Below, piece by piece: positions 1 to 64,000 of a DNA stretch of 64,000 nt (positions are counted from its first letter, which is position 1; the number at the start of each line of letters is the position of its first letter). Source of the DNA: Acholoe squamosa (Eukaryota; Annelida; Polychaeta; Phyllodocida; Polynoidae); contig OX439048.1 in assembly GCA_949317995.1 (NCBI GenBank), positions 23,317,495 through 23,381,494 on the forward strand, written 5' to 3'. Below the pieces are notes generated by a model that did no database searches, was not told where the DNA came from, and saw nothing but the letters and a program-made list of their open reading frames with translations. The translations under genes were made by a program, and so were the position numbers.

Positions 1-430
1 ACAATGAAAACTTTCATACGGGTGTAGATCATAGAAAACTAGGCATGGTGCAGATGAGATAAGACTTATCATCGACCCAGGCCCTAAGAACAGAAAGCTT
101 TTCATATGAGTCCTCTCCCATAGAATACAGGGGTTGGGGCTGGGGTTTGGGTTGTATCGTGTGTACCTGCGCAATACAACCCAAATTTACCCTAAGCAGA
201 GGCGTTATCCCACTTGGCAAAAAAAACGTTATTTAACATTATTTTGAAGCATTTTTGGCAGTAGTATAGGGTCTATTGGGCGCATCTACTATAAGGTGTG
301 GCATTATGTTCTTAGTAATTGATTGAAATATATTTCAGGGGTGGGGATCTTGTAAAAAAAAAAAGAAGACTATTCTAAAAGCAATCCAATGTTGATATCA
401 ATATACTGAAAGAATATGCATTTCTTTTAG
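1..430. other. No gene seen at the left edge
   Basis: AT-rich sequence without a convincing reading frame. It probably belongs to the intron upstream of the ENPP-like exon at 431, because a pyrimidine-rich tract and AG end exactly at 430. Confidence 0.4.
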
Positions 431-1217
431 ATAATCAAAGGGCTAGGTCAAATCCCCAACATGAAGGTTTATCGGCGTGAGGATATCCCTGTGAGATGGC
501 ACTACAGAGAAAGTCCATATACACCACCAATACTAGCAGTGGTAGAACCCGGCTACTACTTTATAATAGTGAGTATGATCACAATCTGAATAAATGATAA
601 ATATATGCTATCATTTTGAATCCACAAATTTGTTTGACAAACAATAACTGTTACGTAAACGAAGGCCTATTTTTATAGATACAATGTATGCTAAAAACAA
701 TGAAAACCATGTTTGGGTCTTAAATGACATCCAACTTGAAAATCCAATGAAGTCACATGTTAAAATTATCTATCATTTTCAGCCTGATCATACTAAGTTA
801 CCATATAGTGAGGAGGACAAGAGTTATACATTGAGTAACCATGGTTATGATAAAAATGTGAAGGAGATGCTATCTTCCTTGCTCATGGTCCATATTTCAA
901 TAAAAAGATGACAGCCACTCCAGTGGAAAACGTCGACTTTCTCCATTCTCAGCATCCAACCCTCACCTAACAATGGTACTTTGTCAAGCATCAGGCCTTT
1001 TATCGTGGACCTCTTTGCCCCAGTGATGGTGTCCTGTGCTAATGTGTCCTTCAATTCAGTGATAACCACTGTCATATTAGCTGTGGGTGGAGTATTGGTG
1101 CTAACTGCTATTTTCTGCGGTATAAAAAGAATGAAAAGAAAAAGAATGACTCAGCATTACAGAACACTCCCAGCTGTTGTCCCACCATTCTCAGATAATG
1201 AAGACTCTGATCTGTGA
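431..1217 (+). pseudogene. Ectonucleotide pyrophosphatase/phosphodiesterase (ENPP4/5-like), 3' exons, broken
   Basis: The encoded family are type I membrane enzymes that cleave extracellular nucleotides and related phosphodiesters. Only the C-terminal part lies in the window. Exon 431-568 follows an acceptor AG at 429-430, ends at a GTGAGT donor, and has the family sequence around KVYRREDIPVRWHY. A second block from about 679 (acceptor at 677-678) carries the metal-binding NHGYD motif, then the AHGPYF region, the SPNNGT region, one transmembrane helix (about 1060-1125) and a basic cytoplasmic tail ending at 1217. The second block needs two frame changes, near 868 and near 945, and the phases of the two exons do not match as read. 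It is therefore a pseudogene or carries assembly indels. The family call is firm from motif order; the choice of ENPP4/5 rests on the C-terminal membrane anchor. Confidence 0.75.
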
Positions 1218-2090
1218 TGAACGGAACATGAATCTATATTATCTAACACTTGGTTAAGCTTGTTTGATTTTGATACCCATACTTCTGTATAAAATGTGTT
1301 ATTTGGAAACTAAGGAATGTGCTTCTAGCAGGAATGAAGTAAAGGAATGCGCAGTTGCTCCATATCAGTGGTTGGGATTTGTTATCTGGAATTTTGTTAT
1401 CACCGAATGAAATAGATTAATGGAATTTAATATCATCATATTTCTTGTTTAATGTGTCATACCTTATGGGTAGATATGAGGAAAGTGTTATTGAAACTTT
1501 TATCATGAATTAGGTTGTAGAAGCATGTTGTAATATGCAACATGTTTTGACATGTAATAATCGATTGATTTATTTTAGGGTTAATGCATCAATAATAAAA
1601 CAAAAAAATACAGTTGGTTGTAACTTTGTATTATAATATTCAATTATGAGCTAAAGTTGGAACAGTGTGTTATCAGATGATAATAATTCTCAGTTATTTC
1701 TTATGTAAAGATCCATATAGTATTTAACTCAATGTCCTTGTCGACCACAAAATATTTAAAGTTATTGTCAGTGTTGTTTTCGTCAAATGTTATAACAAGT
1801 TGAAGGAAACTTGTAATTTGATAAGTTGCCTGAATAATTTCCTGTGTCATTTTCTTCTGGCAAAAAATCTACTTCGATATGTTGACTTATATTTTCCCCT
1901 GGCATTTTGAACTCTTGATGCTCTTGACGTCTTCACAGTTTAATTTAACAAGTTGTTCTTGACGGTTATTCCGATTTAATTCAATCAAGCGACTGTGTAA
2001 TGAATGAGAGAAGAAATAAACGTACTTGCGAACAAATAAACTCTTCCCAACACTTCTTTTGTCTTAATTTGTGTATAGAAAGTGAAAGGT
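1218..2090. other. Intergenic, no gene seen
   Basis: AT-rich 3' flank of the ENPP-like gene. Stops are frequent in all frames and no repeat structure was recognised. Confidence 0.4.
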
Positions 2091-2098
2091 TTATATAG
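2091..2098 (+). promoter_or_regulatory. TATA box of the orphan gene at 2215
   Basis: TTATATAG lies 124 bases before the ATG at 2215. A start site near 2120 would leave a short leader. The strength of the box, and a similar one before the next gene, suggest regulated rather than housekeeping transcription; that is inference. Confidence 0.45.
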
Positions 2099-2214
2099 AG
2101 GGCACCCTAATTTAAAACACTAGTTTCGATTGTTATCCGATATTGACCTAGATTGAGCTCGTGGTTTATTGGGGTAGACGCTTCTTTAAATTTCGGTGTG
2201 CAAATTCTGTCAAT

Positions 2215-2631
2215 ATGACTAACGTACAGGTAGACGCAGACAATAGTGTCAGGGTTAAATATAAGATAACTGAGGATTTGATTTTGTGTTTCACATACCC
2301 AAATAACCCTATTTTGGATCCGCAATACTCTAACAAGTCGTTGTTTGTTAACGATGAGGATGAGCTGTGGATCACTCCTGCAGGGTACGTTGACTTTGTA
2401 TTTCGGCTGAAGGAGATTGAGGAATTGTTTGAAACTTTGGGGCCCTACTACGGGACATATAACACTGAAAGTTTTATTATTCAAAGAGCTCCAAACAATA
2501 CACTGGTTTTTTATCCAAGTGAAAAGAATTGGGTTTTCTTTAATTTAAGTTTGGAGGATTTTCATGTTTTAAAGGATATTCTACAAATTGCAGCTACTTT
2601 GAAAAAAGAGGATTATCTTAACATGATGTAA
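2215..2631 (+). CDS. Orphan protein, possibly a divergent PC4-like DNA-binding fold
   Basis: Uninterrupted ORF of 138 residues with TAA at 2629. I chose the ATG at 2215 because it follows a good TATA box; the frame stays open upstream to a GTG at 2161. I do not recognise the family. The middle is rich in beta-prone stretches and the C terminus is an amphipathic helix (FNLSLEDFHVLKDIL), an arrangement like the single-stranded-DNA-binding PC4/p15 coactivator domain. That similarity is weak and structural only. There is no signal peptide, membrane segment or Cys cluster. The gene next door (3428-5232) may be a relative, since it also has a TATA box and PC4-like hints. Confidence 0.5.
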   Translation: MTNVQVDADNSVRVKYKITEDLILCFTYPNNPILDPQYSNKSLFVNDEDELWITPAGYVDFVFRLKEIEELFETLGPYYGTYNTESFIIQRAPNNTLVFYPSEKNWVFFNLSLEDFHVLKDILQIAATLKKEDYLNMM

Positions 2632-3361
2632 TACACAACACACAGTTGATAAACAAGACAGAACATGTGACATGTTTTACATGTATTTATATACCATGCT
2701 ATCATACTATTGATCACTACCTGTGTTGTAGTAAACATGTGACAAAATAGATATATTAGTGGTTAATAGTTAGTTTGAAATATGGTTAATTCTTTGTATA
2801 TTGTGTTCAGAATAATCTGTTTGAATCTGTGAAGTGTTCAAACAAGTGTAATACTGATATAGAACTAATTTTATAGATAATATTGTCTTATGATTCACAT
2901 GTTTGAACCTGAAGTTAATTGATAAAATCAGAATTCCTTTGTCGTGTCAGAAATCTAATTGAAATGTCTTATTATACTTGAACTTTATTATAGATAGCTT
3001 TGATATGGTGATGATGTTGATAAAGCCAATATGTAGTTCTGTAGATTATGGATCTATATTCTGTTCCTATGAGTTTGTCTATATGTATACACATATTGTA
3101 TTTATAAACCAGCACTTATCTTTAGTTTATTGAAGTAGTAGACTAACAAAAAATGATAACGATGATATGGTGGTGATAATTAGGAAAATGAAATCATCTA
3201 TAACATTAACAAGGATTCTGTGAGAAGTGTATAGTTTATTGTTTGGTAACTGATATATTTGGAAAGTATTGTATGTATGTACATAATGTATAAAAGTATA
3301 GACACAGTGTATATCATTATGCAGTATAAGTAGAACAGGGGAGGGGGGGTTGATGTGTCTG
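2632..3361. other. Intergenic between two orphan genes
   Basis: AT-rich; apart from the downstream TATA box nothing was seen. Confidence 0.4.
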
Positions 3362-3363
3362 TG

Positions 3364-3370
3364 TATAAAT
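3364..3370 (+). promoter_or_regulatory. TATA box of the gene at 3428
   Basis: TATAAAT sits 64 bases upstream of the ATG at 3428, which puts the expected start site about 30 bases before the coding region. Confidence 0.45.
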
Positions 3371-3427
3371 ACTTTAAGTTGCGAGGTATAGATTTAAGAT
3401 ACACCTTTATGGTTTGGGTGTTCAATC

Positions 3428-3717
3428 ATGGCTTCGTGTCAGGTGTTGTCTGTCAAGACTAGTCTTACTTTCCTGGGGGATATAATAGAAGTCCATAAAA
3501 ATACTTATAGTGGACCTAGAGTAGTTAGAGTTCCTACTAAGGTGATGCAATGGGCTCTTGACAATTCTACAATGTTGCTGACAGCTATTCCATCTCTACA
3601 AGTCACACATTCCTTTGTTACAAGTTCTCCAGAATGGCGTGTGGAGCGAGTCTTCTGCAAGTGGGATCGAAAAAACTACATTGATTTTGCTAGATATATT
3701 AATAACAACAGAGTGGG
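3428..3717 (+). CDS. First coding exon of an orphan spliced gene (possible PC4-like domain)
   Basis: The exon opens with ATG after a TATA box and ends in a consensus GTAAGT donor at 3718, leaving two bases of a split codon (phase 2). It encodes about 96 residues. The end (NYIDFARYINNNRVG) resembles the strand of PC4-type DNA-binding domains that precedes a Lys/Gly-rich turn; this is a weak match and I do not claim the function. It is most likely joined to the reading frames at about 4100-5232. A possible acceptor is the AG at about 4111-4113, which would restore phase, but its pyrimidine tract is poor. Confidence 0.5.
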
Positions 3718-3819
3718 GTAAGTTAACTCATAAATATTTTATAATATATTACATTATAAAATCTAGTAAATATGTATATGAGTAGTACAGGGTAAGGGGT
3801 ACTTGTAAGCTACACCAGA

Positions 3820-3825
<6 letters not shown>

Positions 3826-3900
<75 letters not shown>
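3826..3900. repeat. (TAG)25 microsatellite
   Basis: Twenty-five perfect TAG units inside the intron after the exon ending at 3717. Confidence 0.95.
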
Positions 3901-3902
<2 letters not shown>

Positions 3903-3969
3903 CCAGTTTTAGGATTTATAACCAAATAAATTCCATACATATTTTATACACTCATCACAAACACAATGG

Positions 3970-3972
<3 letters not shown>

Positions 3973-4024
<52 letters not shown>
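3973..4024. repeat. (TA)26 microsatellite
   Basis: Twenty-six TA units in the same intron, just before the next coding segment. Confidence 0.9.
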
Positions 4025-4028
<4 letters not shown>

Positions 4029-4056
4029 ACATTACGTATATATTATTATTTGCGGT

Positions 4057-5232
4057 ATGTATTCCACCAATATGTTGGAGGACGAGTTCAAGAAAATTGA
4101 TTTAACTGTAAACAGCGCAAGTGCTTCAGGTCCAGTAGTTGTTACCATTCCCTTGGGAGGTCAACCTACTCCTTTGCATCAGTTGGAGAGAAACGCAATC
4201 CCTCAACCTAGTGAAGAAGCTGCACAAATTCTACCTCATCCACCTTTCCCCCAGCTGTTGCCTACCTCTCCAACAGCTTTACCAGCTGCTACAAAAGGTT
4301 TGACTTTAGAAGTGGTTGCCATGCCTCCATCTTTGGAGGTTGATTTAGCTCAAACTCAAACATCTTGTGTTCTGCCTTCAGAAGTAGCTAAATTTATTCC
4401 AGAAGTTGGGGATCATGTTGAGAAGAAACTCAAGAATCAATGACTGATATTGTGCTCATGCCTCCTCCCCCCACACCCTCTCTAAAAACTTCTTCAGGTG
4501 AATTGAATGTTTCTGCTGGAGTAACATCACCTACTTTGTCATTAATTTCTCCAGCAGCAATTACAACTTCTCCACCTAGATTAGTTACCAGTGTAAATAA
4601 AAACAATCGGGTTAGATCGGGGGTTAAATCAGAAGGTGAGCCTCCCAAAAAAGGGAAAAAAAACAACTTTGGTTTCAAAGGAAGTAAAAGGAGTTAGATT
4701 TTGGTGGAAAATCTGTACTGCTGCTGCTGGGGAAATTATCCAAAGTTCTCAGGAAAAGTTCTTGTCTCATGACAACTGTCAGCAAAGTTTGACTAATGCT
4801 ATGAAGACAATGAGTATAGTTGATAGCTCAACTATACTTTCTGAAATAGTAACAGAGGAAGTGGTGATTCCCAGTGCTCAGGAATTGTCTCAAAAAGTGT
4901 ATAGATATTTATTTGATCATGAATTAAATACACGCGCCAAGCAATACTGTACAGGTTGTTCTACTGGAAATAAAAAACAGGAGGCACACTTGACTGGGTG
5001 TTTGGTGTCTTTTGAGGACAAGTCGCGATTATATGGTAATGCTGCACATCTCAGAATAAGTGGTCCCCGACTGTTTGAAGCTTGTCAGTTCAATGCCAAT
5101 TATTATGGCCAAGAAAAATATGTCAGCTCAGCGATTTTGACGGAAATATTGGCAAAAACTCAAGTTAACTTGATCTCTTCTGTATCCAAAATCAAGTATG
5201 AACATGAATACGGTTACCTCATGGTAATGTAA
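4057..5232 (+). pseudogene. 3' part of the orphan gene: Pro/Ser-rich linker and Cys/His module, two frame breaks
   Basis: Three overlapping frames continue one another: 4057-4443, 4440-4697 and about 4650-5232. The breaks fall near 4440 and in the A-rich run near 4655-4670, so they may be sequencing indels or real mutations. The first two blocks are a low-complexity linker rich in Pro, Ser and Thr with a basic end (PPKKGKK). The last block is folded-looking and has a probable zinc-binding cluster with spacing C-x2-C-x9-H-x3-C (YCTGCSTGN...HLTGC). It ends at TAA 5232. No known family was identified with confidence. It is read here as the continuation of the exon ending at 3717, perhaps a nucleic-acid-binding protein of a lineage-specific family. 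Confidence 0.45.
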
Positions 5233-5519
5233 TGTAATGTAACATACAGCATTGGTACATAACATGCAGGAGCTCAGTTTACTTCATCAATGTTATAAGT
5301 TAATGGTAAGGTATATGGGTTAGTAAGTACCGGTATTGATTTGTGTTTTTGATATACAACATGATATATGTAGGAGCTTATTTTAGAGACAAAGTTGAAT
5401 CATACCAGTCAAAATAGAATTAATGTATGGAGCAAATATGGGACTATATACTCCCAGGTATATATATATAATTAATGAGTGATACGTTGGTACTACTTGT
5501 CTGTGCGCATGATTTTCTA

Positions 5520-5527
5520 TGACGTCA
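5520..5527 (+). promoter_or_regulatory. CRE palindrome TGACGTCA in A1
   Basis: A perfect CREB/ATF-type site 21 bases upstream of the TATA box. The same pair recurs in A2. Confidence 0.5.
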
Positions 5528-5547
5528 CACATAACATTTTCCTCCAG

Positions 5548-5554
5548 TATATAA
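5548..5554 (+). promoter_or_regulatory. TATA box of the YR retrotransposon
   Basis: TATATAA in A1, followed about 8 bases later by a short hairpin at 5562-5576. The gag ATG lies 137 bases downstream. Confidence 0.5.
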
Positions 5555-5684
5555 GCTCCAGCCGTTAAACTAACGGTCAATTGGCTTCATATCCTCGGAC
5601 AGCATACACCACGCTGGGTGGTGCTGGAAATTTTAAACGGTTTTATCCGTTTTTCCAAATTAATACGGTGTCGAACCTATCATT

Positions 5685-6713
5685 ATGGGTAGGAAAGGAA
5701 CAACTGGCGGCACACAAAGGTCCAAGACCAAGAAGTTGCCTAAAAAACCAGGAAATATAGCCGATTCTAGGATTTCGAACGGTGCAGACTCCAATGGGGG
5801 TGGTCAAGGACCATCTTCCCCAACTGCTACTGGGGTTTCATTGGATCTGCCTGTTGACCAGACGTATATCGGGGAGCTGGAAGAACGGACCACTCGTATG
5901 AAGCAGCAACTTGAAAATATCCGGTCTTTATTGGAAGACCAGGCGGTTAAACGGACATGTGCTTCGGCAGCGGCTGGCGAGACAGAGACGGGTCGTACAC
6001 GTGGTGGTGTTGACAAACATTCCATAGACAATACGGTAACCAGGCAACGGGGGCAGGGCCGGCAGCGCTCGCCTGACTACCAGGGTCTCCACGGCGACAG
6101 GAAAGGACGTCGCCATCTTGGATCTTCGAGTAGATCGTCTTCATACCGTAGTATTTCGACGGATTCATCTGATTCTATTAGGACTAATGCCTCATGGAAC
6201 GGTCGTCGACATGCTACAAAGTCTAGAGGTACGTTTGACCAAAGAAATTTCTTGAAAAAGGGTGAAAAAGTGGATAGTATCGAGAAACTGCTGCTCGTTA
6301 ACATCAGGATGATAAGACAGTTGATAGAGGAGGGTGAGGATGTTTTCGAGGTGGTTAAGCATATCGAAGTTCTAGTGGAAAAATCCTCTACCAGAATATA
6401 TACTTTGAGAGCTCTGGTAGCTTACGATTCATCGGTAAAAAACAGAGCTAATGTTGAAGGTATTGAATCGTTTGGTGATGTTAAAAGTGAGGATATTCTT
6501 AGGCACCTGTCTTATGACGGAACGGTGCAAGCTCAGAAGGCGGGTGGGGCTAAGCCTAAGTCGTTCAAGTCTAAACAATCCAACCGAACCTGTTATGCTT
6601 TCAACAGGGCTGAAGGTTGCAGGGAAGACCCGTGCAGGTATCGTCACATTTGTGAGGTTTGTAGCATGTCAAACCATGGCAAAGACAAATGTCAAAAGAA
6701 CAAAAAAGACTAG
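5685..6713 (+). CDS. gag: Gag-like protein of the YR retrotransposon
   Basis: 342 residues. The N terminus is basic (KTKKLPKKPG) and Gly/Ser-rich, a coiled-coil-like stretch follows (about residues 60-90), then an Arg/Ser-rich region. The C terminus (about 300-342) holds a CCCH-like cluster followed by a C-x2-C...H...C knuckle, as in DIRS/Ngaro Gag proteins that bind the element RNA. The ORF ends in UAG (6711-6713). The RT ORF continues in the same frame, so readthrough could give a Gag-Pol product. The ATG at 5685 is the first one after repeat A1. Confidence 0.8.
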   Translation: MGRKGTTGGTQRSKTKKLPKKPGNIADSRISNGADSNGGGQGPSSPTATGVSLDLPVDQTYIGELEERTTRMKQQLENIRSLLEDQAVKRTCASAAAGETETGRTRGGVDKHSIDNTVTRQRGQGRQRSPDYQGLHGDRKGRRHLGSSSRSSSYRSISTDSSDSIRTNASWNGRRHATKSRGTFDQRNFLKKGEKVDSIEKLLLVNIRMIRQLIEEGEDVFEVVKHIEVLVEKSSTRIYTLRALVAYDSSVKNRANVEGIESFGDVKSEDILRHLSYDGTVQAQKAGGAKPKSFKSKQSNRTCYAFNRAEGCREDPCRYRHICEVCSMSNHGKDKCQKNKKD

Positions 6714-6755
6714 GAAATTTCACTTAGGCAAGGTCCTACATTAGATTCTGATATT

Positions 6756-8657
6756 TTGATGCCTGATTTTAGTGTAGTATGTGTGGTAGATCTTCCTGAG
6801 CCTCCCGTTCCAATCATTTCGGGTGAAAATAATGAAAATGATGTGAATATCTCTTGTAATGTTAGCAAGAATATTTTTATGTCTTATAGTGGCCCAGTAC
6901 AGGGCGAGTTTGAACCACTGTTTACGGTGGAGTGTGTTAATAGGCCTAGCATCAGGGTCTATGATAGTTGCGTCAATGGTGTATGTGAGTGTGAGCATTT
7001 CATTTATGGTAGGAAAGCTTAAATTTTACCATGTAGACTGGCTAGTTTTTTGAGACAGTCAGATATTATTAATATAAATCAGACAGAATCTGATTTTCTA
7101 TGGTGTGGGTTTACTGAGGGTTTCAAAATAGTTGACCCAGGTTGTGATACAACATATGATTGTAAAAATTATAAGTCTATTTTAGAGGATAGATTTTATA
7201 ACGAGATGTGTGGTATTATTGAGGAAGAGTTAGCCCAGGGCTTGGTTACGAAGACAAATGTCAAACCCAGGTGTATCCATTCTTTAGGCGGTGTGGAGAA
7301 GTCTAATGGTAAATTAAGACCTATCACTGACTGTAGCATGCCAGGGGATATTTCTATTAATAATTTTATGAGCACAACGTCCAAAAGCTTCTCGTATAAC
7401 TCTACTAACACTGTTACTTGTCAACTTGATAAAAATGACTTTATGTGTGTGGTGGATTTGAAATCTGCTTATAGAAGTATTAATGTTTATGGTCCACATG
7501 TGGGCTATCAAGGTTTCAGGTGGAATTCTGGTAATGGAGATGAGTTTTTTGAGAGTAACTGTTTGACATTTGGTCTAAAGTGTGCCCCATATATATTTAG
7601 TAGAATATCTGATTTTTTGACTGCGATTGCTAAATTTTATGGTGTAGATAGGATAGTAAACCTCCTAGATGATTTTATTATCATAGCTCAGACTGAAGAG
7701 GAGTGTTTACGTAAGAGAAATATCCTCATTGAGTGTATGGAATATTTAGGGTTCGTTGTGTCGAAAGAGAAGGTGACTGAGCCCAGCCAGGTGTGTATTT
7801 TTCTAGGTACAACCATTGATTCTACGTGTATGGAGTTGTCGCTACCACAGAAGAAGCTAGATAAAATGAGCCTAGCAATAGACGAGTGTTCGGGTAAAAA
7901 ATTTGTATCTAAAAAGACATTACAGAAGATTGGTGGTTTAATGTCTTTCTGTTCCCAGGTAGTACGTGGTGGTAGAACTTTCAGCAGAAGATTGTTCGAT
8001 CTTTGTGCAAAGGCCAGGAATAAGGGTGTTATTAAACTTAATGAGGAAACCCAAAATGACCTGCTTTGGTGGAGGGATTTCTGTAGGATTTTTAATTGTA
8101 AAAATATCATTTTGAATGATAATGAATGTACTCCTATGTATTCCGACTCATCTATACAAGGCTTTGGTGCCTGGTTTGGTAAAGATTATTTGTATGATAC
8201 TTGGAATGATTCTAATCCTATGTTGGGCTGTAGGGATCATTTTGTTCATGCCCCTAAGCTTGATAATCTAAAAATCCACCACAGGAATATAAACGTATAC
8301 GAACTCTACCCTGTTATGGTGGGCTTAAAGCGCTGGGTGAAGAAGTTTAGTAACACTAGAGTTCATTGTATCACGGATAACATGCAGGTCTTGGCTATGT
8401 TAAATACCGGTAGATCCAAGAATAAATTGTGCATGTCCTGGCTGAGAGAAATTTTTTGGCTATGTTTTGTTCATAACATTGAAATATACTCCACATATAT
8501 TAGGTCTGAGGAAAATATTTTAGCGGACCATTTGTCTAGGCTAAATTACAGGGGTGTTCCTAAGAAATGTGAAGATGTCTTGACTGAATATAGCATGTGC
8601 TGTTATGATTGCAGACCTCAAGGAGTTGGAGAGGAGAAGGAAAAAATTCTTATATAG
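6756..8657 (+). CDS. pol: Reverse transcriptase / RNase H of the YR retrotransposon (one in-frame stop)
   Basis: The frame is open from the gag UAG through 6756 and on to 8657, except for a TAA at 7020-7022. The RT palm has the catalytic LLDD box at about 7660-7680 (usual FADD/YLDD position), and the DLKSAY and TFGLKCAP regions precede it in the right order. RNase H follows, with the first acidic motif at MYSDSS (about 8137), the VYEL motif and TDN. The enzyme copies the element RNA and removes it from the hybrid. The last 53 bases overlap the recombinase ORF in another frame. Whether the stop at 7020 is a lesion or is bypassed cannot be told from one copy. Confidence 0.85.
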
Positions 8658-9519
8658 GGGTGTGGCTGATTCTACTCGTAGAACTCGTAGGCAGCAACTT
8701 AGTAGGTACAAAAAATTTTGTAAAAGGTTTAATTTTACCCCTTTTCCTTGTTCTCCGTCTCAAGCTTCTTTGTATTGTGTGTATCTGTCTGATTTTATGA
8801 AACCTATTTCAGTCAAGAATTATTTATCTGCTATATGGTATTACCAGAAATTAAAGGGTTATTTGGATTATAGTACTAACTTAGTGGTTAAAAAAACCCT
8901 TGATGGGATAGAGAGGCTGTGTAAAGGGTCTGGTAGTACAACCTACCCTCTGAGTCCTAGAGATATGGTGCAAATTAAATCCAAACTGAACTTCAGTCTT
9001 CTGGAAGATGTGGTATTTTGGTCTGCTATTTTGCTATGTTACAGGGGTGTATTCAGGATTGGTCATGTAGTCCAGTCCCCCCATAACTTATTGAGGAGGG
9101 ATGTTAAAGTTTCTTCTGATTGTATAGAAATCAGAGTTAATTCTTCTAAAACGGACCAGTTTGGCAAGTCTCCTTATGTTGTGTATCTAAAAAGAGATGA
9201 CAGTTCTGACTTGTGCCCGGCTAGGTATATTAACATGTGTGTTAGAGCCTGTAATTATAACAGGTTTCTATTTTCTTTTCAATCTAAACCGTTGCAATAT
9301 AACTATGTGAATACGAGGTTAAAAGCTATTGCTTTTCAATGTGGTTTGTCAGTTAACATTTCAAGTCATTCTCTTAGGCACGGTGGTGCTACCCTGTTAA
9401 AAAATTCAGGCTTGAGTGTTCATGATATTATGAGGCGAGCGAATTGGAAATCTAATGCTGTTTTTAAATATCTACATGAGTCAAAGGATAGCTTGCTGGC
9501 TTTAGATGTAATGTTCTGA
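8605..9519 (+). CDS. Tyrosine recombinase of the retrotransposon
   Basis: 304 residues, complete. An N-terminal core-binding SAM-like domain (about 20-115) is followed by the catalytic domain. Catalytic residues are visible: Arg in YRGVFRIGH (about 150), the H-x-x-R box in HSLRHGG (about 254-260), and the nucleophile Tyr in the VFKYLH region (about 288), with the Trp of NWKS upstream. The protein is expected to integrate a circular cDNA. The ATG at 8605 lies within the end of the RT ORF, a usual arrangement in this group. Confidence 0.9.
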   Translation: MIADLKELERRRKKFLYRGVADSTRRTRRQQLSRYKKFCKRFNFTPFPCSPSQASLYCVYLSDFMKPISVKNYLSAIWYYQKLKGYLDYSTNLVVKKTLDGIERLCKGSGSTTYPLSPRDMVQIKSKLNFSLLEDVVFWSAILLCYRGVFRIGHVVQSPHNLLRRDVKVSSDCIEIRVNSSKTDQFGKSPYVVYLKRDDSSDLCPARYINMCVRACNYNRFLFSFQSKPLQYNYVNTRLKAIAFQCGLSVNISSHSLRHGGATLLKNSGLSVHDIMRRANWKSNAVFKYLHESKDSLLALDVMF

Positions 9520-9561
9520 ATTTTTATTATGGAATGTGTTACATTGTGTTTGGCGGTTGTT

Positions 9562-9709
9562 GGCATGTATAGGATTGGTATTGACAAAATCAATTCTCAC
9601 CAAACTCAATGTCTCCTTATTATTCCATATTTATTATTATAACATGTCTATTAATATAACGATATAGTTATTATTATTACCGGTACTCCGGATCAACACA
9701 TTAACTTAT
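9562..9709 (+). repeat. Split direct repeat B1
   Basis: 148 bp, repeated at 10025-10172 with about two differences. It directly abuts A2, so A2-B2 together behave as the complete terminal repeat. Confidence 0.9.
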
Positions 9710-9914
9710 GGGACTATATACTCCCAGGTATATATATATATATATAATTAATGAGTGATACGTTGGTACTACTTGTCTGTGCGCATGATTTTCTATGACG
9801 TCACACATAACATTTTCCTCCAGTATATAAGCTCCAGCCGTTGAACTAACGGTCAATTGGCTTCATATCCTCGGACAGCATACACCACACTGGGTGGTGC
9901 TGGAAATTTTAAAC
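9707..9914 (+). repeat. Split direct repeat A2
   Basis: Second copy of A1, with a TA run 6 bp longer and the same CRE and TATA signals. Confidence 0.9.
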
Positions 9915-10024
9915 TTTACTGTATATTGTATTTCTGTATATTACTATTATATTGTATTATATTGTTATTCTATATATTGCTATGTTTTTGTTTCATATTG
10001 TAAATTATTGTCTTATTTAATAAA

Positions 10025-10172
10025 GGCATGTATAGGATTGGTATTGACAAAATCAATTCTCACCAAACTCAATGTCTCCTTATTATTCCATATTTATTAT
10101 TATAACATGTCTATTAATATAACGATATAGTTATTATTATTTACGGTACTCCGGATCAACACATTAACTTAT
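10025..10172 (+). repeat. Split direct repeat B2 (right end)
   Basis: Right terminus of the YR element; only 23 bp separate it from the LTR of the next element. Confidence 0.9.
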
Positions 10173-10195
10173 ATATATATAACTTGGGTTAGTAT

Positions 10196-10845
10196 TGTCA
10201 ACGGACGGTTACATGTGGTGAAGTGAATGTACACGGAATCCAGGGAAGTTCAGTTGTTCCTTTTATTGCATAGCTGACATGAGTGTTTCATAAAGGTGGT
10301 AACAATGATAACACTCGCCAAGATCTAAGCTCTGCCTCCGATCCTATAGCTCAACCTGTCGTAGGTTCTAGGTATAGGTGTAAGGTGTAAGTTGGGAAAG
10401 ATGATTGGGAGCTGCTCAAGCTGCCTTTTATATGAAGGACTTGAGCAGCTCGCAGTGTTGTGAAATATTCTATACACATGGCTCAATGAAATAGGGACAC
10501 GTGTCATAGGGAGAGATTGCCACCTGTGTGTTAATCATATTGATAACGATTGAGAGGAGATTGTGAAATATTCTCTCATTCCAAATATGGCATCACAGGT
10601 GGACCCCACATCCTCCAGCGGGGCTGTGTGGGTGTAGATATGATTGGAATGTTATTACATCTGTCTACATTATGTCACAGAGCCTCATGGAGGAAATGTG
10701 TTTGTGGTGACTAAAGGATCCTGGTTCCTGTTGAGGAATGCAGGACATTGTTGAGTATGGATCGTGAGCATAGCTTGGGTTTTATATGGCGAAGAAATTA
10801 GTAAATATGAAAAATAATAATAATACCCAGAATGGTCCATTGACA
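10196..10845 (-). repeat. 3' LTR of copy 1
   Basis: 650 bp, same length as the 5' LTR. It contains the TATA-bearing hairpin (stems at 10409-10420 and 10440-10451) and an AATAAA-type signal near its end in element sense. Confidence 0.95.
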
Positions 10846-11793
10846 AATCCCCACATTCCTACTCGTCTCTGCACGAGTGTAAAGGGAGAAAAATAAGTAG
10901 AAAAGATGAGGCTTTGCCAAGTCCATTGACGATTATGGGTGTTATTATGCAAATACTGGGTTTTGTGAAAAACCTGATGGGTTTGACATTATATGCAGTA
11001 TAAAAAAGGTTCCTTTATGGAATTACAAAAATAAAGTTTTTGTGTGGATCAAGTGACTTAATGTATATATATACAGGTTTTAAATGCCGGGATATGTACA
11101 ATGCTTAAAATATAAATGTACCGGTATGTTATCGTGGGAAAATGAAAAAAAAAATTTCTGATTTGATAACATGTTGGTTTTATGCAATAATACACAATGA
11201 AGTATATCCAGATGAAAATTAACCAAGTTTGGTGATTCTTGGTATTGTGGGGTCAACAATCAACACAAGGGTGATGAGTTTTTGGCTCCACATTACCAAG
11301 GCTCATAGCTGAGGTTGTGTAGGGTCTGCTGCACAGTCGGGTATACGGTATGAGTCAAGGTAGTATTTAGTTTTACTGTTGACTAGAACATGGTAATTTT
11401 CACGAAAATATACAAAAATGTTATGTATACAACCTGTTGATTATGGATAACTAATTTAACTAAAACTCATAAATACATGTCATAGTTGAGCTTGAAAGTA
11501 AAACAATGGTGAAGGTGATGAACTTTATAGTGCCTAGAGGTAAACCAGAAGGCCATTTTGGTCTTAGTCTCATAATGTTCATCGAAGGAAAAGAATCTTA
11601 AGTTAATATATACATTGGCCTAAAGAAAAACAGGCTTTTTAAAGAATCCAGTGAAAAAGGATTTGACATGCTGAGGGAAAAGAAAAAAAAGATTTTACAT
11701 TCTCAGAGAACAAGTAATACGTATAGGCGTGGGGGGTTGTTTACAATTGTGTCTTCATGGCTAGGTAGTACAAAAATTGAGTCTGTGAAATGT
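10846..11793 (-). other. 3' untranslated region of copy 1
   Basis: About 950 bp between ORF Y and the 3' LTR with no convincing ORF. The last bases before the LTR form the presumed polypurine tract. Confidence 0.5.
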
Positions 11794-12492
11794 CTATTTG
11801 TGTGTTCTGAAATGTCGATTAGGGTGAATGCTGTTTGGGGGTAGGTTCTGATGTTCTTTGATGTTGAAATTCTTGAACCTGCCTTCAGCCTTACGATGGG
11901 TCCTGGATCTGATGGGCCTGAATTTTGAGATGGTAATGTCGGAAAAGTCTAAGTATACTGATGCTAAGTCACCAGCTGTGGCCACATCTGATCCGTCCTC
12001 TGAGGTGGTATCTGTCTCTGTGGTAGGGGTAGGTCGAGCTGGCATGGGTTTCCACATGGTTCTCGGCGGGGATCTCTGTCTGTTACCGCTTGGCCTAGGT
12101 TTGTTGTCATAAGCACAAGGGCACAGGAACCCATTTGGTTGATGGTAACAAGGTATGCAAAGTTTGGCAGCGGATACCTGCCCACTGATGTGGCGGCAAT
12201 ACTTATTGTTGTGCCTGTAGGTTGGGGCCTGGGTGTGCCAGGCCTGCAGGCTGCCGACACATAGGTTCCCCTGGGTGTTAGATGGGGCTTTCTAGCTGGC
12301 TCCCTCCACTGGCTGGTGGAAGTTGCTGCTGGGGCTCGGGGTCCGCGGCTGGTGGGGTTGGATTTTGCCTGACCTCTTCCCTCCTGCCTCTTCCTCCTGT
12401 CGCCTTCCTTGATGATGATTGCCCCGGCTCTTCTGTCTCCAGGGCTGGAGGGCCGACGGATGGTGGGGCTGCCAGGTCTCCAGAGGAGGGGT
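11794..12492 (-). pseudogene. Accessory ORF Y of copy 1 (3' exon, basic protein), one frame change
   Basis: A strong splice acceptor (pyrimidine run then CAG, G at 12493) opens the exon at 12492. In the phase of the leader exon the frame is open to 11964. The part homologous to copy 2 then continues in another frame to 11794, so one indel lies near 12,070-12,110. The N-terminal half is Arg/Pro-rich; the middle matches copy 2 around PTGTTISIA / PTGSIALG and LMTTN / FMTTK. The C-terminal part has an acidic Ser/Thr patch and an arginine-rich stretch (RPIRSRTHRKAEGRFK). I do not recognise a family. Position near the 3' LTR, splicing and arginine-rich composition recall regulatory proteins of complex retroviruses, but this is analogy only. 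Confidence 0.55.
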
Positions 12493-12938
12493 CTGTAGGG
12501 AAGAGAGCCATGAAAAACAAACCATTAACAGAGGTGTAAGATCCTGCTTGGGTCAGCTGGTGGCCTTGTCAATACAGGATAACCAATAAGTGCTATAAAT
12601 TTCTGCTGTTCGACACATAATATTAATCTTGACAGAGCTCAATTTGATTGTAAGAACAGAACGCGGTAAGTGTAACTAAGCAAGCTTAGTTGGTTAATTT
12701 GTATCACGCTGGGTGGCAGTACCGAGCTGTCGCTTCACCGTGCTGAACCTGATTATTCAGATAAAAATCCTGAAAAATATTTCGAATCGTGGCCTAAAAT
12801 TTCATGAAGGTGGTTGAAAGGTCTCGAAGAAGGTTTGAGTTTTGGCATTCCGGCATACGGTATGCTATTTGAATTTTGAGGGTGGGGGGTCGCGGATTTG
12901 AAATAAATTTTGAGTTTTGATGCCTATAGCCTTGGCCC

Positions 12939-12946
12939 TATATAAG
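12939..12946 (+). promoter_or_regulatory. Antisense TATA box within copy 1
   Basis: TATATAAG on the strand opposite to the retroviral genes, 45 bases before an ATG at 12984. Copy 2 has TATAAAA at the homologous place (44985-44979). Confidence 0.55.
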
Positions 12947-12983
12947 ATATGGGTGCCGGCTATCTTATCAGTAGTTACGCAAG

Positions 12984-13232
12984 ATGGAGATCGTCCAAGG
13001 CGTTCTCCATTTTCCGGATGGTCGTGCGCTGTTGATTACAGTATTCATCAACGAGGACGGGACGTAAGTAATTTTGAATAAGTGGGCGTGTGAATTTATT
13101 TTGGAAAATTTTGAATTGCGAAATTTGTTTCGGGCTTTTTGGTAATTTCAATTTTGGATTTGTTTTTGTAGGATACATCAGGTCACCTACCTACTGCTGG
13201 CGCCTCAGGTGCCGGCAGTGAACGGGTTTTAG
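12984..13232 (+). CDS. Antisense two-exon ORF of copy 1
   Basis: Exon 1 is 12984-13063 (ATG to a GTAAGT donor, phase 2). The intron is 13064-13171 (108 nt), ending in a pyrimidine run and TAG. Exon 2 is 13172-13232, ending in TAG. The spliced ORF is 46 residues, hydrophobic in the middle, with no known family. It lies antisense in the gap between env and Y. Copy 2 keeps the same layout (TATA, ATG, phase-2 donor, 101-nt intron, acceptor) although the sequence has diverged a lot, which is the reason to take so short an ORF seriously. Antisense genes with this kind of position are known in deltaretroviruses; relationship is not implied. Confidence 0.5.
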
Positions 13233-13803
13233 AAGAGACATGAGTAATCCCTTTTATCATAAAGCTAGGTTGTTTGCACGTGTTGATGTTGTTGTTTTCA
13301 GTCTATGTATCAAGTCAGAACGATCATGTGACCGAAACTTAATGGATATTTGCATATCACGAAGCTCTTTAAAAATGGCGACGCCGGGTCGCGACTGGCG
13401 CGAAAATTTTGTGCAGACGTTGTGACTGCGTCTATGGTTGTGGAAAGGTCTTGCGTCGTCATTGATAAGATCTAGTGATGTGCAAGGTGAAACAATGGCG
13501 GGATATTGTGATTTGTGGGCATGGTTTTATGTATTTAGGTCGGGATGGGGCCCTATAGGGGGTCCTTGGGGGGGTCTCGGGGATTTGCCGGATAGGAGGG
13601 GGATCCCCACATCAGCGTCTCAGGGCTATCCGGTCTGCTATGTAGCGCTGTTCAGCACCTGCCATCCCCACATAAGGGTGGTGGTACCGTCCAGTGTTGT
13701 CACCGGGCTTGTGGGCGCTGGGGAGAGTCCATTATGGGAGGAACCTCGGGGGGTGGCCGGTGGAGGTTGCTGAGGATGCTGAGCGTTCTCAACGATCCCC
13801 ACA
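13233..13803. other. Non-coding gap between the antisense unit and the end of env
   Basis: GC-richer than the surroundings. It may contain upstream or downstream sequence of the antisense unit; no ORF with support. Confidence 0.35.
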
Positions 13804-16516
13804 TCAGCCGAAACTAATGGTTTTAAAATTTAAAAACCTACCATCCATGGTGTCAATGGCCCTCTCAGCCAGTGTAGGGTCGAATAAGTATAGGTCCTTA
13901 GGTGGCTGGGTTTCCCTGAGTTGTAGCAGGGCCATCTCTGCTGGAGTTGTCCCACTGGTGGAGGCCTTAGGGGCTTCCCGCCTGAGTAGGTCTTTTCTCC
14001 GTGTCAAAGGTGGCACTGGTTTGTAGCTGGCTGATAGTTCATATTCACTTGGTGTGAGTTGGAAGTCAGGCTGGTTTTCCTGTACAATGGCCGTGTGGGG
14101 TCTGGATCTGAGGATGATTGTGAGGGGGATGCGCCAGAGCAAAGGGCAACTGGGGTATCTCTCCAGCCTCACCGTCCTCAGTCTTCCACCAATGATCATT
14201 CTGATGTCTGACTTCCAATGCGCATCAAGATGACGGGCTAGGGGGAAAGTTAACCTGGGTGGTGCTAGTTTGGGTGCCAAGATGGATGCTGGCCAGAGGT
14301 TCCTTCCATACACCATTAGTCCCACTGGAAAGGCATATGTGTGCCCTCCAGAGTGTATCTTCAGCACGAATCTTGGGGTGCCGGTGGCGGGGTCCTGTCT
14401 GCCGTAGGGCCAATGCCTAAGACAGCGTCTCCCCGCCGCTTTGATGAATAGCAAGCTGAGGATGATGCCTAGGAAGGCAATCATGGAATCATACCTTCCT
14501 GGCATTTGAATCCAGTCAGGTGTAGTGATCTCCTGGGGTGTGGTCCGCGTAGGCCAATTTTGGTTGGTGTTCTTAATCATTTCTTTAAGCTTGTTCCAAG
14601 ATGCTGCGTCAGCCATCGTTGTTCGACTGTGAATGGTCACTAATTGGGCTAAGTATGCCACGCGCATGTGTACACGGCACGTGACCAGGCAGCACAAGAT
14701 GGCGATGGTTGGCGACAACAAGTGTAACCAAGGGGAAAACTCCAGGTGATATCCTAGATGTATGAGTGAGTTGGTGCTCAGGATGGATGACTTATCATGA
14801 ATTTTGGTGGCAGCGCCTTTTAGGTTCAAAATGTCCTTAAATAGGGGTAGAAATTTTTGGTTGTGAAGGCGCTTTAGGCGCTGAAAATTTGGTAGGTCTA
14901 GGTGGGTCGGGGTGGTTGCTATGGTTACTCCTGATATGTTGTTTGGCGGGTTACCAAAATGCCGCCATAGTGGTAAATTGACAGGCACTTTGGCAATGGG
15001 TTCTAGAGTAAAGTTTTGGGCGCAGGATAGATCGGAATTAATCATTATCGTGCCTCTGTTTTTAAGAGAACAGAGGCATGGCACTGAAATAATAGAGTAG
15101 GCTGCATTTTTGATCTCGATTTGGCCTGAGTTTGAGCATTGCATTATTGAAGGTGAAAAACTAGTGATCAGCATGTAGGAGCTTTGGGAGATGGGTTTAG
15201 CAATGTTGGGAATTGGTGCTGTCATGTGTGCTCGAAAATTGCAGGTGTTATGTACAGCGTCAGGTAGATCTAAAAATAGGGATAAGCTGCAGGTGAGGTA
15301 CCTAGGAGATAACATGGGCAGGGGCAGGTTGCATGTTATAAAAACATCTACGTCACAAAGATCTAAGTCGGAGTGGTCCAGTTCAATGTAGTGTGACTGG
15401 GACACAGACATAGCTATATAATTAGGCAAAGGCTGTATCTGTGTAAACCCAGTAGTGTTTACATTGGTGGTGTCAAATGGGACTGGGAAGGCCTCCGCTC
15501 TATATATGGAGTAGATGTTGTCTCCCAGTCCTATGGGTATAGGCACTGTGATGTAAAGTTTGTTTTGGTTCTGCCAGTGCACGTGCACTCTCCTTTTGTA
15601 ATAGAAACCGGTGGGTACATTAAGAATAGTGATACCCTTATTGGCTTCATACAAGGAGCTTGATAGATTATTAAGTCCATCTTCCATAACTTTATGGGGA
15701 ATTAATTTTGGAGGTAGCTCACCTTCCGTTAGAGTGGTTAGTGAGTCCAGAAGGATGTCTAAATCATTTTGCAGGTTCATTAGTACTTCAATCTGAGAGT
15801 TAGCAGCGGTGAATAACATCGAATGATAGGTGTCTTGTCTGCTCTGTTGTTCCAGGTTGAATAAGATATTTGATACATTCTTACTCAAGAGTTGGAGGTT
15901 GGAACTGAGCAGGGCCAAGGCGTCATCTGTGTTATTTTGCATGCTGGAGAAGATGCTCAGAGATTGATAATTAAATTCAGAAATGTTTAAGAGAAAATGT
16001 GTGGCTAATTCTACCACATGCATTTTAGTAGCTAGGGTTTTCTCTAAGTCGGATATTTCGGAATTCAACAAGTCTACTTCAGGTTGCGTGCTCAAGCCAA
16101 TTGATGCTCTTAAAATATCGCCTACGATCTGTCCTGGGGCACCTCTGGGTGTTCTCGTTTGGGGATGTTCCAAAAATTTTATTAACAGGGCTAAAGATTT
16201 TTGAGATTTTTGGTAGAGATTTGCCAAAATTAGGTCTTAAGTTTGGGCGGTTTCCAAGATAAAATTTGGGGCATTTTTGCTGACTAGGGAGGTTAATTTG
16301 TCCGGTCGCTGCAAGGATTGATTGAAGGATAGGTCTAAAGCGAAAACTAATGGGTAATCCATATATCCTGAGATCATTTTCTGGGGTATTTTAGTGAATA
16401 GAACACCATAGTTTGGCCTGAAGATGGTCTCTTCTTTGGTTACAAAATCCTGTGCTCCTGACTGTTGGGTCTGGGCGCACATAATTAGGAAGAGTGCTGC
16501 CAAGGAGGCTGCCATC
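13804..16516 (-). pseudogene. env: Envelope glycoprotein, baculovirus F/errantivirus-like, with one stop (copy 1)
   Basis: The frame opens right after an acceptor (AG at 16518-16517), with ATG at 16515, and runs to 13804 apart from one in-frame TAA (16239-16237). In order: hydrophobic signal peptide; a region with IVGDILRASIG followed by heptad-like helices (LLNSEISDLEKTLATK), as in class I F-type fusion subunits; Leu-rich coiled coils; a Cys-rich domain with regular pairs; a membrane anchor near 14,670-14,720; a second hydrophobic segment near 14,430-14,490; then a tail of about 200 residues. The order fits the Baculo_F family fusion proteins of insect errantiviruses. No clear multibasic furin site was seen. 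The tail and second membrane segment are conserved in copy 2. Role: membrane fusion of an enveloped particle, now interrupted. Confidence 0.75.
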
Positions 16517-16535
16517 CTAAAAATAGAAATTTAGA
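16517..16535 (-). promoter_or_regulatory. Splice acceptor of env (copy 1)
   Basis: A T-rich tract and AG end one base before the env ATG; that one base completes a codon with the phase-2 leader donor at 17704. Confidence 0.65.
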
Positions 16536-16927
16536 TAAGTTTATGAGAAAAGGATTATATGAGACTGAGATAGGACTGTTGTCCGGGGTGAGATGGGTCA
16601 TTTTTAAGGGTTTTGGGTTGGGGATTTGGCTTTGTGTGAGGTATGTTTGTGTAGATTGGGCGGTGGGTGTCCTATACATATGGGGGGGGGGGTCGCTTGG
16701 TTGTGTGCGGTGTGAATGTGGCGCTTTGGGGCGTGTTATTTAAAGGTTATCAGGTTGCTAGGCTGATATCTTAACTAGCAAGGATGTCTCCATCTTAGTC
16801 ATGTAAAGAAAAAAAAAAATTCTAGTGAGAAGAGAGAAAAAAAGAATTGTAGGAAAGTAATTGATTTTTAACGTTGTACATGTGTAGGGGGGGGGGGAGA
16901 AATGGGTCAATTCAGGGCTGATAGCTT

Positions 16928-17411
16928 TTAACTGTGTAAGTGGGAGTATCTAGCCATCTCAAACGCTGCCAGCTGGGTCTGAAGATTTGTTGATTGGATT
17001 ATGACATTGTATCTGCCAATACCTGTTTCATATCTTGGTAGCTCTTTAAGTGGTTTCTCTGAGGTAATCAGAGTTCTGGCACATAGGAGTGCTATATAGC
17101 TTGATGTTTCCTCACTGAATCTGTCCCACAATGGGACTGTGGGGAAATCTTTGCATAGGTCGAATATCATGGCCTTGGTGGCCGATAATACAATTGGGTC
17201 TTGTAGGGTGAGCTCTTTTTGAACTGTTTTGTTGTTTAGGTATACACCTAAGTCTTCGCTGGATATACGTTTGATCATGTCTTTGTGCTCCATGATAGTT
17301 ATTCTGATCTCGAACAGATCCATGGCCTTACTTTTGATGCCGTTTGGGCCTAAAAGACTGTGGATGGTTCACCCTCAGTTGGCTCCATGTCTAACTTCTG
17401 GGGCTCTAAGG
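16928..17411 (-). pseudogene. Accessory ORF X of copy 1
   Basis: An acceptor (CAG, G at 17412) opens the exon at 17411. The frame that matches the leader exon continues to 16928 but has TGA at 17377-17375 and 17371-17369. From the internal ATG at 17323 a 131-residue protein is intact. Copy 2 (40257-40707) is homologous throughout: MD(L/P)FEIR, then SYIALLCARTL(I/L), then EKPLKELPR / EQPLRDLPR. Predicted mainly helical, soluble, no Cys cluster and no known family. Placement between pol and env, with its own acceptor, makes it a genuine extra gene rather than part of Env. Confidence 0.65.
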
Positions 17412-17703
17412 CTGTTGTGAATAATAAGAAAAAGGTTTGATAGGTTTGTTGTTTGACTAAGATAGATGAATGGGCTGATGGGGGGTTTTGTCAAGAGGTT
17501 GATAACTAAGGTAATGAAAGGTCAGGCTGCCATACATGGTTTTGAGAAAGGACTGCAAATTCAACTATTGCATTTTACAAAGCACTCTGGGCGCACACTA
17601 CCATTGGCATGTAATGGGTATCTGGGCAACATGATGGTAGATTCCATCAGTCATGCTAGAACGATTGATGACGCTACTAATGGACACATAAGACCGATCC
17701 TAC

Positions 17704-17765
17704 CTGGGCTTCTTGCATGGCAGTCCCGACACTTGGGTCCTGTGGTCTCCGGATGCTTGCTCCAT
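17704..17765 (-). CDS. Leader mini-exon with ATG and phase-2 splice donor (copy 1)
   Basis: ATG at 17765, 20 codons plus two bases, then a donor (CCCAG/GTAGGA). Copy 2 has the equivalent at 39940-39968 with the same AGCCCAG/GTAGGA donor. The phase fits the acceptors of X (17411), env (16516) and Y (12492). The peptide is short and hydrophilic with no recognised motif. Its job is inferred: it supplies the start codon to spliced mRNAs. Confidence 0.6.
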
Positions 17766-17828
17766 AGTGGCTGGATGTGGTGAGTTTGGTGTATTTGATA
17801 AGAGTGGTTAAGGTGGGGGTGGTGTGAG

Positions 17829-17990
17829 GCTTATAAGCACTTCATGAGGTTGGCTAATTCCTCATTACATGCCTCCCGATAAGGTATGTCTCACCCATAT
17901 GTGGCACGGGGCCTAGCTATTGGTTGGTTTGCATACACCTGATCATCGTGATATGCAAATTTAATGGACCTTTATGGGGTGCGGATGATC
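17829..17990 (-). promoter_or_regulatory. Conserved internal promoter-like block (copy 1)
   Basis: On the minus strand: octamer ATTTGCAT, then a CCAAT box, then AGACATACC, then GCTTATAAGC (17829-17838), 73 bases before the leader ATG. Copy 2 shows the same order (39730-39858) though the surroundings are diverged. Confidence 0.55.
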
Positions 17991-18688
17991 ATTGGATGAT
18001 CTGAATATTGTAGTTATGAAAGGGGGGTTGATGGTTGTGGTGCTGAGATAAGTCAGCCTGCCGGGGTGCACTTGTTCCTGTTGTGATAACACAGCAGGGA
18101 GCTGTGCTGAATATTTTGATTAAGTGTCTCACCAAACATTCCAGTGCTGATGGTAAACAGAGGCATAAACATGGATCAGGATGTCTAGGTGCTGCTCTCC
18201 TACAATAGGTGGTCATTTGGTAATACTTTAGGGTATAGAGGAGCCCTGAGCTTGTAACAAACCGGCGCATGCGTGTTCCTAAGATTAGGATCCACGAACC
18301 GAGAATACGCTGTGACCTTGGGTAATTTATGTGGCGTGCCAACCTTAATCAATCATTATATGACTGTCTGAGTCTCAAACCCTAGATAAAATTCTTGACA
18401 ATGTCCCATCAGTAAAAGTAAGCCAGAAGGCCTTTTGGGGTTTGTGTAGAAATTTTGATGTTAAAGGTAATTGGTATGTGGTTTGGATGATAAAAAAATA
18501 AAAAAAAATAAATGATGAGAAAAAGAAAATTTGTGGGGAATAACATCATTGCACGAAATAACACATGGCCAAAACTGCCACCGGTTGGAGGTGAAGGTGG
18601 AGAGGTGTGTGTGAATGTGGGGGCGTTAAGGTGGGTGTTTTGGGGGGGAGAGAGAAAAAAAAAAAAGGATTGTGTGTTTTCTGCAAAT
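17991..18688. other. Non-coding between pol and the internal promoter (copy 1)
   Basis: About 700 bp with A-rich tracts; no supported ORF. The copy 2 equivalent (39069-39730) also lacks one. Confidence 0.4.
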
Positions 18689-21600
18689 CTACTTCTTTTT
18701 TGTGGACTTCTTCTTTGTCTTCTTTTTTGGGGAAGGGGCAGAGGTGACAAGTCCTTTCTTTGCAGGTCGTCTTCTTTTCTTTTTGACTGCGGGGGATTCT
18801 GGTTCACCAATGTGGGTGGAATCTAGATCAGGGTCATACAAGGTGTTAACTGGCCCAGACTGCAGTCTTTTGATCACAGCCTTGGCGCTAGCCTTGGTGA
18901 TTGGTCTCCTTAATCTAGATACATGTATTGATTTTTTCAATACTTTACCATCCTGTAGCCTTTTTAATTTTGCAGTTACTGGTGAGGTCATTTTCATTAT
19001 GATATATGGTCCACTATAGGTGGCCTGCAGCTTTTTGCTCGTTTGTTTGACCAACAGGTTAGGTATGTGTAAATACACAAGCTGACCTGTGTTGTAGGTG
19101 CATGGAGAAGCAGTGGCGTCATGTCTGGCTTTCATCTTTTTATGGTATTTGACCATGCTCTCAGCTGCCTTAAGTTGGATGTCATCTCTTAAACTGAGTA
19201 AGGCGGTAACCAATTTTTCCTTGTCTTTGATCTCTTCAGTTTGTTGGACCAATGAGAGGGAGGACTCAGTTGGGAGATGTGTTTGTTTTCCAAATACTAA
19301 AAGACTGGGTGAGTATCCTAGCACGCTGTATACAGTGTTGTTTATACTGAATGCTATAGCCTGTAGGAAAGTCGACCAATGTTTCTGTGATTTGGAGACA
19401 AAGGCTCTGAGTGAAGATTCTATTGTTTGATGTTGACGCTCACATAGACCTTGTGATTTTGACCAATGTGCACTCCCTGTCACATGTTTGATGCCGAATT
19501 TGTCACAAAAAGATGTAAAATATTTGGACACATACTGTTGTGCGTTATCTGTGTTCAGGACTGATGGGGATCCAAAAACACAAATAACCCTTTGGAAAAA
19601 TCCTAGCGCTACTTCGGCGCTGGTGTTATCCTTTGTGGCCCAAACAGTGATGTGCCTGGTAGCATGATCTGTGACAACATGGATAAATGAGGATCCATCC
19701 ACAGCAGGTGTGAAAGGACCGATGGTGTCCATGGTAAGGTGAGTGTAGGCCGTAAAAACAGGGTCTCTCAGGGTCATTGGGGTTCTCAGGTGTTTTGGTC
19801 TTTTCTTTGTTGTGAGACATGTGTGGCAAGTGCCACAGTAGTCGAAAACATGTTTGAACATGGAACGCCAATAATACCTGGATCTGATTGCTGCATACGT
19901 TTTAGTGGGACCAAGGTGTCCTCCTAATGGTGAGCAGTGTGTGGCCTCAATTAGTGATTCTGCCCATTTTTCTGGTATCACTATTTGTAGTGTAGGCTCT
20001 AAACTGTCTCCATAGGTTGATTTGGTGATCCTGAATAAAACTTCGTCTAAAATCATGAACTGGTCATGGTTTAGCAGTATCTGTTTGCTAAGGCTGGGGT
20101 CCTCTGGTAATTCACCCTTATTGATGTATGACAGCATGGAGTTTGAGAAAACATCCTCCTGCTGTGCCTGTATCAGTGTCTCCCTGGATGGGGTTAGGGA
20201 GTGGTGTTTACATAGCTGGCTTATCGCTCGTTCAGCCATGGGTAGCACTTTGTGTGATAGCTTAGCCCTTCTGGTATTAGCTAATTTCACTGATACTCTG
20301 GGTGACCTAGATTTTGGTGGTCGGCCCCTTGTTTTGGTCTTGGTGTCCTTGACCTTAGTGGGGCGGGTCTGTTTACTTCTGGTTGATTTGCTGGGCTGAG
20401 GGGGTGTGGCTAGGTCTGGTAACTTGGCTTTAGATCGAGTTAAAATGCACAGCTCGGGCACAGTTTGAATAGAGCTGAGTTTTTCTCTCTCAGAGCTACC
20501 TTTCTTGGCAATCACACCCTTTGGCTTCTTGGAAGTGCTACCCCAAATCTGTCCTCCTTTTAGTATGGACCTAGGTGGTCCCATGAGGACTGGATTTTTG
20601 GGAATTGGGTCATTTGATTTGAAGACTTTGGTCATGGTAATGTCGGAGAATTTGACTGATTTAGGAGGTAGTATTATTTTACCTTGAGACCTGATTGGAA
20701 TTGGGTCATCAGAGCCGGGCGGATATTTCCTCCTGGAGAGAAAGTCTGCCACGATATTGGCTCTGCCTTGCAGGTACCTGACTTCAAAGTCGTAGGACAT
20801 GACTGTGTCGACCCACCTGGCTAACCTTCCATTGGTTATATTTTCCTTTTTGTTGAAAAGGGAAACCAGGGCGGTGTGGTCCGAGTATACTTTGAAGTGA
20901 GTTCCATCCACATAATGGTGGAACTTTTTGACTGCAAAAACTATTCCCAACAGTTCTTTATCAGTTATCCCATACCTAGACTCTTGAGGTGTCAAACCTC
21001 TTCCTGCAAATTCAATCGGTCTATAGAAACCATAGTCATCTACCTGAGTGATTACAGCTCCTAAGCTGTAGTTGCTTGAGTCGGTGAAGATGACAAAAGG
21101 TCTCTTATAGTCTGGGAATTTCAGCACAGCATCAGTACAGATAGCAGCTTTAATTTTTTCAAAGGCTCTCTGACACTCAGTGGTCCATTTAAAGGTGCTT
21201 TTTGTCGCCTCATAAAGGGGCTTCATGACATGAGCAAAACCTCTGATGAACCTTTTGTAAAACTGCGCCATACCATTGAAACATCTAAGATCATGGATGT
21301 TTTTAGGTGGGGGGAAGGTTTTGACAGGTCCTATTTTGTCCGGGGATGGTGACAAACCATGCTGGTCTACATTGAAACCCAAAAATTCCATTTTGGTAGT
21401 TCCAAATTCGCATTTTTCTGATTTCAGTTTGATGTTTCCTCTGATAAAAAGTTTTAAAACCTTGTCCAGATCTTGTAAGTGCCTTTCCCACGTGGGGCTG
21501 TAAATGGCCACATCGTCCACATATGCTACAGCATTTTTATACTTGCATTTCATGAGGAGTTGTACCATTACATTCATAAAGGATAGGCCTGAAGTTTTGA

Positions 21601-23191
21601 GTCCCATAGGGAGAACTTTGGCCATGTATCTCGTGCCATTAGCAGAGAAAGTGGTAAGTGGCCTAGATTCTTCTGCTAGGGGAATCTGGTGGTAGGCGCT
21701 GTAGACATCCAATTTGGAAAAATATTTGGCGCCCGTTCTGCCTATCTGCTGCATGAGGTCGTCAGCTCTGGGGAATGAGTAAGAGAAAGTCTTTAAATTC
21801 TCATTTACCCATCTGTAGTCAACTACAATTCTCCAACCAGAGGCTACTGACCTGTCACCTTGTGGTTTCGGCACTAAAAAGGCGGGTGAGTTCCACTCAC
21901 AGGGTTTGGTACACTCTTCTATTATCCCCTGTTCTAAATGTTTTTTCAGGAGTTCCCTTTGAAAAATTTCTTTGTGAGGGGACATCCTATACGACGGTCT
22001 GTTGCAGGGTTTGAAGTCTGGTTTTAATTCAAGTTTAACTTCATTTTCTACATTGAGACCTATGGCGCTTTCATTTAGGACAAAGGCTTGCCTATTGGCC
22101 TCAACAATGTTTTTGATCTGTTGCCTTTGAATTTCAGAGAGTTTTTCACAGATTTTATACTTCAAAGGTTCATTCCCTTTGGGGAGTTGGTCCATGGGAT
22201 CCTCTCCACAATTGATTGGGAATAAGTCCTTTTCTGTTGTTACACTGTTGAGTGAATGGGCGCTATTGAGTGCACCAATGGGTACAGCCTTTTTGATGTT
22301 GAAAAGTCTAAATACACCGAGGTTCATGTGTCTTTTTATCTTGATGGGGAAGTCATTTGGGTTAGCTACTGTTACTGGTACTATTTTAAGGTCTGATCTA
22401 GGTTTAACTATTGCGTGCTTAATAAGTACCGGTAGGGTAGAACCTGAGTTCTCAGTCAATCCAGTTTTTCCCACAATGTTGCTATTCCCTATCACGACCG
22501 CATTGAAAGTGGCTTCAGTGTTTGGTGGAATATCAACATTTTTGTTTGCCCTGATGTAGTTGGGCGATGGGGGGGTCGGTCCAAAGGAAATTTTGGCTTT
22601 GTATTTGGTCATGAAATTTACTCCTAAAATTAGGGGATGGTTCAGCTCAGGTACCACATGGAATCTGGATCTGAATTCATGGCCACCAATGAGGAATGTT
22701 ACAGTCATGGAGTGATTTACTTGGATGGGTGTTTTATCAGCCAATAAAACTGTCAGTCGCGCGCGTCTCCCGTGTCTGAAATTTGGAGTGTTCGCGATTT
22801 TGTCAGCCATTTTTTGGCTAATAAAAGAAAGTGAGGCGCCGGAGTCAACAAGAGCTCTATACAAGTGGTTATTTATGTCTACAGAAACTGCACCCTTGGT
22901 TAATTCTGTATCAACGTAAATGGCCTTACCTTGCTGCCCATGCTGCTCGGATTTGATCCTCAGTTTCAGGATTGAAGTCCTCTGGCTCTGGTCCTCATAC
23001 TCGTCCTCGTCATCACTGGAGTCTGAATTCTCATTGGTGTTTAAGAAGTTGGTATAATTCAAACTGAATGATTGGGAGTCTACTGAATTCATTTCTGCAT
23101 CAGCGTCTCGAGAAGTGTCCTTGGATAATTTGATGGTCGTGGTCCGGGTGGGGTCGGGGTCACTAGGTGCTTGAGTGCCTTCCCCTGATCC
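18689..23191 (-). CDS. pol: Pol polyprotein: protease, RT, RNase H, integrase (copy 1, intact)
   Basis: The frame is continuous with gag across the UAG; the first Met is at 23092 (1467 residues from there). The aspartic protease has VDSGAS (D83). RT has YVDD (524-527), preceded by LDVYSAYHQIPL. RNase H begins with FTDSS (D671) and includes DHTAL. A connector rich in Lys/Pro follows. Integrase has an HHCC-type zinc finger (ending CGTCHTC), then the D, D-x35-E core (MDTIGPF, NTDNAQQY, GLCERQHQ) and a GPY/F module (YSGPYIIMKM), then a long basic tail ending at 18689. No chromodomain. Typical Ty3/gypsy order. No internal stop, in contrast to env. Confidence 0.95.
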   Translation of the reverse strand, partial: GSGEGTQAPSDPDPTRTTTIKLSKDTSRDADAEMNSVDSQSFSLNYTNFLNTNENSDSSDDEDEYEDQSQRTSILKLRIKSEQHGQQGKAIYVDTELTKGAVSVDINNHLYRALVDSGASLSFISQKMADKIANTPNFRHGRRARLTVLLADKTPIQVNHSMTVTFLIGGHEFRSRFHVVPELNHPLILGVNFMTKYKAKISFGPTPPSPNYIRANKNVDIPPNTEATFNAVVIGNSNIVGKTGLTENSGSTLPVLIKHAIVKPRSDLKIVPVTVANPNDFPIKIKRHMNLGVFRLFNIKKAVPIGALNSAHSLNSVTTEKDLFPINCGEDPMDQLPKGNEPLKYKICEKLSEIQRQQIKNIVEANRQAFVLNESAIGLNVENEVKLELKPDFKPCNRPSYRMSPHKEIFQRELLKKHLEQGIIEECTKPCEWNSPAFLVPKPQGDRSVASGWRIVVDYRWVNENLKTFSYSFPRADDLMQQIGRTGAKYFSKLDVYSAYHQIPLAEESRPLTTFSANGTRYMAKVLPMGLKTSGLSFMNVMVQLLMKCKYKNAVAYVDDVAIYSPTWERHLQDLDKVLKLFIRGNIKLKSEKCEFGTTKMEFLGFNVDQHGLSPSPDKIGPVKTFPPPKNIHDLRCFNGMAQFYKRFIRGFAHVMKPLYEATKSTFKWTTECQRAFEKIKAAICTDAVLKFPDYKRPFVIFTDSSNYSLGAVITQVDDYGFYRPIEFAGRGLTPQESRYGITDKELLGIVFAVKKFHHYVDGTHFKVYSDHTALVSLFNKKENITNGRLARWVDTVMSYDFEVRYLQGRANIVADFLSRRKYPPGSDDPIPIRSQGKIILPPKSVKFSDITMTKVFKSNDPIPKNPVLMGPPRSILKGGQIWGSTSKKPKGVIAKKGSSEREKLSSIQTVPELCILTRSKAKLPDLATPPQPSKSTRSKQTRPTKVKDTKTKTRGRPPKSRSPRVSVKLANTRRAKLSHKVLPMAERAISQLCKHHSLTPSRETLIQAQQEDVFSNSMLSYINKGELPEDPSLSKQILLNHDQFMILDEVLFRITKSTYGDSLEPTLQIVIPEKWAESLIEATHCSPLGGHLGPTKTYAAIRSRYYWRSMFKHVFDYCGTCHTCLTTKKRPKHLRTPMTLRDPVFTAYTHLTMDTIGPFTPAVDGSSFIHVVTDHATRHITVWATKDNTSAEVALGFFQRVICVFGSPSVLNTDNAQQYVSKYFTSFCDKFGIKHVTGSAHWSKSQGLCERQHQTIESSLRAFVSKSQKHWSTFLQAIAFSINNTVYSVLGYSPSLLVFGKQTHLPTESSLSLVQQTEEIKDKEKLVTALLSLRDDIQLKAAESMVKYHKKMKARHDATASPCTYNTGQLVYLHIPNLLVKQTSKKLQATYSGPYIIMKMTSPVTAKLKRLQDGKVLKKSIHVSRLRRPITKASAKAVIKRLQSGPVNTLYDPDLDSTHIGEPESPAVKKKRRRPAKKGLVTSAPSPKKKTKKKSTKKK

Positions 23192-23200
23192 CTATTCATC
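23180..23200 (-). promoter_or_regulatory. Gag-pol stop-codon readthrough site (candidate)
   Basis: GAA-UAG-GGA-UCA-GGG: an amber codon followed by a G, with pol open in the same frame. Murine gammaretroviruses suppress a UAG with a purine-rich 3' context in a similar way; here it is inferred. Confidence 0.55.
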
Positions 23201-26149
23201 TTGTGTGTTATTGGGGCTGTCATTGTCGGCCTCAGACTGAGACCCTGAATGGCTTCTGGAGTAGTTCCTGCCTGGGGTTGGATCTCTGGATTTCTTCAAT
23301 GACTGTTGTACCCAATTGTCTGGGATGGTGAAGTCAGCTGGGACCATGAAGGAGACATTTTTATTGTTATTTGGCTGTCCAGCAACTGGTATGAAGACAA
23401 AACTTTTGTTGCTATCGGAGGATCTTGACCTTTGTTCTGATCTGTCTTTTGACCTATCTCTTCCTGGGGACTTATAGTCAGATCTATTTTTGGAATTAGA
23501 TCTGTAGTCTTTGGGATTGGATCTGTCTGAAGACTTGGACCTTCCTCTGTAACTGTTTTTGAATTTATTTTCATACTGTTTGTTGTAGTTACTACTGGGC
23601 AGTCTGTCTTCTTTCTTGTGGTCGCGCTGATATTTATCCTTCCTGGATCTGTTGTCATCCTTGTTGTAGCCTACTGCACATAACTCTGCTGAGCTATTCT
23701 GAGCAATTTTTATGGCCTCGAGGTTCAATTCTTGATTTATGGCTAATTCTTCAGCTTCCAGCAAGGTCTTGTGAGACTTAGCTACAACAACATTTTTCAG
23801 CTCGGGTCTGAGGCCATTTACAAGGTAGTCCACTTGTGAAGCCTCGTCCAGGCTGCTGTTGGACAACAACATGGTCATGTCTGCAAGGTAATCCTCAGTG
23901 GTTTCATTTGGCTTTTGTTTCCTGGCTCTGTATCCCTTGAGGATGGTACTGAGGTCGGGAGTGCCAAATCTCGCCAAGAAAGCTTCATAGACGGCGTCAT
24001 TGTTTTGCATGATGGGTTTGTCCATTATGTTGCTGAAAAACCACTGAGCTGCCCTCCCTTTGAGAAAAGTGTACAGGCAAGTTGCATGTAGGTCAGGCCT
24101 CTTGGCATGCACATTCCTTATGAAGAACTTAAATTCAGTCAGAAATTTTGCTGCAGACCTGTAGGGCGTCGGTTTATCAAAAGGTTCAGGCTTGTTGAAT
24201 GAGCCTAACTGGGCAGATGTGAGCTTGTCGCTGTCCATTCTACTAGGGGAAAATCTGGTGTACTCAGCGCCATGGTATCCTCCCTGGTGCACTACCGGTG
24301 TGGAGTGTGCTATATGATCATACCTAGGAGGATATGGTAGTCCAGAGTGGTTGCTTGTTTGTCCTTGGGGACTGTAAACACCATTAACCACATGGCCACC
24401 GTGTTGCTTTGGATTAGGCGCTGTGTTACAAGATGTTGTCGCCCCCTGGTGGGTGTTTGGTGCACTAGCTGTTGGAGATTGGTGCAGTGCGTGTGATGCT
24501 GTGTATTGGTTGTCTTTGAAAGCATGTGGTGGGCTCATCCCTGCTCCTGTCATGTCATTGTGGCTGGTGCTGTAGTCAGGTGCCGTGGGGTAAGGAGGAG
24601 TGGATTGTGCATGCCCTGAATTGCCTTGGGCGCCGGTGGCGGTTTGGTTGGGGTTGGTGGCGTCAGCACTGTTGGAATGGCTTTGAATGGCCCTCATTAG
24701 GTCAAGCCTCATTGAGTCCATGTTTTTGCTTAGCTGGTCAGTCATTTGATATGTGAAATCCTCGGATCTTCTGAGAACTTCCATATTGCCTTGTTCTGCC
24801 TGCCTGAAGTTGTGGGCGGTGTTGCATTCCATATTCTCCTTCCAGCGTTCCATGTCATCTAACCTGAGGTGTACTCTAGCCAACTGATCTGAGTGTTCTT
24901 GTCCATGATTTTTAATTTCAGTGGATAGGGTGCTCACGTGTTTGGCTAATAGCTCAGAGAGAGACTCACTGACAGCGTTAGTGCAGTCCCTGACAAGACT
25001 TCTCCTCATGTCCTCCTGGTCATACTGAGGGGGCTGGCCTCGGGACATTGCCATATTGGGTCGGCGGGGAAAGGTTACTTCAGTATCTTCTTCAGGTGAA
25101 CCGATAAGGTGAGGTGAGTTGTAAGGCGTCCTGTTGCCTCTATTGAGTAGCGGGGTTGTAGCTACGAGATGAGATCTGCTTGTAGCTCCGTCCACACTTC
25201 TCAGTAGTCTGTAACCAGTGGGGGTTCTTCTTCTAAGAGGTGAACTTGATTGGGCCCTCCTTCTAAATCTAGAGGCTTGTCTGGATGGTGAGTCCACTGA
25301 CCTGGTTCTAAGTGGCTGTGTAGGTGTGTACACAGGTGGGGGGTACAGGTCCTCCTCTTCAGATGTGGATTGGTATCGGTTTGGCTGGGTAATGGTAGGG
25401 TCAAGCCACTCATCCAATAGTCTATTAATGTTGAGTGAGAAGTTTGGATTGTCTCCTACCGGGTGTCCAGAGTCGTTATTGGAAACCCTGCCTACACCGT
25501 TTTCATAGGCTGCTCTCCACCTAGAAACTGCTGATCCGATTCTGTCTCTCCAGTAATCAGCGTCTAGGGAGGCGTCAGAGTCTGTGTCCACAACCACTGG
25601 CTCCTCACAAACTGGTAGTTTATGTGAAGTTACACCTGGATTAGTTTGTGCTGCAGATGCAGGTGCCCTAGGTGTTGTGGGTTGTGTGGGGGTGATGTCC
25701 TGGAGGGCGGCTTGAAGCTCTGGTGTTCTGTCCTCCAGGTGTGGGTCGAGGTACAAATGGCTCTGAGTATTGTCCACTGGTACTTCAGAGGTTGGGCTAG
25801 TTATACCAGAAAGTCTTAGTGGCGGTGAATTTACTTGCGAGTAACCAGGTAAGGTGATGTCTAATCCTGGTGCAGATAGTGATACTGGCGTACTGGTGTG
25901 TGCTCCAGTATTGTGATCCACTATTGTAGAGGAAAATTGCTCAATACCAGTACTCACAGGTTGTAATACGTGGGCCTGCAGTGCTATAGGTAAAACTGGA
26001 TCCAATGTCAGGGCGTCTGGAGATGAAGTTTGCCTCTGGAGGGGATGTGTAGTATCACTTGTGGGTTGGTTGGGCGCGTCTAGCCCAGGTGATGTAAAGG
26101 TGCATTGTTTTGAAGCTGGCTCCTTAGGTGATGTCTCACTATTGCTCAT
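23192..26149 (-). CDS. gag: Gag polyprotein (copy 1)
   Basis: 985 residues, unusually long. The N-terminal 350 are Pro/Thr/Ser-rich and apparently disordered; helical stretches with coiled-coil character follow (about 380-460); a Ty3-type capsid domain lies at about 650-830 (RAAQWFFSNI, YRARKQKPNETTEDYL, LVNGLRPEL). The C terminus is Arg/Ser/Lys-rich (about 835-925). No CCHC zinc knuckle; the basic RS-rich tail probably replaces it for RNA binding. The ATG at 26149 is only 52 bases from the 5' LTR. The ORF ends in UAG (23194-23192), and pol follows in the same frame. Confidence 0.9.
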   Translation of the reverse strand: MSNSETSPKEPASKQCTFTSPGLDAPNQPTSDTTHPLQRQTSSPDALTLDPVLPIALQAHVLQPVSTGIEQFSSTIVDHNTGAHTSTPVSLSAPGLDITLPGYSQVNSPPLRLSGITSPTSEVPVDNTQSHLYLDPHLEDRTPELQAALQDITPTQPTTPRAPASAAQTNPGVTSHKLPVCEEPVVVDTDSDASLDADYWRDRIGSAVSRWRAAYENGVGRVSNNDSGHPVGDNPNFSLNINRLLDEWLDPTITQPNRYQSTSEEEDLYPPPVYTPTQPLRTRSVDSPSRQASRFRRRAQSSSPLRRRTPTGYRLLRSVDGATSRSHLVATTPLLNRGNRTPYNSPHLIGSPEEDTEVTFPRRPNMAMSRGQPPQYDQEDMRRSLVRDCTNAVSESLSELLAKHVSTLSTEIKNHGQEHSDQLARVHLRLDDMERWKENMECNTAHNFRQAEQGNMEVLRRSEDFTYQMTDQLSKNMDSMRLDLMRAIQSHSNSADATNPNQTATGAQGNSGHAQSTPPYPTAPDYSTSHNDMTGAGMSPPHAFKDNQYTASHALHQSPTASAPNTHQGATTSCNTAPNPKQHGGHVVNGVYSPQGQTSNHSGLPYPPRYDHIAHSTPVVHQGGYHGAEYTRFSPSRMDSDKLTSAQLGSFNKPEPFDKPTPYRSAAKFLTEFKFFIRNVHAKRPDLHATCLYTFLKGRAAQWFFSNIMDKPIMQNNDAVYEAFLARFGTPDLSTILKGYRARKQKPNETTEDYLADMTMLLSNSSLDEASQVDYLVNGLRPELKNVVVAKSHKTLLEAEELAINQELNLEAIKIAQNSSAELCAVGYNKDDNRSRKDKYQRDHKKEDRLPSSNYNKQYENKFKNSYRGRSKSSDRSNPKDYRSNSKNRSDYKSPGRDRSKDRSEQRSRSSDSNKSFVFIPVAGQPNNNKNVSFMVPADFTIPDNWVQQSLKKSRDPTPGRNYSRSHSGSQSEADNDSPNNTQDE

Positions 26150-26201
26150 GTTTAATGAGAGGTTGGTAGTGGGATATTCTTGGAGGGTTCATCCACCATC
26201 G

Positions 26202-26851
26202 TGTCAATGGACGGTTACATGTGGTGAAGTGAATGTACACGGAATCCAGGGAAGTTCAGTTGATCCTTTTATTGCATAGCTGACATGAGTGTTTCATAAA
26301 GGTGGTAACGATGATAACACTCGCCAAGATCTAAGCTCTGCCTCTGATCCTATAGCTCAACCTGTCGTAGGTTCTAGGTATAGGTGTAAGGTGTAAGTTG
26401 GGAGAGATGATTGGGAGCTGCTCAAGCTGCCTTTTATATGAAGGACTTGAGCAGCTCGCAGTGTTGTGAAATATTCTATACACGTGGCTCAATGAAATAG
26501 GGACACGTGTCATAGGGAGAGATTGCCACCTGTGTGTTAATCATATTGATGAGGATTGAGAGGAGATTGTGAAATATTCTCTCATTCCAAATATGGCATC
26601 ACAGGTGGACCCCACATCCTCCAGCGGGGCTGTGTGGGTGTAGATATGATTGGAATGTTATTACATCCGTCTACATTATGTCACAGAGCCTCATGGAGGA
26701 GATGTGTTTGTGGTGACTAAAGGATCCTGGTTCCTGTTGAGGAATGCAGGACATTGTTGAGTATGGATCGTGAGCAGAGCTTGGGTTTTATATGGCGAAG
26801 AAATTAGTAAATATGAAAAATAATAATAATACCCAGAATGGTCCATTGACA
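26202..26851 (-). repeat. 5' LTR of copy 1
   Basis: 650 bp. In element sense the TATA (CATATAAAAGG, near 26440-26429) sits in the loop of a 12-bp hairpin (stems 26415-26426 and 26446-26457); an AATAAA signal lies at 26273-26268. Confidence 0.95.
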
Positions 26852-27186
26852 GTATGTAGCGGTGTTGTAACTTGGTTAAGTATATATTGTTAAATATGAT
26901 TGCACTAACAAATATGTAACTTGGGGTTAGGATGTAGAGGTATTGTAACTTGGTTTAGTATCTATATACTGTTGAATATGATTGCACTAGCAATATATAT
27001 TACATGAGTAATATATTTCAAGCTATTTAAACCAACCAGAATATTAATATGCCTTATGTCTGAACATTATTTTTTGTATATGATATTACAAGAATGAATA
27101 TTATACTTTATCTATTATCTTTGAGTTATCTTTGATTAAATTCATTTATGTAATAAATTGGTAAATTTTAAACTGTGTTTGTTAAT
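26852..27186. other. Tandem-repeat flank and AT-rich gap
   Basis: Contains the GTAT duplication (26852-26855), the right part of the split tandem repeat, and AT-rich 3' flank of the gene that follows on the minus strand. Confidence 0.6.
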
Positions 27187-28308
27187 CTATATAGGGAAAC
27201 ATTGATTGTATATGACATGATCATCATTATCATCAACATGATTTGGTGAAATTTCTTTGTTCATTTTCTCTAAATTAACCATTTCCAAAGTGTCTCGAAA
27301 AATACTGAAATAAGAAGGATTATGTTTGTTCCTAGCGTGATAAACAACAATAACCAAAATAACAACTACAACAACAAGAACAATAATTATTACAGTAGTA
27401 ACTATAGTATAAACCGACCATGTATTTCTTTCTGGCAAAATTGTTGTTGTTTTTGTTGTTGGTGATGATGATGATGATGATGATGATGATGCTGACACTG
27501 TTGGTATTGTGGATTGAACAGTGGTCAAGGGATTGGGTGACACAGAAGAAGTGTCTTGTTTGTTTTTTGTAGTGAAAGCAGTAGTTGTATCTGCACTAAT
27601 AGTAGTAGTAGTAGTCCTAGGTTTAGTGACAACCTTACTAGTGGTAGTAGTACTAAAAGTAGTACCGGTAGTAGCAGCAATAGTAGCAGCAATAGTAGTT
27701 GCAGTAGTAGTGGGACTACTAGTAGGAGTAGTAGTAACGGTAGTAGTAGTAGTAGTAGTACTAGTAGTAGTAGGAGGAGTAGTAGTAGGAGGAGTAGTAG
27801 AAGTAGGAACAGTAGTGGTGGTGCTGCTACCAATGACAATAGTACTAGATTTAAAAGTGGTATTAATTTCATAGCTAGGAGTGTTGGGGGTAGAGGCAGT
27901 GGTACTTGTTGTAGTATTAGAAGTAGTAATTAAATTTGTAGACATAGAAGTAGAAACAGGCGTAGTAGATGGGGTTTTACAGTCAGACAAAATTGTAAAA
28001 CCAGGATTCACGGGTAGAGAGGAGCAGTTTATGTCAGTGTAGCGTACATCCAATAGTTCCAAAGCCTCAAATCTTTCATAAGATTTTTTGTTGTATTCAA
28101 ATATGTAACACGTTTTAAAGTCCAGTTTTCAATAGTCATGGTTGTTGGGCATGTAGAGTTGATCAGGTCTTACCTTTCTACACATTATACTTAATGTTTC
28201 ACTGTTACAAGTATATGAGAAACACATATCCTCCCTTCCTGCTGTTGATTTTAGGTGACAACAGTAAAATATGGTAAATAACCACATTTTAAAACATATT
28301 CCCTTCAT
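27187..28308 (-). pseudogene. Mucin-like single-pass membrane protein, paralogue of 29145, with one stop
   Basis: The frame runs from ATG 28308 to 27187 with a single in-frame TGA near 28140, where the paralogue has an ordinary residue. It has a hydrophobic signal-like start, a Cys-bearing N-terminal domain ending in SDC, a Thr/Ser-rich mucin-like stalk (coded by simple triplet repeats), a long Val/Ile-rich transmembrane helix (about 27,330-27,410) and a cytoplasmic tail of about 50 residues with DHVIYNQC. It matches the gene at 29145 at the KLDFKTC / YLDFRTC segment and the SDC motif. Function unknown; a cell-surface protein. The stop may be a polymorphism, an error or true loss. Confidence 0.65.
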
Positions 28309-28524
28309 GTTGAGTTGTAGCAGTGAGTGTTCTTAGTAAGAAGGTTGAATAAAAGAAGGGGGGCATTTTAGGTCAGCTCTGATTTTATAGCAAAAACAAA
28401 AAATCTATTAATTGACTAGTTAATCTAAACAGATAGTCAGACAAAGGCAAATATAGATTAACCTATAGCTATACTTATGCATATGCCTATATCTGTGTCC
28501 GTGTGACAGATAAAATTTATTTTA

Positions 28525-28741
28525 CCGTAATCTCCCGCATATAAGACACATCTTATACATGAATTAGAGCCCCCAGCACCTTATAGGACCTCTTAAAGAA
28601 AGGGGTGCGTCTTATAGGCGGGGTACTTTTACTATACATTACTAAACCCTTTAAAAAAATCAAGCCCCAGTTTTGCCTTAGGGCATTCTTCTACTCGGGT
28701 GCGTCTTATACTTGAGATGAGTCTTATACGCAGGAGATTAC
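28525..28741. mobile_element. MITE with 25-bp terminal inverted repeats
   Basis: Ends TAATCTCCcGCaTATAAGAC (left, 28528-) and its inverse (28716-28740) match at 22 of 25 positions. TA lies on both flanks, as in Tc1/mariner-type insertions. No coding capacity. It sits between the two divergent paralogues. Confidence 0.7.
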
Positions 28742-29144
28742 TATAGTTCTGCCCCCTGGATTGCATTATTTAGCCTAAGTATAACTAAGTGCGGTGTTTC
28801 AAAAAACTGGTATCACCCCCTGGATTTCACTGTTTGAACTAAAGTTCAGCGCTGCTGCTGAGCGCATATCAAAGCGCCATCTGTCTTAAAAGTTATAAAC
28901 TAGATAATTAGGATCGCGCAAAATCATTGATCGCATTGAATTAAAGAAATAAATAAAACTTCTTTTATGTTGAATTTAAGAACTAATATACATTTAGAAT
29001 AGATTTAGATATTTTTATATTGAAAATTTCACTGTTTATTTAAATATAAAAGACATAAAATAGTATTTTCTGTTTGTGTTTTGAAGTCGCACGTTTTCAT
29101 CTTACTGAACAGTGCGCAACAACACGTGAAACCGAACATGGAAA

Positions 29145-30115
29145 ATGAGGAAAGTCAAGCAGAATTACTTTAATATGTCAGTCATACCGATATTCTTGCT
29201 GCTTTTAGGCGTCGAGGTAAATGCAAGATTATGTCAGGAGTGTCAGTGTAGAGGAATCTCAGTGAAATGTCGACGTTTGAGCATGATCGGGGTTCTTCGC
29301 CGCCAACTTGGTACAGATCAGGTTCACCGATTCAAATATTTGGATTTCAGAACGTGTACTATATCAAACTTTGAAAAGGCTCTACTTATGATTCCCTTGG
29401 TGTTTCCAAATGTATTAGAAGTGAACACTGAAAACACAAGAGTTAAATGTAGAAATGGAATTCATAAAGGTTTTGAAATACAATCTGACTGTGATAAACT
29501 TCCAAAGACCACTACAACCAGTGTATCTGAAAATGTCATCGATAACAACAACAACAACAACAACAACGATGGTGATGGTGGTGATGACGGCGGTAGTGTG
29601 CATTATACCACTGTAGGACTACCTGAAACTAACAACAACAACAACAACGGTGGTGGTGATGATGGTGATGGTGGTGTGCATTATACCACTGTAGACCTAC
29701 CTGAAACTATCACTCCCTCAAAATACCCATCCAACAACAACAACAACAAGAATGATGATGATGATGATGATGATGATGATAACAATGATGGTGGTGGTAA
29801 TCATGAAAAGACTGAACCTGGATTTATTAATACAGACCTTCCAACAAAGGTTGAGGATGTTGATGGTGTAGTTGAAGATAATTTCACGTCACCTAACATG
29901 ACTTATTCCAAACAAACAAGACTTATTCTGCTTATAACAGTGCCATGTGGTAGTCTTGTGTTGATTATGTTTTGTTGTTGGTTGGGTGGAAAATTAAAAC
30001 TATACTTTGAACTGAGAAAAGTATTAAGAAATAATCCTGCAGGAGTGATTAATATGGTATACAATGATCACTACCATGGCAATGTTCTTAAAGAAAACAT
30101 GACCTTGGAAGAAAG
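29145..30115 (+). CDS. Membrane glycoprotein with Asn/Asp/Gly-rich stalk, exon 1
   Basis: Signal peptide (FLLLLGV) after ATG 29145 or 29178; an N-terminal Cys domain (CQECQC...KC, like a short LRR cap, with FKYLDFRTC and IPLVFPNV); a stalk of AAC, GAT and GGT repeats; two copies of VHYTTVxLPET; a transmembrane helix near residues 262-283 (LILLITVPCGSLVLIMFCC); and the start of the cytoplasmic domain. The exon ends with a GTAATA donor at 30116 in phase 2. It is divergent from, and homologous to, the broken gene at 28308. Binding partner unknown. Confidence 0.75.
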
Positions 30116-30317
30116 GTAATATCCCTTTATTTTAACTAGTCTATACATTTTAAAACACTTTTTATGTTTTATATAAATATGATTGTAAGAAAATATATGA
30201 CATAAATATTCTATCACTGTATTTATATAGGGGTGCACTATATTTATTTACTGCACTAAAATTTAATTTGTGTAAAACATGTATAATTTGTGTTGCTTGT
30301 TTTTTGATGTATTACAG

Positions 30318-30708
30318 ACTAGCATTTGACAGAGAGGAAGAACAGGCGCGACAAAACCAACAAGATGCTAGCGCTCGTGCTCCCACCCCTCCTCCCAAGA
30401 ATGGACCCACTTCCTATGCTTCAGCTGACACTGCCCGCACAACATATGAAACTATTCCTCCTGAGTGTTCTGTTAATGAAGAAGATGAAGCAACAGGTGA
30501 AGACAAAGACCAAACCATACCTAAACAAGTAGTTCTATCTCGTCGTACTTGTGCATATTCTGATGATTGTGACAGACCTAATCTTCAATTAAACCAAGAT
30601 CAAGATCAAGATTCAGAACAAGACGTAGTGTTTGATCAGTCATTAATTGTAAAAAGACTCGTACAATACAAGACACACTTCCCTAGCCCGAAAATGTGTG
30701 TCTTGTGA
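30318..30708 (+). CDS. Cytoplasmic-tail exon of the gene at 29145
   Basis: A TTACAG acceptor (AG 30316-30317) and phase join exactly to 30115. It encodes about 130 residues, acidic and Gln/Asp-rich, with a Pro-rich patch (APTPPPKNGP, a possible SH3 target) and Tyr in TTYETIPP. It ends with TGA at 30706-30708. Confidence 0.7.
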
Positions 30709-31774
30709 TCACAGCTCTGACCAATCTTCTTTTAAGGTAACTAAAGAAAAGGCAAAGAAAAAGGCAGCAAGGAAAAAAGATAAAGAAAATAACAAAGACT
30801 AGAGAAAAGTTAGGATCTGTAGAAAAGGGATTTATATATAACATCTGAGTGGTATAAATTAAAGATACCGGTAAATCATATCAAGTAAATTGATACATGA
30901 GGATGTGTAAAACCAAAAGTCTTATACCAGTGATAATAATGTATCAACAACATTAATATTCACACATGTAATGTAATAGTTTAAACTTAACATATACTGT
31001 AACATGAGGTATAGAACCACAAAAAAGTGCCTTTGTATTGTTAGCAATATTATACAAGATCTAGTTATGTTATGTCACACTTTAAACTTGATGTATAGTG
31101 TGTCATGAGGTATAGTACATCAAAACTTATTATACTGATGTCTAGTTTGTTAAGTTTGGCATAGTTAGTTAGTTAGACAGTTGTTGTTATTGTTCATGTT
31201 GTTTTTTATTGTTGTTGTTATTGTTGTAAGATAGTCTAGATTATTTTTATACATGTATATGTTCCAGTTTCATTTCGTAGAGTTTTGGTATTATGTTTAT
31301 CCATAGAGGATCTCAATTTATCCCAAGTATATGTGTTATATCAATCTCAAGATGATTTTATGGGTAACAGAGATATTGTATTGATAACTTTCAGAGTTAA
31401 GGTACCAGATCTGGTTTTCTATATAGTCAAGATTGTGTTATGTACATGACACAAATATAGATTTGTTAATTTATGACAGAAAAACATTTTTTCTTTTGTT
31501 TTGCTGGTGCTTAGTATAACGATGTAGGATATGAAGTATACAAAAGGTTAAACTAGTATTATTTAGTTTTGCATAACTTTGTATTATCTTAAAGTATTAC
31601 ATACAAGTGAACAAACTATATTTTAGGTATAATATAAATACATCAAGATATGTGGTATTTGTATTTACTCTAGGCTTTGTCTCGCTGAAAGTTATTTACA
31701 CAAAAACAAAGCGTGTTTGAGACAGTGTTATTAAGGTAGTGTAGTGTAGTGTTTTTTTACCATAGTAGTTGAAG
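30709..31774. other. Intergenic, no gene seen
   Basis: AT-rich 3' flank of the glycoprotein gene, with short GTT-type repeats near 31,170-31,230. No terminal inverted repeat of the Polinton was found here. Confidence 0.4.
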
Positions 31775-32190
31775 TTAGATAAATCTTACAACTTCATCAT
31801 TTAATTCTTTATTGTCAGTGAACATGTTTATAAAATTATTTAAACTTAATCCTCGACATCTGAAGTATGCAAACAAAATACAGTAATTACCACACAACAT
31901 GCTATTACCCTGAATTCTTTTAGTGGAATAAGCATAGTTTTTACCTTGGGTTTGTAGAAAATATTTTAATTCTAAAGGAGCTTTTCCTAATGAATCAAAA
32001 TATTCACAAGTTGAATTCAAGAAAATACAAACCCAGTGCTTACCTGGACCTGTAGATATGTCTGTATTTATCACATACAATCCTGGTTCAGGATTTTGTA
32101 TAGGAATTTCATCATATGCTATAATACCTTTGAAATATTTTTTGGTGAAAGATCTCTCTTTACGTATTTAGATATTTCTAATTCATTCAT
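31775..32190 (-). pseudogene. Adenain-like cysteine protease (Polinton PRO), one frame change
   Basis: ATG at 32190 overlaps the capsid stop (ATGA). A frame change falls in an A run near 32,140. The rest is intact: catalytic His in GKHWVCI, acidic residue in EYFDSLG, and Cys in MLCGNYC. The family matures virion proteins in adenoviruses and Polintons. It is short but of normal domain order. Confidence 0.8.
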
Positions 32191-33470
32191 GATTCAAGTA
32201 TCACATTCCGAGCCTCATCTACCTTCATTAAAGCTTCAAAACTTCCGTATACCAAAGCCGTTACTGGTGTAGGTAAAGCTGCAGCAAACTTTGTAATTAA
32301 TCTTGTTTGTCCTGGTCTTAATGGATTGGAATAAGACAAATCTTTACTTTTTTCCATATCAAAAACATATAAACAATAACCTTGTTTAAAGTCTTCATAT
32401 ATGTTAGGAGGTTCTCGTTGGTAATGTGGCATAGATTCAAATATCTTAGACTACTCTACTGGATAGTTATTGCTTGCATAATCAGGTTGTAATGCTAAAG
32501 AACCACTGCTTTGTCCATCTATTTGAAAATCCAAGTAATTTACTCCAAAACTTTCAAAATTGAACGGATTGACTTCATGATTTCCAGAATAATTTTTTGA
32601 TTTGACCATTCTTTTTGGAATTGCATCTTGAAATAAATTATCCATAGTCCAATTAAAATTGCCCTAAGATATGTTGAAAGCTTTAATTTCACTTCTGGTA
32701 TAAGGATACAAAGGCATTTCAGTTTTTAATAATTCTGCATGAGCAGTTAACATACCTGGATGTATTTTAGCAAAAGGCACTATCAGTGTTGCATCTGTAA
32801 TGTTTAAGCTATAAAATTGTGATTTTGGAGTTGGAGTTGGAGGATCTGTCTCAGTGAAAGTAGAAGAGGTACATTTATACATTAATCTAAAATCATCTGT
32901 GTTTGGTAACAATTGTATGTTAATGGGTACATTGTTCAATAACAATCTCTTTTGATCACAAATATCATTGAATAGTCTAGTTTTTAACATATATTTCTTA
33001 CCTCCTTTGGTTTTGTTGTATCTTAAACCTAATCCACCATTAGCTGAGTCTACTGGTTCATTGTTATCCATAAAACCAGAAGCGTCTTTATAGAAACCAG
33101 CTACAGCTAACCAACTCAACTGTTCACTTTTACCATATTTTAATATACTATCTAAAAGAGCCTTATAACCAAAGTTATTTCCTACCCCACTGCTTGTTAC
33201 TTGATGCTGAATAGAAAAATCTTGTTGTCTAAAAATTGAACAAGCTGGTAGATTAATAAGTGCAACTTCATCGTCATCAGTGACCTCTTTATCTGTGAGA
33301 ATTTGCAAGGTTAAAAGAAGATAAAATTATATAATCCCGAGAGTTATTATACACTGAAAACTCCAAAGTGGAATTTCTGGTTAATTGACCTACAGGTCTG
33401 TAGTCTTTATGGTATACCTCTTGAATCTCTCATCATAACCTTCCTTAGCGCTGTTTAGAACATATGTCAT
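32187..33470 (-). pseudogene. Major capsid protein, double jelly-roll (F54H12.2-like), several breaks
   Basis: ATG at 33470. Frame changes lie between about 33,420 and 33,300; then one frame runs from 33308 to 32187 with in-frame stops at about 32664 and 32451. Family landmarks are in order: a beta-rich N terminus, SKYGK-type YKALLDSILKYGK, RLLLNNVPINIQLL, LKTEMPLYPYTRSEIKAF, PKRMV, NPFNFESFGVNYL, GYCLYVFD. It forms hexon-like trimers of an icosahedral shell in intact elements. Dead here. Confidence 0.75.
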
Positions 33471-33517
33471 TTTTTCTTTTTAACCACTTTTTCTTTTTTG
33501 AAACAACAGTTCTTTTT

Positions 33518-33742
33518 TTAGGTTGTGTTTTTTTTTTTTTTTGGAGCATTGGATCCGCTTTTAGATTTAGTTCTTTGTCTCTTTAAATCCAGTTTTGCTC
33601 TTTGTAAAGCTCCTTCTGCTGGAGACTCAACTTTAATATTGCTTCCTCCTCCGCCTTGTTGTGAATAAAAGCGTTTTCCATATATTTGACCTTGAATATT
33701 ATTCCAAGCCTTGTTGGTTTGTTTATATGGTAAGTAGCTCAT
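33518..33742 (-). pseudogene. Small basic virion-core-like protein of the Polinton
   Basis: 74 residues: YGKRF and Gly-rich stretch, then Lys/Arg-rich C terminus that runs into an A-rich slippery tract (33,520-33,545). Small Lys-rich proteins at this place in related elements are thought to condense DNA; assignment is by position and charge only. Confidence 0.4.
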
Positions 33743-33770
33743 GATTCTTTCTACCTATTGTGAAACCTTT

Positions 33771-34163
33771 CTAGATTAACGCGTCGTCTTTCTTAAAATG
33801 AAGGGTTAATCTTGTTTCAGTAGGAATTACAACTGTTTTTTTCCCTTTTATATTTAATAATTGAATAGATATCTTTGATATTAATTGATGTCTGCTCACA
33901 GACATGCAATAGGGATTGTCTAAACTTCCAGTTTTTGAAACAATACTTAACACTGGTAAAAGTAAAGCATGTACACAACTGGTTTCTACATCTGCACACA
34001 CTATGTAGTCCTGACCTGAAGTGTTTCCTATGTTGCAATAAACTAAAGCACATGTCCAATGTCCATCTATTGTAATAAACTTAGGTAATTCACAAATAAA
34101 ATTACACCCATTGTTTGAAGGGTGTGTAACTGCAGAATCAGTAGAAGATATAAACACATACAT
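33771..34163 (-). CDS. Penton-like minor capsid protein of the Polinton (candidate)
   Basis: 130 residues, uninterrupted. It is beta-rich with SSTDSAVTHPSNN near the start, as in the single-jelly-roll small capsid proteins that often precede the major capsid gene in Polintons and adintoviruses. The identification is from pattern and gene order. Confidence 0.5.
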   Translation of the reverse strand: MYVFISSTDSAVTHPSNNGCNFICELPKFITIDGHWTCALVYCNIGNTSGQDYIVCADVETSCVHALLLPVLSIVSKTGSLDNPYCMSVSRHQLISKISIQLLNIKGKKTVVIPTETRLTLHFKKDDALI

Positions 34164-34291
34164 ACTGCTTTTCTAATGAATAAAAAGAGATGAATGAGGT
34201 AGTCAATATGTGTGTGTTTGTGTGTGTGTGTGTCACATAAATGTTGCAATACCTAAGAATAAATCCTAAATAACATAATGAATTGATAAAG

Positions 34292-35206
34292 ACTAATGGG
34301 GGACAAAGGTAATATCTTTGACATCTTTCTTAGGTATCCAAGAGTTATACCGTTCTGGCCAACCGTACCATTTTACTATATATAGCCATCTTTTTTGTTC
34401 ATTTTCTTTTTCTTGATTTTTTTTATCTATAACATTTTTATCTTCATCAGATACAACAACTAGTTGCATTTCTTTTTCATAAGAATAGAAACATTATCCC
34501 AAGCTTTAACGCTATAGGTAGGAATATTTTGATTATTACGTTTAGATGTTATAGTATATATTTCATGAGTCCATTTTTCTGTGTATGCTCTTTCAAAAGG
34601 TGATCTGGTTACTGACAACCTTACCCTATCATTGACTTTAAATTTGAAAACTGTAACAGAAGGTTTACTTGAAACATGATCCTTCTTAGGTTTAGGATTT
34701 TTAACTTGATACTGATTAAACCATAATTCTGATCTGTCTGCTGTCCTTGCTTGAGTAGGAGTCATTTTTATAGTTCTATGTTTAGCATTATTTAAGCATG
34801 TGTAACTTTAGGGAGTGTTTCTAACCAATGAGGTGTATAGTTTTTAGTCTCTCTGGGCGATTTGTTTTAAACATTTCTTTCAAAGTTTGAAGCATTTCTT
34901 TCCCTCCTAAAGTTTTCAAAGGGAAAGTAAAAAAAAACGTATGAAAATATCTATGAGAACCAGAATATAAGAATAATTTTTATTAGAATCTTTGTAATGA
35001 ACCATATTAATTGTGTCCCCGTCCCATTGATAGTCTGGGTAAGAACCTTTCTATGTAAAGTATACACATTTTGTTTTTTTTAACCATGCTTCGACTTCTT
35101 TTTTTAACTCCATTATGTTTTACTGACTGATATAATGAATTTAAACTAGAAAAAGAAGAAGGGTTAGAAGGATCAAAATATATGTCTTCGAATATTTTAT
35201 CTTTAT
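34292..35206 (-). pseudogene. Polinton integrase with C-terminal chromodomain, internally deleted
   Basis: The N terminus carries the family motif YFDPSNPSSF. The first acidic core motif region lies near 35,010 and IDIFIR near 34,950. The middle of the DDE core is missing. The remainder has the NNAKHRTIKM motif, an SH3-like FKVNDRVRLS domain, and a chromodomain (IVKWYGWPERYNSWIP) ending at 34292. At least four frame changes. The enzyme inserts the element DNA in intact relatives. Confidence 0.75.
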
Positions 35207-35663
35207 TTATATTGGCTGCAATTTATTTATCCAAAGATTGGGGTTCATTAAATCCAACGATTTGTTATTATCAGGAATACCCAGTGGAGGAAGCAAATCC
35301 TTTTGGTCTTGAGATAAATCAGAACTTTTTTTTTTTTTGGGCCACCTCTAACTAGACTTCCTCTACTTGAATGAAACAAAGACAAAGGAGCATGAGAAAG
35401 GCACTCATAAAATGCTATATACCCTACAGGAAAAAATGTTGACGATTTTACTAAAGCATGATTAATTAAATCAAAAATATGCAAACCTAATTGTATTTGA
35501 CCTTGTATCACAATTTCACCTTTTTCATTCCAATTCCTACTATGATCGATGTATTGTAACAAGGCCTGAGCTTTTCTTTTATGATTATGGGAAACCGGGG
35601 ATAAAATAAGTTCATAACTTAATCTATTGTTACCTAACTTAACATCTACAGGTTCAGTGTCAT
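35207..35663 (-). pseudogene. Conserved Polinton late protein of unknown function, truncated
   Basis: Begins at the junction with copy 2, so the N terminus is lost; the first 14 codons of the apparent ORF are antisense gypsy sequence. It keeps a segment with KRKAQALLQYI, WNEKGEIVI and a GxxIxDLIN motif that I associate with a common Polinton/adintovirus hypothetical protein. A frame change lies in the A run near 35,330. Confidence 0.5.
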
Positions 35664-38600
35664 CTGAAGTCAAATTAGAATTAATCCCTGATTTCAAACC
35701 CTGCAACAGACCATCCTATAGAATGTCACCCAAGAAAGATTTTCCAAAGAGAGCTGTTAGAAAAACATTTACAGCAATGTGTCATTGAAGAATGCACCAA
35801 GCCCTGTGAGTGGAATTCCCCAGCTTTCTTGGTCCCCAAACCCCAGGGAGACAGGTCTGTAGCCTCAGGATGGAGGATAGTCGTGGATTATAGATGGGTT
35901 AACCAAAACCTAAAGTCTTTTTCCTACTCCTTCCCCAGAGCAGACGACCTCATGCAACAAGTTGGCAGAACAGGTGCTAAATATTTTTCCAAATTGGACG
36001 TATACAGCGCCTACCATCAGATTCCTCTAGCCAAAGAATTCAGGCCCTTAACAACCTTCTCTGCCAATGGTACAAGGTATATGGCCAAGGTACTACCCAT
36101 GGGTTTAAAAACTTCTGGTTTGTCATTCATGAATGTGATGGAACAATTACTCATGAAATGTAAATACAGAAATGCAGTAGCCTATGTGGATGACATGGCC
36201 ATATACAGCCCTACATGGGAAAGGCACCTCCAAGACCTAGATGAAGTGCTAAAACTTTTCATCAAAGGAAACATCAAACTAAAATCTGAAAAATGTGAAT
36301 TTGGCACCACCAAAATGGAATTCTTAGGTTTTACCTTAGATCAACACGGCATATCACCTTCCCTAGACAAAATCTGGCCAGTTAAAACTTTCCCAGCACC
36401 TAAAAACATCCACAACCTTAGGTGTTTCAATGGTATGGCACAATTCTATAAGAGATTCATTAGAGGTTTTGCCCATATAATGAAGCCCTTATATGAAGCC
36501 ACCAAGGGTACCTTCAAATGGACCACTCAATGCCAAACAGCCTTTGAAAAGATCAAAGCATCAATTTACACTGAGGCAGTCCTGAAATTCCAAGACTATA
36601 ACAAGCCTTTCATCATCTTCACAGACTCCAGCAATTTCAGCTTAGGAGCAGTGATTACACAAGTAGATGAACATGGTTTTTATAGACCCATTGAATTCTC
36701 TGGGAGAGGCCTAACACCTGAGGAAACCAGATATGGAATATTTGTTTGTTTGTTTAGTTTTACGTCCGGGGGCCATCGAGGAACTCAGACATTCACAGAT
36801 ATGGAATAACTGACAAAGAGTTACTTGGGATAATCTCCGCTGTTAAAAAGTTCCATTATGTAGATGGCACTCACTCCTAGGTATATTCAGATCATACAGC
36901 CCTAGTCTCCCTCTTTAACAAAAAGGAGAATATCACCAACGGTAGATTGGCAAGATGGGTAGATACTGTTATGTCCTATGACTTTGAAGTGAAATACCTA
37001 CAAGGCAGAGCTAACCTAGTGGCAGATTGCCTGTCCAGAAGAAAATATCCCCCTAGCTTTGATAATCCAATACCAATTAGATCACAAGGAAGAATCATTC
37101 TCCCACCAAAGAAAGTGCGATTCTCAGATATATCCATGACAAAGGTTTTCAGATCAGATGACCCAGTTCCCAATAATCCCATCTGCATGGGACCTCCTAG
37201 ATCAATATTAAAAGGAGGCAAAATTTGGGGAAGCACGAATAAAGCACCCAAAGCTGTCATAGCCAGAAAAGGCACCCCAGAAAGGCAACAGGTTGTGAAT
37301 CCTGACCTGTGTGTACTCACTCGAGCACAGTCCCAGTCCCAGGATGACACACCCCCAGCCGCCAGCCAATCAGCGCCCAGTAAACAGACCCGCCCACTCA
37401 AGCCTAAGTGCAGCAGTCCTTGCCCCAGAGGCAGGCCCGCCAAATCTAGGTCACCTAGGGTCTCCATCAAAGCTGCTAACGCCAAAAGAGCTAAGCTCTC
37501 CCGCCGTGTGCTACCTCTAGCTGAAAGGGCGATTCAGGAAATCTGTAAACATCAATCCCTGACACCTTCTAGAGAAACACTGATCAAAAACCAAAAAGAA
37601 GACCTTTTTGCATCCTCCATGGCAAACTACATAGAAAAAGGTAGCCTGCCACACGACTCAGGATTAATGAATCAAATACTACGTAACCACGACCAATTCA
37701 TCTTACTGGATGAAGTCCTCTTTAGAATTACTAATGCCAACCTAGGTAAGGCCTTAGAGCCCACCCTACAAATTGTAATTCCAGAAAAATGGACAGAATC
37801 TTTAGTAGAAGCAACTCATTGCTCTCCCCTAGGTGGCCACCTAGGTGCAGTTAAAACCTATACAGCCATAAGAGCTAGGTATTACTGGAGATCAATGTTT
37901 AAAGAAGTTTTTGATTTCTGCGGCACTTGCCACACATGTCTGACCACCAAAAAGAGACCCAAACACCTGAAAACCCCAATGAAATTACGTGACCCAGTGC
38001 TTACAGCATACTCTCATGTCACCATGGACACCATAGGCCCTTTTTCCAAGGCCACAGACGGCTCTCACTACATACATGTGGTGACTGACCATGCCACTAG
38101 GCACATAACTGCCTGGACCAGTGAAGAAAATACTGCTGCCATTGTAGCACTTGGTTTCTTCCAAAGAGTCATATGTATCCATGGCACTCCCTCAGTACTG
38201 AACACAGATAATGCCCAACAATACGTTTCAAAATTATTCAAATATTTTTGTGAAAAATTCGGCATTAAACATGTGACAGGAAGTGCACATTGGTCCAGGT
38301 CTCAAGGTCTCTGTGAGCGCCAACATCAAATCATAGAATCATCCCTCAGAGCCTTTGTATCAAAATCACAAAAGCATTGGTCAACCTTCCTACAGGCTGT
38401 AGTCTTCAGTATTAATAATACCATAAGCAGCGCCTTAGGCTACTCACCAAATTTGCTAGTCTTTGGCAAGCAAACACACTTGCCAACTGAAGCAGCTTTG
38501 TCCTTGATTAAAGCTGAAAAAGACTCAAGCACCAAAGAGAAAATTATGACCAGCCTACTACAATTTAGGGATGATATTCAAATGAAAGCTGCAGAAAACA

Positions 38601-39068
38601 TGATTTCCGCTCACAAAAAGATGAAAGCCAGACATGACTCTTCAGCAGAACTCAGCTCATACAACACAGGCCAGTTGGTATATTTACATATACCTAACCT
38701 GCTGGCCAAATGCACATAAAAAAAAGTTGCAACCCACATACTCAGGCCCCTACATCATAATGAAAATGACTTCAACAGTCACAGCCATTTTAAAAAGGCT
38801 ACAAGATGGAAAAATACTGAAGAAATCAGTACATGTATCAAGGCTAAGGAGACCAATCACAAGAGCTAGTGCCAAAGCCATCATAAAAAGGCTACAATCA
38901 GGGCCCACAAGCTCACTTCATGACCCCGACCAGGATGACCCCTCCAATGTGAGTCTCACCACTCCCAAAATAAAGAAAAAGAGAGGAAGGCCAGCCAAAA
39001 AGGGCACAATCTCCTTCAGCCCCATGCCCTCCAGAAAATCAAGAAAAATTCCTAAGCGTCCATTATAG
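35664..39068 (+). pseudogene. pol: Pol fragment of copy 2 (RT, RNase H, integrase)
   Basis: Keeps YVDD, FTDSS, the integrase zinc finger (CGTCHTC), the DDE core and GPY/F module. Lesions: a 55-bp retroinsert with target duplication at 36728-36808; an in-frame TAG at 36878-36880; a frame change in an A run near 38,720. It ends at 39068 with a basic tail like copy 1. Confidence 0.9.
36741..36795 (-). mobile_element. 55-bp SINE/LINE-type retroinsert in pol of copy 2
   Basis: Flanked by perfect 13-bp repeats CAGATATGGAATA (36728-36740, 36796-36808). Read on the minus strand it ends in an AAAC repeat tail. The GTTTTACGTCC core resembles the dispersed SINE-like repeat in the palindrome. A 5'-truncated retroposition. 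Confidence 0.75.
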
Positions 39069-39729
39069 ATCACAAGACATCGTAAAACACTCACCACCTA
39101 TAAAAACCCCCCCTCCTTTAATCCCTACAGGCGCCACGCGCCCTAACCAAATTAATCAACCATTAATATCCCAACCACTTAAACACACTGACAGCAACAG
39201 TCACAGCCCAACACCCAACCTATTAATACTAACAACCATAAAAATTCCTATGTACCCAAAATCAACACTATCTTGATTAATTACATATACAACTACCTAC
39301 CCCCTCTAAGTGGAACGCCAAACACCGGCAAATGGATTATCAGATAATTAGGCTAGGTTACCCATGCCACATACTGACCGCCCAAGGCAGCGCTGTATCC
39401 TCGGTTTGTGTATAAACTTAAAAAAACACATGCGATGGCTTGTTACCATTTCAAGACCACTATTTCCAATGATATACCTATTGTAGGAAGATGGATCTCT
39501 GACACCCATACCCTATGTTTATACCACTGTTTGATTTGTATATGTGCTGCGGTGGCACATATACAAATCAATAACACGCCACCCTCAAGGTCTTTAAGAC
39601 CACAGGGTTGCCATAGCAACCATATCACCTTGGTCAGGGATAAACACCCCCCGCCAAACTCCCCAATTTTCTATTTTTAGACAATACCTCACTGCCAACC
39701 AATCCAGGCCAGGATTGCCCTAATTTGCA
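39069..39729. other. Non-coding between pol and internal promoter (copy 2)
   Basis: No supported ORF. It contains a short inverted repeat around 39,510-39,570 (TTGATTTGTATATGTGC and its inverse). Confidence 0.4.
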
Positions 39730-39860
39730 TAAGGGGCAGATCAACCCTTTTGCATCCATCCAATAACATTTGGCCTATGCCCCTTTAGGGCAAGACATAC
39801 CATCCAACGGGAGATCTTAGACTGAGAAATAGCCAAACCCAGCCTCAGGTTTATAAGCGC
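39730..39860 (+). promoter_or_regulatory. Conserved internal promoter-like block (copy 2)
   Basis: ATTTGCAT octamer near 39,721-39,730, CCAAT near 39,760, AGACATACC near 39,795, and TTATAAGC at 39851-39858, 89 bases before the leader ATG. Same order as in copy 1. Confidence 0.55.
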
Positions 39861-39939
39861 TTGCCCACCCCCATCTGATCACAACACAACTAATACCACC
39901 ACACCTTAAACACAAGCAACAAGTGTCTGGAAAAGGACC

Positions 39940-39968
39940 ATGGCAGACCCATCATGTAACCAGCCCAG
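39940..39968 (+). CDS. Leader mini-exon (copy 2)
   Basis: ATG plus nine codons and two bases, then AGCCCAG/GTAGGA. Phase 2, as in copy 1. Confidence 0.6.
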
Positions 39969-40256
39969 GTAGGACTATCTCATGGGTCTATTTTTAGCAT
40001 TTAGGATTTTTATTTTAACAGTCGTTCTAGCATTGTACATGATAGTAGTTTTATTATCATGGTGCCCAGGTACCCCTATTAACCAATGGCGGTGTGAGCC
40101 TAAAGTGTGTGTAAAATGTGGAAGAACTTCTCCACTATCCTATAATTTTAACACTGATAATCCAACTTACTAAACCTCTTCAGCCAAGCAAACTCCCCAC
40201 CATTACCTCCCCCCCATTCACAGCCCACTTAGACCTTTCCCTTTTATGACTTACAG

Positions 40257-40707
40257 CCTGGACCCACCGGCAGAAAAGCATGGTCCAAATGCTACATGGA
40301 CCATACACAGCCTCCTTGGACCACATGGGATCAGGAGTGATCTCATGGATCCTTTTGAAATCAGGAGCATAATCATGGAACAGCAACACCTCATCACCTT
40401 CCTCGGCCATGAGGACATTAGACATTACCTCAGCAGCCCTGTATTAAGACGGGAGCTGGACTTGAGCAACCACACCACAGCAGCAACCCTCAAAGCCTTC
40501 ATGGTCGCTGTAGCTGGGGATAACCCCTGCCGGCCTCCATGGGGCAGGTTTTACCATAGATCTGCATCATACATAGCACTTTTATGTGCTCGCACGCTTT
40601 TAGCGTCAGAACAGCCCCTCAGGGACTTACCCCGCCAATACTCCAGAATTGGACGCGAACTGGCCATAAGGAATACAGCTAGCCTAGTATTCCAGTTTGC
40701 TGTTTGA
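40257..40707 (+). CDS. Accessory ORF X (copy 2, intact frame)
   Basis: Acceptor TTACAG ends at 40256. The frame is open from 40257 to 40707 in the phase of the leader donor and contains no lesion, unlike copy 1. The internal ATG at 40345 corresponds to the first Met of the copy 1 core. Homologous motifs: HSLLGPxGI, MDPFEIR, SYIALLCARTLL. No known family. Confidence 0.65.
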
Positions 40708-40947
40708 GATAAACAGATTTGAAGCTCAATCATGCATACCGCCCCTGACAGTGGTAACAGGCACCAGTCCATCACCATGAACCCCCATCATATAACCACA
40801 ACCCTGCCTCCCACAAAACCCCCACCCCTTGTAAATACTTGACCATACTAACATCCCATTTGTGACTAAGCTAATGCTGTTTAAATAAACCCCACCATCT
40901 AAACTTTTCACAATCCTCAAAATTCTCAATTTTTCTCATTTTTCTAG

Positions 40948-43596
40948 AACAGCAGTCATCCTAGCAGTTTGTATACTCCTACATCTGCATCTCAGCTGCG
41001 CCTCAACCCCAGACACCAATCTGAACACCATCTTCAGACCCAACTATGGCGCATTGTTTACCAAGTTACCCCAAACACTATTAGCCAATTACATGGACTA
41101 TCGCTTGACCTTTAGCCTTAACTTGACCTTTGACCAGAACCTAAGTCGGCCAGAAAAACTCAGCCCACTCATCAGCACTGATGCACCCCAATACATGAAG
41201 CACACAGCTCATGCCCTAGATAACATGATACAGAGCCTATTCTCCAAGTCAAAAACAACACTAGAAACCTTATCAAAATTAACCTCACTTCCAAACATCA
41301 GGCAAACTAGAAAAGCCCCTGGCCATGTCATTGGAGATATTTTAAGAGCTTCAATAGGCCTTGGGACACAACCAGAAATTGATATTCTAAATTCTGAAAT
41401 GTCTGACCTGGATAAAAAGTTAGCTACCAAAATGCACGTGTTAGAATTAGCCACTCATTTTCTGTTAAATATTTCTGAATTCAATTACAACTCTGTTAAC
41501 ATCTTCTCAAAATTCCAAAACGACACTGATGATGCTCTATCTTTTATTTCTGGGAAATTAGAGCATTTAAATTCAAATATCTCATCAATATTATTAAAAT
41601 TAGAACTTTAATCCAGACAAGACACCTTCCATTCCATGTTATTCACAGCAGCAAATTCTCAAATAGAATCATTAATTGACCTCCAACATGACCTGGAAAA
41701 TCTGCTCTTAACCATTAACAATCTACTTGAGGGCACCCTACCCCCATCCATTATTACACAAGATGACCTCAGTTTAGGTTTAAATAATTTATCCAGCCTC
41801 CTGCATGAGGCACATCACGGCATTATTTTAGAAGGCCTACCCATAAGTTATTATTATAGGCGCCGGGTACATGTACACTGGAGCCACAACTCGGGCCTGT
41901 TAATAACCATACCAGTACCCATAACCAGAGGGGGAAGTACCTTTTCTATATTTAGAATAGAAACCTTCCCCGTACCTTTCAACACCTCCGACACTAAGTC
42001 AGTAGGTCACACCCAGGTGGAGCCACTTCCCGGCTACTTGGCTATGTCCAAGACCCACTCACACTACATACAGTTTACACAAGCTGACCTAGATATGTGT
42101 GACCTCGGCCACCTTATCAGCTGTAACCTACCCCTGCCTCTGTTGTCGGCCACCCACCCCACATGCACTCTATCCCTATTTTTAGACCTACCAGATGCTG
42201 TGCACCATACCTGCAGTTTTAAAGCACACATGGCAGCACCCCTACCAAATCTCATCAAATCCTTATCTCACAGCACCTTCCTATTAATAACCGACCATCC
42301 CACCTCCATGCTCCAATGCACAGACTCAGGCCAAGTCAAAATAAAAAACAGTGCATACTCGGTCATCTCAGTCCCATGTCTGTGCTCTATTAAAAATGCC
42401 GGCATGATTTTAACCAATTCTGATTTATCCTGCACCTAAAATTTCACCCTAGAGCCCATATCAAAGGCTTACTTCAACCTACCACTGTGGCGACACTTTG
42501 GTCAACCTCCAGCCAATGTTTCCGGCATCACCATGGCAACCACGCCCCAAACCCTTCACCTACCAAATTTTGAAAAATTAAAACACCTACATAACCAGAA
42601 AATAGCCTCACTTTTTCAAGAAACCCTAACCCTTAAAAAGGCCGCACAGGGACTTGAGGACCAATCCGCCCTCCTGTCCACCAGCTCCTTGATCTAGGAT
42701 ACCACCTCCAGTTCTCACCTTGGCTGCACTTAGTATCACCCCTTCTGGCACTACTTTGCTGCGCATTAACTCTTAAAAACCACTTTCGTGTCAATCAATT
42801 GGCGCGCTTCATCACACTAGTCTCAGCAACTCGAACACCTAAGATGGCCAATGCTGAGAGCTGGAATCGGTTCAAGGAACTCATACGGCAGGCCAACAAG
42901 GACTGGCCTGTCTCATCCACAACCCCACCTACAGAATTCGGGTACATCCAATCTCCAGGCCGCTATGACAGCATGTTTACATGGACCTTATTGGTGATCT
43001 CCTTGTACATCACCTGGATCGCCGCCAAAAGATGCCTTCGGCACTGGCCCTATTGCAGGCAGGACAACCACAGTACACCCTCCATTGTAGCTAAGATCCA
43101 TGCAAATGGACAGACCTTCAGTTTTACTGTTGGCAAAATGATCTACGGGCAGAACCTCTGGGCCCCTACCATCACGGCCCCCAAGGTTTCTCCAGCCTGC
43201 CTTACAGCACCTTTTGGCAGACACCTGGATCTCCACTGGAAATCCGACATCAAGACCATAATCGGGGGACAGGTCAGGCAAATCCCGCTACAGCACTATC
43301 CCCCAGTACCTTTCCTATGGAGACTACCATTGCACAGGATTCTTAAAGGAGCTCACCATATGACGGTTGTAATCACATCAAAGGGTCAACCTGATTACCA
43401 GTTGGCCTCCAGTGACACTGGCCCGGCTATAGAGCTACCTTGTGAGTCCTGGCCGGCTGATCATCATGACTCCCCGGCAGAACTCACAAAATACACCCCA
43501 CTCCGGCACCAGCCAAAGAGGGACAAATACCTTTATAAACCACAGGAGATGATGCTCACACCACCCAGTACATCGACCCGCGGTAAGTTTCTTTAG
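40948..43596 (+). pseudogene. env: Envelope gene of copy 2
   Basis: Follows a TTTTTCTAG acceptor (40945-40947). The first codons encode a signal-peptide-like stretch, but there is no ATG at the position used in copy 1; the frame is in phase with the leader exon, which would supply the start. Stops at 41609-41611 and 42437-42439, and a frame change between 42,440 and 42,799. Homologous to copy 1 from FRPNYG through the fusion-like region, Cys-rich domain, second membrane segment and long tail (GRYDSM, RCLRHWPY, HWKSDI). Confidence 0.75.
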
Positions 43597-44578
43597 AAAC
43601 CTCCTTTGATCCTCATGTGGGGATCAATACAAGCCGCCGGCCACCCCTGTATCCACCCAATAATGAACTCTCCCGGTCACCCGAATCCACCGGATAGCCC
43701 CACCTAACACCTTCATGTGGGGATTATCCCCATCCTCAATAGCTCTAGAACCCGACCCTACCTACAATTAAAACCATTTTACAACGCCTCCAGTCCCATA
43801 GCACAGTTTCGACCCACAATAACACAGTTATTTTGACTCACTGTGAAGGCCCCCCGCACGATGAGACGTCGCCATCTTGTTTCTGACGTCGCGTCTGGTT
43901 TCCCAGCCAAACGCTGCGTCAGAACGCCGGCGCTGCGTCTCACCAGTGCCGTCGGCCTCCCCAACGTCAGATCTCTTGCATTTTCCCACGTTGGCATGAC
44001 AACATGAACGTCAGTCAGGACACCCGCACTCAATATCTGCGTCAAAACAATAACATAAGCACGTGTCAGCAATATCACTAGACTTGTTTTCGCCCCAAGT
44101 TAACAACACCACCCCGCATGAAAATTAGAAGACCGCCCATGCCAATTTAGAAGCCCAGAATAAACAACAAAACTTCTAACTGGTGGTGGACTTTCAGGTA
44201 TATTATTAGATCAAAATCACCAGTATAATCAGGCTCCTGGCAACATATATAAATTATCACAGTCTTTTGCATCACAGAATCAATTTTTAATCACATCTTC
44301 GCATTTGGCCTGCCACCTTCTGGAACTAGTCCTTTTTCCTTCTTTCGTCTTTCCTCCCTCTCCTACATCACTCAAGTAACTCGCCGCCTACGGCCCAACC
44401 TCTGAAAAACAAAGCAAACACCCCCACTAAGAAAACCTGCAAATAACACGAAAATCCAAATTCCCAAACCAAATTTTAAAATCCAAAGAACCGAACAATC
44501 TAGGCCTATTGAACAATTTTTTTTCACTCAAAAATTGGCAACATAACCTTTTAATTAATCTATACATACCGTCCACAG
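43597..44578. other. Non-coding between env and the antisense unit (copy 2)
   Basis: GC-richer, with repeated CATGTGGGGAT motifs near 43,615 and 43,715 that resemble the purine tract before the LTR. No supported ORF. Confidence 0.4.
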
Positions 44579-44871
44579 CTAACAATATACTGGACACGGC
44601 CCACTGCCCCCTCCCTCTGGGCCGTCGTGTGGCCCACGGACCTGGTAACAGTGCACCGGTACAGCCCCAATGTTAATCCACAGGAGGACGACCCTGAAAT
44701 CCAACAAAAGATACACATGTGTCAAAACCACCGGCACCACATCCGACTACCCATCGACCAAAATTCCAGAAATATCTATTGCAACAACACTTACCCAAAC
44801 AGGCCAACAACCACTACCGCCAGAAACAGGAGCCCTGACGGCATGACCACCAATCTGGCACGAAATATCAT
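44579..44871 (-). CDS. Antisense two-exon ORF of copy 2
   Basis: TATAAAA at 44985-44979. Exon 1 44871-44795 (ATG, second ATG at 44844) ends in GTAAGTG in phase 2. Intron 44794-44694 (101 nt) ends in a T-rich run and CAG. Exon 2 44693-44579 ends in TAG. The product is short, hydrophobic in the middle and Gly-rich at the end. Layout matches the copy 1 unit at 12984-13232. Confidence 0.5.
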
Positions 44872-45511
44872 CTTCTCCTTTTCTTTCGGCGTCGCCAAAG
44901 CTCAAAAACAGGCAGCAAACAGATCTATCCTGTTAGTCAATTTCGGTCGCTTCTAATGCCAAAAAGATCTCCAAATCCTTTTATAGCAAGACCCACCGCG
45001 GGAGCATTGAGTTAATTTTTGGACCATATTTTCGAACAACCGCATCACCAAAATCCAAAATTTCAGCCAACTAAACCCACTTTTAGGCCCCGAACCACCT
45101 AACCCAATGTTGGGACAACCCTTACACATGACCCAACAAGGTCATGGCAAGTCTACACCATTGACCATGCCATTTGACCATACCCTTACACGAGCGCTGG
45201 ACAAACGCCAGCTCAGTGGCGCCAGCCAATGTCTACCATAAAAACTAAATAAGAACAGATCCCCATACAGTGGCGCTACCCACGCCACACAACAGAACTA
45301 ATCTGGACCCTGGATAGCCCAGGTTCCCGCTCACATTTGGCTATGAACCTACACCAGCTCGGTGACGCTGCACATCAATATACACTGCCTGATTACTGCC
45401 TTTGCTTGTCAATTTGGTATTTTTGTTAGTCACCTTGTAAACCATGCACTGTTATCGACCCTGCAACTAAAAATTCCCCCTTTTTCTTTCTTGTTCTGTT
45501 TTTCTATACAG

Positions 45512-46078
45512 AGGCCAACGACTTGATAGATGAGGCGGAGACCACACTGACGAATCAGCGGCAAACAACCTCAGCAGTGGTAGAGCAGGCACACCTATCC
45601 CAACCGGCCTGCCCCATTGGAGCACACGAGTCTGCTCTCCAATAGGACCTCCAACTGGTTCCATCGCATTAGGAGCAGGATGCCCCCACATGATGTATGG
45701 CTACAGCTGGCCATGCAGCATACATAGTACCAGCAATAGACCCAACACCTTTATGACCACCAAACCTCCCCAGGTCTGGAGACCATTACCCATGACATAC
45801 ACACCCAATTCATCTGAGAAGGATAGTGACTCTAGCGCCTCCATCTTGGCAGAACCAATAGACATGGACTCTGCGGATAATTTCGATCAGAACCTGCAGT
45901 CGGACTTAGGCAAACCTGACACCTCAGCAAGATTGTAAAATTTGTCCCCAACATCAAAAAGTCCAGGTCCAGGAAAAGAGCTTCACTAGGTCACTCTCTT
46001 AACCTGAACGTCTTAAACCACCAAGACTTACCACCCAAGGGCCTGATAAACAAAGGTCGCCATAGAAAAAGAAAATAA
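45512..46078 (+). pseudogene. Accessory ORF Y (copy 2)
   Basis: A long pyrimidine tract and ACAG end at 45511. In leader phase a TGA stops the frame seven codons in; the frame is then open past 45690 to 45938, where a frame change leads into the basic C terminus ending at 46078. The arginine/lysine-rich stretch (KKSRSRKRAS) and the NHQDLPP / EHQNLPP motif match copy 1. Confidence 0.5.
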
Positions 46079-47241
46079 CCTCAATAACTATTCTTACAAT
46101 TTATTTATTTTTGAAACTGTCATTAATTTATGGACTAAAAGTGTAGAGACACACTTTACTTACCGACCGCCCATGGACACTATGAACACTGACCCAGTCA
46201 GCCTAGTCAACTGATTTTTAAAGCCAGTTTTTCTTGTTTTGTAAAGGGCTATGATGCATAACCATGACAACACGCTGCATTTTTACATTTATTTTTACCA
46301 GTTTAAGAACATTATGAAGATCACAAGCCAGGCAGCAGGTTTTTGTGATCTTAAGATGCAATAAAGTTCTCCCCTTTCACACTGTACCATTTCAAACCCA
46401 ACCATGTCAAAATATTTATGGGTTTTAGCTAGTTTATATTTTTCTAAAATTTTACAAGGAAGCACTGGCAGCCTGTATTTTTGCAGGATCAACTGAGATC
46501 CAATCTAAATATCAGCCAGAGCCACCTTTTTATTCTTGTATTAACCTTGTCACTCTCAACCAATGATCACCCCAGGTAGACTGAAGGCTAAACATGCTAA
46601 ATTCTCCATTGACCAAGACAAACCTTTTTACCAAATAAGAAATCCTTCTACAATTAAGTCAACCACGACCAAAAAGCCAAATTCTTTTTTTTTTAGAATA
46701 TTACCTAAGCCTTCAGACTCCCTAGCCTTATCAGTATTATAAGAATTGATTGATAGACATTGCCAGTCATCAACTACCTTACCTCTGTTTTTATTTATTA
46801 TGTTGTATTGTATATTGGCTCAAGACCTAAATATTAAGTACCTACCGGTACTGCAGCAGACTTCAATAATAACTTGTCTACCTCAAGGTCTGCCTTAGAG
46901 CCAATAATTGCATGTTTTAGGATAGTTTTTATTCCTTTTTGTGTGAATCCTAGAACTAGATACGTAGCCAGCTCTTGTATCCTACCACGACCTGAATTAT
47001 TCATGTTTTTGCCAAAAATTGACTGACAACACTTCTTGGCACAGTTTCTTTTTGTACTATTTATAATTTATTCATGTTCCGCAAAAAATCAGCATTGAAT
47101 ATCTCCTTGGTACCACTGATTTTAACTTAATGATAAGATGTAATACCTATTATTACACATCAGATAAAATTGTCAGTAGACCTTTTCTCACAAACTTCCT
47201 CCTTAAAACCTCGCATAGAATCGAGTAGGAATGTGGGGATT
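46079..47241. other. 3' untranslated region of copy 2
   Basis: AT-rich with no supported ORF. Ends in the purine-rich tract directly before the LTR. Confidence 0.5.
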
Positions 47242-47610
47242 TGTCAGTAGACCATTAGGTATTGTACTTATCATATTTATTTTTCACCTTTTGATCTCTA
47301 CCATGTAACCCAGTGTCCGAGTCTACCCACAAGCCAAGCCATACCCATAGACCAAAGGCTGGCGGTGTCAACTGCACTCAGTGACCCCGCCTCCTCCCAC
47401 TGGAGGATACGCCTATTAATCACGAGCAGCTCACTGCATGTTAGAAATTCCGAGCAGCTATGTTTAGACCAACTCCTCCTGCTGGAGGACATGCCCATTG
47501 ATCATGAGCAGCTCACTGCATACCGGGAATTCCCAGCAGCTATATTTAGAACCATACTGAACTCTGTGACCCCCAGTGCTATGTTTAGGATCCACCTACA
47601 AGTAGTATAG
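47242..47610 (+). repeat. Partial/diverged 3' LTR of copy 2
   Basis: Starts TGTCAGTAGACC like the copy 1 LTR, and keeps repeated GAGCAGCTC motifs within two imperfect 80-bp direct repeats (about 47,390-47,470 and 47,475-47,555). The right boundary is uncertain because the flank is itself a repeat. Confidence 0.6.
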
Positions 47611-47619
47611 GGGTAGCTT

Positions 47620-48236
47620 CTAGAACCTGGTTTGGTTAAAAGAAGGATAATGTTGGAAGTAGGGGTGATATGGCTTAGATTTTTATATCTATGTGTAGCT
47701 TACATATAGGGGAGTCAGAATAGTTGGTTTTAGTTGGGATGAATATGATATATTTTGATGTTTATGGCATATGTTTGTTTGTGTGTGTGTGATGAGTTTG
47801 GTTAAAAGAAGAGGTTGGAGGGAGGCAAGTTGCAGGTGCAGGCAGCAGGGGTGGGGCTCTATTGTTTGGGAGTCTATTGTTTGGTTGGAGGTGTGCCAGT
47901 TGACCTGCATTGGTTGTGGTGGTTGCTAGAGGATAACCTGGTTAAAAGAAAGATAGTGTGGGATGTATGGGTGATATGGCTTAGATTTTTATATGTATGT
48001 GTAGCTTAGATATAGGGGAGTTAGAATAAGTGGTTTTAGTTGGGATGATTATGATATATTTAGATGTTTATGGTATATGTTTGTTTGTGTATATGAGGAG
48101 TTTGGTTAAAAGAAGAGGTTGGAGGGAGGCAGGTGGCAGGTGCAGACAGCAGGGTTGGGGCTCTATTGTTTGGGAGTCTATTGTTTGGTTGGAGGTGTGC
48201 TAGTTGACCTGCATTTGGTTCTGGTGGGATGGAGGT
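47620..48236. repeat. Tandem duplication of about 306 bp
   Basis: Two units begin with AACCTGG-TTAAAAG (about 47,625 and 47,935) and share long blocks such as TGATATGGCTTAGATTTTTA and GGGGCTCTATTGTTTGGG. Confidence 0.8.
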
Positions 48237-48718
48237 AGGTGGATGCAGGGGTATCATAATTAAGATTGTATTTGTAGAGAATATGTGTATTAGTCAAACT
48301 ATGCATTAATATTGTTGACATTGGGATATTGGAAAAATACAATCTGATTTAGTGCTTTTAGATGTTTTTGGTAGTTTCCTGATGAGAGGAGAGTTAGGCT
48401 GAGTTAAGAATTGGGAAATAAGGAAGTTTGGTTAACCCTTTAAGGTTAAATGATGCATTAATGAATTATACCCCTTTATCATTATGATATACAAATACTG
48501 CCCTTGGCATTCCAACCCTGTGCTCATGTAACTATTAGAATAGGTAGGACATTGAATAGAATTGAAGGGTGTTTACTGGATAATCAATTCAAAATGTACA
48601 ATTAATGATGGAATGGTGATATGAATAGTTTGATTATATGGATATATTTGTTTGTTGTCTTTGTTTTTTTTAAGGGGGGTGTAGATTGATATATTTGTTT
48701 TTTTTTGAGTTAGTGATT
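48237..48718. other. AT-rich, no gene seen
   Basis: Contains fragments (TTAACCCTTTAAGG near 48,435) related to the MITE that follows. Confidence 0.4.
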
Positions 48719-48863
48719 GGTTAACTCTTTAAGGGTCACTAATGCATCATGCCCCATTGGTTGCCATGATGCACCAATGAAGTGCTCACAAACAGACTGC
48801 ATTGATGCTTCATGACAACGAATGGGCATGATGCACTCTTGCACCAGCAGTCTTTAAAAGGTT
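48719..48863. mobile_element. MITE-like inverted repeat
   Basis: The ends GGTTAACTCTTTAAGG...GCATCATGCCC and GGGCATGATGC...CTTTAAAAGGTTT are inverted copies. Partial relatives lie near 48,430 and 49,670. Confidence 0.5.
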
Positions 48864-49029
48864 TAATGAAGGGATCAAAGGTGACAGACGCAGATTGCAT
48901 CCGGTGACTTCTATTATTCTGTGTTAGACTGTTGACCTATATTATATTTTGGTGGGAAGGGTGTTTGCTTTGAAATGCCATTGGCTAAAAGAAGAACTGT
49001 GAGTTAAATAAAATATGATTAAGATACTT

Positions 49030-52000
49030 TGGTAGGGTATGTGCTATAAGCTGCACCCTTGTATAAGCCACACCCCAACGTTTGATTGTGCTTTAAGCCA
49101 CACCTATGGCTTGAAAATTGAAAGTTTGATGCTATTCCATATGGACAAATACCCTCACATAAGCACCACATTGACTTTGGGTTTGTATTAGTATAAGGTG
49201 TGGATTATAAGAGAAAATTTATAGTAATAAAAGTTGGAATAAACATATGAATAGTTTGATAAGATGCATATAGTTGGCAAAAGGAACCTGGCAGGTGCAG
49301 ACTGTGTTGTTTGCCCTCTATTATTCTGTGAATGACAGTGACCTACATTAAATTTTGGCGTGAAAGGTGGTTGATGAATGGGTTGGAACCTTAGCCCAGG
49401 GAGGAGCTAATACATATGATAAATATAAATGTATATGTAGAGGGGATGTGTGGCTGTTAGACTATGCATGAATATCATTGGGACACATTCATGCATCATG
49501 ATTAGATGAACTATAGGCCAAATCTGAGGCTTAAAATCTGAAAGTTTAGTGCTATTTTATATGAACAATATTAAAATTCTTGCTTAGTGCTTATAGTTGT
49601 CTTTGGTATTGTACTGATGGGAGGACATAGAGACTGAGTTAGAATTAGAAAGTTAGGTTAACCCTTTATGGTCAGGTGAAGGAATTATGCCCCTTTGTTA
49701 TCACATCCTGCAGGCATCACATTGATTTTTACCATCCCTTTAGGCTCAGCATGATATATAAATTATAGTCAAAGGTACTAATGCATTATCGGCTCAAAAG
49801 GGGGCAGCTAAATACAATGTATATAGACAAGATATGTTTATATGTAGGGACATATACAAATATATATATAAAAGAAATATCAATCTGACTATGGTTGTTT
49901 AATGCCCATGGTATGCAGTATTTGGTAGTTTACTGGTTATAAACAAAACATAATATTCATATTCACCTTGCTTATAACGCACACCCCTAATTTAGGCCCA
50001 TTTTATTAGGCACACCTGGGAACATTTTTGCCATGCTCTATATGATCGTATCCTCAAGTGTAAGATGTGCCTGTATGCTAGGTATTATGATGAAAATGTA
50101 TGGTTTGAAAATCTAAGATTGTGAAATTCATTGATAGGTACTGATGCCCTTACCCTTGACCTACATCTACAACATTTACCAGTTTTATGTGACTCCTCAT
50201 TGATTCTTTTGCATAATCTGAATAAATATGTCTTTAGTTTGTGACACAACACCTTACCTGTGCTCTAAAACTATATGTATCTAGCATTTGTAGATAAATA
50301 GGGGCTTGTTTGTTAACTTCATAGAAAACAGTACATGAATGGAATACCGTGATCAAATCAGTGTGAGATTCTGCCTAATTCTGATGACATGCACCTATTT
50401 TGTAGCAAATTTGAGTACAGTTGGATTATTTTTATTGGTAACACATTTATTTGATCATGATGCCAAAAGCAACAATAACAAAACACATTTATCTATATGG
50501 GATGGGAGAACGTGCATAATATTGAGGTCTGGTGCTATACAATGTAGTCACTGGGTGATGTCTATACATTGATTTATGTATATAAACTTTCAAGATGATT
50601 AGAGTCCTAGGGTTTAACTTATCATTAACTCAGTGTGCAATGGAAAATGCACGATGGTGGTGTACATACATCTACCTTGTAGCAGCCGACCAACTTCTCA
50701 GTGTGGTCAAAGGCTGATATCTATTAAATGACAGATGTGAGATTCCCTTTAGGCATAAAACTTCATGTGTGGGTACATAATCAGTTTTCTAACATTCCTG
50801 ATTCAGTTATCATGAAGAAAGTATATAATTATGTGGATCAACAAGGTTAACAGGTACATCCACAAGTGGGCCTCAAAGACATACATTTTATCCTATTGAT
50901 CTACACATTTTGAAATCCCTTATGGCAGTATCCAGCATGAGATACTGGCAGCCCATGTTATTGGTCTTCATTTATCTAAGGCATTTGATCTACATTTCAC
51001 ACCAGCTGAGTGGGAGAGGTAACTTTCATTGATGGGAATGATTGTTAGTATCTTAAGGTTCTATATTGTGACACCTTTTTATGATGAATTATGCTCCGAC
51101 AACTTGAATGTGGTAACAGGGTGATGTCTAATAAATTCATTGGCCTCATAGATATATTCATACAGTTCAGATAATGCTTCATATATAAGGATAGATGAAT
51201 GGTTCTACTTTAGAAAGTTCATTGGGGTTTTACTGATGGAATTGTATCAATATAGACATGGATTCGAGGATGGTGACAGTTAATTGCAGGTGCTGGCACA
51301 TCTAGTGCTTCATCTACATTTGCCTTTTATTAGTTGACAAACATTACAATCGGATTATTATTTTCTGATTGGATAGCTTTTGTCACATGATAAATAAAAA
51401 TCAAATTGGATGTACTTCAGGGATACCACCTTTATTGCAGTGTGTCGAGTATTGCACAGACATCTATTCAAGCACAGCATTATTTGAGACATGTGCAGTA
51501 GCTATTAGCCTGTTGGTTATGATTTACTTTCTGTCATCAATAGTCATACTATTGCATATCTGGTATTGTTTGGATACCCATAGAAGTGAGGAATTATTTG
51601 CAATATGATGAGATAAAGAAACAGAGGCAGGTTTAACTACTGCAATACCCCATGTATAAAATGCATCTTAAATATGTGGATAGACCCCAAGTGCTACTTA
51701 TAGAAGCAGAACTATTTAGGAGAGATTTCTCTCTATAATTTCCCTAACACTCCCCTGACCCTGTATTGTGGTAAAAAGGTGGTGAGGCTCTAAGAAGGCC
51801 ATAAGTCTTTGAATTTTGAAAATCTGTTGATTAGAACAAAAGATTTGACATTATTTATTTTTACTCTCATGTCTACAAAGTGAGGAAGCGCCTTATACGC
51901 GAGCTGCGCCTCACACAGGGTATTACAGTACTATAAACCTTATTGTGCATGGTATTGCTGTGACTCATGGTTATAAACCATGCACAATTGTACAATAGTA

Positions 52001-55000
52001 TTTTCTAAAGGAATTCTAAAGGAAATGACTTTTGTATCCCAACATCAACATGCCTTGTGATTCTCAATGGAAGAAGTGTTGTTATCACTATTTTGACATT
52101 GTTAACTCATGCTGACTCAAATTGTTTTTGAGAGATAAGGTCAATGGTATTGATTACCATGTAATATTGGGTTTTCAGGTTATGTAAATAATGTGAAAAG
52201 TAATGGAAAAGTGGGTAGTTAATGAATCCAATGGAAGCATGTAAATATAACTGTCTACAATTGAATAAGTGTATGTATGTGAAGGTGGGGTATAAAGCTC
52301 AGTCTTTGGGTAATATGTAGATAGATGTGCACTGCAGTGTAATACATCCACATGATTCCACCCCAGGGGTGCTAGTCTCCAATGAGGGAAAAATAAAGAT
52401 TATATAGATACGCTATGGGATCCAGGGGTGCAGGTTATTCAAAGGGGGTATGCAGATTGGCACTCTAGTGTTACGGCTATGGAGAGTATGAAATGAATAA
52501 CTGAACAACATATACAATAGTTTCCCAAGGGGCTTAGTAAAAGGGGTTTGAATTCGGGAATGAAATACATGATGATATATAGCTATTAATCATTGAGTTT
52601 GTAACTAACTGGAAGTGGGTGTGTATGTAAAGTTACATCTTCATCTTGGTATATATACGTTAAACTCTTAGGAGTAAAAGCTATACCATACTAATACATT
52701 GGCAGAAGCTGTAACCTACACATAATGCTTTAAAACTGTTAGTTTGGTATAGCTTTTGGTTTTGAGGGGTTTGGTTAACTTGTATGAGTCACAACCTGTC
52801 TTTGGACATATCCTATATGTTGCCAATGTTGATGCATCTATAGTGCTATGGTAGTGATTCTTATTAATACACTGGGGCCTGGTGAGTATTGTGAACCTCC
52901 AACTCATGGGAAGCAGATAGATGAACTATGTGTTTGTAATATTGCTTTATTTTCTTCCCCAAAGAAATCTTGACATTGTCTTTGCAACAGAAACCCATGA
53001 AATGGTAAGAAGAGGTTTATAGGTTATTGTACATCTAGATATAAATGTTGCTTTATTTGATTATCTAATAGCACTTACTGTCTCAGTGAAGTGTAGTTTA
53101 GTTAGAACTATACATCAAGGTCATGTACCTACATTCAAAATTAAAATTCATGACCAGAAAGGGCCTATATCTATGTTAGAATAATTCACATTTTCGAAAA
53201 ATAAGTTTACCATAGCTCTGGAATGTTGCAAATGATCCTGTGAATATGTTGTTAAACCTATTCTAATGGTGCCAACACTTTATTGGTTGATTAATTCAAT
53301 ATCTTAACCAACACACACAAAAAATATCCATGTGTGTCTATACATTGAGTCCTGGACATGTGTTTCAATTCTGCTTGGACAAAGGAACAGTGATTACATC
53401 TATGGACAACATACTCATTAAGATAAATGATTTCTTTGATTTGCATGATCTTATAGACAGGTCAGGCAAACCATGTCCTTTGAGAACTCTGACATAAGAC
53501 ACTGAAATCCCATGACAAACAGCCAGCATCTGGGTTCACCCATGCATATGGACACCATATGTTCACGGAGGTTTAGGGTGACACTAAACACCAAACTAAC
53601 AAACCCCTTTTTCAGTGGTTGAGAATTCTGAGCAGATCTGGTGAAGTAGTACCATTTTGCTTGCCTAGAGTTAAATTATTATCAAGATTCAGTTCATATC
53701 ACACTGCACCATAGGTCATTATGATTCCATAATACAGTTATAGATCACAAAAGGAATCAAAGCTACAGGTCTTGGACTTTTAATACACCATGTTATTTGC
53801 CGTGATACTACCCAAAAGGGGCGCCAATTTAAGGGAGTGGGGATATGCAAGTGCTTTATCTGAGTAGAGCCATACTTTTGTAAATGAGATCTATGTATAC
53901 CTTACTCTTACAAAACCATGTTTAACATATACAATCAAATCATACATCCAATATGAGTTAGGAAAATTATTGTGGCTGTGTCAGGAGTATAAGATTATTT
54001 ACCCTAAAAGATTAACTCAGACCTTGTAGAGCAGAGGGCAAAAAACAGGGAATTTTGCTTGGTCAGCTCCCTCCAAACAGAAGCCGAAACTAGCTACTAG
54101 CACATGAAAGGACTTGAATTGAAGTTGAGGGGTGTGTGTGACACATTTCTTATAACCATTTTAGCATACAATTTATTTAGCCTCATGATGGAGGTAAATT
54201 AGTATGAGAAGGTAAAGCAAGACCATTCTTTTTTTTTTTTTTGCTCTCAAATTGTTGCATCCTGATCATGGATACATATTTATACATCCTTGTATCATTG
54301 ACCCCTGAAGTGTTTTATCAATGTGATTTCTGTCAGTTTAGTACTATATTATACATATGATACACCAAGTACAGGCTGCACCAAATAGAGGTATGGTTGG
54401 TATTAGATCAATTTCTGCTCTTTTTAACTCACACATAAGCTACAACTTTTACAGGGTTTCACAGTGTAAATCTCTATATAAAGTCCATTACTGAAGTATA
54501 GAATAGCATAATATAGTTTAACATTGTATCACATATAATATATAGAAATAAAAACAAAACTGTATTTTTTGTCATCATATTTATTACATAGCATATAGAG
54601 TAACTCAGTAATAATTACAATATAATCAAGCAGGGACAATTTACTTGGTGACAACATACACACCTTGTTTAAAAGATGCACCCTTTCAAACATTGTGGCT
54701 TGAAGTTGTGCATCGGTAAATAATAGATATAAGCCATCACTAGGGTCAACATCATAGATTAGATGCTTCTCATACACAAGGATTTAGAGTAGTTCTTACC
54801 AATGTCATTTTACCTCTCTGAACTCTCTAACTAAGCGTATGTCAACACATTATAAGCTAGTTTTCTGCAATGGGGGCTGGAACAGTTGTCATATAGTAGT
54901 GGTCAAGAGGGAATAACTTTGTTGCAAATATCCTTTAAGTACTGAATATATAAACTGTCTTTCAGTATTGAGTTAATACACAAACCTTGCTGTAGGTTAG

Positions 55001-56152
55001 ACCATTGTTAAGGCACAGGTATTTCTAATGTAAGCTCCTATCTGAAATATGCATAAGCTATTCTCTTTTTCCTTAGAATAAGTAGTATACACTTAGTGCT
55101 AAGTGACCTAAAGATATGGCATGATGTCATAGCTAATTTGCTTTGTACCTGTTATTGTTTCTTTTGGTTATGTCCAAGAATGCTCAAGCTATAATGTAAT
55201 CTAATAGATATTCTCCCAAACCTTTGTCATCAAGGGTGCCACAAACAGACAAATTGAACAGCACATCTTAAGTATTTTGCACAATACTGAATTATATGTG
55301 AACTCTATAGTTTCACATTTCATTTTATCCCTTGGTGATTTGGATGCAGAGTTTGCCGAATTGATTTGTAATGTTGTACTCTCCATTAGCTGGTGTGATC
55401 ATTCCTGCTAGAACTTTCTGTATGTTTTACCTGCTGAGTCTCAAGTTTAACAAAGCTCTGCATAGCATTACAGTCAGGAACACAACATTAATCTTGAATC
55501 TAGTGTAAATCCCCATTTATTCTATAAGATGCAGCTCTTTTAACTATTATAGAGGCCTTCTCCAGTCAAATTCCAGGTGCAGCTTATAGGTAAGGCCTTC
55601 ACACTACAAAACAATATTAAGCCTGTAAAGCTCAAGACCTGGCTGCTACTTGCAGCTATCCAGGGATGAAGCTGTGGCTTTGCACAAGCTAATACACAAG
55701 ATCTTATCATACATAATGATATATCTGTAACTTTATAGATCTAAAACTCACATGTCTGACTATTCCATAAGTCTATCATATTGCATCCATACTATTAAAA
55801 TCACCCAAAGTATAACAATTTCTTTTCCTTTTTTTGTATCTATTGATATACCCCACAGTCTCTTTCCATCCTAGCCAGAATTAGCATAGAATGTCTTGTC
55901 TTAGTACATGTTTTAGTACATTTCCATATTGACAATCAATGATAGCAGTAACACACTCATAATTTATGCAAGGCTATTCTTGCAAATACAATGAATTTAG
56001 ATTATGAATATGCATACCCTATTAGTCTAGTACTCAAGCTTGACTTCCCAACTTCTTTGTGTGGTCTGTATGGAGAGCAAGTTAGGAAAGTAATACATTT
56101 TTATATTACCCATTCACACATGCATGATATAATGATATCAGATATAGAATTT
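49030..56152. repeat. Long non-coding tract with dispersed TATAAGCCACACC-type repeats
   Basis: No protein gene could be supported over 7 kb. Fragments of one repeat family recur at about 49,030-49,215, 49,490-49,570, 49,970-50,110, 51,640-51,930 and 55,530-55,600, and again in the palindrome at 56,370-56,510. They share TATAAGCCACACC and GGCTTGAAAATTG, in both orientations. They look like decayed non-autonomous DNA transposons. The rest may be intron or intergenic DNA. Confidence 0.5.
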
Positions 56153-57602
56153 TAGTGAGCCACTAAATAAACCTTAGCTCAATTTTGGGATGTAACTTAT
56201 ACTGCACGCAGGCACAATTCAATAACATAGTTCCACAAACACACATTTTTGAGACCATGGCACTGTTTCTCTGAACATATCCTACCAAGGAAACTTTACT
56301 GGTTGAATTACAAAGTATTATAGAACAAGGGGTAAATGCTTCATCCACCACTAAGAAAAAATACCAGCTGCTTATAGGCTGCAACCTGAGTAAAAGAATG
56401 AGCTAGAAGCCACACCCAAGGCTTGAAAATTGCAAGTTCAATACTTTCTATTGAGGTGAATACCCACCTATAAGCCACACCTTGAGTTCAGGTTAGTCCT
56501 ATTTCCTGCAGGACTTGTCTGATTTGTCTTTAAGTCATAGCTCATGTGCCAGAGTTTTGTATTTGTTGTTTATCAAATTTCCACACAGACAGAACAGTGT
56601 TCATGTCAGAGCTACAGGTTTCTACACAGACACGCTTTTAATGACAACCACAGTCTGATCACTGACAAGAGATAACTAAACTGAGCTAGTAATAATAATC
56701 ATTTGTCACCTGTATAATTCATGTGTTGTTTTTTTTAATTCAATATTGGTTTATAGGTTGGGATGCTCCTCTAATGCAATGGTTGACACATCTCTCTTCC
56801 AAAGCTCTGTTATTCTAGGGATGTAAGAAGGATGCATTTTTGTTTGCAAGTGGACCTAAACAATTGTCAAGGATGAGCTGACCTGAAATGAGTTGTCTGT
56901 CTAATTGTCATTAACTGTACAGTAGACATCCCAGGCAGTTGAACTTTTGACATTTATGATAATGATCAAACTGGACATAAAGGTTTGGTACACTGAAAGC
57001 TGGTAAGGACTTGGTGTAATTTGGTGTATAAAATGTCCTAAATTCTTGAAACAGCTAAATTAAGTCAGCACCTGAAAAACTCTATTCTGTAATGCACTTT
57101 ACCATAATTGGTCATTGGGGGGCGGTAAAACAAAGGTGACTGAATGGCAATATCAACTCACACAGTATATGTTCACTAAGGACCTGTTACCTTGACCCAA
57201 GTGCAGTTACAACATTCTTGCACTTAAGTGAAAACATGAGCCCATTTAAGGTTTTCCTTGTAGGATCGTTTCATAGTTATGGTGTGGCTTAGGGTTGACA
57301 TATGATATCATTACAGTATTGAACTGCTCAGAATCAGGTCTTAGGTATGCCCCATAACATCTTATCACATCAGTGTGTGGCATATATAGGATCATCTTAT
57401 GTACAGAGAATTATGGCAGTTACTAATTGTTTGACATTGTCCAAGAGAACACATCCTTATTTTCCATTTCTCATGAATGCCTCAGTAATGAGAATTGATC
57501 TTAATGAGATGTAAATTGAACATTTTTGTTTATAAGCCCCTAATCAATGGTGTAAATCTTAGTGGATACATAAACAAAGGTTCACAAGTGGGAGTCCATG
57601 AC

Positions 57603-57649
57603 AGTTATTTCACTCGCTGTTTGGCAGCCAAACAGCGAGTGCAATAACT
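57603..57649. repeat. Perfect hairpin in the arm
   Basis: CACTCGCTGTTTGGC (57611-57625) and its inverse (57627-57641) around one base, extended by imperfect pairing to about 23 bp. Mirror at 62504-62550. Confidence 0.85.
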
Positions 57650-58136
57650 CTGTCACGGATTCCCAAGAGTGCTCCTTTGCATTTATCTCATGTTTACATC
57701 ATCTTCTTACATCTAGTAGACAGGACTACATCATGTTTTCACTCTGTAATTTACTGCACTGGACTTGTTTATATTGTCGTCTTGAAGCTATTACGTCATC
57801 AATAGATCACATTATCAGGCAGTGTGATATGCAACCTACGTATCACACACTTACCTTGTAATTCACCCTCCTAATACAAACACTATGGCACCTCAGTATT
57901 CAAGCATATTTACTATGAGATAAAAGTTTAATTCTATCTGCACATACCAATGTTAGGATATACATCATACAAATACCATTCTTTCATACACACTTATCCA
58001 TGAATATGATGGTATTCTAGGCCACATGAGGAGAGATGAAAGTGAAGTGAAATGAAATGCAACAGAGAGTGCAAGAATGTTGTTTACATTGGAACATAAT
58101 TATTTTGTCTGAGGCCACAAAAGCTAGATCACACTA

Positions 58137-58360
58137 ACAAAGTTACTTGCATCTACCTTTAGTTGACGGGCTTCCCTAGCCCACTTAAAAGGGTCTATTT
58201 CTCCTCTTTCCTGTCCCCTCAGGATGTGTGTGGTGCACATATGCGCGGGCACTGACACATTCTCCTCTGTGAAATTGTGTAATGTAGTTCTCGCCATGAA
58301 TATGACCGTAGCTGTCGAAATGGCGTTAAACATCTATCACTCACTCACTCACTCACCTTT
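58137..58360 (-). mobile_element. SINE-like dispersed repeat
   Basis: On the minus strand: a GAGT simple repeat, GATGTTTAACGCCATTTCG, then ATGGCGAGAAC. The TTTAACGCC core beside a TGAG repeat is typical of repeats in molluscan genomes, from memory. Mirror copy at 61793-62016. Confidence 0.5.
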
Positions 58361-58468
58361 AGTTGACATGATATCTTACAGAGAAATGTGTCCTTGACTC
58401 AGCATGTACACAGAACCCTTCCCTTTTTTAAAGAGTTGTGTCAGATATAGATAACTGGCCATGCCTGC

Positions 58469-59389
58469 TTAGCTCTGGGTCATTAGGTGATTGATGTCCA
58501 CCAACTCATTTTCTGGTATCCACATGTTATTGCTTTCGGGCCAACCAATCCACTTAACCAGCACTTCCTTCCTCTTAGTTTCTCCATGACCAACTGTTCT
58601 ATGTTTCAGAATGCTCTCCACCTCATATACCTCACTGTCATCAGATGTTTTTTGAGGGTTGTTTTCCTGCTCTCTCAAGGACCACTCTGCCCTTTCGGCA
58701 TTTTTACTGCTCCTGGGATTTTCCTTGTTGAGTACATTTGAAGACGACAACTTTGATTCCCCACCTGTGTTGGTTATTGCCTCCTCCTTTTCACATCGGG
58801 TGTTTTCCAATTCTGCATATGGATCTGCATGGCCATACCTGCTAGTTGATGTTTGCATAGTAGATACCATGGTCCTCCATAGCCGGAACAGGTTGAATTC
58901 TGACATTGATATCTTCCTGACATTGATTGATGAATCGATATGTGGTGCTGACCCCATTGGAGACCATTCAGGAACTATCAATATTCCTTCTCTTGGAATA
59001 GACCTTGACCACCATCCTGAGGCTTCCTCACTGCATATCTTGGGCTGATGTGAGAAGGTCACAATTTGTGCATCTGGGACAAGTCTGACATCATTGACCC
59101 AGGGATGCTCTCCATGAACTCTCTTTATATGGTCTATGAGATGTTGCTTGCGTCCTTGCTTGAATGTATGCTGACAGACTGGGCAGAGCCACCCTAAGCC
59201 ATTCTTTTGGTGAGTTAGGGCATGCCTTTTAGCATTATAGGCTTGTGAAAATGGACCACCTCCACATATCTCACAAATGAGTTTGTTACCGTTATTCATG
59301 GTTTTCCTGTTCATTTTCCTCTCTTGACTCTTCTCGTCTCTTCTTTCCATGTTACTTCTTTCTATCTTTGTGGTCCTCTCGATTGTCAT
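58469..59389 (-). CDS. C2H2 zinc-finger / chromodomain protein (left-arm copy)
   Basis: 306 residues from ATG 59389, no intron. The basic N terminus is followed by zinc finger 1 (CEICGGGPF...HALTH, about 39-61) and finger 2 (CPVCQHTF...H, about 73-96), a middle region of unknown fold, and a C-terminal chromodomain (VKWIGWPESNNMWIPENEL, about 250-300) with the aromatic positions expected for binding a methylated histone tail. Such fusions often derive from transposon integrases. No intron and a position inside repeats point to a mobile or domesticated origin, but no transposon termini were seen. Confidence 0.65.
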   Translation of the reverse strand: MTIERTTKIERSNMERRDEKSQERKMNRKTMNNGNKLICEICGGGPFSQAYNAKRHALTHQKNGLGWLCPVCQHTFKQGRKQHLIDHIKRVHGEHPWVNDVRLVPDAQIVTFSHQPKICSEEASGWWSRSIPREGILIVPEWSPMGSAPHIDSSINVRKISMSEFNLFRLWRTMVSTMQTSTSRYGHADPYAELENTRCEKEEAITNTGGESKLSSSNVLNKENPRSSKNAERAEWSLREQENNPQKTSDDSEVYEVESILKHRTVGHGETKRKEVLVKWIGWPESNNMWIPENELVDINHLMTQS

Positions 59390-59549
59390 GCTGTGACTGC
59401 TGGATGAATACAGAACCACCCATTGATATGTTTCTGGATGGCCTCTACTTCTGCTCTTGAAGTGACAGCCCTGCCACCTATTGGTGAATAATGGCGATGG
59501 ATTGTATAGTTAAGTACAGGGGAGTGATGATACACTTGAATCATTTGAT

Positions 59550-60610
59550 TATGATGAAATGCCCCCCCTCCAAATGATGGTACATGCCCTACTGATGTCC
59601 AGGTGGAGTAAAGGGGCAAGCTGGGGTAACGGAGATAAAGCCCTCCCGACTCCTCCCAACTACTCCCAAGTGGAGAAGTGAGGATCCCTCCCCATATCAA
59701 ACCAAAATGTGTGATTTACCACCATGGGGGGGTGGGGGTGCTTACTCCTCCACTTGGGAGTAGTTGGGAGGAGTCGGGCAGGCTTTATCCCCTTTACCCC
59801 AGCTGAACATCAGTAGGGCATGTACCATCATGGGAGGGGGGGGCAAAATTCCTCCCAATTGGAGGAGTTTTGCCCCCCCCCTCCCATCATGGTACATGCC
59901 CTACTGATGTTCAGCTGGGGTAAAGAAAGTGGTTTAAGCCCTCCCGACTCCTCCCAAGTGAAGGAGTGAGGATCCCTCCCCATATCAAATTAAAATGTGT
60001 GATTCACCACCATGGGGGGTGGGGGTGCTTACTCCTCCACTTGGGAGTAGTTGGGAGGAGTCGGGAGGGCTTAAACCCCTTTACCCCAGCTGAACATAAG
60101 TAGGGCATGTACCATCATGGGAGGGGGGGCAAAATTTTCCAAAGAACTCCTCCCAATTGGAGGAGTTTTGCCCCCCCCTCCCATGATGGTACATGGGAGG
60201 AGTCGGGAGGGCTTAAACCACTTTCTTTACCCCAGCTGAACATCAGTAGGGCATGTACCATGATGGGAGGGGGGGGGGCAAAACTCCTCCAATTGGGAGG
60301 AATTTTGCCCCCCCTCCCATGATGGTACATGCCCTACTGATGTTCAGCTGGGGTAAAGGGGATAAAGCCTGCCCGACTCCTCCCAACTACTCCCAAGTGG
60401 AGGAGTAAGCACCCCCACCCCCCCATGGTGATAAATCACACATTTTGGTTTGATATGGGGAGGGATCCTCACTCCTCCACTTGGGAGTAGTTGGGAGGAG
60501 TCGGGAGGGCTTTATCTCCGTTACCCCAGCTTGCCCCTTTACTCCACCTGGACATCAGTAGGGCATGTACCATCATTTGGAGGGGGGGGGGCATTTCATC
60601 ATAATCAAAT
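59550..60610. repeat. Nested hairpin cluster at the palindrome centre
   Basis: Modules made of ACTCCTCCCAAC-type, GGTACATGCCCTACTGATG-type and poly-C/G segments occur six or more times in alternating orientation. The block can pair with itself at many levels. The non-mirrored 238 bp (59958-60195) is built from the same modules. Confidence 0.8.
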
Positions 60611-60763
60611 GATTCAAGTGTATCATCACTCCCCTGTACTTAACTATACAATCCATCGCCATTATTCACCAATAGGTGGCAGGGCTGTCACTTCAAGAGC
60701 AGAAGTAGAGGCCATCCAGAAACATATCAATGGGTGGTTCTGTATTCATCCAGCAGTCACAGC

Positions 60764-61684
60764 ATGACAATCGAGAGGACCACAAAGATAGAAAGAAGTA
60801 ACATGGAAAGAAGAGACGAGAAGAGTCAAGAGAGGAAAATGAACAGGAAAACCATGAATAACGGTAACACATTCATTTGTGAGATATGTGGAGGTGGTCC
60901 ATTTTCACAACCCTATAATGCTAAAAGGCATGCCCTAACTCACCAAAAGAATGGCTTAGGGTGGCTCTGCCCAGTCTGTCAGCATACATTCAAGCAAGGA
61001 CGCAAGCAACATCTCATAGACCATATAAAGAGAGTTCATGGAGAGCATCCCTGGGTCAATGATGTCAGACTTGTCCCAGATGCACAAATTGTGACCTTCT
61101 CACATCAGCCCAAGATATGCAGTGAGGAAGCCTCAGGATGGTGGTCAAGGTCTATTCCAAGAGAAGGAATATTGATAGTTCCTGAATGGTCTCCAATGGG
61201 GTCAGCACCACATATCGATTCATCAATCAATGTCAGGAAGATATCAATGTCAGAATTCAATCTGTTCCGGCTATGGAGGACCATGGTATCTACTATGCAA
61301 ACATCAAATAGCAGGTATGGCCATGCAGATCCATATGCAGAATTGGAAAACACCCGATGTGAAAAGGAGGAGGCAATAACCAACACAGGTGGGGAATCAA
61401 AGTTGTCGTCTTCAAATGTACTCAACAAGGAAAATCCCAGGAGCAGTAAAAATGCCGAAAGGGCAGAGTGGTCCTTGAGAGAGCAGGAAAACAACCCTCA
61501 AAAAACATCTGATGACAGTGAGGTATATGAGGTGGAGAGCATTCTGAAACATAGAACAGTTGGTCATGGAGAAACTAAGAGGAAGGAAGTGCTGGTTAAG
61601 TGGATTGGTTGGCCCGAAAGCAATAACATGTGGATACCAGAAAATGAGTTGGTGGACATCAATCACCTAATGACCCAGAGCTAA
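60764..61684 (+). CDS. C2H2 zinc-finger / chromodomain protein (right-arm copy)
   Basis: Mirror copy of the gene at 58469-59389, also uninterrupted. It differs at four residues: Thr-Phe for Lys-Leu just before the first Cys, Pro for Ala inside finger 1, and Asn for Ser in the middle region. None hits a zinc ligand or a chromodomain aromatic residue, so either copy could be functional. Confidence 0.65.
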   Translation: MTIERTTKIERSNMERRDEKSQERKMNRKTMNNGNTFICEICGGGPFSQPYNAKRHALTHQKNGLGWLCPVCQHTFKQGRKQHLIDHIKRVHGEHPWVNDVRLVPDAQIVTFSHQPKICSEEASGWWSRSIPREGILIVPEWSPMGSAPHIDSSINVRKISMSEFNLFRLWRTMVSTMQTSNSRYGHADPYAELENTRCEKEEAITNTGGESKLSSSNVLNKENPRSSKNAERAEWSLREQENNPQKTSDDSEVYEVESILKHRTVGHGETKRKEVLVKWIGWPESNNMWIPENELVDINHLMTQS

Positions 61685-61792
61685 GCAGGCATGGCCAGTT
61701 ATCTATATCTGACACAACTCTTTAAAAAAGGGAAGGGTTCTGTGTACATGCTGAGTCAAGGACACATTTCTCTGTAAGATATCATGTCAACT

Positions 61793-62016
61793 AAAGGTGA
61801 GTGAGTGAGTGAGTGATAGATGTTTAACGCCATTTCGACAGCTACGGTCATATTCATGGCGAGAACTACATTACACAATTTCACAGAGGAGAATGTGTCA
61901 GTGCCCGCGCATATGTGCACCACACACATCCTGAGGGGACAGGAAAGAGGAGAAATAGACCCTTTTAAGTGGGCTAGGGAAGCCCGTCAACTAAAGGTAG
62001 ATGCAAGTAACTTTGT
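61793..62016 (+). mobile_element. SINE-like dispersed repeat (right arm)
   Basis: Mirror of 58137-58360. It contains a short ORF that is part of the repeat and not a gene. Confidence 0.5.
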
Positions 62017-64000
62017 TAGTGTGATCTAGCTTTTGTGGCCTCAGACAAAATAATTATGTTCCAATGTAAACAACATTCTTGCACTCTCTGTTGCATTTCA
62101 TTTCACTTCACTTTCATCTCTCCTCATGTGGCCTAGAATACCATCATATTCATGGATAAGTGTGTATGAAAGAATGGTATTTGTATGATGTATATCCTAA
62201 CATTGGTATGTGCAGATAGAATTAAACTTTTATCTCATAGTAAATATGCTTGAATACTGAGGTGCCATAGTGTTTGTATTAGGAGGGTGAATTACAAGGT
62301 AAGTGTGTGATACGTAGGTTGCATATCACACTGCCTGATAATGTGATCTATTGATGACGTAATAGCTTCAAGACGACAATATAAACAAGTCCAGTGCAGT
62401 AAATTACAGAGTGAAAACATGATGTAGTCCTGTCTACTAGATGTAAGAAGATGATGTAAACATGAGATAAATGCAAAGGAGCACTCTTGGGAATCCGTGA
62501 CAGAGTTATTGCACTCGCTGTTTGGCTGCCAAACAGCGAGTGAAATAACTGTCATGGACTCCCACTTGTGAACCTTTGTTTATGTATCCACTAAGATTTA
62601 CACCATTGATTAGGGGCTTATAAACAAAAATGTTCAATTTACATCTCATTAAGATCAATTCTCATTACTGAGGCATTCATGAGAAATGGAAAATAAGGAT
62701 GTGTTCTCTTGGACAATGTCAAACAATTAGTAACTGCCATAATTCTCTGTACATAAGATGATCCTATATATGCCACACACTGATGTGATAAGATGTTATG
62801 GGGCATACCTAAGACCTGATTCTGAGCAGTTCAATACTGTAATGATATCATATGTCAACCCTAAGCCACACCATAACTATGAAACGATCCTACAAGGAAA
62901 ACCTTAAATGGGCTCATGTTTTCACTTAAGTGCAAGAATGTTGTAACTGCACTTGGGTCAAGGTAACAGGTCCTTAGTGAACATATACTGTGTGAGTTGA
63001 TATTGCCATTCAGTCACCTTTGTTTTACCGCCCCCCAATGACCAATTATGGTAAAGTGCATTACAGAATGGAGTTTTTCAGGTGCTGACTTAATTTAGCT
63101 GTTTCAAGAATTTAGGACATTTTATACACCAAATTACACCAAGTCCTTACTAGCTTTCAGTGTACCAAACCTTTATGTCCAGTTTGATCATTATCATAAA
63201 TGTCAAAAGTTCAACTGCCTGGGATGTCTACTGTACAGTTAATGACAATTAGACAGACAACTCATTTCAGGTCAGCTCATCCTTGACAATTGTTTAGGTC
63301 CACTTGCAAACAAAAATGCATCCTTCTTACATCCCTAGAATAACAGAGGTTTGGAAGAGAGATGTGTCAACCATTGCATTAGAGGAGCATCCGAACCTAT
63401 GAACCAATATTGAATTAAAAAAAACAACACATGAATTATACAGGTGACAAATGATTATTATTACTAGCTCAGTTTAGTTATCTCTTGTCAGTGATCAGAC
63501 TGTGGTTGTCATTAAAAGCGTGCCTGTGTAGAAACCTGTAGCTCTGACATGAACACTGTTCTGTCTGTGTGGAAATTTGATAAACAACAAATACAAAACT
63601 CTGGCACATGAGCTATGACTTAAAGACAAATCAGACAAGTCCTGCAGGAAATAGGACTAACCTGAACTCAAGGTGTGGCTTATAGGTGGGTATTCACCTC
63701 AATAGAAAGTATTGAACTTGCAATTTTCAAGCCTTGGGTGTGGCTTCTAGCTCATTCTTTTACTCAGGTTGCAGCCTATAAGCAGCTGGTATTTTTTCTT
63801 AGTGGTGTATGAAGCATTTACCCCTTGTTCTATAATACTTTGTAATTCAACCAGTAAAGTTTCCTTGGTAGGATGTGTTCAGAGAAACAGTGCCATGGTC
63901 TCAAAAATGTGTGTTTGTGGAACTATGTTATTGAATTGTGCCTGCGTGCAGTATAAGTTACATCCCAAAATTGAGCTAAGGTTTATTTAGTGGCTCACTA

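What the first reader, a model, noticed from the sequence alone, without database searches (positions are those of the whole stretch)
12492..17765. One leader mini-exon feeds three in-phase acceptors (X, env, Y) in a gypsy retrovirus
Seen: in copy 1 an ATG exon (17765-17704) ends in a phase-2 donor, and acceptors at 17411, 16516 and 12492 each open into a frame that fits that phase. In copy 2 the same holds for 39940-39968 with 40257, 40948 and 45512. Six of six junctions agree. Chance agreement of phase alone is about 1 in 700, before counting the conserved donor and acceptors. The env of copy 2 has no ATG of its own at the start, which this scheme explains. A shared N-terminal leader peptide for two accessory proteins and Env is not something I know from Ty3/gypsy elements.
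Basis: partly seen in the sequence, partly recalled or inferred. Interest (0 to 1): 0.92.

Follow-up and report, generated by a model that had tools for sequence, protein, structure and literature searches.

The report
Shared start exon in gypsy provirus
Two old copies of a virus-like genome parasite share a tiny exon between two of its main genes that probably lends its start signal, by splicing, to an accessory gene and the envelope gene; similar tricks are known in complex retroviruses and partly in fly relatives, and a third claimed target is not secured.

Summary
Partly confirmed. Copy 1 is a full-length 16.7-kb Ty3/gypsy provirus with a baculovirus-F-type env; copy 2 is 5'-truncated. Both carry a phase-2 ATG mini-exon between pol and X, the donor at the same aligned place inside an identical 13-base run. 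It is the only donor of 36 and of 17 scored with a strong-context open ATG within 100 nt and phase 2. The X acceptor is aligned in both copies; the env acceptor scores second of 1090 and first of 709, where env similarity begins. X has no in-frame ATG in its exon ahead of its conserved block. Leader-to-X and leader-to-env splicing is the likely reading. 'Six of six' is overstated: three of six junctions reach the conserved protein through an open frame. Copy 1 X and copy 2 Y close after 11 and 6 codons; copy 1's Y acceptor enters another frame than the one matching copy 2. The copies are homologous, so phase agreement is worth about 1 in 9, not 1 in 700. New here: a second aligned donor at the 3' end of env, and octamer/CCAAT/TATA-like sequence upstream of the leader. 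Spliced short-peptide env exons are published for fly errantiviruses, one AUG for Env, Rex and R3 for BLV. No RNA evidence.

The parts
10196..26851 (-). Copy 1, full-length element: LTR 26851-26202 and 10845-10196 (98.3% identical over 650 nt), 4-bp target duplication ATAC
   Evidence: self-BLAST; flanks; sequence
23192..26188 (-). gag frame, 998 codons from stop to stop; ATG at 26149
   Evidence: weak Ty3_capsid match E=3e-4, below Pfam cut-off
18689..23191 (-). pol frame, 1500 codons, open: protease, RT, RNase H, integrase; same frame as gag, separated by one TAG
   Evidence: Pfam
17830..17960 (-). Promoter-like stretch: octamer ATTTGCAT (17960), CCAAT (17923), TATAAG (17835)
   Evidence: each aligned to its counterpart in copy 2; octamer and TATA lie in identical runs; functional labels recalled, chosen after looking
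17704..17765 (-). Leader mini-exon of copy 1: ATG in strong context, 62 nt, phase 2; unspliced frame stops at TAG inside the donor
17698..17710 (-). Identical 13-mer AGCCCAGGTAGGA spanning the leader donor
17570..17701 (-). Conserved block in the intron just after the leader donor (identical runs of 12, 7, 7 and 9 bases)
   Evidence: only 2 of 21 predicted pairs with a both-sided change
16928..17411 (-). X of copy 1: exon from 17411; frame closed by two TGA codons upstream of the conserved block
13804..16516 (-). env of copy 1: exon from 16516, own ATG as first full codon, one internal TAA at 16239; Baculo_F type
13840..13841 (-). Second aligned donor (D2), GT 35 nt before the env stop codon, env phase 1
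11797..12492 (-). Y region of copy 1: exon from 12492; the frame resembling copy 2 is 12291-11797, not the leader-phase frame
35665..47240 (+). Copy 2, internal part from RT to about the start of the 3' LTR; 5' part missing; pol and env broken
   Evidence: LTR start by eye
39723..39857 (+). Promoter-like stretch of copy 2: octamer 39723, CCAAT 39760, TATAAG 39852
39940..39968 (+). Leader mini-exon of copy 2: ATG in strong context, 29 nt, phase 2
40257..40707 (+). X of copy 2: exon from 40257, 149 codons open from the acceptor
40948..43596 (+). env region of copy 2: exon from 40948, no in-frame ATG until codon 49, several breaks
43583..43584 (+). Second aligned donor (D2) of copy 2, GT 11 nt before the env stop codon, score 6.2, env phase 1
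45512..46075 (+). Y region of copy 2: exon from 45512; leader-phase frame closed by TGA at 45531; C-terminal block in another frame

Best explanation
These are two divergent endogenous copies of one env-bearing Ty3/gypsy lineage whose 3' half is expressed by alternative splicing. A short coding exon between pol and X supplies the ATG, 20 (copy 1) or 9 (copy 2) full codons and two further bases, and ends in a phase-2 donor. Splicing it to the X acceptor or to the env acceptor gives X and Env their start codon and a common N-terminal peptide. Without splicing the peptide ends at a TAG inside the donor, so unspliced RNA yields only a stub. Shown from sequence: sites, phases, alignment between copies, coding signal starting at the X and env acceptors, X without an ATG of its own in its exon. 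Inferred: that the sites are used; that the leader peptide is part of both proteins. Undecided: the partner of the Y acceptor (leader donor, or D2 at the end of env), and whether the leader exon is a first exon made by an internal promoter or an exon spliced from the 5' LTR transcript.
For: Donor at the same aligned place in an identical 13-mer. The only donor of 36 (copy 1) and of 17 (copy 2) with score >=2 that has a strong-context open ATG within 100 nt and phase 2. X acceptors aligned exactly; 40-column identity goes from 0.28-0.40 (windows starting 17566-17466) to 0.48-0.70 (17446-17306) at the X acceptor. X lacks an in-frame ATG in its exon before codon 30 in both copies, while the block TIH(S/D)LLGP upstream of that ATG is kept in both and in P0001, a 49%-identical relative from an unnamed source that has no Met at that aligned place (one four residues earlier, still after the block). 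Third-position excess from the X acceptor on (differences 5/6/12 by codon position over 14 codons, 63/42/85 over the next 135 pairs) and from the env acceptor on (37/22/61 over 87 pairs). Env acceptors are second and first of all AG sites scored. Of the 8 donors with score above 0 between 26420 and 25500 of copy 1, 7 lie after the gag ATG and 1 of these (25520, score 0.8, 629 nt into gag) fits phase 2.
Against: No RNA. Copy 1 X has two in-frame TGA between acceptor and conserved block, and copy 1 env an early TAA. Copy 1 env has its own ATG directly after the acceptor, so the leader ATG is not strictly needed there. Copy 2 X has an in-frame ATG at 40246, 11 nt upstream of its exon, usable without splicing. 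The ATGs of the two leaders are not at the same aligned place: 17765 aligns to 39914. X acceptor scores are modest (2.6 and 3.5). Strong acceptors occur at about chance frequency. The intron block just after the donor is as conserved as the exons (0.43-0.73), so conservation alone does not mark exons. P0001 reads open about 57 codons upstream of the block, and from its residues no AG can lie at the exactly matching place (by hand).
Confidence: 0.62

Rival explanations
1. (Not exclusive.) The Y acceptor is used from the second donor D2 at the 3' end of env, not or not mainly from the leader. The product would be an Env with another C-terminal tail, or simply removal of the env-Y interval from the 3' untranslated part of X or env messages.
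For: D2 is aligned in both copies (13841/43583, scores 4.8 and 6.2); of 6 aligned donor pairs scoring above 2 in both copies, it and the leader are the only two above 4.5 in both. In copy 2 these two are the only donors of score >=4 from 39066 to 47240. In D2 phase the frame after the Y acceptor is open 70 codons in copy 1 and 43 in copy 2; in leader phase it closes after 6 in copy 2.
Against: The two tails show no clear similarity by eye. All three frames after the copy 1 acceptor are open for 66 codons or more, so openness there says little. The frame resembling Y is reached from neither donor without a break in copy 1.
Confidence: 0.35
2. Env starts from its own ATG after a conventional splice and only X, or neither gene, takes the leader; copy 2's missing env ATG is plain decay.
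For: Copy 1 env has ATG as its first full codon after the acceptor. Copy 2 is broken in pol and env.
Against: The env frame agrees with leader phase in both copies despite different lengths of the first stretch; of the donors near the copy 1 gag start only a weak one fits phase 2 - though phase matters less if Env uses its own ATG.
Confidence: 0.2
3. (Concerns the 5' end only.) The leader exon is not a first exon but is spliced from a 5' LTR transcript at an acceptor upstream, as in ordinary retroviruses.
For: AG pairs at aligned places upstream: 18199/39487 (scores 1.2/1.8, in an identical 13-mer) and 18000/39681 (-0.4/4.8).
Against: No acceptor scores above 2 in both copies between pol and leader. 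Such exons would carry 10 and 4, or 7 and 1, ATGs ahead of the leader ATG. No strong donor near the copy 1 5' end (best 3.1 at 25957).
Confidence: 0.35
4. Chance: the mini-ORF is an unspliced short upstream ORF and the acceptors are random T-rich AG sites.
For: Acceptor counts are near chance level; three of six leader-phase frames are closed early or lead into another frame.
Against: Exact alignment of donor and X acceptor in copies only 54% identical there; uniqueness of the leader; copy 1 X has no ATG before codon 30 of its exon.
Confidence: 0.12

Closest known systems
Insect errantiviruses (ZAM/Beagle, springer, idefix subclades; gypsy)
   Same: Ty3/gypsy pol, Baculo_F-type Env, Env start codon or N-terminal peptide supplied by a spliced upstream exon (PMC12992720 passages; PMC2585583 passages)
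   Different: In the passages read the donor lies upstream of or inside gag and only env is mentioned; here it lies between pol and X and probably serves X too. This element is 16.7 kb with two extra genes and long noncoding stretches.
Bovine leukemia virus env/rex/R3
   Same: Env, Rex and R3 share one AUG; R3 and Rex share 17 N-terminal residues, through alternative splicing (PMC1839114 passages)
   Different: A Retroviridae member with an unrelated envelope; from recall, Env there reads on from the AUG without a further splice, whereas here the exon would be spliced to env
Cer1 CERV of C. elegans
   Same: Ty3/gypsy-family element with a five-exon spliced accessory protein that shares peptides with another product (PMC10309623 passages)
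   Different: Shared exons are from gag; no env; similarity of CERV to X or Y was not tested
Foamy virus internal promoter (Tas/Bet)
   Same: A second plus-strand promoter for accessory messages (PMC3185809 passage)
   Different: That promoter lies near the 3' end of env; here the promoter-like stretch lies before X and env and is untested

Membership tests
Errantivirus-like Metaviridae (Ty3/gypsy) | gag then pol with order PR-RT-RH-IN | tested here: met
   Pfam; gag only weakly matched, below cut-off
Errantivirus-like Metaviridae (Ty3/gypsy) | Baculovirus F-type Env | tested here: met
   copy 1: PF12259 E=1.7e-7, 30.6 bits over cut-off 24.1; the three copy 2 env pieces gave no match of their own but match copy 1 env
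Errantivirus-like Metaviridae (Ty3/gypsy) | TG...CA LTRs and short target duplication | tested here: met
   LTR starts TGTCAATGG, ends TTGACA; ATAC on both sides
Errantivirus-like Metaviridae (Ty3/gypsy) | Place in the RT tree | not tested
   no tree was built
Errantivirus-like Metaviridae (Ty3/gypsy) | Spliced env message | not testable with these tools
   sites present, no RNA
Complex retrovirus (deltaretrovirus type) | Retroviral-type Env | tested here: not met
   Env is Baculo_F
Complex retrovirus (deltaretrovirus type) | Accessory proteins from multiply spliced messages sharing a start exon | tested here: inconclusive
   sites and phases fit for X; Y undecided
Foamy virus-type internal promoter | Transcription start inside the element | not testable with these tools
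   only sequence motifs

The most novel reading that the evidence does not exclude
A Ty3/gypsy retrovirus with an F-type envelope has evolved the gene expression of a complex retrovirus on its own: an internal octamer/CCAAT/TATA promoter between pol and env starts a first exon carrying a universal start codon and leader peptide, which is spliced in one phase to X, to Env and to a 3' gene Y, with a second donor at the end of env switching between messages.
Probability: 0.27. Interest if true: 0.75.

Novelty: new variant of a known kind. Interest (0 to 1): 0.5.

Why it matters
Complex expression (accessory genes, shared start exons, internal promoters) is, to my knowledge, mostly told as a story of vertebrate retroviruses. 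If an F-enveloped Ty3/gypsy lineage built the same thing, it arose more than once and ties a modular start-codon supply to having an envelope and accessory genes. It also warns that ORF-based annotation, which asks each gene for its own ATG, will miss or mis-start such genes in proviruses of this kind.

Tried and rejected
More copies: the genome search was asked the same way 11 times and never answered. Viral contigs gave no relative of X or of pol, genome contigs none of X; those tools may leave out the window's own genome. The protein collection gave one relative of X among 474 candidates at E<=0.01, none of env at E<=1e-5 among the 8000 candidates scored, none of Y at E<=0.01 among 61. Solved structures: nothing useful for X (best E=0.15); env weakly matches a 'fusion protein' entry at E=0.03. 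The X fold is too poor to use (mean pLDDT 42). No Rfam family at gathering score, no tRNA by ARAGORN in the window. An RNA structure in the conserved intron block: 2 of 21 pairs with both-sided change from two sequences, not evidence.

Rejected as arguments: the 1-in-700 figure; the missing ATG of copy 2 env; raw acceptor strength. Y codon statistics: the frame matching copy 2 is no better by global identity (27%) than shifted controls (28%, 31%); only local matches support Y (25% over 85 residues, 41% over 44). Dropped row: the 'pol piece' was entered in a wrong frame and is not used. Troyka (PMC12440569, first of five parts read) was set aside because its LTRs end CG...CG. HTLV-1 passages (PMC3185741) and insect piRNA passages (PMC13172572) were seen and not relied on beyond pointing to Chary and Hayashi. 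That metazoan survey is not held; I know it only from citations, so an earlier description there cannot be excluded.
Full report
What is there. Copy 1 is a complete element on the minus strand, 26851-10196, with 650-nt LTRs 98.3% identical, TG...CA ends and a 4-bp duplication ATAC. It has a gag frame of 998 codons (weak Ty3_capsid match below cut-off), a pol frame of 1500 codons with protease, RT, RNase H and integrase, and an env matching Baculo_F at E=1.7e-7. Copy 2, on the plus strand from about 35665, lacks the 5' part and is broken in pol and env. Where aligned, the copies are 73% identical in pol, 54% from the end of pol to the start of X, and 59% in env. The host is not known to me.

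The leader exon. Copy 1: ATG at 17765, 62 nt, donor at 17703. Copy 2: ATG at 39940, 29 nt, donor at 39969. Both are phase 2 and both frames, if unspliced, stop at the TAG that is part of the donor. The donors align exactly inside the identical run AGCCCAGGTAGGA. Among 36 donors of score >=2 in copy 1 and 17 in copy 2, five and two have a strong-context open ATG within 100 nt, and only the leader has it in phase 2. The two ATGs are not at the same aligned place (17765 aligns to 39914); read by eye, the two leader frames can be aligned with in-frame length differences.

X. The acceptors 17411 and 40257 align exactly, with modest scores (ranks 31 of 1090, 20 of 709). Identity rises at the acceptor (0.28-0.40 to 0.48-0.70), but the block just after the leader donor, inside the intron, is as high (0.43-0.73). 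From the acceptor to the conserved block both copies have 14 codons in the same frame, with base differences 5/6/12 by codon position, and 63/42/85 in the following 135 pairs. This looks like coding sequence without an in-frame ATG before codon 30 in either copy, although the block TIHSLLGP lies before that codon and is shared by P0001 with one change. So X seems to need a start from upstream. Against: copy 1 has two TGA in those 14 codons, and copy 2 has an in-frame ATG at 40246 just upstream of the acceptor. P0001 (210 residues, unnamed source, DNA not available) is open about 57 residues further upstream; from its residues an AG at the exactly matching place is impossible, though others nearby are possible, so it neither supports nor refutes the phase.

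Env. The acceptors are second of 1090 and first of 709 AG sites, and protein similarity begins at the acceptor in leader phase (differences 37/22/61 over 87 pairs). Copy 1 has an ATG as first codon; copy 2 has none until codon 49. Copy 1 env stops at a TAA after 92 codons, copy 2 after 220.

Y. The acceptors score well (8 of 1090, 3 of 709), but the DNA around them does not align convincingly (44% identity). In leader phase copy 2 closes after 6 codons; copy 1 is open for 175 codons, but in a frame without significant similarity to copy 2's Y. The similar frame in copy 1 is 12291-11797 (E=3e-4 against 6.3 for the other frame). That frame is open for 66 codons from the acceptor to a TAG at 12294. 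So Y does not count as a phase agreement in copy 1 and is interrupted in copy 2.

A second donor. Of 23 copy 1 donors above score 2 in the aligned part, 6 have a donor above 2 at the aligned place of copy 2: three in pol, the leader, one at 13841/43583 and one in the repeated motif just after it. The 13841/43583 donor lies 35 and 11 nt before the env stop codon in env phase 1 (sequence). It and the leader are the only donors of score >=4 from 39066 to 47240 in copy 2; copy 1 has seven of score >=4 from 18690 to 10846. It may pair with the Y acceptor; the frame then entered is open 70 and 43 codons. This would explain the long stretch between env and Y as an intron, and makes the leader-to-Y claim one of two options.

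Upstream of the leader. Between pol and the leader both copies have about 900 nt without a long shared frame (one short match of 29 residues). Octamer ATTTGCAT, CCAAT and TATAAG sit at aligned places, with octamer-TATA distances of 125 and 129 nt; octamer and TATA lie in identical runs of 10 and 8 bases. Other CCAAT copies occur too. The leader ATG is the first ATG after the TATA-like box in both copies. No acceptor scores above 2 in both copies upstream of it, though weak aligned AGs exist at 18199/39487 and 18000/39681. An internal promoter is therefore plausible; the motifs were picked after looking, and their meaning is recalled.

State of copy 1. The gag and pol frames have no break other than the TAG between them, while X, env and Y do, so this copy's lineage may have moved without using its 3' genes. 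Two decayed copies cannot show present-day selection on the phase.

Chance. Phase of homologous copies is inherited; two well-supported junction types give 1 in 9. Acceptor numbers are about as expected by shuffling (6 against 5.3; 7 against 4.9), donors 5 against 2.0 and 2 against 1.7. The case rests on alignment, uniqueness and X's missing ATG.

Known relatives. Env spliced from a short peptide exon is reported for fly errantiviruses (PMC12992720, passages) and a spliced start codon for gypsy (PMC2585583, passages). A multi-exon accessory protein is known in Cer1 (PMC10309623, passages). One AUG for Env, Rex and R3 is known in BLV (PMC1839114, passages). Foamy viruses have an internal promoter (PMC3185809, passage). 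The listings (titles and starts of abstracts; 20 of 138, 19 of 19, 20 of 43, 20 of 78, 20 of 33, 15 of 23, 4 of 4 and 5 of 6 papers shown) held none that announces a leader exon between pol and env shared with an accessory gene in Ty3/gypsy. The main metazoan survey was not readable here.

Noticed in passing
23192-23194 (-): gag and pol of copy 1 are in the same frame, separated by a single TAG followed by a purine-rich stretch: a stop-codon read-through arrangement as recalled from gammaretroviruses, rather than a frameshift. The 95 nt from the TAG fold no better than shuffles (z=1.5). Copy 2 lacks this part.
   Followed up: partly
13804, 13673, 13612, 10856 (-); 43615, 43715, 47231 (+): The 10-mer ATGTGGGGAT occurs 7 times in the 64-kb window, all in the two elements: once just before each 3' LTR (polypurine-tract position) and 2-3 times just after env; about 0.1 expected. 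It may mark extra plus-strand primer sites or an old 3' end.
   Followed up: partly
39982-40173 (+): A 63-codon ORF with a hydrophobic N-terminus and Cys residues starts shortly after the leader's TAG inside the copy 2 intron; read by eye, the matching stretch of copy 1 is not open.
   Followed up: partly
18150-18350 (-) / 39360-39530 (+): Conserved stretch between pol and leader with a weak protein-level match in one frame (29 residues, 41%, E=3e-4); coding or regulatory, undecided.
   Followed up: partly
10196-26851: Copy 1 keeps gag and pol open while X, env and Y are broken.
   Followed up: no
7023-9519 (+): RT ORF followed by a tyrosine-recombinase (Phage_integrase) ORF, flanked by repeats 5459-5638/9735-9914: a DIRS-like element (class name recalled).
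   Followed up: partly
56153-64000: Inverted repeat with two 3419-nt arms (100%; 99.4% over 3811 nt), each with a 346-codon chromodomain ORF, 4 residues different (Pfam on one of the two); real palindrome or assembly effect.
   Followed up: partly
31775-34172 (-): Three ORFs that look to me like Maverick/adintovirus genes; no Pfam match at E<=0.01.
   Followed up: partly
16821 and 11670 (-): A strong acceptor (score 6.4) between X and env in copy 1 without a counterpart in copy 2; the strongest acceptor of the copy 1 3' half (9.5) is at 11670, after Y.
   Followed up: no
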